From a virus, in IMG/VR virus record IMGVR_UViG_3300030085_003208, positions 1 to 38,132 of that record: a stretch of DNA of 38,132 nucleotides. One strand, 5' to 3'. The notes under the pieces were generated by a model. It did no database searches, was not told the origin of the DNA, and saw only the letters and a program-made list of their open reading frames with translations. Below are positions 1 to 38,132 of this stretch, piece by piece (the stretch's first letter is position 1; every line of letters starts with the position of its first letter). The position numbers were made by a program, and so were the translations under genes.

Positions 1-112
1 TTTGCCAGGTGCCGTATTCTTCTGGCGCGTAGAAGTAGTCTTTGAACTCTTTGCCTTCGCTTTCGGAGTTGTAGTAGTTTTCTTCTTTGGCGGCATCACT
101 CTCCAATTTCAT
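1..112 (-). CDS. hypothetical protein, 3' end outside window
   Basis: Partial gene: 37 codons are visible from an ATG at 112 and no stop is reached before the window edge. The visible N-terminus starts MKLESDAAKEENYYN and is rich in Glu, Lys and Tyr, with no membrane segment or known motif. The start lies 17 nt inside the 3' end of the cupin gene, so the two are probably cotranscribed and translationally coupled. I do not recognise the family. The reading rests on an open frame that continues to the edge and on the tight overlap typical of this region. Confidence 0.6.
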   Translation of the reverse strand, partial: MKLESDAAKEENYYNSESEGKEFKDYFYAPEEYGTWQ

Positions 113-566
113 GAATTACAGGTTGTTCGTGGACAAGTACCCGATAAAGTTCGGGATTATTTCCAGCACTTACAGGAATAAACTCTGTGTCTGGATTAAA
201 GTCATCATCTCTAACTGCTTGGTTAATTACAATCGAACCATCAACACCTGAGATGCTACGATGATATGTTCCGATAGGAACTACCAGTGCTCCACTCTTA
301 CGGTTCATGTGAACAATATGGTAGGGAAACTTCCAATCAAAGTTCACAAGTTCAAAAGTTCTTTCACCTGAGAGGACACGATTATGATCCACTTGATGAT
401 GGTGGATATAGAACTGTTTTGCACCGATGACATCATCTGGTGGTGAAATTGCTGGTCCTTCATGTACCACAAGATCAGATGCGTTTGAATCATCTACACT
501 AATGTCATAGAACACAACATCGGGAGTCTCACGAAACACCCTATGTTTACGAAACTGAACACTCAT
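96..566 (-). CDS. small cupin-fold protein
   Basis: 156 aa. Residues 52-75 carry a cupin-like first motif: His55, His56, His57 and His61 followed by a Gly-Glu pair and a beta-strand (GERTFEL). Residues 93-103 (GALVVPIGTYHRS) fit the second cupin motif with His102. This is the pattern of metal-binding double-stranded beta-helix proteins, including sugar epimerase/isomerase-type cupins such as the WxcM/FdtA group. The substrate cannot be told from sequence. It could act on a nucleotide sugar or bind a small ligand. It is a separate family from the 2OG oxygenases nearby although the fold is related. It is followed immediately by an overlapping gene. Family confidence is moderate. Confidence 0.65.
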   Translation of the reverse strand: MSVQFRKHRVFRETPDVVFYDISVDDSNASDLVVHEGPAISPPDDVIGAKQFYIHHHQVDHNRVLSGERTFELVNFDWKFPYHIVHMNRKSGALVVPIGTYHRSISGVDGSIVINQAVRDDDFNPDTEFIPVSAGNNPELYRVLVHEQPVIHEIGE

Positions 567-571
567 TTAAT

Positions 572-724
572 TCACCTATGCCTGATAATTTCTTCAAAAC
601 ATTCACCAACAGAATCACAAAATCCAGTAATGTGGTTATCACCTTCTTTTAGATTCCAAATATACTTACCTAGTTTTTCACCAGGATAATCTACATTTTT
701 AGATAGTTCAATTTCAATCTTCAT
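572..724 (-). CDS. hypothetical protein, 50 aa
   Basis: Short gene starting MKIEIELSKNVDYPGEKLG and ending EEIIRHR. The ATG at 724 overlaps the stop of the upstream gene by 4 nt (ATGA), which supports translational coupling. It is soluble and acidic, contains two cysteines in a GFCDSVGEC segment, and has no domain that I recognise. The coupling and protein-like composition make it a credible gene despite its size. Confidence 0.65.
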   Translation of the reverse strand: MKIEIELSKNVDYPGEKLGKYIWNLKEGDNHITGFCDSVGECFEEIIRHR

Positions 725-939
725 TTGAAACCTTTACTATCTTGTTTTTTATCTAGGACTTCAATATGTGAGAGAAATGCACTTCTTTGAAACCATGTCA
801 TTTGAACTGTTTCCCAGTTATCAATCACAATAGATTCACCAGATTTAGACACGATCTTATAATTATGCCTATCATAGATTTCATCAGACGATTGTGTAAA
901 ATACTGAGGGTCGTCTGGAGTAATTAGTTTAGGAGTCAT
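721..939 (-). CDS. conserved-looking cyanophage hypothetical, 72 aa
   Basis: I take the ATG at 939 (MTPKLITPDDPQYF) rather than the in-frame TTG at 948, because the ATG gives an 11-nt overlap with the upstream oxygenase gene and a normal start codon. The protein is soluble, with a WETVQMTWFQRSAF stretch likely to be helical and a Lys-rich end. From memory it resembles short proteins found repeatedly in T4-like cyanophages. No function is known to me. It is coupled at its 3' end to the 50-aa gene by an ATGA overlap. Confidence 0.7.
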   Translation of the reverse strand: MTPKLITPDDPQYFTQSSDEIYDRHNYKIVSKSGESIVIDNWETVQMTWFQRSAFLSHIEVLDKKQDSKGFK

Positions 940-1486
940 TAAATTCAAAATTAAAGTTGAATGATAAAGTTTTTCTTACCTCTTTACTTTTATGGGGATT
1001 TACACCATGATAGAAGTTACTGGGGAAGAAAATTATATCACCAGCACGAACATTATCAAGTACATGACTATCACTATACTTAAGTACCCTTCTTGTATCT
1101 GAACTTAAAAAGCAACTAAATCTATCTCTAAAGTAAAATTGAGAGAAATTTTCTCCATGATTCATAAAGAATACGGCAGACATATCACTCCTAACATGTT
1201 CATGCACTTCCTGATGTGAGTATTCATTATAAACGTTAATCCACGGATCAAATAGAAAGAAACTACCTTTGTGATTTAACTCATTTGCAAGTTTAATCAT
1301 TGATGGTGTCAGAAGTTCAACTACATCTGGAGTTGAACTTAATGGGATTCTATCAACAATGCAATTTTTTCCCCACTTAAACACATCATTGTCGATTTCA
1401 TTATTCCCATCAAGAAAAGAAATTAGTTCATCAGCATTTGGTGCTCTAAAATGAATGTAAAACTGGGTGTCAAATAATTTTTTCAT
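929..1486 (-). CDS. 2OG-Fe(II) oxygenase family protein
   Basis: 185 aa. The C-terminal half shows the double-stranded beta-helix pattern of 2-oxoglutarate/Fe(II) dioxygenases: His95-x-His97 with Asp101 downstream as first metal ligands, GDIIFFPSNFYH with His160 as the distal ligand, and Arg171 in a KTLSFNFNFE strand for 2OG binding. The reaction would couple 2OG decarboxylation to oxidation of an unknown substrate. The HxH arrangement differs from the textbook HxD, so activity is not certain. The start at 1486 makes an ATGA overlap with the gene upstream. It is separated from the four-gene oxygenase cluster at 5576-7981. Confidence 0.8.
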   Translation of the reverse strand: MKKLFDTQFYIHFRAPNADELISFLDGNNEIDNDVFKWGKNCIVDRIPLSSTPDVVELLTPSMIKLANELNHKGSFFLFDPWINVYNEYSHQEVHEHVRSDMSAVFFMNHGENFSQFYFRDRFSCFLSSDTRRVLKYSDSHVLDNVRAGDIIFFPSNFYHGVNPHKSKEVRKTLSFNFNFEFNDS

Positions 1487-1755
1487 TCACTATCTTGAAG
1501 TGCTTTCATCGTGTATTGATGCCCAGATTCAATAACATTGTCATGTAAATTTGCAATATCTTGAAGACCTTCTATAGAATACCATGGTGCTGTTTCCCAG
1601 TCAAATCCTTCACCAAAGGTGTTGTCTGCATTAACGATATACCAATGACAAGATGTATCAGGGACATCAACGGCACAGTTAGTCCAATCATCATCCCATT
1701 GTGGAACTTGCACCCACAAAGTAACGGCAAAGAGAATACTTAGAATAAAATTCAT
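1483..1755 (-). CDS. small secreted or membrane-anchored protein
   Basis: 90 aa. Residues 1-17 (MNFILSILFAVTLWVQV) form a hydrophobic N-terminal segment without positive charges. The rest is acidic and Trp-rich, with two Cys around a CAVDVPDTSC segment that could form a disulfide in the periplasm. This suggests export or inner-membrane anchoring with the body outside the cytoplasm. Its start overlaps the upstream stop as TAATG, and its stop overlaps the oxygenase start. I do not recognise the family. The lack of basic residues before the hydrophobic stretch makes the signal peptide atypical. Confidence 0.65.
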   Translation of the reverse strand: MNFILSILFAVTLWVQVPQWDDDWTNCAVDVPDTSCHWYIVNADNTFGEGFDWETAPWYSIEGLQDIANLHDNVIESGHQYTMKALQDSE

Positions 1756-1952
1756 TAAGAGAGCTTAAATTTATCCTTAAGGTCCAATACTTTATTTACC
1801 TCATTTACAGCAGTAGACATTCTTGCAGAAAGAATGTCCATCATATCACCATAGATAACTTCGTTTTCAACACAATCATCAAAATAATTATCTAACGCCT
1901 CTTTCAGGTATCTTTTCCGATGCCACTCTGGTGAATAGGGTTTGTAGTCCAT
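1755..1952 (-). CDS. hypothetical protein, 65 aa
   Basis: Soluble, mostly helical small protein beginning MDYKPYSPEWHRKRYLKEAL. It is the first gene after a consensus sigma70-type promoter at 1975-2003 and ends in a TAATG overlap with the secreted protein. The pattern of a basic N-terminus and acidic middle recalls small early cyanophage proteins, but I know of no function. As a first early gene it may be a host-takeover factor; that is inference from position only. Confidence 0.7.
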   Translation of the reverse strand: MDYKPYSPEWHRKRYLKEALDNYFDDCVENEVIYGDMMDILSARMSTAVNEVNKVLDLKDKFKLS

Positions 1953-1974
1953 GATGTAGGTCTATTATGATGGT

Positions 1975-2003
1975 ATTATAGCACTATGGATTACGTCTGT
2001 CAA
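1975..2003 (-). promoter_or_regulatory. consensus sigma70-type promoter
   Basis: On the minus strand there is TTGACA (2003 to 1998), a 17-nt spacer (1997-1981) and TATAAT (1980 to 1975). Both hexamers are perfect matches to the bacterial housekeeping consensus. It lies just upstream of the gene starting at 1952 and overlaps the 3' end of the preceding gene, so it is an internal early promoter for the left-hand small-gene array. Confidence 0.85.
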
Positions 2004-2151
2004 TACCCAAAGAATCAAGATATTCTAACCACCAATCAGCATCTTTTATGTATCTCCAGTTAGGAACCTTTTCACCGCGTTCTATCACATAATACTGATA
2101 AAGTGCATCATCGATAATCTGTGCGACTTGTAAATTCTTCTTCCTCCTCAT
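1984..2151 (-). CDS. hypothetical protein, about 55 aa
   Basis: The frame is open from 2214, but starting there would overlap the membrane protein gene by 107 nt. The ATG at 2151 (MRRKKNLQVAQIIDDALYQY) gives a more modest 44-nt overlap and keeps the protein-like part: a helical DDALYQYYVIERG segment, then a Trp-rich DADWWLEYLDSLGIDRR end. The GAGGAGGAAGAAG run at this start codes for the acidic stretch of the other frame, so the overlap constrains both proteins. Start remains uncertain. Family unknown. Confidence 0.55.
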   Translation of the reverse strand: MRRKKNLQVAQIIDDALYQYYVIERGEKVPNWRYIKDADWWLEYLDSLGIDRRNP

Positions 2152-2317
2152 CAACGTCTGCATATGGGTTTTCCACATATGGTCCGTGTGGTTTTTTGGA
2201 TTCTGCTCTGACATAATTCTTTTCGTCGTTGACAGCTGAAATCCATAATGAAAGTTTCATAAAAATCCAAATCAATGCCAACGGAGTAAAGCAACCAATA
2301 AGGATTACGGATTTCAT
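2108..2317 (-). CDS. small single-pass membrane protein
   Basis: 69 aa. Residues 3-27 are hydrophobic (VILIGCFTPLALIWIFMKLSL) and should span the membrane. The remainder is a charged tail with PHGPYVENPYADVD and five consecutive Glu residues. The start codon ATG at 2317 forms an ATGA overlap with the glutaredoxin stop, supporting expression. The 3' part overlaps the next gene in another frame. Topology would leave the acidic tail either in the cytoplasm or periplasm; I cannot decide. No family recognised. Confidence 0.65.
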   Translation of the reverse strand: MKSVILIGCFTPLALIWIFMKLSLWISAVNDEKNYVRAESKKPHGPYVENPYADVDEEEEEFTSRTDYR

Positions 2318-2547
2318 AATATATTATTGTTCTTAAAATAGTTCAATGTTTCTTTCAATCCACCAATGTGTCTAAAACCAACATTCACTTGTGGATATTC
2401 TGCTTCTTTACCAAACTCCTCAACAAAACCTCTTTCAGAAAAGTGCTGATTTAATTTATACACATGAATCTGAAAATTTAGTTTTTCTAAAAGCACCTTA
2501 GCGCGTTCACACTCTTGGTTGCCGTTAGAATAAATTACTGCATCCAT
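2314..2547 (-). CDS. glutaredoxin-like protein
   Basis: 77 aa, the length of compact phage glutaredoxins. The thioredoxin fold is visible as a first strand (DAVIYSNGN), Cys13 at the start of helix 1, a cis-Pro segment (EYPQVNVG) and the terminal HIGGLKETLNYF motif that binds glutathione. The usual CxxC or CxxS active site is replaced by SNGNQEC, so only the second Cys position is kept. Family members reduce disulfides with glutathione and in T4-like phages can serve ribonucleotide reductase. With a single Cys, a monothiol or altered role is likely. It is coupled by overlap on both sides. Confidence 0.85.
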   Translation of the reverse strand: MDAVIYSNGNQECERAKVLLEKLNFQIHVYKLNQHFSERGFVEEFGKEAEYPQVNVGFRHIGGLKETLNYFKNNNIL

Positions 2548-2687
2548 TACTTTTTCTCCTCGTATTCGATGACGATTCTTTTGTAGTCTTTACCAGTATG
2601 ATCTACACAGGTGATGTGAACTAATTTACCACCTAATGCGTCTGCTATTTCATGTAATTTGCTCCAAGGAATTTGCTTTTCAGTCAC
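2547..2687 (-). CDS. hypothetical protein, 46 aa
   Basis: I chose the GTG at 2687 because GGAGG stands 4-5 nt before it, a strong ribosome binding site; an upstream in-frame ATG at 2702 would lack this. The product begins MTEKQIPWSKLHEIADALGG and ends with a Lys/Glu-rich strand (RIVIEYEEKK). It looks like a small alpha/beta protein. The start lies 8 nt inside the upstream gene and the stop overlaps the glutaredoxin start (TAATG). No function known. Confidence 0.65.
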   Translation of the reverse strand: MTEKQIPWSKLHEIADALGGKLVHITCVDHTGKDYKRIVIEYEEKK

Positions 2688-2997
2688 GTTGCCTCCAATC
2701 ATCAGGTTTATCACGTTGAAACCAATCAACGATTTCATCAGCACCATCAAACCCCGTTCTGTGATTGGATGGGTCGGGGTCTCCTAATCCCATCTTATTC
2801 ATAAAATCATCCATACTTCCCTCCTGAATATCAGGATTAGCAGCGGCACGACGTGCCTTTCTAAGCATTTCACGAGCAGAAGTATTTGCCTTAGACAACT
2901 TCTCAGCCCAAATCATATCATCAAGTTTTACCTCTTCACCGTTAGCGATACATTTACAGATAAATTCTAATCGCAAACGGTATTGTGTTGATAACAT
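2680..2997 (-). CDS. conserved-looking cyanophage hypothetical, 105 aa
   Basis: Soluble helical protein. Residues 24-50 (VKLDDMIWAEKLSKANTSA...) and the C-terminal DEIVDWFQRDKPDDWRQRD segment look strongly selected and resemble, from memory, a protein present in most T4-like cyanophages. No catalytic motif is apparent. The basic helix around residues 43-52 (REMLRKARRA) could contact nucleic acid. The ATG at 2997 is preceded by an A-rich stretch with AATAAATAAA that could be a late promoter, but no other evidence supports this. Confidence 0.7.
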   Translation of the reverse strand: MLSTQYRLRLEFICKCIANGEEVKLDDMIWAEKLSKANTSAREMLRKARRAAANPDIQEGSMDDFMNKMGLGDPDPSNHRTGFDGADEIVDWFQRDKPDDWRQRD

Positions 2998-3001
2998 AGA
3001 C

Positions 3002-3247
3002 TTATGTATGTTTGTTTTTATTTATTTCTTCCACCAATTCTTTTGCCAAGTGCATAGAATGACGGTATATAAAGTATTTTACCACAGGATTCTTAGGATT
3101 ATTCAATAACCACCACCAGTGGCGTCTAATGTTAGTAGATACTAACTTCAGTACATACACAAAAGCGGCAGCAACATTTTCATCTGTTAAAATGAAGTAT
3201 GCTACTACCGCAAATGTCCCAAATAGGACTATGTGAGGAGAATCCAT
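3002..3247 (-). CDS. small membrane protein, 81 aa
   Basis: Residues 6-38 contain one or two hydrophobic stretches (IVLFGTFAVVAYFIL and AAAFVYVLKLV), followed by a Trp-rich basic region (RRHWWWLLNN) and a charged helix. It is probably an inner-membrane protein with its C-terminus in the cytoplasm. The ATG overlaps the stop of the 59-aa gene as TAATG. I cannot assign a function. It is too early in the layout to call it a holin and it lacks lysis neighbours. Confidence 0.65.
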   Translation of the reverse strand: MDSPHIVLFGTFAVVAYFILTDENVAAAFVYVLKLVSTNIRRHWWWLLNNPKNPVVKYFIYRHSMHLAKELVEEINKNKHT

Positions 3248-3426
3248 TAGTGAAACTCCCGATTCCTTCTTTCATCCAAATATCTGACAATTTCATCTCT
3301 CCATTCCATCAACTCATTAAAACACTCTTGATTGTGAGCACATTGACGAAGTTGATGATCTGGTTTGAGAACACTCTCATAAAAGAGACCAAGTGCATCG
3401 CGTCGTTTTTCGTGTTTATCGGTCAT
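3247..3426 (-). CDS. hypothetical protein, 59 aa
   Basis: The product reads MTDKHEKRRDALGLFYESVL at the start and EWRDEIVRYLDERRNREFH at the end. It is highly charged and helical, with two Cys in the middle. The ATG at 3426 overlaps the upstream stop by 4 nt (ATGA) and its TAA overlaps the next ATG (TAATG). This double coupling makes it a real gene. Family unknown. Confidence 0.7.
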   Translation of the reverse strand: MTDKHEKRRDALGLFYESVLKPDHQLRQCAHNQECFNELMEWRDEIVRYLDERRNREFH

Positions 3427-3650
3427 TTTTTTGACTTCTTTTTAATGGTTTTCCTTTGGTTGTTGATAAAATCAACGGATTGTTTGTAAGTGTTAAGAGT
3501 TACTACTTGACTGCCATTATGTATAATGACGAACTTCTTTCCACAAGGAATTGCAGCCCAGAGTCCGTCATTAGTTACATAACCTAGTGGATGTTTGGGT
3601 TTAGGATCAAGAATAGTAGGAAATGGAATAAAAGGTTTAAGAAATCCCAT
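3423..3650 (-). CDS. hypothetical protein, 75 aa
   Basis: I start at the ATG at 3650, which overlaps the upstream stop (TGATG), rather than the TTG one codon earlier. The protein has a Pro-rich N-terminus (FLKPFIPFPTILDPKPKHP), a beta-rich middle (GKKFVIIHNGSQVVTL) and a very basic end (KTIKKKSKK). The small beta core with a basic tail could suit nucleic-acid binding, but that is only suggestive. Not recognised. Confidence 0.65.
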   Translation of the reverse strand: MGFLKPFIPFPTILDPKPKHPLGYVTNDGLWAAIPCGKKFVIIHNGSQVVTLNTYKQSVDFINNQRKTIKKKSKK

Positions 3651-3790
3651 CAAAATACAGCGGTGACGCTTACAATTTGAGCACCAGGATTACGGGCAGT
3701 GGCAACTTTTTTAGCATCCTGATAGTCGCGAGCAATGACAACCTCTTCAAACAAGGTGCCTGCTTTGAACAGTTGGACTTTGCACTTCAT
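3650..3790 (-). CDS. hypothetical protein, 46 aa
   Basis: Begins MKCKVQLFKAGTLFEEVVIA and ends with AQIVSVTAVF. The beta-alpha-beta pattern with YQDAKKVATARNPGA as helix is compact and plausible for so short a protein. AAAGGAAA precedes the ATG as a ribosome binding site. It is the first gene after a possible promoter at 3815-3820. It is the head of a coupled set that runs leftwards. No known function. Confidence 0.7.
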   Translation of the reverse strand: MKCKVQLFKAGTLFEEVVIARDYQDAKKVATARNPGAQIVSVTAVF

Positions 3791-3814
3791 GGTTGGTTTC
3801 CTTTCGGTGTTTTA

Positions 3815-3820
3815 ATTATA
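3815..3820 (-). promoter_or_regulatory. possible -10 element
   Basis: TATAAT on the minus strand, 25 nt upstream of the ATG at 3790. No good -35 is visible at 17 nt (CATCAG). Imperfect inverted repeats (ATCAGA and TCTGAT, 3827-3842) lie where the -35 would be. The promoter could need an activator. Confidence 0.5.
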
Positions 3821-3827
3821 GCAGAGA

Positions 3828-4352
3828 TCAGAGAGATCTGATGAAGGACAGGTCAAAATCTTCAGATTCCTTAAAGTAATCCCGTGTCTGCTCGCGACCT
3901 TCAAGAAAATTAAAACCTGTTAGAAAGAAGTCAGACACTTCAGGATCGGCACTTGCAGTCATCACCGCACCATTATCTTTGAAATTATAAAGTTCAGAGG
4001 AGGGGATGCAACATGCTTTACCTCTCTTTACATCAGTAATGATAAAGTAATCAGCAAGTTTATCTTCATAGTCTTTAGCAGCACGACGATTTTTAAGAAT
4101 CAAAGATCTCACAGAAATCTGCGATTTGTTCTTGAATTGAGTGACCTTTGACTCATAAGTTGTGCCGCCAGGACCAATCAAATCAACACCAGGAAGATTG
4201 ACACGAGTGAGAAGTCCATTACTGTACTCAGCATATGCTTTCTCTACAAGTTCTCCTGCTTTAGGAAAGCGTAGATTATTATCAGTGTAGTCCTGAAGCG
4301 TCTCTAACAGTTTGGAGAGACGATCCAATTCAAATGTGTTGAAGTCAATCAT
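3828..4352 (-). CDS. PD-(D/E)XK nuclease-like protein
   Basis: 174 aa. Residues 54-72 read LPGVDLIGPGGTTYESKVT: Asp57 ends one strand and Glu67-x-Lys69 sits in the next, the D...ExK spacing of PD-(D/E)XK nucleases. An upstream helix with Glu34 and Glu37 could supply the extra acidic residue. The following helix is basic (LILKNRRAAKDYEDK), and strands such as YFIITDVKRGKACCI continue a mixed fold. I infer DNA cleavage as the likely activity. The start overlaps the stop of the SF2 helicase gene (ATGA), so the pair is translated together. It resembles, from memory, unannotated cyanophage proteins. Without a structure prediction the nuclease call stays tentative. Confidence 0.6.
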   Translation of the reverse strand: MIDFNTFELDRLSKLLETLQDYTDNNLRFPKAGELVEKAYAEYSNGLLTRVNLPGVDLIGPGGTTYESKVTQFKNKSQISVRSLILKNRRAAKDYEDKLADYFIITDVKRGKACCIPSSELYNFKDNGAVMTASADPEVSDFFLTGFNFLEGREQTRDYFKESEDFDLSFIRSL

Positions 4353-5509
4353 CGGCGTACAACTGAAATAGCAGGTTCACCCTGTTGGAACACAGTATCA
4401 ACAACCGCCTGAACAGACCTGGCGGTGCCGATACCGACCTTATCATACACTGGAACGCAGACCAGTCCAAACGTCTTGTGACAGTTTCCAAGGCGGATCA
4501 CACGACCGATTGACTGACTGATACCAATATAGTCCATATTACGCATAAACAGAACTGCTTCTAGACCCTTGACATTGATACCCTCGGAGAGAATAGAATG
4601 GTGCATAATTACGAAACGAGTATCATCCTGTCCCCACTGATTCAGAGTCTTGAAGAACTCCTCACGGGAAACTTTGACACCGTTGATGACAGCACCAGTC
4701 TTTGACGTGATATACATCCAGTTGTAACCACGTTGTTTCAACTCGTGGCAGAAATCACTTTGTGATACCATACGCACAATCTGCTTTGTAGAACGTGCAG
4801 CAATCAGGATCTTATTGAGGGAGTTTGCATCAATAGTATCCAACAAATTCTTGTCATCAGACTGTTTCAAATCACCTTGAGGAAGTTGCTGAATCACAAC
4901 TTTGGGAGGAAGAATGTAACCTTCTTCAACCAACTTAGGTGCAGGAACATTGCAGATAACCTGCCCATACACCGCACCATCATTCATCCCAGGTTTGAAG
5001 ATAGTAACAGAGTGCTTTGGAGTTGCAGTAAAAAAGTAGCAACGGTCAGCAGTGTTACTGAAGTGCTCAGTAGCAGGAAAAAAGTTACGTTGCACAGAAT
5101 TGTGTGCTTCGTCAAAGTAGATACAATCGACATTGATACCAGACTCCTGTACTTTATGTAGAGAATGATAGGTGGTAAAGATAAGTTGATTGCGATATGC
5201 TTGACGATGCCAGTTTGCAATCAATGCAGGTTTTGTGCTGCTAAAGTGTTCAGTCTCACCACTGTGAACGTGATAAACGGCAGCATCATCAATCAATTCC
5301 AGAAATTCTTTGCAGAGTTGTTCTGCAAGCAGGATACGAGGAGCAACCACAACAATCGTAGTAGAACCATCAGCATCAATCTGACGCTTTGCATCTTCAA
5401 TCATACAAATGGTCTTGCCACCACCCGTAGGGATGATAACCTGACCTTTGTTGTACTTTTGCATCGCTTCCAGAGCATTTTGCTGATGGGGGCGAAGGGT
5501 GATGGTCAC
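4349..5509 (-). CDS. SF2 DEAH-type helicase
   Basis: 386 aa. The Q-like start LRPHQQNAL is followed by Walker A PTGGGKT (27-33), DEAH (133-136), motif III FTATP near 156, and motif VI QSIGRVIRLG near 333. Both RecA-like lobes are present, so it should be an ATP-driven DNA translocase or helicase. In T4-like phages UvsW is the nearest functional analogue, but this protein is shorter than UvsW (about 500 aa) and begins directly with the motor, lacking the N-terminal domain. The start is GTG at 5509 with AAAGG upstream. It is coupled to the nuclease-like gene downstream. UvsW-like repair or a restriction-like helicase are both possible. Confidence 0.85.
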   Translation of the reverse strand: MTITLRPHQQNALEAMQKYNKGQVIIPTGGGKTICMIEDAKRQIDADGSTTIVVVAPRILLAEQLCKEFLELIDDAAVYHVHSGETEHFSSTKPALIANWHRQAYRNQLIFTTYHSLHKVQESGINVDCIYFDEAHNSVQRNFFPATEHFSNTADRCYFFTATPKHSVTIFKPGMNDGAVYGQVICNVPAPKLVEEGYILPPKVVIQQLPQGDLKQSDDKNLLDTIDANSLNKILIAARSTKQIVRMVSQSDFCHELKQRGYNWMYITSKTGAVINGVKVSREEFFKTLNQWGQDDTRFVIMHHSILSEGINVKGLEAVLFMRNMDYIGISQSIGRVIRLGNCHKTFGLVCVPVYDKVGIGTARSVQAVVDTVFQQGEPAISVVRR

Positions 5510-5532
5510 GGTTGCCTTTTGAACTTGACGTA

Positions 5533-5538
5533 ATTATA
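5533..5538 (-). promoter_or_regulatory. -10 element of helicase promoter
   Basis: TATAAT on the minus strand, 24 nt upstream of the GTG of the helicase gene. The -35 position at 17 nt spacing (CACGTT) is poor and falls inside a perfect palindrome (5549-5567), suggesting regulated rather than constitutive initiation. Confidence 0.65.
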
Positions 5539-5548
5539 GCATGGTGTG

Positions 5549-5567
5549 ATGGGTCAACGTGACCCAT
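5549..5567. repeat. 8-3-8 palindrome, operator-like
   Basis: ATGGGTCAACGTGACCCAT: perfect 8-nt arms around a 3-nt centre. It occupies the -35 zone of the helicase promoter and lies between the helicase gene and the 2OG oxygenase upstream. There is no T run, so it does not look like a terminator for the minus strand. A site of the same geometry lies at 18054-18072. Confidence 0.7.
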
Positions 5568-5575
5568 GTGCCAAT

Positions 5576-6103
5576 TTACCAACCGTCCATCTTACTGAAT
5601 TTAATTGCTACAGTCCATCTCCATCGGTCACGAAACGACGTTGCTCTGTGTAGGATGGTGGCATCAAAATAAACCATCCGATTTGGCACAGGCATCACAC
5701 CAATCATGTCACCCTTATAGTAGAATTGAGTTTCTCCACCATCATTGATGTCCCAGTCTGCACTTGGTACATAGTATAAGAATGTAAGATCTTCACTATT
5801 TGTACTATCAGTGTGAAAATATGGATTTTCTCCTGGTGCAAATGAGTTGACATACATCCGATACAATTTTAAGTTCGGACACAAATGATTTGTATTTTCC
5901 AAGAACAAATCATAAATCCACCGATTACTTTCTTTTACAGGTGTATCTTCATAATCATAAATCTCATGAACCATTCCTGTTGGAATAAATTTCTTATCAT
6001 CTCTTTCTCCCCAATAGTAATCAGCACCACTACAATACTTAACAACATTCAAGTAATCATTAGGAATAAAGAAATCATCAATTACTTCTAGTGTCTTCTC
6101 CAT
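5576..6103 (-). CDS. 2OG-Fe(II) oxygenase, prolyl-hydroxylase type
   Basis: 175 aa with the classical ligands: His97-x-Asp99 in PYFHTDST, distal His152 in ATILHRATS and Arg160 as 2OG salt-bridge. GGETQFYY and the RMVYFDATILH strand match prolyl 4-hydroxylase-like members of the family. Such enzymes hydroxylate proteins or small molecules; the target here is unknown. It is the last gene of a four-gene oxygenase run. The start at 6103 is 26 nt inside the previous gene. All catalytic residues are present, so it is probably active. Confidence 0.85.
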   Translation of the reverse strand: MEKTLEVIDDFFIPNDYLNVVKYCSGADYYWGERDDKKFIPTGMVHEIYDYEDTPVKESNRWIYDLFLENTNHLCPNLKLYRMYVNSFAPGENPYFHTDSTNSEDLTFLYYVPSADWDINDGGETQFYYKGDMIGVMPVPNRMVYFDATILHRATSFRDRWRWTVAIKFSKMDGW

Positions 6104-6695
6104 ATCTGGTTATCGATATATTAAATGATAGTGTAATTCTGGGATAGGATGTTTTCTTACCAGCAGGAACAGAATGTTGTAGATAAGAAGGAAACATCAA
6201 TAAATCTCCTTCACGAATCTTTGGAACGTAAATTTCTCCCCAGTTGTTAGAATCTAGTTCAAGACTTAGATTACGAAGTTGTGATAATGGATCTTTAAAT
6301 TCTGGTGGATTATGATCTCGTTCGTCATAACACAGAAAATGAATAAAAGAAAAATGTGTTTGATTGAATATCCCACCTAGATGGTCATGTTCTTCTTGAT
6401 ATTCACCATTTAGATAAACATTATACCATATATTTTTAATATCTAGTTCTACTTCTCTATCAAAAATCTCAGTGATAGAATCTAGATAAGTTTTTTCTAG
6501 TAGAGATTTATTGTCTTGAATAATACTAGATTTTTCAGTAAAAGAAGTCAGTATTTTATTGGTAATCCAAGTCTCAGGTATCTCAAGATTCTTAACACTA
6601 TTGAGAATATCTTTAACCAAGATACTCTTTAGTAGATTATTATTTTCTACTTGTGTTTGGAATATTGTTACCGGAAAGAGCTCAATACTTCTCAT
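6078..6695 (-). CDS. 2OG-Fe(II) oxygenase family protein
   Basis: 205 aa. The N-terminal 90 residues are helical. The catalytic beta-helix follows: EEHDHLGG gives His103, Asp104 and His105, then GDLLMFPSYLQHSV with His174 and Arg186 in YPRITLSFNIS. The layout (FPSYLQH, then R-x-T-L-S-F-N) is the cyanophage-typical oxygenase family also seen in the gene at 929-1486; the first metal site is HDH rather than HxD. Substrate unknown. It has its own consensus promoter at 6716-6744, so it and the next gene can be expressed separately from the two upstream oxygenases. Confidence 0.82.
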   Translation of the reverse strand: MRSIELFPVTIFQTQVENNNLLKSILVKDILNSVKNLEIPETWITNKILTSFTEKSSIIQDNKSLLEKTYLDSITEIFDREVELDIKNIWYNVYLNGEYQEEHDHLGGIFNQTHFSFIHFLCYDERDHNPPEFKDPLSQLRNLSLELDSNNWGEIYVPKIREGDLLMFPSYLQHSVPAGKKTSYPRITLSFNISITRYGEDTRSN

Positions 6696-6715
6696 CTATC
6701 AACCTTAACAAAGAT

Positions 6716-6744
6716 ATTCTACTGATATTTCAGTATTATGTCAA
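6716..6744 (-). promoter_or_regulatory. sigma70-type promoter
   Basis: On the minus strand TTGACA (6744 to 6739), 17-nt spacer and TAGAAT (6721 to 6716). It ends 20 nt before the ATG at 6695, and the -35 overlaps the stop of the upstream oxygenase gene. It should be active with unmodified host polymerase. Confidence 0.8.
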
Positions 6745-7403
6745 GTCTGCTTTCCGAATCCGAAGAATGATGTAATAGCATAACGACCATAACCCTCAAA
6801 GTAGTCAGAATTTGCTATACTTACCTTTTTAACACCATGTTTTACCCAACCTGGAAAGATTATTATTGAGTTATTTTCACAATCAAATTCATAATCATAT
6901 TCTGGAAAATATAATTCACCACCTGTATATTTCTTGGGTTCTTTATAAAAATAGGAAAATGCTAAAAAATTCATACTAATATCAGTATGGGGATCATAGT
7001 ACTCACTGTCATGATAATATCTAACCTTTGTAACATCCCACGTTGACTTGGATGCTCTAGCACAACAAGGATGTAATGTTTCAAGAACACTTAAAATATC
7101 TGGATCAAATACTTTTCTATTGACAGTTAAAATATTTGATAATTTTCTATAGTTTGGTTTATCTTTTCCTTCATGATTAAGATAGATATCATCTAAAAGC
7201 AATGCTTTAGCATTTGTATAGTCAGGAACTCCATAATAATCTTTAGCAGAAAGTAATTTTCCTGGTTTTGTATAAAACTTTAACTCTTCCCAAATTAAAT
7301 CCAACTCCTCTTGATTATAAAAATTACGAATAATTAAGTGTGGAAATGGATTATAATGTGCTTCAACATTTACAGTTTCCATAGGATAATTTCTCAATTT
7401 CAT
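6741..7403 (-). CDS. 2OG-Fe(II) oxygenase, prolyl-hydroxylase type
   Basis: I start at ATG 7403 because it makes an ATGA overlap with the upstream stop; this gives 220 aa. His139-x-Asp141 (YYDPHTDIS), the GGELYFPEYDYEF strand pair, and IIFPGWVKHGVKKVS with His189 match Fe(II) ligands of the family. The opening FPHLIIRNFYNQEELD is the usual N-terminus of phage and bacterial 2OG enzymes with this domain. An Arg in GRYAITSFF completes the 2OG site. The substrate may be a protein or nucleotide; nothing in sequence decides. The catalytic set looks complete. Confidence 0.87.
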   Translation of the reverse strand: MKLRNYPMETVNVEAHYNPFPHLIIRNFYNQEELDLIWEELKFYTKPGKLLSAKDYYGVPDYTNAKALLLDDIYLNHEGKDKPNYRKLSNILTVNRKVFDPDILSVLETLHPCCARASKSTWDVTKVRYYHDSEYYDPHTDISMNFLAFSYFYKEPKKYTGGELYFPEYDYEFDCENNSIIIFPGWVKHGVKKVSIANSDYFEGYGRYAITSFFGFGKQT

Positions 7404-7981
7404 TCTTCGTTTTGTAACCATGCCCATGTTGTGGCAAGATATTTGGTGCCACCAATAGGGGGATTTCCTCTATGAGTGTGTGTAAATTCGCATGGGAATA
7501 TTAAAACACTACCTGTTTCTGCTCTTTCTCTTTTGTTATAATATAAAAACTCTGTTTCTCCTCCCTCAAATTCATCATTTAGATAAACTTGCATTACTAA
7601 TTTTCTACCAGTAGTAAAATATTCTCCACTTTCATAGTGCCAATTATGAAATCCTGTTCCTGGATATATTTTTTTGACTTTGCAGTCATATGCTAGGAAT
7701 TTTGATCTATCTAAAACACTATACATTTTCAGATAGTGTTGAAGACATGTACCAAGTTTGTTCAATAATAAACTTGTTATAGTACAACCATTTTCTAAAG
7801 AATAATCTAGATTATTTGCAAAGTTAAAAACCAGATGATCTTGAATGTGACGTGGACTACCTTCGTCTGTAGTTTTAGAAAGTTGTCCAATATTATGCAA
7901 AAATTCTATTTCATCTATTATTCTCTTACACTCCCCCATGGAGTATACGTCAGTATACCTTTGAATAAAATCGGGTTGCAT
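7400..7981 (-). CDS. 2OG-Fe(II) oxygenase with HxE-type site
   Basis: 193 aa. FHNWHYESGEY gives His115-x-Glu117 in place of HxD. GGETEFLYY and GSVLIFPCEFTHTHRGNPP follow with His168/His170. The THRGNPP motif marks a distinct 2OG group common in T4-like cyanophages. The Asp to Glu change keeps an acid, so metal binding is possible. It is the first gene of the four-oxygenase run and is preceded by a late-promoter-like CATAAATAAT at 8001-8010. Its 3' end is coupled to the next oxygenase by ATGA. Its partner or substrate is unknown. Confidence 0.87.
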   Translation of the reverse strand: MQPDFIQRYTDVYSMGECKRIIDEIEFLHNIGQLSKTTDEGSPRHIQDHLVFNFANNLDYSLENGCTITSLLLNKLGTCLQHYLKMYSVLDRSKFLAYDCKVKKIYPGTGFHNWHYESGEYFTTGRKLVMQVYLNDEFEGGETEFLYYNKRERAETGSVLIFPCEFTHTHRGNPPIGGTKYLATTWAWLQNEE

Positions 7982-7982
7982 A

Positions 7983-8005
7983 ATAAAAATTCAATTTTTT
8001 ATTAT
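7983..8005. repeat. AT-only inverted repeat before oxygenase start
   Basis: AATAAAAATT and AATTTTTTATT are near-perfect inverted copies around a single C, immediately before the ATG at 7981. It could form a weak hairpin in the leader of the oxygenase mRNA or end transcripts arriving from the fibre genes. Pure AT composition makes chance likely. Confidence 0.35.
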
Positions 8006-8010
8006 TTATG
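8001..8010 (-). promoter_or_regulatory. late-promoter-like motif
   Basis: CATAAATAAT on the minus strand, about 20 nt before the ATG of the first oxygenase in the run. It matches the T4 late -10 pattern TATAAATA in its ATAAATA core. It overlaps the end of the adhesin gene. Confidence 0.5.
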
Positions 8011-9067
8011 CTACGGTTCCAGAACTATATTGTCCTTGTGATTGTCCCTGCCAACCTTGACTTTGAACACTGTTACCACCCGTTCTTATCCAATTTCCAC
8101 CAGCACCTCCTTGTCCACCTTCACCTTCATTCTTATTTCCAGAACCATCACCGCCAGTTTGTCCAACAGCGCCTGCTACTCCGCCTCTTCCACCGCTACC
8201 AGCGCGTGCCTCACCATCATTATCACCACCGCCACCACCAGCAGCTCCTTGTCCCTGCGATGTGACCGTTCCCTGCTGACCCCCACCGCCACTAGCGTAT
8301 CTTCCCTCACCAGTGCCACCTTCTCCACCATCACCAATAGGTAGTCCGAAACCACCTCCTCCACCTCCTCCACCCGCTTTGCGGTCATTACCTCTATCTT
8401 CTTGTCGTGCGGCACCACCACCGCCACCACCACCGCCACCACCAGCAGCGATTGCGCCATTACCACTAGTTAAAATAGTTGTTCCGTTGGAGTATTGAAT
8501 ACCAATCGCGGATGATCCCGGAGATCCCGTTTGTCCAGTTTCACTTCCACCATCACCGCCACTTCCACCAGTTCCACCTTTACCTCTAATATATCCTTCA
8601 TTCCCAACATGAACTCTTAAATCAGTATTACCTTGCCAGTTACCAGTTTTAAATGCACAAACATCCTGTGATTGTTGTGCACCTGAACTTCCTATAGTTT
8701 TATTAACATGAATCCATACTTTACTTCCAGTAGTTTGTTGAGGTGGAGCTTTGAATTCACCTACACACTCTGACTGAGGATGTCCTTGTTTTTTATATCT
8801 TTGTTTTCCATTCTCTGGTAAATGCTCTGTACCACCACTATAATAATTTACGACAATATTCAGTTTTTTGCCATAAAAGTCTGACATTCCAATAGCACCA
8901 GATTGAGGCATACCTTCATCTAATGGCATATTTGACATTTCACCATAAGATTCACTGACTCTATAATTGCCTAATGAAATTCCAGCAGTACTGCCGTTTG
9001 AATCACCAAACTCATTTTTTATTTCGGAAAAAGAAATAGAACCTTGATTACTATTTTTTATTGCCAT
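8006..9067 (-). CDS. polyglycine adhesin-like tail protein
   Basis: 353 aa. The N-terminal 75 residues contain SISFSEIKNEFG and ...AIGMSDFYGKK, a module common at the start of phage tail proteins. From about residue 150 the sequence is glycine-rich with GYIRGKGGTGGSGG and runs of 8-10 Gly alternating with short linkers. This recalls the polyglycine-II sandwich of T-even gp38 adhesins, where Gly helices display variable loops for receptor binding. It lies right after two fibre genes, as gene 38 follows 37 in T4-type phages. I infer a receptor-binding tip. Start overlaps the upstream stop (TGATG). Confidence 0.7.
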   Translation of the reverse strand: MAIKNSNQGSISFSEIKNEFGDSNGSTAGISLGNYRVSESYGEMSNMPLDEGMPQSGAIGMSDFYGKKLNIVVNYYSGGTEHLPENGKQRYKKQGHPQSECVGEFKAPPQQTTGSKVWIHVNKTIGSSGAQQSQDVCAFKTGNWQGNTDLRVHVGNEGYIRGKGGTGGSGGDGGSETGQTGSPGSSAIGIQYSNGTTILTSGNGAIAAGGGGGGGGGGAARQEDRGNDRKAGGGGGGGGFGLPIGDGGEGGTGEGRYASGGGGQQGTVTSQGQGAAGGGGGDNDGEARAGSGGRGGVAGAVGQTGGDGSGNKNEGEGGQGGAGGNWIRTGGNSVQSQGWQGQSQGQYSSGTVA

Positions 9068-11142
9068 CAGTGTAAATTCTCCCAGGCAGTTCCCGTATAA
9101 ACTTGCAGTTTATTTGTCGTTGTATTATATATTGTTGCACCCGAAACAGTGGTTAATCCCGCTCTTTCATCAGTACTAATTTTTGGTGGAAGCATAAATC
9201 TCATCTTTGCAACATCTGGTTGCTCTACTGTAAAAATTTCAGTTCTACCAACACCAACTGAGGAGAAGTCAACAAGAGATTGTAGTGCTGTTGTTCCAAC
9301 ACCAACCGCACCCAGTCCAGCAGTTCGATCTAGTGCAACAATTGTGAACTGTTCATCAGTATCTGAATTATCAGGATTTGTCCTCAGACTGATAGTTCCG
9401 ATACCAATCTGACCACCGTTAGTAACGAATACTCTATCATCAGAATCACCAATAATAAGTTTACCAGAACTTATTGGATTTGATGTAGAAGCAGATCCTA
9501 CTGCTAATATTTCTTGTACATGTATGAACTCTGAGTCAACACCATCTATGATATTATTACTATCTGCTTCAAGAAGGCCATTAAACTTTGTTGCAGTAAC
9601 AACGCCCGTTGCCACCATGTCAACAGCAGTAACAGATTCTATTGAAAATGTCGAAGCAGAGAGAGTTCCATCAACATTTAAATTCTGCTCAAATGTTGCG
9701 TCATTTGCAAACTTAGAAGATCCAGTAACGTGAAGTCTTACTTCTGGTTGAGTATTACCAATACCTAATTTACCATCATAGGTAAGCGTCATCAATTCAG
9801 TAGATGTTTTATGGAACCAGTGAAAATCTCCAGTTTTAATCCCTATTGGAGCAGATTCTTGAGCATCTAAGTAATAATTAAAATTGCCATAACCATGATT
9901 TATTAAGTCAAATGATGCTGCTGTACTATAATCAAACAGTCCAATATTATTTCCATATCTAAGTTGTCCATTATGTCCAGTATTGTCTACAGAACTTCCA
10001 ATGGAGATAGTAGATATGTCAGTTTCACTATAAACTTTTACATTTCCACCATAAACTGAAAGTTTATCCGGTGGTGCTGAAGTTCCAATTCCAACATCAG
10101 TATCAGCAACAAGTCTTGTGGATACAGTTGCAACGCCAACTGTAAGATCGTTGATATCTACATCAGAATCAGTAGTAAGACTTTGTGCTGTAGTAGCAGT
10201 AGCAACAAGACTTCCAGTTACAGTTAATCCATTGCTGAATGTAGATGCTAAAGAAACGAGCACAGAATCTGCTATAATAGTATCTGTGGTAATTTCTGTT
10301 GCACTAATTGATGTTACTGCAATGCCAGGACTATCAACCAATCCTTTTGCTGTGGTGGCAGTAGCAACAAGATCTCCAGTTACAGTTAATCCACTGCTGA
10401 ATGTAGATGCTAAAGAAACTAGTACAGAATCTGCTACGATATTATCAGCATCAAGTTTAGTTACAGTTACTATGCCAAGACTTTGATTAGAATCTAATGC
10501 GCTGGATGAAAGAACTGGAAGTCTGGAAGCAGATATTGTTCCAGAAGAAATATTATTTGCGTTTAATAAAGTTAAGTCTGAACCGATACCAACAAATTTG
10601 CCTGATGTGGTAACACCAGTAATCAGAACATCACCATCAGAACTTATACCCACACCACCAGCAAATCCTTCAACGGAAATATCTTGATTTCCAGCAACTT
10701 GGAAGGTAAATGCAGGAACTATAGTTCCGACTCCTACATTACCCGCAGCATAGATTGAAGTATATCCAACACCAGAATCAACATCTACCCATTGAGATGT
10801 TGGAAGATTCAGTAAGTTTCCACCATCACCAAAGTATGTTACAATACCAGAATCAGCACCTGTGATAATACCAGAAACAATACTGACACCACCACCAACA
10901 ACAGAACCTATGGTGGTATTTAAGTTGATAGTTTCAATGGTAGCAGAAGTTGCTTCTAAACTTTCTACGAAGATAGTGCCGCAAGATGCAAAACCAACAA
11001 TTTTGGCATTGCCATTTACATGTAAGGATTCTGTCGGAAGCGTTGTACCGATTCCGACCAAACCTGTAGGAGTTACATTTAGATTATCATCATCAACTTG
11101 AACACCATTACGAAAATTAAACTGCTTTCTGATATTCGCCAT
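9067..11142 (-). CDS. tail fibre-like structural protein
   Basis: 691 aa of beta-rich repeats. The N-terminus MANIRKQFNFRNGVQVDDDN is typical of cyanophage fibre proteins. Many blocks follow the form GIGT..P...L.V.G (for example GLVGIGTTLPTESLHVNG and GIGNTQPEVRLHVTG). Residues around 220-325 include two copies of a 54-codon repeat. The C-terminus TVSGATIYNTTTNKLQVYTG resembles phage tail proteins that end without S74 processing. It is a virion protein, probably a fibre segment. A late-promoter-like motif at 11162-11171 precedes it. Confidence 0.75.
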   Translation of the reverse strand: MANIRKQFNFRNGVQVDDDNLNVTPTGLVGIGTTLPTESLHVNGNAKIVGFASCGTIFVESLEATSATIETINLNTTIGSVVGGGVSIVSGIITGADSGIVTYFGDGGNLLNLPTSQWVDVDSGVGYTSIYAAGNVGVGTIVPAFTFQVAGNQDISVEGFAGGVGISSDGDVLITGVTTSGKFVGIGSDLTLLNANNISSGTISASRLPVLSSSALDSNQSLGIVTVTKLDADNIVADSVLVSLASTFSSGLTVTGDLVATATTAKGLVDSPGIAVTSISATEITTDTIIADSVLVSLASTFSNGLTVTGSLVATATTAQSLTTDSDVDINDLTVGVATVSTRLVADTDVGIGTSAPPDKLSVYGGNVKVYSETDISTISIGSSVDNTGHNGQLRYGNNIGLFDYSTAASFDLINHGYGNFNYYLDAQESAPIGIKTGDFHWFHKTSTELMTLTYDGKLGIGNTQPEVRLHVTGSSKFANDATFEQNLNVDGTLSASTFSIESVTAVDMVATGVVTATKFNGLLEADSNNIIDGVDSEFIHVQEILAVGSASTSNPISSGKLIIGDSDDRVFVTNGGQIGIGTISLRTNPDNSDTDEQFTIVALDRTAGLGAVGVGTTALQSLVDFSSVGVGRTEIFTVEQPDVAKMRFMLPPKISTDERAGLTTVSGATIYNTTTNKLQVYTGTAWENLH
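10187..10275 (-). repeat. 89-nt repeat copy A within fibre gene
   Basis: Near-identical to 10349-10437, offset 162 nt (54 codons, in frame). Encodes the ADSVLVSLASTFSNGLTVTG segment. A recent internal duplication is the simplest explanation. Confidence 0.8.
10349..10437 (-). repeat. 89-nt repeat copy B within fibre gene
   Basis: Partner of 10187-10275; the protein segment reads ADSVLVSLASTFSSGLTVTG. The copies differ at only a few positions, several of them synonymous. Confidence 0.8.
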
Positions 11143-11159
11143 CTCTTAGGGATGCTTTT

Positions 11160-14100
11160 CTAGTTATTTAGTCTATCTTCAAGAGCAGAAATTTTATCGG
11201 AGAGTTCCTTAACTGCTTCAATCAGAAGTGGGACAAGTTTTTCATACTTGACCGAAAGGAATTCTTCTTCCCTATCGGTGACGATAGGTTTAACTGCCTC
11301 TGGAAGAACTTTTTGTACTTCTTGTGCAGAAACACCAAGTTGTCTTCCAGGATTATCGCCCAAATCAAGAATTTTATTACCAACTTCATTCCATTCAAAA
11401 GTAAATCCAGTAAGTGAATTTACTTTATCAAGAGCACCAGTAATATTAATCTTGTTAGTCTTTAGTTTATCGTCAGAAGCAGCAGCAGCAAATGCAATAA
11501 TATCTCCTCTAACTCTAAGTTCTGATGCTGCTGCGTTACTACCTGGAGTTACATAATAGCGATCGTTCGATAATAAAGCATAATCGCCATTTACATGATT
11601 ATTAGTGAAGGTTAGATAATATGTACCACTAGTGGTAGTGTTAGTTATCTCGATTTTCTTAGCAGTGCCATCTAAGTCACCCTCCACATCTCCTTTTAAG
11701 GAACCTTCAAAATTAGTTGCATTTACTTTATTAATACCAGAAATATTTGTGGAGTTATCACCTACAATATTTCCATCAGCATTGATATCTAAAGAAACAG
11801 TTAATTTATCAAGTGTTGTATCACCATCAACATCAAGATTACCACCAACTGACAGATTTCCAGCAATACCCATACCGCCGTCTAATTGAACGGCACCAGT
11901 GTTTACATCACCAATTGTGTTATCTTGAGTACTTGTAAATGTAGTAATACCAGAAACTTTTAGTTGATCGTTAATATCAACTGTTCCTCCATTAGAATCA
12001 AGAACTAGCTTACCAGTTGCTGTGGTTACTGTGTTATTAGTTGAACCGATTATAATCTCATCAATATGTGCTTCACTCCATGGTAAAGCACTAGTACCAA
12101 GATATGCACCTTCATCAGCATCAGGAACAATACCTGTCTGGAATGTTGCAGCTTCTTGAACATTTAGTGTTCCATCAATATCAGTATTTCCACAAACATA
12201 TAAATCTGAACCAATACCAACACCACCCTTCACTCTCAGAGCAGCATTAGAATCATCACAGGATGTTGCATTATTAGAGCTTCTGAAGTCAACAGTGTCA
12301 GTGACTCTCAACTTATCATTAATAACCAGTTGAGCATTAAATCTAGTATCAGCATTAAAGGTTACAGGACCATCAAACTGCGATAAGATTTGCTGTGATG
12401 AACCACCTTCAACCAGAATTCTTTCCTTAACAATTACTTCATCAAAGACAACACTGAGTCTGTTTGGATCTTCACCAGTAATTGTTGGAACCGGAACATC
12501 AAATACAGTCTGTTCACCAGACTGTGAAGAATACTTGGTGTTTCCAATATAGAAGTCACCGTCACTGTCCATACCAGTGTAGAGAACAGTACCACAAGAT
12601 GTTTCTTGAGATTGTGATAAGAACTCTTCATCTTCAGTCAAGGTCTTGACTTGAACCTGTGGCAGACCCGTTGAGTAGTTACCAGGTCCATAACCAAGAT
12701 ATTCAAACGTATGACCAGAAGCACGAAGAATAGATGGTCTATGGAATTCAATAGGAAGCAATTTAATCTTCTTAACTACTGAATTTTCAGCATGTGATTC
12801 AATGAGCGTACCCATTGCACCACGAATGACTTGAATTTCATCAGTACCTGTTCCAGAAAGAGCATTGCTCCTAATTCTCATGATTTCATTATCTACTTGA
12901 ATATAACATCCAAGTGGGAATCTCACAGGAACATCTTCTAATAGATATGGTGCTGGAGATGGACGATAAATTTGGAATTGTTCTTCTGTTGTAATATCAC
13001 TTGTAATTTGAATCTGCTCATTATCATAGAATACAAGGTTTCTAGCACCAAAGTTTTCACCAGATGCATCTGCTGATGCATCGTTGGCAGACATGCCATG
13101 CTTTAGAATATAGAAGAAATCAGTTGTGGAAAGTTCCTTATCAGTTTTTGCCTCAAATACTTGGCGATTAATTTTGGCAGAAACTGTAAAATCACCAAGA
13201 TTATTATTTTGATTATCAAGGATTCTAAAGCTATTTCCTTTTAAGAGTCCATGCCTTACTTCAGCACCACCTGCGGCGGTAGTAAATCTAGTAATACCTG
13301 TTGCCGCAGTGTAACTCACCTGAGTTACTTTCATTGCAATACCAAGATTCAGTACAATCTGACCCTTAGCAGATATTGGGTCACCAGCAGTCTTAGCAAT
13401 AGAAACCGCTGTCGTGCTATTGATGGTAGAATTGACACGGAAATATCCACCAGCAGTAGTACCAATACCAGTAACTTGAACATAGTTATGCTCTGCTGTT
13501 GAAATACCAGCAACATTAGTAGTTACGTTTGCATTAGGTGCACCACCAATATGACTACTATCAAAATATAATGTTTCACCACTAGTATATCCAGAACCAC
13601 CCTCTACAATAGAGGCAGCGGTGACTGCACCACTACTAACAGTAACATCAGCAGTTGCACCATCCCAAACAGCAGAAGCAGGTGCAGAATTGTCATTGAA
13701 CAATCTTACATTTCTGTAAGTGCCATCAACGTGACCACTACCGCCAGAAAGATTATTATATTTTACAAGTTTATTTAAATTATGTTGTCTATCAAATGTT
13801 AAAGTCTCTGCGGGTGTTGTTCCACTTATACTGCTAATTTTAAATCCGACACCAAAGGTGTCTAAGAACATATCAGTATTCTCTCTAGTGAGACTTCTCT
13901 TCAGGTCATTAGTTACAACATCACCAAGAGGAAATCTCTTAGCAAAGGTTTTTGCTGCTGGTGGATTATCCTCAAAGTTATCTCTATCTAACTGTGGATA
14001 GAGGTTTGTTACATTCTGACTGTACTTATCATTAACAAATTCTTGTGGCAATGATGCATCAGCATTCAACGCATACAGATAATAAATGCCATCATCTACA

Positions 14101-17009
14101 TTTTTTACATAACTCTTGATTGTCTCTACACGATAGATGTAATAGTTTTTCTTAACATCTTTTCTTGTAAATCTGGGAAGTTGATTTGATGCAGTATCAG
14201 TATCATTTGTAATTGTTCCTGGATTATGAGAAGTTCCAAAAACATCAGTGCTATCAAATGAAAATACTTTATCGTTAGTTACTGTCTCAACACTAAATGT
14301 GCCATTATAACCAATATTCTTTGTACCAGGTGTATTAGTTGTACTGGTTACGTTCTCAACGAAAATCTTATCGTTGACTTTCAATCCATGTGGTTTCTCT
14401 GATCTGATTTCTATTGTAGATGTACCAGAGTCAAAAGTACAAGAACTAATGAATCTAACATTACGATTGAAATCATAGTCACTAGTATCAATGCTAATAG
14501 CATTAAAGTCGGAGTCTTGTCTTACATTTGTAGAACTAGAGTCTTGAAGAACAAATCCTGGAATAGGATCTCTTCCGTTAATAAGATTCTTTGGAACAAC
14601 ATAACGAATCTTGTAAAGTTTCTCATCCAGACTTCTCTCATCCTCTATTCTCTTAAAATAAGAAATTTCTGTATCAGGAACTTGTAGTGTTTTAATATAT
14701 GCTTCTAAAGCACTGTCCGCATCAGTATGAATACACCATTGTCCCACATTAGGATCAAATTGGAGTGGATGACCAAGTTCACCTGCTTTTTTATCAGATA
14801 CCCTACTTTCAACTCTAAGTTGTTCTCCACCATAATTTACAAGAGTAACTTCATCTAATGCTTCTGCATTAGTTCTTGAAGATGCAAGTTGAATTTGTGT
14901 TGAGTCAAGATTTGTATTTTTAGCGTTTGTGACCGCAAAATAGACCACATTTTCTTCAAGACCCTCTGGTAAGTCACCAGTTTCACTGAAAATTCTAACT
15001 GACTCACCATTCTGTAAGTTGTGAGAACCAACAGTATAAACTGTTCCCTCTGCATTATTTTGAAGAGTTACATTATCATAACGCTTAACTGAGGAGTCAG
15101 TTCCATCAACTTGAGGATTAGATGATGTAATAGGACCATTGGTCATCAAGACTCTAGCACTATTACCATCAGCATCTAGATAAATTCTTTCACCTTCTCT
15201 TGCACCAATTCTGTAACCTTGGGAAATTACTGGGGGTGGAATATCTTCGTTAGTATATCCTAAGAGATATAGATGTTCATTTGATGTACTCTTAATTTTA
15301 TCAACATCAAACTGAACCCATTCAACATTAATTTCCTCACCAGAGATTGCTTTAGGTGCAACAATTGAAGTTACATAACCCTTATCATCCTTATCAAATG
15401 CATCTGGCTTGAATCCGTCTGCTGCCAATGAGAATTGACCAAAGTTGGAGTTAGAGTTGGTAATGGATGCATCACCACCACTTGCTGCTTCGAAGTGTTT
15501 GTGGAATCCAATAGCAAAGACTGAAACAATCTGAACAACGGCATCGTTGGTCATCTTGATATGAGTTGTCTTCCAACCTTCTCTATAAACAGCATCAGAA
15601 TCTAAGTGATAAACAAATTTATCGTTAGTTGCTGATGATTCTGAAGAAAGTTTAGAACCGGTTACTTTGGTGATACCAATACTATCAAAAGTCCGATTTG
15701 ATGGATTATATTTAACGAATGCCCGATCATCTTTTTGGAGAGATACAGCAGTAAACTGTGCAACAACCATTGAACGGAAACCATCTGCCTTGCTTCCATC
15801 GGCGTGCATACCCTGCATACCAAAAACAGAACGTAAGGAGATATTAAAGATATATGGTGATGCACCAGTTACGGTATCAGTTTCAATAGTGGCAGTTGCA
15901 TTTGCACCTGGTGCAAGACCAGCACCAGGACCAGCAGGTAAGTTCGCTCTTACATTAGATAATGAATATGCGAATACTTTATCACTTATAATTTTCGTAA
16001 CTTTCGTGGAAATATTATAATCACTTACATTGATTCCACGAATTTTGACGGGTGTTCCAGCACTGAATCCATGCGGAATTGATGTAGTAACAGTAACCAC
16101 ATTACCAGGAGTTGCACCATCTCCAGAAATGATAGACGAAATAGTAATTGGGTCAGCAGCAAATGCGCCAACAATTTCCCATTCAGGTCTTTGTTTTGCA
16201 AACGAATTTGGTTGTGTTGGATATTTTTGATCAATATCTTTATTGCCAGCTGCTTTGTTATATGCATTACTCAACTTAGCGTAATACATATCAAGATCTG
16301 TCAGATCATAACCAGTTGGAAGATTGACACCATCAGCATACTCAAAGCAAGTGAGTTTATGGTGAGAGAATATTGGTTTTGAACGATTATTAGAAGAAAA
16401 ATCAACAGGATCGGTATATACAGTTCCGCTCTCATCTCCATCAAAGATAGAGAATTGCCAGAAATAGCAGGCACCAGTAATTCTAAAAATAGCACTGGAT
16501 TTTACAGTTTCATCCGTTGGGTTTGGAACATACTTTGGTCTAATCTTAGTCTTTCTTAAGTCAAGACCAACAATAGAGGTACCACGAGGTATAATAATAC
16601 CACCATTAATACTATTAAACTTGTGAAGAATATTATTTTCTTGTGTTAAATCAAAATTAGAATCTAGTGTTAGTGTTAATTCACTACCAGCAAAAGATTC
16701 TGCTCCACTGGGAGATACAGTTGTAGGGGTGCCACCAACACTTTTAATTGCATATCCAGGTCTATTATCAATTAGGTGTTCCCCAGGATATAAAAGAATT
16801 GTGGTTTTTTCAGTTATATCATTATTATCGCCCCTTAAATATGAAAATCTTGCGGATTCAATTAGTGCCCTTTGAATAGTTTTAAAGGGTTTTGTTAAGG
16901 AGTTACCCGCATTCTCGATACCATCAGTAGCATCAAGGTCATTCGGATTTACATAAAGAATACGACCTTCTGTATTCTTGATAAAATTCTCTAACTTATT
17001 GAGTGGCAT
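11160..17009 (-). CDS. giant tail fibre with S74 autochaperone
   Basis: 1949 aa, the largest gene here. The start MPLNKLENFIKNTEGRIL and the following ...DLDATDGIENAGNSLTKPFKTIQRAL suggest a beta-helix or pectate-lyase-like base. The middle has repeated beta modules built on HGF/HGL...G..V.I. The last 110 residues are a peptidase S74 intramolecular chaperone: SDDKLKTNKINITGALDKVN with the self-cleaving Ser near 1845, GVSAQEVQKVLPEAV, then VKYEKLVPLLIEAVKEL and a coiled coil. Such domains trimerise fibres and then cut themselves off. It is a host-binding fibre of the virion. A late-promoter-like motif lies at 17040-17049. Confidence 0.88.
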   Translation of the reverse strand: MPLNKLENFIKNTEGRILYVNPNDLDATDGIENAGNSLTKPFKTIQRALIESARFSYLRGDNNDITEKTTILLYPGEHLIDNRPGYAIKSVGGTPTTVSPSGAESFAGSELTLTLDSNFDLTQENNILHKFNSINGGIIIPRGTSIVGLDLRKTKIRPKYVPNPTDETVKSSAIFRITGACYFWQFSIFDGDESGTVYTDPVDFSSNNRSKPIFSHHKLTCFEYADGVNLPTGYDLTDLDMYYAKLSNAYNKAAGNKDIDQKYPTQPNSFAKQRPEWEIVGAFAADPITISSIISGDGATPGNVVTVTTSIPHGFSAGTPVKIRGINVSDYNISTKVTKIISDKVFAYSLSNVRANLPAGPGAGLAPGANATATIETDTVTGASPYIFNISLRSVFGMQGMHADGSKADGFRSMVVAQFTAVSLQKDDRAFVKYNPSNRTFDSIGITKVTGSKLSSESSATNDKFVYHLDSDAVYREGWKTTHIKMTNDAVVQIVSVFAIGFHKHFEAASGGDASITNSNSNFGQFSLAADGFKPDAFDKDDKGYVTSIVAPKAISGEEINVEWVQFDVDKIKSTSNEHLYLLGYTNEDIPPPVISQGYRIGAREGERIYLDADGNSARVLMTNGPITSSNPQVDGTDSSVKRYDNVTLQNNAEGTVYTVGSHNLQNGESVRIFSETGDLPEGLEENVVYFAVTNAKNTNLDSTQIQLASSRTNAEALDEVTLVNYGGEQLRVESRVSDKKAGELGHPLQFDPNVGQWCIHTDADSALEAYIKTLQVPDTEISYFKRIEDERSLDEKLYKIRYVVPKNLINGRDPIPGFVLQDSSSTNVRQDSDFNAISIDTSDYDFNRNVRFISSCTFDSGTSTIEIRSEKPHGLKVNDKIFVENVTSTTNTPGTKNIGYNGTFSVETVTNDKVFSFDSTDVFGTSHNPGTITNDTDTASNQLPRFTRKDVKKNYYIYRVETIKSYVKNVDDGIYYLYALNADASLPQEFVNDKYSQNVTNLYPQLDRDNFEDNPPAAKTFAKRFPLGDVVTNDLKRSLTRENTDMFLDTFGVGFKISSISGTTPAETLTFDRQHNLNKLVKYNNLSGGSGHVDGTYRNVRLFNDNSAPASAVWDGATADVTVSSGAVTAASIVEGGSGYTSGETLYFDSSHIGGAPNANVTTNVAGISTAEHNYVQVTGIGTTAGGYFRVNSTINSTTAVSIAKTAGDPISAKGQIVLNLGIAMKVTQVSYTAATGITRFTTAAGGAEVRHGLLKGNSFRILDNQNNNLGDFTVSAKINRQVFEAKTDKELSTTDFFYILKHGMSANDASADASGENFGARNLVFYDNEQIQITSDITTEEQFQIYRPSPAPYLLEDVPVRFPLGCYIQVDNEIMRIRSNALSGTGTDEIQVIRGAMGTLIESHAENSVVKKIKLLPIEFHRPSILRASGHTFEYLGYGPGNYSTGLPQVQVKTLTEDEEFLSQSQETSCGTVLYTGMDSDGDFYIGNTKYSSQSGEQTVFDVPVPTITGEDPNRLSVVFDEVIVKERILVEGGSSQQILSQFDGPVTFNADTRFNAQLVINDKLRVTDTVDFRSSNNATSCDDSNAALRVKGGVGIGSDLYVCGNTDIDGTLNVQEAATFQTGIVPDADEGAYLGTSALPWSEAHIDEIIIGSTNNTVTTATGKLVLDSNGGTVDINDQLKVSGITTFTSTQDNTIGDVNTGAVQLDGGMGIAGNLSVGGNLDVDGDTTLDKLTVSLDINADGNIVGDNSTNISGINKVNATNFEGSLKGDVEGDLDGTAKKIEITNTTTSGTYYLTFTNNHVNGDYALLSNDRYYVTPGSNAAASELRVRGDIIAFAAAASDDKLKTNKINITGALDKVNSLTGFTFEWNEVGNKILDLGDNPGRQLGVSAQEVQKVLPEAVKPIVTDREEEFLSVKYEKLVPLLIEAVKELSDKISALEDRLNN
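11162..11171 (-). promoter_or_regulatory. late-promoter-like motif
   Basis: CTAAATAACT on the minus strand, about 20 nt before the ATG at 11142 and inside the last codons of the 1949-aa fibre gene. The same 10-mer occurs at 31882-31891. Confidence 0.6.
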
Positions 17010-17039
17010 CTTATTCTGACAACCATTGTATTTCTATGT

Positions 17040-17049
17040 TTTATTTATC
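17040..17049 (-). promoter_or_regulatory. late-promoter-like motif
   Basis: GATAAATAAA on the minus strand, about 31 nt before the ATG of the giant fibre gene. The identical 10-mer precedes gene 26 at 31041-31050. Confidence 0.65.
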
Positions 17050-17356
17050 CCCTTAAATCTTCTTCATCAAAATATGACAGAAGGTCATCTGGTAATACTT
17101 CGGGGTTAGAAATATCAATATTGTCAAAGCAAGGATGGCATCCTTCCATGATAAGATAATTAGAACCTCTATAAACGTCCTCTACTTCAAAACTTCTATT
17201 TCCGTTTGCTTCTCTAACTAAATCCTGGTCCCATAGATGACCATCTGGCATCTCATCAAAAGTAAAAGGGATATCATTCAAGAAGTACATCTTTACAACA
17301 ATTTTCTCGTCGTTGTACCACACAAAAGATGAACCAACTTCAAAAGTGTTCTTCAT
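17045..17356 (-). CDS. hypothetical protein, 103 aa
   Basis: Acidic soluble protein beginning MKNTFEVGSSFVWYNDEKIV, beta-rich at first (VVKMYFLNDIPFTFDE), with a GCHPCFD segment and an Asp/Glu-rich end (YFDEEDLRG). No domain recognised. It sits between the tRNAs and the giant fibre gene and follows a late-promoter-like CTAAATACCT. A fibre assembly helper would fit the position but nothing in sequence shows it. Confidence 0.65.
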   Translation of the reverse strand: MKNTFEVGSSFVWYNDEKIVVKMYFLNDIPFTFDEMPDGHLWDQDLVREANGNRSFEVEDVYRGSNYLIMEGCHPCFDNIDISNPEVLPDDLLSYFDEEDLRG

Positions 17357-17370
17357 GATACTTCTTTTTT

Positions 17371-17380
17371 AGGTATTTAG
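17371..17380 (-). promoter_or_regulatory. late-promoter-like motif
   Basis: CTAAATACCT on the minus strand, directly next to the 3' end of tRNA-Leu and 15 nt before the ATG at 17356. It would separate late transcription of the fibre genes from the early tRNA unit. Confidence 0.6.
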
Positions 17381-17465
17381 TGCGAGTGGGGGGACTTGAA
17401 CCCCCACGGGATTAACTCCCAACAGATTTTAAGTCTGGTGCGTCTACCGATTCCGCCACACTCGC
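17381..17465 (-). tRNA. tRNA-Leu (UAA)
   Basis: 85 nt with acceptor GCGAGTG paired to CACTCGC, a long variable arm (TTGGGAGTTAATCCCGT), T-arm GGGGG-TTCAAGT-CCCCC and anticodon loop CTTAAAA. The long variable arm fits leucine. CCA is not encoded. Third of three tRNAs. Confidence 0.93.
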
Positions 17466-17470
17466 TTAGG

Positions 17471-17543
17471 TGCTTCCTGAGAGGATCGAACTCTCCTTAG
17501 GCAAATTATGAGTTTGCTGCATTCACCAGATTGCTAAGGAAGC
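17471..17543 (-). tRNA. tRNA-Met (CAU)
   Basis: 73 nt. Acceptor GCTTCCT/AGGAAGC, anticodon stem GCAAA/TTTGC with loop CTCATAA, T-arm GAGAG-TTCGATC-CTCTC, discriminator A. The CAU anticodon could also be a lysidine-type Ile tRNA; I favour elongator Met because a separate Ile-UAU tRNA for AUA lies next to it. Confidence 0.82.
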
Positions 17544-17546
17544 AAA

Positions 17547-17618
17547 TAGGACTGCTGGGACTTGAACCCAGATCACTCCGTTATAAGCAGAGGGCCTTTA
17601 CCTTTAGGCGACAGTCCC
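17547..17618 (-). tRNA. tRNA-Ile (UAU)
   Basis: 72 nt. Acceptor GGGACTG/CAGTCCT (first pair G-U), D-stem GCCT/AGGC, anticodon stem CTCTG/CGGAG with loop CTTATAA, T-arm CTGGG-TTCAAGT-CCCAG, discriminator A. The UAU anticodon reads AUA directly. It lies 6 nt after the antitoxin stop, so it is cotranscribed with it. Confidence 0.85.
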
Positions 17619-17624
17619 AGATGA

Positions 17625-17798
17625 TTACTGCGCTTCGTTATTGTCTTCTGTGTATATTCGAAGCAGTTCATCATCTGCTGGCATGAATACTGCCGCTGAA
17701 CCATCTTCTCGCACAATACCTATGTGCTCTCCATTTTCAACTCTTGCGAAGAGTTCATCAAAATTGTCTTCCCATTCTTTGAGGGTGAATACTTCCAT
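17625..17798 (-). CDS. Phd/YefM-like antitoxin protein
   Basis: 57 aa, reading MEVFTLKEWEDNFDELFARV and then ENGEHIGIVREDGSAAVFMP. The pattern of a short first strand, a helix ending L..RVENGE, a strand IGIV, a turn with Gly, and AAVFMP is that of Phd/YefM antitoxins, which bind promoter DNA with this N-terminal fold and a toxin with the C-terminus. Here the C-terminal toxin-binding part is only about 15 residues (DDELLRIYTEDNNEAQ), and no toxin gene is adjacent. AAGGAG precedes the ATG. It overlaps the upstream stop (TAATG). It could regulate transcription or neutralise a host toxin; both are inference. Confidence 0.75.
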   Translation of the reverse strand: MEVFTLKEWEDNFDELFARVENGEHIGIVREDGSAAVFMPADDELLRIYTEDNNEAQ

Positions 17799-18001
17799 TA
17801 ACTCTCCTTTCCATAAATTGCCAGATCAGCATACTCAATTTGATCATCATTAAGGTGGGAGGTGCAACACTCCAACACGTTCATAAATTGTTCGGTAGTT
17901 TCACACTCTACAATCTTTTCATCTCCCTGATCACTGAGAAGAAGAAATGTGCGTGTGCAAATATCGATCACTACGCCTTGAACAAAAGTTTCGGTGTTCA
18001 T
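17798..18001 (-). CDS. hypothetical protein, 67 aa
   Basis: First gene after a perfect sigma70 promoter. It begins MNTETFVQGVVIDICTRTFL and continues with a beta-rich core (LLLSDQGDEKIVECETTEQF) and an acidic end. Several Cys are present (around residues 15, 33, 45 and 46) but without a zinc-finger spacing that I recognise. It is coupled to the antitoxin-like gene by a 1-nt overlap. It does not resemble RelE, Doc or other common toxins that partner Phd/YefM, so I do not call it a toxin. Confidence 0.7.
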   Translation of the reverse strand: MNTETFVQGVVIDICTRTFLLLSDQGDEKIVECETTEQFMNVLECCTSHLNDDQIEYADLAIYGKES

Positions 18002-18029
18002 TGGGGGGTGTTCCCTTGATTACCTTGTA

Positions 18030-18058
18030 ATTATAGGGCATCTCCCCCAGGGTGTCAA
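18030..18058 (-). promoter_or_regulatory. consensus sigma70-type promoter
   Basis: On the minus strand TTGACA (18058 to 18053), 17-nt spacer and TATAAT (18035 to 18030). It should drive the 67-aa gene, the antitoxin-like gene and the three tRNAs as one early unit. The -35 is covered by the palindrome 18054-18072. Confidence 0.87.
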
Positions 18059-18072
18059 CTGTATCAGTTGAC
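18054..18072. repeat. 8-3-8 palindrome over -35, operator-like
   Basis: GTCAACTGTATCAGTTGAC: perfect 8-nt arms around TAT. It covers most of the -35 element of the early promoter and the last codons of the LamG protein gene. There is no downstream T run on the minus strand, so an operator is more likely than a terminator. Confidence 0.7.
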
Positions 18073-19863
18073 GAACCGTCCACTGACAGCATCATAACGT
18101 TCCGTGACCTCTTCCTGCGTTAGTGCCTTGTTATAGACACGGAACAACGAGATTTCCATTGGTATTCTGTAATTAGTATCAAATCTCCTTCCAGAAATCC
18201 TTCCTTGCCCATAGTTCGCAGGATTAAAATTTCTTTCCGTGGAATCTTCACCATTACCAGCACGAACTACTTCTAATGCTGATTGAAGATTTCCATTAAT
18301 ATAAATTTTATTATTTGTATAGGAAACATCCTTTCTCATTTCAAAAATGTAATGTGTCCATTGTCCAGGTAATGTATCATGATCTGGATCTGTTGGTCCA
18401 TCATCTTTATTGATACCTAATTGCTCAACTCTTGACGATGATAATCCATATAAATCACCATTTCCTGTATTAAATCCAAGTGCTATTTGTGTTCCATCAC
18501 CAATAACAGGTCCCGTCCATACACTATACTCATCCCAACCAAAGATCATATATCCATTAGTATCTTCAATATGAGTATCAATATGAACTTGTGCTAGAAC
18601 TTCAACCGTTACTGTTGTTGTATTCGCATCAATATTTGGTGCTTCAAAGTTTACATGATCATTATCCCCATCAAGTTGAAAATGATTCTGTAAGACCGTA
18701 ACTTTACTTTCAATAAAAGTTGAAATACCTACGAGATCTGCATCATTACCAGGAACATCCGTGCTTTCTGCTAAATCATACCAAATAGTTCCAGTTCCAA
18801 AGTAAGAAGAATTGTTTGATGCATCTAAATCAAGCACGAGACCTTCTGGTAATGCGGTAGCATCTTCCTCAACATCTAGAACTTTAAGAGCTTGAATAGC
18901 AGTCTTATTTGATTTTCTTCTTCTGGTAGATTCTGTTTTTGTATTTTGCATCCCCCAATGGGTTAATTCTTTCTCAGACTTATTCTTTTTAACCTTATTG
19001 AGTGCTCCACGGAGAGAATCCCTATCTTTTCTAAGTTGAATAATCTCTTGATAGATTGTATCAATACTCGATGCAATAGCAACACATCTAGCAGGAGTTA
19101 CACTAGTATCAGTTGCTGGAGCAACTCCTGCACCATTGTAAGTATAACCAACAAGTGGAATTCCTGCTTGGTGTGATGATACTGTAGTTGTTAGATCAAA
19201 TCTACCAATTCCAATATTAGATCCACTACCATCAGTATTTACACCAGTTGCAACGTTAGACGTATTTCTAAATTCTACATTATCTCTTACATTTTTATAT
19301 CCATATCCAGAGTATGATGAATTTAATTGAACCGTTCTGTCAGGATCAAATGGATTTGTTGCTCCAGGATCATATCCAGGACCTGCCATCTTATCGTATG
19401 TCTTTACAAATTCAACATCATTATTAATAGTTGTGTTAGTTACTAACGATGTTGTGTAACCAACTTCTCCAGGTGTTCCCGTAGTGCTTTGGGCAATACC
19501 TGGGTTGCAGTTTCCATTTATTGCTTCTGTTGATAAGTTGACAATTATTTGCTTCTTAGCATTGATTTGATTGTTAAAGTTCATCACTTTATTGTCAACT
19601 TCTCTACAGAGACGTTGGAGCACATCTGCTTTATTTTTTATCTCTCTTTCTTTTTGAGGAACAATATCCTCATCATAAAATGTTTCTTTTGGTGTATACT
19701 TAGATTGTGACCAAGTTCCATCCTCCGTTTGTTCAATCTTATCAAATTCTAGAGCAGTTGGTGCGCTTTCTGTAGATTGTTTTTCAAAAGCACCATCTAA
19801 TTCTACTTGCTCTGATTCTAATATATCAATACCTTGTCTTCTTAGTGCATCATCAATTGCCAT
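18064..19863 (-). CDS. tail structural protein with LamG-like domain
   Basis: 599 aa. The first 120 residues are charged and helical with EREIKNKADVLQRLCREVDNK. Residues 240-300 hold another likely coiled coil (IYQEIIQLRKDRDSLRGALN). From about 345 to the end there is a concanavalin/LamG-type fold: GLVLDLDASNNSSYFGTGTI, FQLDGDNDHVNFEAPN, WTHYIFEMRKD, KIYINGN, and ISLFRVYNKALTQEEV, which is the signature ending. LamG modules bind carbohydrate, so cell-surface binding by a baseplate or fibre component is the likely role. It follows the S74 gene with no gap and belongs to the late operon. Confidence 0.82.
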   Translation of the reverse strand: MAIDDALRRQGIDILESEQVELDGAFEKQSTESAPTALEFDKIEQTEDGTWSQSKYTPKETFYDEDIVPQKEREIKNKADVLQRLCREVDNKVMNFNNQINAKKQIIVNLSTEAINGNCNPGIAQSTTGTPGEVGYTTSLVTNTTINNDVEFVKTYDKMAGPGYDPGATNPFDPDRTVQLNSSYSGYGYKNVRDNVEFRNTSNVATGVNTDGSGSNIGIGRFDLTTTVSSHQAGIPLVGYTYNGAGVAPATDTSVTPARCVAIASSIDTIYQEIIQLRKDRDSLRGALNKVKKNKSEKELTHWGMQNTKTESTRRRKSNKTAIQALKVLDVEEDATALPEGLVLDLDASNNSSYFGTGTIWYDLAESTDVPGNDADLVGISTFIESKVTVLQNHFQLDGDNDHVNFEAPNIDANTTTVTVEVLAQVHIDTHIEDTNGYMIFGWDEYSVWTGPVIGDGTQIALGFNTGNGDLYGLSSSRVEQLGINKDDGPTDPDHDTLPGQWTHYIFEMRKDVSYTNNKIYINGNLQSALEVVRAGNGEDSTERNFNPANYGQGRISGRRFDTNYRIPMEISLFRVYNKALTQEEVTERYDAVSGRFVN

Positions 19864-20646
19864 TTATGAACCCTCCAATACTGTAATTCTTTCTTTCAAA
19901 CTCTTAATTTCTTTTTGATGCTCCTGAACTGCACCAATTAATAATGTGGTAAGTCTACCATAATCAACACCTTTATATATTTTATCATATAATGGTTCAT
20001 CTTTTACCACCGATGGTATATACTTACCAACTTCCTGTGCAATTAAACCAATTTGTCTACCTTCAGGATAATTTTTGGTAAGAGATGTTGGAATATCATC
20101 TTTCCATTCATATGAAACTGGATTAAGTTCCATCAATAAATTTAAAGATTCTAGATCATCCAATCTCTTAATATTTTTCTTCAATCTGATATCAGAGTGA
20201 ATGTGTAGTAAATCTAAAGGTTTTCCATTATAATTCCAAAAACCAGCTAAAGATCCAAAGGGAGAAACATTACCTGATGCTGGTGTAACTTCTTTTACTG
20301 CTGGAACAATTTTTGAGAATAATCCTGTAATTTTTTGAGAAATTGCATTATATGATGCTTCTAAAGCACCTAAAGATAAATTCGCACCAATCTTAATATG
20401 CGATCCAGTTACATTGTAAATTCCAACATGATTATTCAAACCAATTGAATTAAACGTAAGTGGAGAAGTTATTGATGGTCCAGCAACCAATGATGCTGTG
20501 AATGGAATTGCAGTTGCACCTGCACCAAAATGACCCTTGTGTGCAGAAAGTGATCCTGGTTCCCACAATCCATTGGGTAATTGTAATGCACCACCACCAA
20601 GTGGTGTCATAATATCAATACTACCTAGTTCTAGTTTATCAATCAT
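19864..20646 (-). CDS. virion protein with S74 autochaperone domain
   Basis: 260 aa. Residues 1-140 are beta-rich with a Gly/Leu N-terminus. The C-terminal 110 residues are a peptidase S74 domain: HSDIRLKKNIKRLDDLESLN with the self-cleaving Ser, NPVSYEWKDD, QIGLIAQEVGKYIPSVV, DYGRLTTLLIGAVQEHQ and a final coiled coil. It should form a trimer and process itself. It is much smaller than the giant S74 fibre and is placed next to the beta-helix protein, so it may trimerise a short tail spike. Confidence 0.85.
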   Translation of the reverse strand: MIDKLELGSIDIMTPLGGGALQLPNGLWEPGSLSAHKGHFGAGATAIPFTASLVAGPSITSPLTFNSIGLNNHVGIYNVTGSHIKIGANLSLGALEASYNAISQKITGLFSKIVPAVKEVTPASGNVSPFGSLAGFWNYNGKPLDLLHIHSDIRLKKNIKRLDDLESLNLLMELNPVSYEWKDDIPTSLTKNYPEGRQIGLIAQEVGKYIPSVVKDEPLYDKIYKGVDYGRLTTLLIGAVQEHQKEIKSLKERITVLEGS

Positions 20647-20657
20647 ATTATTTCTCC

Positions 20658-21230
20658 TTACTTACAAGATTGACTAAGTGCTGTAATCAAATCTGACCAC
20701 TGGCCAGATAAAATTTTAGAGAGAAATCCTGCACTCGCAACAGCACTTCCTTTGTTAAAATCTCCAGATAGCATCATATTACCCACAAAATTCATATTTC
20801 CTTCACTCACAATACACATTCTTGATGCAGATAATCTATATTCACTACCCGTGCTAACTTGATAAAATCCATTACATTTAGACATTATATTGCCTTGTCC
20901 AGATTCTCCAGATGCATTGAAGTAAATGTTCCTGGCATTAATATAGACGTCACCAGCTTCAGCATTCAATACAATATCACCAGATTTTGCAATGATTGCC
21001 TTACCAACTCCACCATGTTGTGATGGATCACCATTAATTGCAACTACTTCTGCACTAAATCCTTGAATTCTCTCATTCTTGTTTCCACTCTTTGAGTGAA
21101 TTATAGAATTATTTGCTGACGTAATAATAGTCAGATCTCTTTTATCATCAATTCCTTCATGCGTGACAGGTCCACAGTGCATAAAAGCATGTGGGTTAGC
21201 AGTAATTGTATAATCTGGTGCGTTTGACAT
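20658..21230 (-). CDS. beta-helical needle-like protein (gp5 C-terminal type)
   Basis: 190 aa. The centre (KSGDIVLNAEAGDVYINARN) shows the alternating IxLxAxxGxIxIxA pattern of triple-stranded beta-helices in T4 gp5 and VgrG spikes. The N-terminal ITANPHAFMHCG and C-terminal FLSKILSGQWSDLITALSQS flank it. I infer a trimeric membrane-piercing or needle component of the baseplate, separated here from the OB-fold protein at 24090. The ATG is preceded by its own late-promoter-like motif. Confidence 0.68.
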   Translation of the reverse strand: MSNAPDYTITANPHAFMHCGPVTHEGIDDKRDLTIITSANNSIIHSKSGNKNERIQGFSAEVVAINGDPSQHGGVGKAIIAKSGDIVLNAEAGDVYINARNIYFNASGESGQGNIMSKCNGFYQVSTGSEYRLSASRMCIVSEGNMNFVGNMMLSGDFNKGSAVASAGFLSKILSGQWSDLITALSQSCK

Positions 21231-21246
21231 CGAATATCAAATTTTT

Positions 21247-21258
21247 AAGTATTTATTG
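21247..21258 (-). promoter_or_regulatory. late-promoter-like motif
   Basis: CAATAAATACTT on the minus strand, 17 nt before the ATG at 21230 and just after the stop of the 941-aa gene. It would give the needle-like, S74 and LamG genes their own late transcript. Confidence 0.6.
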
Positions 21259-24084
21259 TCAATATCCATATCCGCCACCTGATGATCCACTGCCACCAGA
21301 TCCTGATGAACCACTAGATCCTGATGAACCACTAGATCCACTACTAGAACTACCAGAAGAAGTAGATGGGGGTGTGGATGTTGTTGTAGTGGTGGTGGTA
21401 GTAGTAGTATTACTAGATGTAGATGTTGGGGTAGTAGTGGTGGTCGTCGTAGTAGTGGTAGTAGATTGTTGTGGTTGAACAATTCTTTGATTTACTTGTC
21501 CCAAACTTTCTTCAAGGGTATCATAAATGGTTTCATGGAATTCACTAGTGTGGTTAACACCAACCATTCTTACAGTTGTTCCATCTGCTCGTGTATGAAT
21601 ATGGAAAGGACCTGAATATGGAGCACCATTAACATATCCAATATTAGGTCTAGTATTTCCAATACAATCAATTACTTGAACTAATTTATTTGGATCAACA
21701 ACCTGTCCAGTTTTTAAGAATTCATTGAGTGGTGTGAACTTTAGGTTTACTCTAAAGTTGGCACCCATTCCTTCTGCACTAGAAACACTTGCAGTTGGAA
21801 TTTTTGTATATCCATATCCAGTTTCCAAAACAGTAAAGCTAACTATTTGTCCTAGATTATTGACACCAATTTGGAATGATCCACCATCACCATCATCTAA
21901 AGTTACAGTATCTCCATCAGTATATCCAATTCCTGTATCAATAATATCCACAGTATCAATTGTGGCAACAGCATCATTATTTCCTGTTCCACTTGTTCCG
22001 CCAGTTCCATCAGTTCCAGATGTAGTGGTCGTATCACTACCTGTAGTGGTTCCACCATCATCTAAAACATTTCCTCCACCAGAACTAGTTCCACCACCAC
22101 CAGTGGTATCATCAGCAGTATTTCCATCACCATCACCATCACCACCAGTTCCATCACCATCATCAATATCATCATCACCATCTGCTTCTGGTGGATTTAC
22201 ACCAGGTATAGAATCTGGTGGAGTTCCTTGAGTTGCAATTAGAGTAATTGATTGTGTTGTTGTCTGAATAATAGAACCATTATTTTGTGATGCTATACCA
22301 TTATCGTTTTCAGCAGTTAGAGTGTATGTCAGAGCAACACCAGATCCGTCTGATGGAAAGTTCAGATTATTTGGTATTACTGTGGTTATTGCACCATTGA
22401 GTGGTAAAGAATTATTTTCTTCTGCACCAGATAGTGAGACAGTTTCTGCATTCTGTGTTTCCCAGCTCAGTAAAACGAGTTCTCCAGTGACAACATTCGT
22501 ATTTGATGCTGTAAAAGAACTAATTACTGGTGCTTCTGTGTTTACATTCTCGGAGGATTCTCCTTCCTGATTAACTGTAAGAATGAAAGTTTGTTCTACT
22601 ACTTGGGGGGAAGAACCTTGATTTATCTTAGTTGCTTTTAATGTAAATGTTTTTGTTGTTTGAGTTTCATTTGGTGCAAATATAACATCATCTTCCATAA
22701 CAGGAAGAGTTGCACTGCCAACTAAAGGTAAAGCAGTATATCCTTCAATTTGCAATGAGACTTCATCAGCATTAACAACATTCCAATTCAAAGTTACGGA
22801 ATTATTGACTGTTAATGGATTGGGTGCTCCATAAAATGATGTAATAGACGGAGCACCTCCATTATAGGTATTCTCATAACCAGTTCCAGGGTTTGCTATT
22901 GTAATGCCTGATAGTTCACCAGTTTCGTATCCATCATCATCTGTTGCCATATTAGCAAAACCACTGGCATCTGCTCCACATCCTGCTGGATCAACAATTT
23001 GAACAAACGGTGGTGACTTATAACCAGATCCACCATTCAGTAGGTTAGTTCCAATAACTTGTCCGACATTATTAACAACTGCTTGTGCAACAGCACCTGA
23101 CCCACCACCACCAAAAATTACAACCTGAGGTATTCCACACTCAAAGTTACCTGTATAACACTGTCCTGGTGATTGTGCTTGATTACCTTCTGGACCAAAG
23201 AAGTTATCCATCCACTCATTAGCACCAGCGGAAATTTCTCCAGGGAAATTTGGTGAAATACCAAAATTAAAGTTTGCAAAATTATCTTTTTCTGCTTTGG
23301 ATGGTCCACCCCATCCCTGTAGTGAAAACTCTTTTACCTCTGGGCATTCTGGACCACCACATAAGAAACCTTGGAATCCAAGAATAAAATCAATGGCAGA
23401 TGAAACAGAACCAAATATTTTACCAACTCCTCCGAGGATATCATTAATATTATCAAAAATTGGTCCTAAGATTCTATCAATATCATTTGTGAGACGATTA
23501 ATAAGTGCATTTGTAAATTTTTCTGCGGCACAGAATGGAGTTTGAATAACTTGTCCAATTAGTGAGTATAAGAAATCACCAACTAGTCCAAACAATCCAG
23601 CAATAATTTTCTCAAAAGAACAGAAGATTTGATCAACAACAGCAGCAACAATTGATTCCTTGATTGTTCTCAAGAAATTAGTCATGATCAATTCGAGTGC
23701 TGCAAGAATAAGAGATTTTAACTTATTCAAGACCCAGTTTCTTAATCTTTGAACTAGAGATTTAAGAACACCAGCAATTGCACCAGTGATGGCACTAATT
23801 GTATTTTTTAAATTTTGAACTTTATTAATTGCACCATTGATATAAAAATTGCCGTATTTTTGAACTCCACGCAAAAATACAAACAGTTTTTGTAGATTCC
23901 TGTTTATATCAGATAATCCACCTTTACTATCACAGGGATCACCTTTACTATAAATTTCTTCCTTTGCTATCTGCTCAAGATTCCACGCAACAGTCTGATA
24001 GTATTTGATACCATACTTCTCATCTTCTTTTTCTTTACCTCCCATCGAGGTTTCATCAATTAATGCTTTAGACTGAGTCGTCAT
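21259..24084 (-). CDS. large baseplate protein with Ig-like domains
   Basis: 941 aa. The first 130 residues are helical with hydrophobic stretches (TISAITGAIAGVLKSLVQRL); a second helical part runs to about 250. Next come repeats of the form NGGSGYKSPPFVQI, then two tandem Ig-like beta-sandwiches (about 410-500 and 510-610), an Asp/Gly linker, another GYGY module, and the motif PFHIHTRADGTTVRMVGVNH near 840. The last 70 residues are low-complexity Thr then Ser/Gly. It lies between the OB-fold gene and the needle-like gene, so it probably belongs to the hub or baseplate. Ig domains suggest carbohydrate contact. Confidence 0.72.
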   Translation of the reverse strand: MTTQSKALIDETSMGGKEKEDEKYGIKYYQTVAWNLEQIAKEEIYSKGDPCDSKGGLSDINRNLQKLFVFLRGVQKYGNFYINGAINKVQNLKNTISAITGAIAGVLKSLVQRLRNWVLNKLKSLILAALELIMTNFLRTIKESIVAAVVDQIFCSFEKIIAGLFGLVGDFLYSLIGQVIQTPFCAAEKFTNALINRLTNDIDRILGPIFDNINDILGGVGKIFGSVSSAIDFILGFQGFLCGGPECPEVKEFSLQGWGGPSKAEKDNFANFNFGISPNFPGEISAGANEWMDNFFGPEGNQAQSPGQCYTGNFECGIPQVVIFGGGGSGAVAQAVVNNVGQVIGTNLLNGGSGYKSPPFVQIVDPAGCGADASGFANMATDDDGYETGELSGITIANPGTGYENTYNGGAPSITSFYGAPNPLTVNNSVTLNWNVVNADEVSLQIEGYTALPLVGSATLPVMEDDVIFAPNETQTTKTFTLKATKINQGSSPQVVEQTFILTVNQEGESSENVNTEAPVISSFTASNTNVVTGELVLLSWETQNAETVSLSGAEENNSLPLNGAITTVIPNNLNFPSDGSGVALTYTLTAENDNGIASQNNGSIIQTTTQSITLIATQGTPPDSIPGVNPPEADGDDDIDDGDGTGGDGDGDGNTADDTTGGGGTSSGGGNVLDDGGTTTGSDTTTTSGTDGTGGTSGTGNNDAVATIDTVDIIDTGIGYTDGDTVTLDDGDGGSFQIGVNNLGQIVSFTVLETGYGYTKIPTASVSSAEGMGANFRVNLKFTPLNEFLKTGQVVDPNKLVQVIDCIGNTRPNIGYVNGAPYSGPFHIHTRADGTTVRMVGVNHTSEFHETIYDTLEESLGQVNQRIVQPQQSTTTTTTTTTTTPTSTSSNTTTTTTTTTTSTPPSTSSGSSSSGSSGSSGSSGSSGSGGSGSSGGGYGY
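21262..21470 (-). repeat. Thr- and Ser/Gly-coding low-complexity tract
   Basis: Triplet-like repeats of ACT/ACC then TCT/GGA encode two polyThr runs followed by GSSGSSGSSG. Such DNA is prone to slippage and may vary in length between related phages. Confidence 0.75.
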
Positions 24085-24089
24085 AGTTA

Positions 24090-24587
24090 TCAGGTATTAG
24101 GATTCGTCTTAAAGAAATCTTGCGTTGGCAACTGAGCAGGTTGTTGTGAACTTGATCCTTCTCCAGCTACGATTTGATAACTAGATGGTTGTATTGTTCC
24201 ATGGAATGGATCAATTCTTTTAAATCCTGTGCTTTGCTGTTGTATTGCGTCATTAACAGAAATATCAACATCGGCACCAGTTCTTGGCATAACACCAATT
24301 ATAGCTGGTTCAGTGCATTCATCATCTAAAAAGAATCCAAATACAAATTCACCCCCAACAATGCCAGTTGATACTTTATTTAGAGATCCATGCGAATTGG
24401 GACGCAGAATCTGTGCCCAAGGTAGTTGACTATCAGGTAACTTTGTTCCTTCTGAAGGATGATACCCCATAATTCTTACTTTAACGCGATCACCCCATCT
24501 ATTGGGATCAGTCTTATTCGTAGTTTGAAGTGGTGGAACTTGTCCTATCCAGAATTTAGGACTTTTTCCAAAGAAACCTTTATTCAT
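24090..24587 (-). CDS. 5: baseplate hub protein, gp5 OB-fold domain
   Basis: 165 aa. Residues 8-60 (PKFWIGQVPPLQTTNKTDPN and RVKVRIMGYHPSEG) match the N-terminal OB-fold of T4 gp5, and GGEFVFGFFLDDECTEPAI with GVMPRTG is the usual continuation. The lysozyme and beta-helix domains of T4 gp5 are absent: the gene ends soon after the OB-fold with a Gln/Pro-rich tail. It should sit on the gp27-like trimer at the tip of the tail tube. It follows the gp27-like gene with 3 nt between. The name gene 5 refers only to this domain. Confidence 0.85.
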   Translation of the reverse strand: MNKGFFGKSPKFWIGQVPPLQTTNKTDPNRWGDRVKVRIMGYHPSEGTKLPDSQLPWAQILRPNSHGSLNKVSTGIVGGEFVFGFFLDDECTEPAIIGVMPRTGADVDISVNDAIQQQSTGFKRIDPFHGTIQPSSYQIVAGEGSSSQQPAQLPTQDFFKTNPNT

Positions 24588-24590
24588 TTA

Positions 24591-25970
24591 TTAATCCTCC
24601 TCTACAGTATATACACCATCAGTATCACGAACAACTGTCAAATGTGTTAACGATCCAATTTGTTGATCAGCAGTAAATTCATGTGCTAAGTTAACAATTA
24701 AATATTTACCACTTATTTTTTCGTCTGAAACACCCTCTTGTGGTGTATCTGTCAATGCAGGGAATTCACATTTTATAACCATGCCTGCCCTCAACTCAAG
24801 ATTACACGGAACAGCCATTTGAATCATCCTTGAAAAGATGAGATTATATCTCATTCTTCCCGCAGCATACCAGAATAGGGGATCATTATTGACCGTAGAT
24901 CCAATACCAACAGCAAAATTACCCGAATTTAAAATTTGAAAATTAGTTGTAGAAAATTCACCTTTGCCTTCATAGATATCAGTTAACTCCTCAGAACCCA
25001 TTCTCTTTAATATTTTGTCAACCGATTTGATAACAACCTCAGATGTTTCCCAAGTTGCTGGATTCATGAAAACATTCTTAGAATTTATTCCAGAATCTTG
25101 CTGTGAAAACATATTACCAGAAGGTTTAACAAATTCATACTTCAATATTCTAAAATTACTTTGATCGCAAAAAGTTGCAACATCTCTATAAACATATGCG
25201 ATTGGATATGGTGTTGCAGATATTAAAGAGTCTATTCCTCTAAAATAAAATCCATCCTGTGTTTCAAAAATAAAAAATCCAGGAGCAGCATTAGTTGGCA
25301 CTTCAGGAACTGCTTTAGGGCATAAATCTAATAAAAATTCAAAAGGTGATCTACCATTACCATAATCTGCGGATGTATCTTTTGTTGGTGTAAAATGTAC
25401 GGCATTGTCGGGTGCTTTCTCGGCAGGAACTGTTAATCCACCATTTTCAAGCGTATCCGTTAGGACTGCTCTTGCCGTCTCAGAAATTTTTCCATCATAT
25501 TTTTTATCAACTCTAATTGTTGCATCTCTTGCACCTGGTTCGGAACATAAGTTAATTGTTAAAATCTGTTTCTTATCTTTTGTCATAACATCTGAAACTG
25601 ATGTTACTTCTAATGGATAAGTTGAATCAAATTTTAATTGAGCATATTGATCTGGTTCTAAATTTAAAAAACTAGAATTTGCATTGTAAATGTTTCCAGA
25701 TCCATTTTCAAGAGTTATATTTAATTTATTACCAACCAGTTCTTCGGCAAGAGAAAACAAATTTAATGATCTTTCTCCAACACCAGCAGTTACAGAATAT
25801 CCACTATCAATTACCACTAATTTTGCAGTAATATGTGGTGACAACAGAGATTCAAAATATTTAAATCCTAAAAATCCACCAGAAAGAGTTATGGATTGAC
25901 CATCAGTTATATTGTTAACACCTAATGTTAATTCAGTTATTGATGCAGGTCTTGCCCAGTTCCTTACCAT
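24591..25970 (-). CDS. 27: gp27-like baseplate hub protein
   Basis: 459 aa. Position between the tape-measure-like genes and the gp5 OB-fold gene matches T4 gene 27. The protein is beta-rich with FKYFESLLSPHITAKLVVID near residue 34 and two tube-like domains, then RSPFEFLLDLCPKAV and FIFETQDGFYFRGIDSLI in the middle and GKYLIVNLAHEF near the end, a pattern shared with hub proteins of the gp27/gpD type. Its role is to form the trimeric platform joining tube and spike. Identity is inferred from order and fold pattern. Confidence 0.78.
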   Translation of the reverse strand: MVRNWARPASITELTLGVNNITDGQSITLSGGFLGFKYFESLLSPHITAKLVVIDSGYSVTAGVGERSLNLFSLAEELVGNKLNITLENGSGNIYNANSSFLNLEPDQYAQLKFDSTYPLEVTSVSDVMTKDKKQILTINLCSEPGARDATIRVDKKYDGKISETARAVLTDTLENGGLTVPAEKAPDNAVHFTPTKDTSADYGNGRSPFEFLLDLCPKAVPEVPTNAAPGFFIFETQDGFYFRGIDSLISATPYPIAYVYRDVATFCDQSNFRILKYEFVKPSGNMFSQQDSGINSKNVFMNPATWETSEVVIKSVDKILKRMGSEELTDIYEGKGEFSTTNFQILNSGNFAVGIGSTVNNDPLFWYAAGRMRYNLIFSRMIQMAVPCNLELRAGMVIKCEFPALTDTPQEGVSDEKISGKYLIVNLAHEFTADQQIGSLTHLTVVRDTDGVYTVEED

Positions 25971-25979
25971 TTATCCCCC

Positions 25980-27860
25980 CTAAGACGTAATTATAGTATC
26001 TTGATTAACAAAGACAAGTAATGTAGAACCGGCAACATCATCAGGAGATTGCATTGCCAACAGATTTGTTCTATCTATATCAGGATTATTCACTTGAAGA
26101 CCTGGCACAGGTGGCGGTGCTGTAACCGTTGGAAATAAATCCTTAGGAACCGCAGCAGGTCCTCTCTTGATACTTTCATTTGTATCACCACCAGTTCCAT
26201 ATGCAGTGAAGAACTGATTATCTGCTGCAGTCCCTCTAGTTCTCATTTCTGCCCTATCTCTACGATCGATAGTAGAACCTGCACCAAGAAACTCTGTTCT
26301 CCCCCCAACATGTTCTGCTGCTTTTATTTGCATATCTCTATTTCCAAGTGCTGCCATAGTTTGATCAAATAATCTAGCAACACTTTCTCTAGAAGGAGAT
26401 TGTTTTCTTTTCTTATAATAAGACATCATAGCATCAATTGCACTATCTCTGTCTTTGACATTTTTCCATATATCAGCGGTTTTAGTTCCAGGACCACTAC
26501 TTGCATTTGGATCTATGTAAGCAGGTTGATATTGAGCATCTCTAGTAATTACTTCACTAATACTAGATCCATAACGTTTATTAGGATCAGCTGCTCTATT
26601 ATAGATTGATTGTGCAACGTCTGCTCTTGCCTGAGCATTACCACCTTCTAATGCAGATATTGCTGCTATTAGTGCTTGATCACTAGTGGCATTAGATGCA
26701 ATTGGAGCATTCTCTAGATTAGGTAAACTACCAGGTCTATAAGGACGATTTGAGTCATCATCTTCATTTTTATCCTGCAATCCAAATAATTTTCTAATAT
26801 TACCTACGAGATCTTCTAAAAGATTATTTGACTTGGTTTTTTCTTCCAGATTATTTGCTTGCGCTACTGTTGTTTTTTGGAAAGTGGAGAAAGAATCAAT
26901 ACTAGAACCAGTTCTTATCGGTTTAGTATCAAGAGTTAAATCCTTAGTATTGTATGATGATCCTTTGATAGTTCCACCAATAGAATATCCTTTTATAGTT
27001 TCTTCAACAAGTCTCGATTGAGCAAAAAACTCTTCTTTTGTTAAGGAGACCGCATCTGGAGATTCATACTTGATGGTTGATGATCCAAATGCACCTGCAA
27101 TTCTAGAAATATATCCAACACCAGGAAGAAAAACTTTCTTATTCTTTGGATAATTGGAATTACTAATAACTTTATTCACTTCCTTTGCTGCTCTATCAAA
27201 TCCAGCAACCTGAACTGGTTTTCCAGATACTGAATTTATTGGAGTAAATGATCTTGTAGTAGCACGAGATGAATTTGGATTAACTGGAAGAGTTCCTGGT
27301 GCTCCAGGAGCAGGAACCTTTAATCCTTGTTCAATGTCTCTCAAATCTTTAAAAGATTCATCAATTTCATTTACATCTGTTCCATCCAAAAACTTATTCA
27401 GTTCGTCCAAATCTCTTTTTATTTGTTCTTCCTTTCCTGGAGTTAATTTTTGAGTAAGTTCAATAAACATCATCGAGAGTTTACCAATCTCACCAACTAT
27501 AAATTTGATATTGTCAATAATACCTTTGTTATCTTCAAGAAACTTCTCTATACGTGCAATGATAGCAGGTAAACTATTAACTAAAATTCCGGCACCAATT
27601 AAAACAAAAAAGTCCTTTAATTTATCAATAAAACTTCTTGCAGGTTGAGTAACTCTCTGTGCAATTCCAGATCCAAGTCTTTGTTTTTTATTTCCTTCAA
27701 TAAGATCTTCTCTTTGCTTTAATTTTATCTTGTTCTGTTGAACTTGGAATAATCTTTTTTCTTCAGCACGAAGTTTCTTCATGCTCTTGTTCCCTTCGGC
27801 AAGAGTCTTATTGATCTTTATTGCATTTATTTTTAGAGTTTTTATTCCAGTTTCAATCAT
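25980..27860 (-). CDS. tape-measure-like protein with SleB-type hydrolase domain
   Basis: 626 aa. Residues 1-70 form a charged coiled coil; residues 85-105 are hydrophobic (FFVLIGAGILVNSLPAIIAR). Around residues 395-520 AAISALEGGNAQARADVAQS, IYNRAAD, YGSSISEVITRD and YQPAYID match the SleB/cell-wall hydrolase domain, with the Glu of ALEGG as likely catalytic acid. It would cut peptidoglycan during DNA entry. It follows by 4-nt overlap a longer protein of similar layout, suggesting the two act together inside the tail tube or at the hub. This may stand in for the missing lysozyme of gp5. Confidence 0.75.
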   Translation of the reverse strand: MIETGIKTLKINAIKINKTLAEGNKSMKKLRAEEKRLFQVQQNKIKLKQREDLIEGNKKQRLGSGIAQRVTQPARSFIDKLKDFFVLIGAGILVNSLPAIIARIEKFLEDNKGIIDNIKFIVGEIGKLSMMFIELTQKLTPGKEEQIKRDLDELNKFLDGTDVNEIDESFKDLRDIEQGLKVPAPGAPGTLPVNPNSSRATTRSFTPINSVSGKPVQVAGFDRAAKEVNKVISNSNYPKNKKVFLPGVGYISRIAGAFGSSTIKYESPDAVSLTKEEFFAQSRLVEETIKGYSIGGTIKGSSYNTKDLTLDTKPIRTGSSIDSFSTFQKTTVAQANNLEEKTKSNNLLEDLVGNIRKLFGLQDKNEDDDSNRPYRPGSLPNLENAPIASNATSDQALIAAISALEGGNAQARADVAQSIYNRAADPNKRYGSSISEVITRDAQYQPAYIDPNASSGPGTKTADIWKNVKDRDSAIDAMMSYYKKRKQSPSRESVARLFDQTMAALGNRDMQIKAAEHVGGRTEFLGAGSTIDRRDRAEMRTRGTAADNQFFTAYGTGGDTNESIKRGPAAVPKDLFPTVTAPPPVPGLQVNNPDIDRTNLLAMQSPDDVAGSTLLVFVNQDTIITS

Positions 27861-30118
27861 AAGTCAACTCCATATGCAGAAAATGATCTACCAAAGAATG
27901 GATTATCCATATCCATCGGTGCAATTAAAATCTCAGGAGATGCAGATTCTGTTGGTTGTTCTTGTGGTTGTGCCTGCTGCTGTTGTCCAGGTCCTTGTAT
28001 TACCGTTGGTGGTAAATTGACACTCATTGTTTCAATAGAACCTTCACCAGATGATTCTGATTTTGTTCTTCTATGAGTATAGGTTTGAATTTTTTCTGGT
28101 TTAAAAGGAACGACTTCTAATCTAATCGGTTGCGATTCAACTGGTTCCACCTTAGGTTGACTATTCTCCCTTGCATAATTCATAAGTTGCACTAAATTTT
28201 GTGTCTGTGCAACTAATTCTTCTCCTGTATTACTAGTGCGAATTATTTCAGGTGGATTGTTTATTCTGTTTAAAAGATCAATAAATCCTCCAGATTTTTC
28301 AAGTTCTTTCAGTTCTAATTTTCTAACTTGCTTTTCCACAAGATCACCAAATTTTTCAAACAAAGAAACAGATCTGGTTGTTTCTTCTTGCTGCAATCCA
28401 AAGTTTCTTGCCTGTTGTTCTACACCGCTTTTGAATGATAAGAACATCCTTCCTGCATTATCATTAATATCTTTCAATACAGGACGGAACATATTTGCAG
28501 ATGATGTTTTGATAACTTCTTCACCAGGTGCAAGTATTGCTGGAACACTATCAACATTTGTTGGTCCCTTGCCAGGTATCGTTCCACCTCTAGATAATGT
28601 GGGAAGTATTTTACCACCAACTTGCTCAACTGGTGTTTGTAGTGGATTACCAAAACCCCCAAAGTCAGGTCTAATTTTTGGTAAATTATCTCCCATCTTA
28701 TTCAAGAGTTGTCTTGCAGCAGCTCTATCAACTAGTGGTGCATTTGGATTATTATAAATTTGTCTAAGATCAATTTTACTAGGACTTAATTTCTTTAACT
28801 GTGCAGCTCTTGTTCCAATTTGTTCTGCCCAAGCTTTACCCTGTTTAAATCTAATTGCAGATTCTGCTCTTTGAGCGGCAGTTCTAGAGGTCGTGCTGGC
28901 AGTTGATCTTCCCGTTCCTCTTACAAGATTTTGCAACAATCTAGGTCCCTGGGATAATCCCAGAGCACCACCCAGTGCCAAAAGTGATTTTGCAAGAACT
29001 ACTGCCACTGGTCCAATAGTGACCAAATCTCCCAGTGGAGATACTGTTTTACCACCTTTTACAAAATTATCGTATCCTTTGTCTATTAAAAATTGTCTTT
29101 CAGCATCGTTATAATTACCAGGCGCTCTTGAGAGTAAATCATCAAGATTGAACACAGGCACTCTTTCAGGTTCTCTTCCAGGTATTGGTTGTTCTACTGG
29201 TTCTAATCCAGGTGCTGGGGCAGGAGCAGGAGCAGGTACTGGGGCAGGGGTAGGTGCAGTAGGAGGAGTCGTTGTTGGATTATCGGGAATACCAAGTTTT
29301 GGTTTTAATCCATTAATAAATGCCGCACTTGCTAATAATGTAAGAATTATTTGTGGTAGTTTACTGACAACACAAGCAACTACACCTCTACAAAAATCTT
29401 CACTGCCTGGTTTGAATTTTCCATTTTTTCCAAATAGATCTTTCAGTCTTCTAGTTAAACTACGTGCAAGAGAGAATAACCCCTTTAACTTTAATAGAAG
29501 ACCTAATATTTTACCACCAATTACAATAGCAAGTAGTGTTTTCCAGTGATCTCGTAGGAAATTAAATACTCTAACTAATTTTTCTCTATTTTCTTTCTTT
29601 GATAACCATTCAAAAGCAGCATTAAGTGCAATACCAGTTCCGAGTATTGTTAAAAAATCAATAATCTTATCAAAAATACCTTTAACTGGTGATAATACCT
29701 TTACACCAAAATCTTTTATATTTTTAACTAATCCTTTTCCTCTTTCTACAAAATCTTCTTTTGCTACAAGTTTCTTCTTCCTTACTTGTTTTCTAGAAAG
29801 TTGTAATATACTTTTTTTCTCGGCAATTCTATTAGCAAAATCAATTGCTAACTGATTTTGAATCTCTACAAGAATTCTATTAGTTTCTGAAAGTGTTGCC
29901 GCTAACGATCCTGTAGATACTGTTTCTTGTCCTTTTAAATCTTCTGCTTTTATTGCCTGTGCTTTCTTTGCTCTCACAAAAGACATCTTGGATGCCTTCA
30001 GTTTTGGTTTAGCAAACGAAAAACCAATAGTCTTCGCACCTTTCATCAATGGGGACGAATCCTTCCCCATTTTTGGTAATGATGGTGCTTGGAATAATGG
30101 TTGGTTTTCTAATGCCAC
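27857..30118 (-). CDS. tape-measure-like virion protein
   Basis: 753 aa starting at GTG 30118, which overlaps the upstream stop. The N-terminal 120 residues are basic and helical. There are about four hydrophobic segments (near 150, 190, 255 and 370), a Pro/Ala linker (APVPAPAPAPAPG) near 295, and LSRGGTIPGKGPTNVDSVPA with ILAPGEEVI, a motif common in phage tape measures. The C-terminus is Pro/Gln-rich. It probably fills the tail tube, sets its length and enters the host membrane. T4 gp29 is the functional counterpart by position, but I cannot show homology. Confidence 0.72.
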   Translation of the reverse strand: MALENQPLFQAPSLPKMGKDSSPLMKGAKTIGFSFAKPKLKASKMSFVRAKKAQAIKAEDLKGQETVSTGSLAATLSETNRILVEIQNQLAIDFANRIAEKKSILQLSRKQVRKKKLVAKEDFVERGKGLVKNIKDFGVKVLSPVKGIFDKIIDFLTILGTGIALNAAFEWLSKKENREKLVRVFNFLRDHWKTLLAIVIGGKILGLLLKLKGLFSLARSLTRRLKDLFGKNGKFKPGSEDFCRGVVACVVSKLPQIILTLLASAAFINGLKPKLGIPDNPTTTPPTAPTPAPVPAPAPAPAPGLEPVEQPIPGREPERVPVFNLDDLLSRAPGNYNDAERQFLIDKGYDNFVKGGKTVSPLGDLVTIGPVAVVLAKSLLALGGALGLSQGPRLLQNLVRGTGRSTASTTSRTAAQRAESAIRFKQGKAWAEQIGTRAAQLKKLSPSKIDLRQIYNNPNAPLVDRAAARQLLNKMGDNLPKIRPDFGGFGNPLQTPVEQVGGKILPTLSRGGTIPGKGPTNVDSVPAILAPGEEVIKTSSANMFRPVLKDINDNAGRMFLSFKSGVEQQARNFGLQQEETTRSVSLFEKFGDLVEKQVRKLELKELEKSGGFIDLLNRINNPPEIIRTSNTGEELVAQTQNLVQLMNYARENSQPKVEPVESQPIRLEVVPFKPEKIQTYTHRRTKSESSGEGSIETMSVNLPPTVIQGPGQQQQAQPQEQPTESASPEILIAPMDMDNPFFGRSFSAYGVDL

Positions 30119-30291
30119 TACTGATTCTGCTGTGCCTTAAGGTTTTCTTCTTCAATGTGTTGGGAAAGCATCGTTACATATACTTCTCTCTCCCAAGGTA
30201 TCATATTTTCAAGCTCTGTTAATGAATATTTATGATACTGAATCAAGGAAAAATTCGTCTTGTAATACACCTCAAGACTAGTATGTGACAT
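30118..30291 (-). CDS. small baseplate assembly protein, possible gp51 counterpart
   Basis: 57 aa, starting MSHTSLEVYYKTNFSLIQYH and containing SLTELENMIPWEREVYVTML. The motif of a helix followed by PWE-x-E-x-Y resembles short tail assembly chaperones that precede tape-measure genes. In T4, gene 51 stands between 26 and 27, and here the gene lies directly after gene 26. It is 2 nt from the gene 26 stop and overlaps the next start by 1 nt. Name assigned by position only. Confidence 0.65.
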   Translation of the reverse strand: MSHTSLEVYYKTNFSLIQYHKYSLTELENMIPWEREVYVTMLSQHIEEENLKAQQNQ

Positions 30292-30293
30292 GA

Positions 30294-31016
30294 CTAGCTG
30301 AAAAAAGATGCTAATCCCTCAAGCACAATCTCATTATCTTTTTTGGTATTAGGATTCTTTACAACAATAGTATGTGTAAGTTTAGGCATTGTTTCAAAGA
30401 ACTTCTCAATTTCTTTGAATTGCTTGGTATTCATTTGTTCAACAAATTCTATCATCTCCTTCTTAGTTGAATCTTTTGCAGACCAACATTCATCTTCATT
30501 ATAGATCATCTCAATACATGAAGAAATCATCTCAAGAGATTGATCAACACCTTCACTATCACCTTGAACTTCAAAATTATTTTCAACAAATTGATCGATA
30601 GTTGGATACTTCAACTTCATTGAAAGTGAATCATCCAATTTTATGATATTGGTATGATCTTTATTCTTTTGAACTTTGATTGTATCAATATCAATCTCAG
30701 TTTGAACCTGAGTCTCACCATCATCCTGACAGGTTACGGTAACCTCAATTTGCTCACCAACAGACTTGGCACGAATATTAAGAAACAAATATTCAATATC
30801 AAACGTTGCAAGTTCTTGCACCTTAACACCACGAGTGCTAATGCAATCAGACAAGATTTGAACAATGGCATCAGTAATCTGTCCCATGTCTTCAGATTCC
30901 AGTGCCATTACTAGAATTTTTTCTTCTCTTACCAGAAAGGGACGATACTTTACTTTCTTTCCAGTAGAAGGAATCTCCAACTCATACGTTGGAGTGCTAA
31001 TTTTTGGTAAAGGCAT
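30294..31016 (-). CDS. 26: baseplate hub assembly protein gp26
   Basis: 240 aa. The start PLPKISTPTYELEIPSTGKK and KYRPFLVREEKILVMALES is the characteristic N-terminus of the T4 gp26/baseplate hub family. The middle has GVKVQELATFDIEYLFLNIR and beta strands; the C-terminal half is helical. gp26 is needed to assemble the central hub and may act as a chaperone. It is the first gene of the leftward baseplate operon, with GATAAATAAA 25 nt upstream and GGAG before the ATG. Confidence 0.88.
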   Translation of the reverse strand: MPLPKISTPTYELEIPSTGKKVKYRPFLVREEKILVMALESEDMGQITDAIVQILSDCISTRGVKVQELATFDIEYLFLNIRAKSVGEQIEVTVTCQDDGETQVQTEIDIDTIKVQKNKDHTNIIKLDDSLSMKLKYPTIDQFVENNFEVQGDSEGVDQSLEMISSCIEMIYNEDECWSAKDSTKKEMIEFVEQMNTKQFKEIEKFFETMPKLTHTIVVKNPNTKKDNEIVLEGLASFFS

Positions 31017-31040
31017 AATCTCCGATACAATTCAGATATT

Positions 31041-31050
31041 TTTATTTATC
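31041..31050 (-). promoter_or_regulatory. late-promoter-like motif
   Basis: GATAAATAAA on the minus strand ahead of gene 26. Same 10-mer as at 17040-17049. Confidence 0.65.
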
Positions 31051-31051
31051 A

Positions 31052-31852
31052 CTAAACTGGAGCAGTTACTGTTCCGGGTGTTGGTGGTCCAAAGAAACCA
31101 GGCACTTCATTTCCTGGAGCAGATGGGTTTCCAGCACCATCTGAATATACTGTATTCATGTTATTTCTCATTAAACGATAGCGATCATAATACATTGTAA
31201 TTGTAACCCGCATTACTTCAGAATTACCATACTGCACTGGAACAGCATTAACTGCTTTGGGAAACGCATTAACTAACTGATATGTAATATCAGTTGCTCC
31301 AGGAACATTATAATTCTTTTCAAATTTTGTAATGTAAACTCCACTTGAATTCATGTAGTGTTTTGGATAGTTAAAACGTCTATAATAGTTTCCACCAATA
31401 TTTTGATCGTATGCACCAGGTTCTGCTAAAAGATTACTATTACCACCAGCAATATAATTCATCCATGCTTCAAAGAACATGAGAATAGTATAATCCCTAT
31501 CAACATAGAAAGAAAAATCAATATCAGTATTAATTCTAGTGTGTGCATACTCTTGAACAACACCCTGAAACTGGTCCTTCATTTCGCCAGTTGCATTTGT
31601 TGATGATGGAAGAGTTGCAGAAAAACAATTAATTGCTAACTTTCTCTGAAAAGTCTCATTCCAATCGAATCCATAAATTGGTTTCAATTGTGCAATATTT
31701 AAATGTTGGATAAATGGTGTTACTGACCCCTCAGTTCCCCATCCATTACCAATATAGACTTGAAACTGGTTTGATCTTGCAAATCCACCACTTGTAGCAG
31801 CATCTTGATGTAAATCACCTACAATTGTCTGGATATTGGGGATATTAGGCAT
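31052..31852 (-). CDS. tail-tube-like protein (gp19/gp54 family)
   Basis: 266 aa. Features of tube-type proteins are seen: RSNQFQVYIGNG near 26, KLAINCFSATLPS near 71, FSFYVDRDYTILMFFEAWMN near 116, and TDITYQLVNAFPKAVNAVPV with SEVMRVTITMYYDRYRL towards the end. The FPKAV..VPV..G then V.VTM-Y pattern is shared by gp19 and the tube initiator gp54. Because gene 48 is nearby, the tube initiator gp54 is the better guess. The last 25 residues are Pro/Gly-rich. It is read away from gene 4, with a late-promoter-like motif at 31882. Confidence 0.75.
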   Translation of the reverse strand: MPNIPNIQTIVGDLHQDAATSGGFARSNQFQVYIGNGWGTEGSVTPFIQHLNIAQLKPIYGFDWNETFQRKLAINCFSATLPSSTNATGEMKDQFQGVVQEYAHTRINTDIDFSFYVDRDYTILMFFEAWMNYIAGGNSNLLAEPGAYDQNIGGNYYRRFNYPKHYMNSSGVYITKFEKNYNVPGATDITYQLVNAFPKAVNAVPVQYGNSEVMRVTITMYYDRYRLMRNNMNTVYSDGAGNPSAPGNEVPGFFGPPTPGTVTAPV

Positions 31853-31854
31853 CT

Positions 31855-31864
31855 CTAAATATTA
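31855..31864 (+). promoter_or_regulatory. 4: late-promoter-like motif for gene 4
   Basis: CTAAATATTA, 27 nt before the ATG of gene 4. It faces the opposite motif at 31882-31891, so each promoter lies in the leader of the other transcript. Confidence 0.6.
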
Positions 31865-31881
31865 ATACAGCCTTTGTTATT

Positions 31882-31891
31882 AGTTATTTAG
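31882..31891 (-). promoter_or_regulatory. late-promoter-like motif for tube gene
   Basis: CTAAATAACT on the minus strand, 29 nt before the ATG at 31852. It abuts the ATG of the divergent gene 4. Confidence 0.6.
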
Positions 31892-32284
31892 ATGTCATAT
31901 AAGGGAAAATTTCAACCATCATATCCCAAAAAGTATAAGGGTGATCCAACAAATATCATTTACAGATCACTTTGGGAAAGAAAGTTTATGATGTATTGTG
32001 ATTTGAATGAAAATATTATTGAATGGGGATCTGAAGAAATTGCCTTACCATATCGTTCACCACTAGATAATCGAGTTCATCGTTACTTTCCAGACTTCTA
32101 TATTAAAGTGAAAGAAAACAATGGATCTCTCAAAAGATATTTGATTGAGATCAAACCAAAGAAACAAACGGTAGAACCAAAAGTTCAAAAGAGAAAGACA
32201 AAATCATATATCTACGAAGAATTCTGTAAAGATCGTATGTGGGAATTCAAAGTGCTAACCGAAGATGAACTAGGTATCCGCTGA
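31892..32284 (+). CDS. 4: head completion protein gp4 (nuclease fold)
   Basis: 130 aa. NIIYRSLWERKFMMYCDLNE, IIEWGSEEIALPY, HRYFPDFYI and RYLIEIKPKK form the gp4/TnsA-like PD-(D/E)XK pattern: Glu in WERKF, Asp in FPDF and Glu-x-Lys in EIKP. In T4 gp4 completes DNA-filled heads before tail joining. The full set of nuclease residues implies DNA trimming, but that is inference. It opens the plus-strand block and overlaps the next start by 1 nt (TGATG). Confidence 0.9.
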   Translation: MSYKGKFQPSYPKKYKGDPTNIIYRSLWERKFMMYCDLNENIIEWGSEEIALPYRSPLDNRVHRYFPDFYIKVKENNGSLKRYLIEIKPKKQTVEPKVQKRKTKSYIYEEFCKDRMWEFKVLTEDELGIR

Positions 32285-32655
32285 TGGCATATCCAACAGA
32301 CGATAAAGAAAATCGAATTCGTTCTGTGATGGACAATCTTATCGGGACTGAGGATCCTGATGATTTAATGCTTGAATTGCTGGGTGTATTAGAAGAAGGT
32401 GGTAAAGTTCCAGAGTCTGGTAGATACTATGTCTTCGTGTATAATCCCAAAACTCCCAATATCAGATACGATCAAAATCCTCTTGTAGCAGTTAGTGATG
32501 TATTCACCTGGGGATTTAGAGGAATCAACTTACACTGGGGTGAAGTGAGGCAATATACATGGAATGAAATTGTTGGGCAGATCTATGAAATCTACTCAGA
32601 TGAACTTGCAGATGTTCAAGAGATCCCTTTTGCAAAATACCGTCTAAATAGTTAA
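32284..32655 (+). CDS. conserved-looking cyanophage hypothetical, 123 aa
   Basis: Sits between genes 4 and 48. The first 35 residues are acidic; the core has YYVFVYNPKTPNIRYDQNPL and FTWGFRGINLHWGEVRQYTW, which resembles, from memory, a protein found in this location in other cyanophages. The aromatic-rich core looks structural rather than catalytic. It may be a minor head or tail protein. No motif supports a precise role. Confidence 0.75.
   Translation: MAYPTDDKENRIRSVMDNLIGTEDPDDLMLELLGVLEEGGKVPESGRYYVFVYNPKTPNIRYDQNPLVAVSDVFTWGFRGINLHWGEVRQYTWNEIVGQIYEIYSDELADVQEIPFAKYRLNS
32644..32653 (+). promoter_or_regulatory. 48: late-promoter-like motif for gene 48
   Basis: CTAAATAGTT inside the last codons of the previous gene, 24 nt before the ATG at 32678. 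Confidence 0.55.
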
Positions 32656-32677
32656 TAATAGAACTATTGGAAATATA

Positions 32678-33739
32678 ATGCCTACACCAACAGGAGGTCT
32701 TTTAAGGTATCCTTTTGAAGCAATAACTCAGACTACTGATTATTTGCAGATAAGAGCCTTCAAGTATCAAAGAAATAATCTCACTGGTGGTCCAACTGGT
32801 CCTACAACACCTCAAGCATATGATGTATCAAACTATCAATCAACTAAAGCAAAGGTTTTAGATGAAGATGGTGTGATTATTCTCCCGATGCCATCTAATA
32901 TTCAAGATTCTAATTCAGTTTCATATGAATCAGATTCCTTAAATACATTTGCAGCACAAGGTCTTTCTGCAGTCCAAAATATAATGGGTGGTGGTGGTAA
33001 AGTAGTATCAGATTTTTTATCATCTACCGACAAAACACCAAATCTCAACAATCCTAATAATACCAACACACCATTCAAGGATGCAAGGGAAGCAATAACA
33101 GCATTTATAAATCAAAAACAACAACTTCAAAATGCTCTAACAACAAAACTTGCAATTGAAGCAGTAAATGTTTTTGGTGCAAACGTATCTTTCAATTCTC
33201 TTCTCGCAAGATCTGATAGTAAAATTCTAAATCCAAATATGGAGTTACTCTTCAACAATGTAACTCTCAGAACATTTAGATTTTCATTTAAACTTGCACC
33301 AAGAGATCCTAGAGAAGCACTTGAAGTGAAGTCAATTATAAGATCTCTTAAAAAAAATATGGCGGTAAAGGGAGCAAGCGACGGTGTATTCCTAGAAACT
33401 CCAAATATATTCAAACTAACTTATAGAAAAGGAAATCAAAATCATCCTTTCTTACATAGATTTAAAGACTGTGCTCTAAGTGATATGAATGTTCAATATA
33501 CTGGAGATAATGTTTATGCAACATATGCAGATGGGACACCAGTTTCAATGATTCTAAATTTAACATTCAAAGAACTTCTGCCAATTTATGCAGAAGATTA
33601 TGACAATAGTGATGACTATAATAACTCTGGAGAACCAATTGGATTTGGGGCACAAGGAGGTGGTAATTTCATTTATGGAACAGGACAGAGTGGTTCCACA
33701 CCAGATAATTCTCAAAATATCGAAGGAGTAGGATTCTAA
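32678..33739 (+). CDS. 48: baseplate tail tube cap gp48
   Basis: 353 aa, close to T4 gp48 (364 aa). GGLLRYPFEAITQTTDYLQI is a typical start. Residues 185-245 hold NVTLRTFRFSFKLAPRDPRE and ALEVKSIIRSLKKNM; then FKLTYRKGN, and a conserved end VSMILNLTFKELLPIYAEDY. A Gly/Asn/Asp-rich tail follows. The protein caps the baseplate and starts tube polymerisation with gp54. Gene 53 follows after 1 nt. Confidence 0.88.
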   Translation: MPTPTGGLLRYPFEAITQTTDYLQIRAFKYQRNNLTGGPTGPTTPQAYDVSNYQSTKAKVLDEDGVIILPMPSNIQDSNSVSYESDSLNTFAAQGLSAVQNIMGGGGKVVSDFLSSTDKTPNLNNPNNTNTPFKDAREAITAFINQKQQLQNALTTKLAIEAVNVFGANVSFNSLLARSDSKILNPNMELLFNNVTLRTFRFSFKLAPRDPREALEVKSIIRSLKKNMAVKGASDGVFLETPNIFKLTYRKGNQNHPFLHRFKDCALSDMNVQYTGDNVYATYADGTPVSMILNLTFKELLPIYAEDYDNSDDYNNSGEPIGFGAQGGGNFIYGTGQSGSTPDNSQNIEGVGF

Positions 33740-33740
33740 A

Positions 33741-34433
33741 ATGGGATACTTCAGAGAACTACCTAATTTTGAATATATTTCGCCATTATCTGATCGCAAC
33801 AAGGATAATGAATATATTATGGCGAAGAATTTATTCAGGAGAGTCAAACTAGTAGATGATTTTCAAAACTCAACCACCAACTTTGAAAAGTATTACATCA
33901 AAGATGGTATGAGACCAGATCAAGTTGCTGTTGAACTATATGGTCTTGCAACTCATGATTGGGTGGTTCTTATCTCTGCTGGTATCACTAATGTAAGGAA
34001 TCAGTGGCCATTATCTGATCGTGATATCTATGATTATGCTCAGGAAAAATATGGTGTTGATGTTAATGCGACCCGCTTCTACGAAACTAAAGAAGTAAAA
34101 GATAGTAATGGTAGATTGATTATGCCAAAGGGGCAGATTGTTGATGCATACTTCAAATCACCAAAACCAAAAGTAGATACTACGCCAACATCATCATACG
34201 TTAGATTCTGGGACAGTGGTCTCGATACAGAAGTAACAAAAACTGACATCACATCTCCAGTTACTAACTTTGAATATGAAACTAGATTGAATGATGAGAA
34301 GAGAGGAATATTTGTATTAAGACCATCTTATCTACAGCAGTTCTTATCTAACAATAGATCTGTTATGCAATATGGAACTTCTACACAAACAGTGAGTAGA
34401 AAAATCAAAAGAGGAGAAAATACTAGAATCTGA
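33741..34433 (+). CDS. 53: baseplate wedge protein gp53
   Basis: 230 aa. MGYFRELPNFEYISPLSDRN, the NLFRRVKLVDDF segment, YYIKDGMRPDQVAVELYG and DWVVLISAGITNVRNQWPLS are the conserved gp53/LysM-like wedge features. It is part of each of six wedges and helps link them around the hub. Its TGA abuts the stop of the opposite-strand Mom-like gene without any gap, and no terminator hairpin is evident. Confidence 0.9.
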   Translation: MGYFRELPNFEYISPLSDRNKDNEYIMAKNLFRRVKLVDDFQNSTTNFEKYYIKDGMRPDQVAVELYGLATHDWVVLISAGITNVRNQWPLSDRDIYDYAQEKYGVDVNATRFYETKEVKDSNGRLIMPKGQIVDAYFKSPKPKVDTTPTSSYVRFWDSGLDTEVTKTDITSPVTNFEYETRLNDEKRGIFVLRPSYLQQFLSNNRSVMQYGTSTQTVSRKIKRGENTRI

Positions 34434-35021
34434 TCACCACAATAGATCTAGTTTCTTATCAAAGATCATAACGTATCGGTGTTTACGAGATCTGTCTTTC
34501 CACTCACCCTCTGATCCCTTGACACTCCCTCTAGAGTGTTTAGTTCCGTCTGCAAAGTAGAAATCTTTCTTTGGTTCTGATAGACCGCAATACCGAAAGT
34601 TGCAAGCGCGATAAATTGTACCAGAATGATGGTCACTATCAGCGTATGAGATAATCCCCCTAACGTTGGTCTCTTTTCTAAGGCGTCTAATCGCTTTTGA
34701 TACGAACCAAGAAGTGATATTATACTCGCTCTGCTGAGTAGTCGGGTGGATGCAGAGTCTTGATAGTTCAAAGAGTCCATCTTGTTCATGACGTTGTAAT
34801 CCAAAAGCACCTTGTGCAATTTCAGGAACAGGGAGACCTGTAAAAATACAGACTCCCTGAATACCACCAATGTTTAGTGGACAAAAATCATTGTTTTTGT
34901 ATAGACCGTAATTATAACCAGACTTAAAGGTTTTGGAAACATCCTTCAAATAATGAAACCGCAGAAGTAACTCTGCGGCTTCGGATTTGGTTACACGATC
35001 TATAATATAATCAGATTTCAC
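34434..35021 (-). CDS. Mom-like GNAT-fold DNA modification protein
   Basis: 195 aa from GTG 35021. LFELSRLCIHPTTQQSEYN and ITSWFVSKAIRRL correspond to the acetyl-CoA/strand region of the Mom subgroup of GNAT proteins, and IISYADSDHHSGTIYRACNF with YCG is the hallmark S-Y-A-D...H.GTIY.A.N..Y.G. In phage Mu, Mom converts adenine to a carbamoylmethyl derivative, protecting DNA from restriction. Similar chemistry here is inferred from family only. It is the last gene of the gp32 unit. GGAAAG upstream of the GTG may serve as ribosome site. Confidence 0.82.
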   Translation of the reverse strand: MKSDYIIDRVTKSEAAELLLRFHYLKDVSKTFKSGYNYGLYKNNDFCPLNIGGIQGVCIFTGLPVPEIAQGAFGLQRHEQDGLFELSRLCIHPTTQQSEYNITSWFVSKAIRRLRKETNVRGIISYADSDHHSGTIYRACNFRYCGLSEPKKDFYFADGTKHSRGSVKGSEGEWKDRSRKHRYVMIFDKKLDLLW

Positions 35022-35024
35022 TAA

Positions 35025-35267
35025 TTAATCTTTCCAACCACCAGATTTCAACCAGTTATTATGATGTGGATTATCCCAAGCATCATTGATTTCATAAGAA
35101 GGCATAATCACTTCTTGAATATAACGGCGGTTTTCTCTGGCAATAGAGAGACTCTCTGCTTCGAGAGTCTTTACTCTACCATCAATCTGAGAAGACCACC
35201 ATACTACGCCTGCTCCCTGAACTAGTAGGAAGGAAACAATAGCAAAGGGGATTTTAAGATCTTTCAT
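35025..35267 (-). CDS. small membrane protein with coiled coil
   Basis: 80 aa from ATG 35267, which overlaps the gp32 stop by 1 nt; a GTG one codon earlier is possible. Residues 4-25 (LKIPFAIVSFLLVQGAGVVW) span the membrane, followed by a coiled coil (IDGRVKTLEAESLSIARENR) and a polar end. The layout resembles small phage spanin- or holin-like proteins but lysis genes are not nearby. It could anchor replication at the membrane. Function open. Confidence 0.68.
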   Translation of the reverse strand: MKDLKIPFAIVSFLLVQGAGVVWWSSQIDGRVKTLEAESLSIARENRRYIQEVIMPSYEINDAWDNPHHNNWLKSGGWKD

Positions 35268-36193
35268 CACTCTTCAGCAAGTTTAGCGAAGTAGGAGAGA
35301 GCATCATCATCTTCATCAGAAGAACTGGAAGCAACGATATCCTCTGCGTTGAAATCACCAGGGGTAGAAGTCACTGCGGGTGCAGCACCACGATTAGAAG
35401 CACGGAAATCTTCCTCTGCCTCAACGGTTTCTTGATCCTGGAAACGAGGGGTGCCCTTGTTACCCAGAACATAATCAAGACGCTTCTTCAGTGCATCATA
35501 GTCCTTAAACTGATCAGCAGCAGTGAACTCAGAGAGGGAGAACTGCTTCTTCCAGATTGCTTCCATCGCATCATCATCATCCAGCAGAGCAGACTGTGCA
35601 GCAAACTCAGAAGAATCGTAGTTACGATAACCTGCAACGTTCTTTGCCTTCAGTTTGAAGTTGGCACCTTGCCAGAAGTCGAACGGATCGATTGCTTCCT
35701 CGTCCTCAAACTCAGGTTGCATAGCAGCAGTCAGTTTGTCAAAGATCTTCTTGCCATACTTGTAGAGCATCACTTTACCCTCGTTCTGAGGATTGGCAGG
35801 ATCCTTCACAACATAGATGTTGCTGATGTAGGTGAGTTTACGCTTCTGCTTACGAGCAGCATCTTTACCTGCATCGGTGCCGTTGTTCCACAGCAGCGAG
35901 TTATATTCAGACACAGGATCTTTCTGCCCCAGAGTGGTCAGAGAGTTCTCGATATACCAACCACCAGGACCTTGGAAGGCATGGGAGTAGAGTTTCACAA
36001 ACGGTAGATCCTCACCGTTGGGAGCAGGCAGGAAACGGATAACGGCATAACCATTGCCGCTCTTATCACATTCCAGTTTCCAGAGACGGTCATCACCTGA
36101 ACCGCCAGTATTATTCATTTTTTCAACTTCCTTAACCAGTTTTTGGGTAAGGGAGCCCAGTTTAGATTGCTTCTTAAGGTCAGCAAAAGACAT
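35267..36193 (-). CDS. 32: single-stranded DNA-binding protein gp32
   Basis: 308 aa, near the 301 aa of T4 gp32. The basic start MSFADLKKQSKLGSLTQ contains the cooperativity region. Residues 36-230 are the OB-type core (RLWKLECDKSGNGYAVIRFL, SHAFQGPGGWYI, KLTYISNIYVVKDPANPQNE). The C-terminal 60 residues are acidic and end SSSDEDDDALSYFAKL, the protein-docking tail. The Cys ligands of the T4 zinc site are replaced by QKDPVSEYNS (90-99). It coats replicating DNA and works with gp59. GAGGAAA precedes the ATG and a sigma70-type promoter lies upstream. Confidence 0.93.
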   Translation of the reverse strand: MSFADLKKQSKLGSLTQKLVKEVEKMNNTGGSGDDRLWKLECDKSGNGYAVIRFLPAPNGEDLPFVKLYSHAFQGPGGWYIENSLTTLGQKDPVSEYNSLLWNNGTDAGKDAARKQKRKLTYISNIYVVKDPANPQNEGKVMLYKYGKKIFDKLTAAMQPEFEDEEAIDPFDFWQGANFKLKAKNVAGYRNYDSSEFAAQSALLDDDDAMEAIWKKQFSLSEFTAADQFKDYDALKKRLDYVLGNKGTPRFQDQETVEAEEDFRASNRGAAPAVTSTPGDFNAEDIVASSSSDEDDDALSYFAKLAEE

Positions 36194-36237
36194 TTAGATT
36201 TCCTCGGATTGTTTGGATTTGGGGGATTTACTTGGAT

Positions 36238-36266
36238 AGTATAACGAAGTTTTGCTCAGGTGTCAA
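36238..36266 (-). promoter_or_regulatory. 32: sigma70-type promoter for gene 32
   Basis: On the minus strand TTGACA (36266 to 36261), 17-nt spacer and TATACT (36243 to 36238), 44 nt before the gp32 ATG. It overlaps the stop of the DUF1825-like gene, allowing gp32, the membrane protein and the Mom-like gene to be made separately from upstream genes. Confidence 0.83.
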
Positions 36267-36588
36267 TGTAGTCCTTGAGCGATTCAATGGTCTTGTTCAT
36301 ACTATCGAACAGTAGATTCAGATCGGTTTCAGGGGGGAACCCCATCATAGCAACCGACTTACGTAGGTTCTCTTTCATCTCAACCGCTTTGGGGTCGTCC
36401 GAAAGAGATAACCTAGTATACATCACTCTCTGCTTTTCTAGCAACTTTGCTAGTTTATCAACTTTATCTATCCTTGCATCGCGGTCCATAGAACTGAAGG
36501 CAAGGAGAGACCCATAGATCTCTTCCTGGAGTGTATTAATCTCCTTCAACTCTTCTTGTATGATTTCGGAATCGAAAAAATTACTCAT
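36256..36588 (-). CDS. DUF1825-like protein
   Basis: 110 aa, all helical. SNFFDSEIIQEELKEINTLQ, then QRVMYTRLSLSDDPKAVEMK and FDSMNKTIESLKDYI match the DUF1825 family, which is otherwise typical of cyanobacteria. Its function is unknown. Its place between genes 59 and 32 in a replication group suggests a link to replication or host takeover. Start overlaps the gp59 stop by 8 nt. Confidence in the family is good; function is not assigned. Confidence 0.78.
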   Translation of the reverse strand: MSNFFDSEIIQEELKEINTLQEEIYGSLLAFSSMDRDARIDKVDKLAKLLEKQRVMYTRLSLSDDPKAVEMKENLRKSVAMMGFPPETDLNLLFDSMNKTIESLKDYIDT

Positions 36589-37180
36589 GAACTATTGACC
36601 GCAATACTTTTTTATATTGAAATACATCAATATTTATGAAGGGATTATACTTTTTAATTTTAAGACTTACGGTTTCCCACACGGGATCATCCAACTTCTT
36701 ATCCATGATAGATACGAAATCAAAGATCTTATTGAAGATAACCAGAGTCTCTAAACTAATCTTTCCACCAAGATACCTTTTTAGGATTACTGGATGACCT
36801 TTGGAACAACTGAAGAGTTCTGCCAATTTTCTCTCCGAGAGTAATTCGTTGCTTTGTTCTTTGAACAAGTAACTCAAACTCTGCTGTCGTTTCATCCACT
36901 CGGCGTATGTCCTTTCTCCAGAATTGATAATTTCTCCAATCCATAGGTTCTGTGGGTTATCGGTGGAAACAAAATTTGCTAGTAGAAAATCTACTACTTC
37001 TTTATCAGAATATTTTCTAGAGGTTTTTTCAAACCAATACTTATCCTTCCTCTTATTGAATGAGGATACAGTAGCGCGAGATTTTCCTCCATACTTAAAA
37101 AAGTCATATTTACGATTAGTAAAATGACTCTTCATAGAAAGATATGTTTGGTAGGTCTCATATGGTGTCACTTTCAGCAT
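36581..37180 (-). CDS. 59: gp59-like helicase loader
   Basis: 199 aa from ATG 37180 (MLKVTPYETYQTYLSMKSHF), chosen for the conserved PYETY start; an open frame extends 10 codons further. YDFFKYGGKSRATVSSFNKR, KDKYWFEKTSRKYSDKEVVD and NPQNLWIGEIIN resemble T4 gp59, and the C-terminal half is helical and basic. gp59 loads gp41 helicase on gp32-coated forks, and gp32 is encoded two genes downstream. The start is 23 nt within the previous gene. Confidence 0.85.
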   Translation of the reverse strand: MLKVTPYETYQTYLSMKSHFTNRKYDFFKYGGKSRATVSSFNKRKDKYWFEKTSRKYSDKEVVDFLLANFVSTDNPQNLWIGEIINSGERTYAEWMKRQQSLSYLFKEQSNELLSERKLAELFSCSKGHPVILKRYLGGKISLETLVIFNKIFDFVSIMDKKLDDPVWETVSLKIKKYNPFINIDVFQYKKVLRSIVHE

Positions 37181-37358
37181 CTGCGAAATCAATTCCTTCA
37201 ATACAATCAACGGTCACACTATGTTGACCAACACGATACCAGTGATGCACTACACCACAAATATCGGGTTTTTTTCCAAGATACTCTAAATTATCGCTTT
37301 CATTTTCACGCAACCATGCCTGAAGACGATGGTGCATTAATTCATCGCGAGAAATCAT
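37158..37358 (-). CDS. hypothetical protein, 66 aa
   Basis: The ATG at 37358 overlaps the gp33 stop (ATGA), so I prefer it over an upstream in-frame GTG at 37415. The product starts MISRDELMHHRLQAWLRENE and contains PDICGVVHHWYRVGQHSVTV. It is His/Cys-bearing but lacks a clear zinc spacing. It lies between genes 33 and 59 and is probably an accessory to replication or transcription. Family unknown. Confidence 0.65.
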   Translation of the reverse strand: MISRDELMHHRLQAWLRENESDNLEYLGKKPDICGVVHHWYRVGQHSVTVDCIEGIDFADAESDTI

Positions 37359-37615
37359 AGAGGCAATTTTGCTCTTGAAGTTTTCTTCATAAAGTTGAGA
37401 CGGATAGCATCCCACTTGAGGCGTTCTTTCAAAGATTTTGAAACAAGCTTCGTTACCGATTCTACCTCAAGTTCGTTCACTTCGCAATAGTGAACAATAG
37501 CATCGATATAATTAAGTTTTTCCTCGGCAACAATTTTCTCAATTTCAAGAGCAAATTTTGAAGGTGTTAAAAACTTATTCTCGATTGCCTTTTCTAGTTC
37601 CTTATTTGGTTCCAT
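37355..37615 (-). CDS. 33: gp33 late-transcription coactivator
   Basis: 86 aa from ATG 37615 (MEPNKELEKAIENKFLTPSK), 14 nt inside the preceding gene. FALEIEKIVAEEKLNYIDAI, VHYCEVNELEVESV and the KSLKERL segment match the T4 gp33 family (phage late-transcription coactivator). gp33 bridges RNA polymerase, the gp55 sigma factor and the sliding clamp to activate late promoters. It is the expected partner of the CTAAATA/ATAAATA motifs in this window. gp55 is not in the window. Confidence 0.85.
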   Translation of the reverse strand: MEPNKELEKAIENKFLTPSKFALEIEKIVAEEKLNYIDAIVHYCEVNELEVESVTKLVSKSLKERLKWDAIRLNFMKKTSRAKLPL

Positions 37616-38132
37616 AGAGCTCCAGTTTATCTGCAACAAATTTTCTAATGTATTTGCTGAGAAGTTTGATGTACTTTGATTTGTCTCTTTCTTCATAGAC
37701 CACGCATTCTCCATTTTCACAAGCCATAATGATTACAAGTTTTTTGACAGAAATACCTGTCAGTTCATACAACATACAACCGTATGCCATACATTGTACG
37801 AAGTAGTGATCGATCCACTCTCGTGGTTTAGGTTTTGCAGATGTTTTAAAATCGATTATTGCTAACTCACCGTTATATTCGGCAATACAGTCAACCGTTC
37901 CAGCAATACCAAGTTCCTTACTATATAGGGAACCTTCTAAAGCGTAAATATTATTTATGTTTTTTAGAGTTTGCTTTGAAATCTTGAAGAGAAAATCAGA
38001 GATGGGTTGAACCGTAGGAAGTTCCTCGTTTTTCAGAAAGTGTTCGGTAAGAGTGTGCATATCAGTGCCACGACTTGTAGCACGTTTAGTGATACGATCT
38101 GCCTCTTCATTACCAACTTTCTTACGCCACTT
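37602..38132 (-). CDS. RecB/Cas4-like PD-(D/E)XK exonuclease, 5' end outside window
   Basis: Partial: 176 residues are visible. The frame is open to the edge and reads KWRKKVGNEEADRITKRATS, RGTDMHTLTEHFL, typical of phage RecB-like exonucleases before the catalytic core. GTVDCIAEYNGELAIIDFKT holds the metal ligands Asp81 and Asp94-x-Lys96 (visible numbering), and VQCMAYGCMLYE is the RecB Q-x(3)-Y-type motif at 113. It should degrade or trim DNA, possibly recycling host DNA or aiding recombination. It overlaps gene 33 by 14 nt. Confidence 0.85.
   Translation of the reverse strand, partial: KWRKKVGNEEADRITKRATSRGTDMHTLTEHFLKNEELPTVQPISDFLFKISKQTLKNINNIYALEGSLYSKELGIAGTVDCIAEYNGELAIIDFKTSAKPKPREWIDHYFVQCMAYGCMLYELTGISVKKLVIIMACENGECVVYEERDKSKYIKLLSKYIRKFVADKLELYGTK

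Follow-up and report, generated by a model that had tools for sequence, protein, structure and literature searches.

A T4-like marine virus and relatives known almost entirely from environmental DNA encode the predicted tail-tip puncturing protein gp5 on two genes, with a candidate wall enzyme on a neighbouring tail protein

How is the cell-puncturing device of a T4-like virus organized when the functions that T4 combines in its tail-tip protein gp5 are dispersed along the genome? The question is raised by a 38,132-nucleotide stretch of viral DNA (the window), in which a sequence-only reading had placed an OB-fold, a beta-helix and a wall hydrolase on separate genes, unlike in T4, and this reading is partly confirmed here. 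A check of the ORFs in the window recovered all of those noted, at the coordinates given in Table 1 and all on the minus strand. The locus is the hub operon of a marine T4-like virus of Kyanoviridae type, with the conserved, cyanophage-type order gp26, A, B, 'tail protein', gp5 and spike, and gp26 served as the query in a scan of viral contigs for related loci. Neither a match to Phage_base_V (PF04717) nor a photosystem gene was found in the window record.

Table 1. Positions of hub operon features in the window and the evidence for each
Feature	Position	Strand	Evidence
165-aa OB-fold hub protein, N-terminal half of gp5	24090..24587	-	Gp5_OB; phrog_1922; T4 gp5 profile match
Split point between OB ORF and gp5C	24085..24092	-	Tandem stops and ATG
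gp5C, C-terminal half of gp5, 941 aa	21259..24084	-	phrog_1922; alignment with fused cyanophage gp5
Spike, 190 aa, probably trimeric beta-helix	20658..21230	-	VgrG profile and contractile-system spike fold matches
Tail protein, 459 aa, phrog_350 family	24591..25970	-	phrog_350, E 1.1e-54
Protein B, 626 aa	25980..27860	-	PF07486 at residues 410-489; N-terminus as in A
SleB-like domain in B, 165-aa segment modelled	26214..26708	-	Family profile, model, fold match
Protein A, 753 aa	27857..30118	-	N-terminal paralogue of B; weak tape-measure PHROG matches
gp26-type baseplate hub protein, operon anchor	30294..31016	-	T4_baseplate PF12322, E 8.9e-73

The 165-aa and 941-aa ORFs are identified by homology as the two halves of a single gp5, because both match PHROG 1922 and the protein is one ORF in 14 of the 16 isolate loci fetched. 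Along the 932 positions of phrog_1922, the OB ORF covers 18-151 and the 941-aa ORF covers 192-931 (E 3.6e-50). The OB-fold assignment is supported by a Gp5_OB score of 28.5 bits against a cut-off of 25 and by a match of the 165-aa family profile to residues 9-155 of T4 gp5 (E 1.5e-6). The 941-aa protein had been described as a separate, Ig-bearing protein lying in between, a view that does not hold, as it aligns to the C-terminal region of the fused gp5 of cyanophages and is accordingly termed gp5C. It contains a helical region, Gly-rich conserved repeats, two Ig-like repeats, D/G-rich and T/S-rich low-complexity stretches, and an HxH...H motif close to the C-terminus. Residues of about 411-517 and 518-625 form tandem repeats (E 4e-6, with none of 500 shuffles scoring as high), but no Pfam Ig family matches the protein even at E 5, so that 'Ig' describes a pattern only. 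Profile comparison of T4 gp5 with gp5C gave no convincing match, and it is the position of gp5C that suggests its role as a shaft. No Pfam hydrolase family is matched by the 165-aa or the 941-aa protein. The 459-aa protein occupies the position of the gp27-like hub ring, and its comparison with T4 gp27 by hhalign likewise produced no convincing match (probability 3.6%, E 0.012).

At the split point, the OB frame ends in a TGA followed in frame by a TAA, and the ATG of gp5C lies 5 nt past the first stop in a different frame. A base lost from a single gp5 gene during sequencing or assembly could imitate such a junction, as a one-base slip near it would fuse the frames, and the lone split virus outside the main clade (L090, with a gap of 1 nt) could be a case of this kind. 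However, four related contigs keep the stop (TGA or TAA), the TAA and the ATG, and although one of them (L012) barely differs from the window, the other three have diverged to 85-87% identity in the 941-aa protein; retention of the stops and the new ATG in diverged relatives indicates that the split is not a sequencing error. In the 33 split loci the halves lie 1 to 272 nt apart, the median gap being 24 nt, several of those outside the window subclade carry a Shine-Dalgarno-like GGAGG ahead of gp5C that would serve as its own ribosome-binding site, and the clade has a support of 100, all of which leaves an artefact largely refuted for the clade and the least credible of the alternatives considered. 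It is also quite improbable, if slightly less so, that programmed -1 frameshifting or readthrough joins the OB protein to gp5C and a fused gp5 is still made. The 5-nt spacing and the lack of a clear Shine-Dalgarno site ahead of gp5C in the window subclade speak for such recoding, whereas the two tandem stops closing the OB frame, the wide gaps and separate GGAGG sites of other clade members, and the lack of a conserved slippery heptamer by eye in the aligned related contigs all argue for separate translation.

A split gp5 is present in 31 of 72 distinct viruses, and 30 of these fall in one clade of the tree of 72 (SH-aLRT 100). In a tree of 57, the split clade comprises 32 rows with a support of 100/100, and the split label changes 2 times compared with 18.0 when shuffled. 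The clade has no isolates in the sample and includes one single-cell virus, AG-345-L05. The best explanation is that a single split of gp5 took place in the common ancestor of this clade, whose members in the sample come only from environmental or single-cell DNA. The gp5 proteins of Kyanoviridae such as P-SSM2, S-T4 and Sf-CH8 (phrog_1922) share the same parts and gene order, with the spike directly downstream, and differ in being one ORF where the window has two. A 152-kb contig behind one member of the split clade (L046) contains a partial psbD-like frame, and for this reason a cyanobacterial host is suggested for that member. No paper on a split gp5 was found in the open-licence literature.

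The probable beta-helix is on a separate 190-aa ORF rather than in the same chain as the OB-fold. Its earlier assignment as a beta-helix is supported by profile matches to the VgrG spikes 6sjl (E 3.5e-5) and 8gra (E 1.7e-6) and by a match of the model to 7b5h, the spike of a contractile injection system from Anabaena (Foldseek E 0.05, probability 1.00; VIA Z 5.5), the AF2 monomer itself being only moderately confident (pLDDT 76, pTM 0.53). The homologue in S-SCSM2R carries the name 'membrane puncturing device', and the spike is probably a trimeric beta-helix. It resembles VgrG and contractile-injection-system spikes in profile and fold, and differs from them in being a small stand-alone gene without OB or gp27-like parts. 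T4 gp5 gave no convincing profile match to it, and Gp5_C repeats, found in the T4 gp5 control, were absent from the window proteins. A separate spike gene is common in the wider group and also occurs in relatives with a fused gp5.

The hydrolase domain of SleB type proposed within B is upheld by family and fold matches, but the window protein alone stays below the Pfam cut-off, with PF07486 scores of 22.1 bits for the full protein and 25.3 for the segment against a cut-off of 27. PF07486 is matched by 31 of the 33 members of the domain family (E up to 0.01), and its curated cut-off is exceeded in only 1 of 64 records. In VIA alignments of the model, 3 of 71 chains reached Z>=2, all from entries 4fet and 4f55, which are SleB catalytic domains; the Z scores of 5.9 and 5.7 are moderate, being below 8. 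Plain Foldseek with the same model returned no match at E <3, and the profile of 33 domains found none among PDB sequences at E up to 1; a five-sequence domain profile ranked only two SleB chains there (E 0.15 and 0.38). Glu 21 of the segment is nearly invariant in the family and in the profile alignment adjoins, without falling exactly on, the SleB Glu that we take to be catalytic. The domain is akin to Hydrolase_2/SleB lytic transglycosylases in fold, PF07486 family matches and the nearly invariant Glu, and differs as a divergent branch that is fused to a tail protein and scores below the curated threshold. Its placement varies over 80 loci, with 34 cases on B, 18 on A, 7 otherwise in the hub operon, 5 at the start of gp5C and 16 elsewhere.

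An alternative history has an ancestral T4-like gp5 of OB-fold, lysozyme and helix come apart into three genes, one of which, the SleB gene, would derive from the lysozyme portion. The three functions do lie on separate genes, but this history is very improbable. No hydrolase was detected by Pfam in nine fused cyanophage gp5 proteins, which lack both the lysozyme and the Gp5_C repeats of T4 gp5, whereas the T4 control returned OB, lysozyme and C-repeats; the SleB-like domain belongs to a protein that is paralogous to A and is encoded upstream of the tail protein; relatives with a fused gp5 also have a separate spike; and no ORF uniting OB, SleB and helix was seen among the relative loci surveyed. 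Phage_lysozyme is absent from the window's 39.6-kb record, and within that span there is no complete gp5 with lysozyme elsewhere, the finding that the sequence-only reading had named as contrary to it. Whole-genome searches of 15 isolates located T4-type lysozyme in 5 of them, either on A or B or in a separate short ORF (one each in S-PM2 and S-CRM01), and never in gp5.

The predicted SleB-like enzyme is not carved from gp5 and belongs to the upstream paralogous pair A and B, whose homologous N-termini (E 5.9e-13) share a helical, hydrophobic domain. Protein A has weak matches to tape-measure PHROGs (E 2.8e-4 and 8.9e-4) and a tape-measure-like motif, and T4 gp29 gave no convincing profile match to A or B. 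A plain role of A as tail ruler fits poorly with S-CREM2, with a 418 nm tail and an A of 1565 aa (2.7 Å per residue), set against S-N03 with 138 nm and 933 aa (1.5 Å per residue). Pfam searches of 57 A and 56 B proteins of relatives detected M23 in 16 B and 1 A, Phage_lysozyme in 3 B and 1 A, Phage_lysozyme2 in 3 B and 2 A, SLT and SLT_3 in 2 B each, GH19 in 2 A and VanY in 1 A; most had no recognised hydrolase, so that an enzyme on A/B may not be universal. Several relatives of B are annotated as endolysins, and the authors of the S-CREM2 study read A and B as endolysins, maybe packed in the capsid (PMC10665884). That B is a lysis endolysin or capsid passenger instead of a tail part is nevertheless unlikely, given its fixed place in the hub operon, its N-terminus in common with A, the tape-measure-like motif of A, the fusion of the same domain to gp5C, and the detection of S-CREM2 A and B in purified virions with 73 and 71 peptides (PMC10665884); the S-CREM2 B bears Phage_lysozyme. 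The TM4 mycobacteriophage tape measure, reported to have a wall hydrolase motif (PMC1796659), offers a likeness as an enzyme-bearing protein of tail-lumen type; the window differs in that its proteins are a pair of paralogues and its virus is T4-like and contractile, with a tape-measure role for A/B that is putative.

Taken together, the locus is best explained, with a probability of roughly 0.7, by fission of gp5 combined with a separate spike and a replaceable hydrolase on A/B. A collar made of the OB protein together with the 459-aa protein would close the tail tube, gp5C would extend below it as a shaft, and the 190-aa spike would cap the shaft and pierce the outer membrane upon contraction. 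The wall would then be cut by a hydrolase carried on one of the A/B tail proteins, and not by the spike; in the window this would be the predicted SleB-like domain on B. The domain appears swappable, since M23, T4-type lysozyme, SLT, GH19 or VanY is found on A or B in relatives. The earlier suggestion that the puncture architecture differs holds in its broad lines, as a gene fission with a roaming hydrolase domain, but not as T4 gp5 broken into three. The sequences show the split with its single main origin and its conservation, the homologies and where the domains lie, whereas the assembly, the order of events, the catalysis and the delivery are our inference. Compared with T4 gp5, which shares the homologous N-terminal OB-fold and the central puncturing position, the window gp5 is on two genes, with the beta-helix on a third.

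In a small number of split viruses, gp5C begins, at the split point, with a SleB-like or RlpA-like domain. Such hydrolases occur in six loci (L015, with an RlpA-type DPBB, and L133, L135, L137, L139 and L140), which shows that the second half is not always enzyme-free. More tentatively, and with the odds somewhat against it, the hub may be a modular system of separate collar, shaft and tip, in which the split point has repeatedly served as a docking or insertion site for unrelated hydrolases (SleB-like, RlpA-like) as an alternative to the hydrolase on A/B. If true, wall chemistry could be changed without altering the hub ring.

The name 'tail lysozyme' is routinely given to gp5 in marine T4-like phages, in many database records, and one study interpreted the diversity of gp5 as adaptation to the host wall (PMC7029224). 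The present results correct this annotation, as the cyanophage gp5 proteins examined have no known hydrolase and wall enzymes are predicted on upstream, domain-swapping tail proteins, making the A/B genes the right targets for the study of how cyanophages breach the wall. A split gp5 would be a marker for an uncultured lineage, and the split clade provides a natural experiment on whether the hub can function as separate chains.

The virus is T4-like by family searches, which identify a gp26-type baseplate hub protein, a tail tube cap, a wedge, a single-strand binding protein and a helicase loader, and the relatives of its hub genes are mostly Kyanoviridae cyanophages. The open reading frames (ORFs) proposed in the sequence-only reading of the window, which is drawn from an IMG/VR virus record of 39,583 bases, are all found on the minus strand. 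The 941-aa protein, there taken to be a separate Ig-bearing protein between the OB-fold and beta-helix proteins, is instead a piece of gp5 belonging to the same PHROG as the 165-aa OB protein; of the 932 positions of that family, the OB protein aligns to 18-151 and gp5C, the 941-aa protein, to 192-931. Both parts lie within a single ORF in P-SSM2, S-T4, Sf-CH8, S-SCSM2R and S-SSM7, alignments included, and the OB protein and gp5C are one gp5 divided in two. A single long gp5 ORF is present in 14 of 16 isolate loci (11 recognised at both ends, ACG-2014g and S-CRM01 by OB and ORF length, and P-SSM4 by annotation); among the same 16, the OB protein of HTVC008M is short (350 aa), and gp5 of Melnitz was not found within the locus stretch examined. 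Near its C-terminus (residues ~823-855), gp5C has the motif PYxGPFHxH...MVGxxH, which occurs in 13 of the 95 ORFs bearing gp5C and is absent from every other plus-strand ORF of the loci scanned; it is possibly a metal site like that of HxH spike tips.

Coordinates of features in the window and in relative loci
Feature	Sequence	Positions	Strand
2OG-Fe(II) oxygenase-type proteins (four, three adjacent)	window	929-1486, 6078-6695, 6741-7427, 7400-7981	-
1949-aa fibre	window	11160-17009	-
Adjacent tRNAs Leu-TAA, Met-CAT, Ile-TAT, amid tail genes	window	17380-17619	-
260-aa protein adjoining spike	window	19864-20646	-
Spike (190 aa)	window	20658-21230	-
gp5C (941 aa)	window	21259-24084	-
OB protein (165 aa)	window	24090-24587	-
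Mom-like DNA modification protein (phrog_1384, E 2.8e-33)	window	34434-35021	-
Split gp5 locus	L090	17625-19896	
288-aa frame	L104	1-867	

The split of gp5 is genuine. At the window junction, the OB frame stops at TGA and then TAA, and an ATG in a different frame follows 5 nt after the first stop, an arrangement kept in four contigs (L009-L012) in which the 941-aa protein is 85-87% identical to that of the window in three and nearly identical in L012. The OB and gp5C ORFs are separated by 1-272 nt (median 24), and GGAGG precedes gp5C in several split loci. The gp26 profile scan yielded at least 80 loci, and 103 sequences, the scan matches listed included, comprise 33 split, 21 fused, 2 probably fused and 2 probably split, together with 5 cut, 1 without OB and 39 without the region in view. 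With later loci, 97 of 184 sequences are classifiable as 56 fused and 41 split, proportions that are not natural frequencies because the gp26 and SleB-like domain scans favour window-like sequences.

In a gp26 and tail protein tree of 57 rows, the split clade comprises 32 rows (support 100/100) and the split/fused label changes twice, against a shuffled mean of 18.0. The 85 sequences with both marker proteins complete reduce to 72 distinct viruses (41 fused, 31 split), where the window stands as L012, identical in the marker proteins, and one clade holds 30 of the 31 split viruses (SH-aLRT 100). The sole split virus outside it, L090, has 1 nt between the ORFs; either gp5 was split a second time there, or the sequence is in error. 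The split clade includes the single-cell virus AG-345-L05 and no examined isolate. The contig behind L046, which belongs to the split clade, opens with a frame (L104) that runs off the contig end, matches Photo_RC in two pieces and resembles a shortened psbD; this psbD-like frame suggests a cyanobacterial host for L046. The split hub is conserved and is mostly a variant of the known hub, and no description of a split gp5 was found in the limited body of literature searched.

Of the 79 loci whose gp5C or fused gp5 ORF is complete, 60 encode a homologue of the 190-aa spike protein directly downstream of it, so that a spike on its own gene is widespread rather than a property of the split. The protein's profile matches VgrG spikes, and a model of moderate quality matches contractile-system spikes (7b5h, VgrG, phi92), which is supporting rather than conclusive because several unrelated beta proteins give similar Z. 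The adjoining protein carries a Peptidase_S74 (intramolecular chaperone) domain, and the end of the fibre matches tail-fibre C-termini of the same kind.

The upstream proteins A (753 aa) and B (626 aa) are paralogues, because they have an N-terminal domain in common (~97 columns, E 5.9e-13). The SleB-like domain is located on B; in the window it scores under the Pfam cut-off, but 31 of 33 members of its family match Pfam SleB. Its model (pLDDT 86, pTM 0.81) gives Z >=2 for 3 of 71 chains, from two entries, both SleB. Hydrolases of several families occur on A and B (57 A and 56 B proteins scanned; counted per family, so that a single protein may match two). Of 64 records searched, 17 contain M23 and 6 match PF07486 (E up to 0.1). 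One of the 57 A proteins (alignment A7) matches the ADP-ribosyltransferase family PF01129 (E 1.3e-5). T4-type lysozyme, matched in 5 of 22 records searched, is on B in Sf-CH8, S-CREM2 and S-N03, on A in S-CRM01, and on a further, separate ORF in both S-PM2 and S-CRM01, but in none of the gp5 proteins. No hydrolase was found in nine cyanophage gp5 proteins, with T4 gp5 positive as control. In print, gp5 is listed as 'baseplate lysozyme hub component' (Petrov et al. 2010, PMC2993671), and a pelagimyophage study (PMC7029224) assumed wall degradation by gp5 and was unable to pick out the tape measure.

From position and homology, the 459-aa tail protein (phrog_350) and the OB protein would form a collar, gp5C the shaft and the spike the tip, all coaxial, while the domain carried by B would cut the wall. 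The S-CREM2 study detected ORF208 and ORF209 by mass spectrometry (73 and 71 peptides) and regards both as endolysins that may be packed in the head (PMC10665884); the presence of A and B in the particle is supported by this one relative. Weak PHROG matches, together with a tape-measure-like motif present in 4 of 57 A proteins, suggest a tape-measure role, but the relation of tail length to protein length is inconsistent between S-N03 and S-CREM2.

The SleB-like domain scan gave 80 loci, among which 61 domain segments are distinct, the domain being on B in 34, on A in 18, otherwise placed or unplaced in the hub operon in 7 and in other settings in 16. In the remaining five (L133, L135, L137, L139 and L140, of which L139 and L140 have the same domain sequence), all of split arrangement as far as contig ends allow, it forms the beginning of gp5C and so immediately follows the OB gene. 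The gp5C of L015, one of 16 scanned, begins with a DPBB domain (PF03330, E 1.2e-10) that we take to be RlpA-like. Of ten other OB or gp5C proteins from split viruses, the L135 gp5C alone has a hydrolase. The split point has thus received unrelated hydrolases, in a relative position that matches the lysozyme of T4 gp5. More useful than the split itself is the wider result that these phages carry their wall enzyme outside gp5, as a roaming domain.
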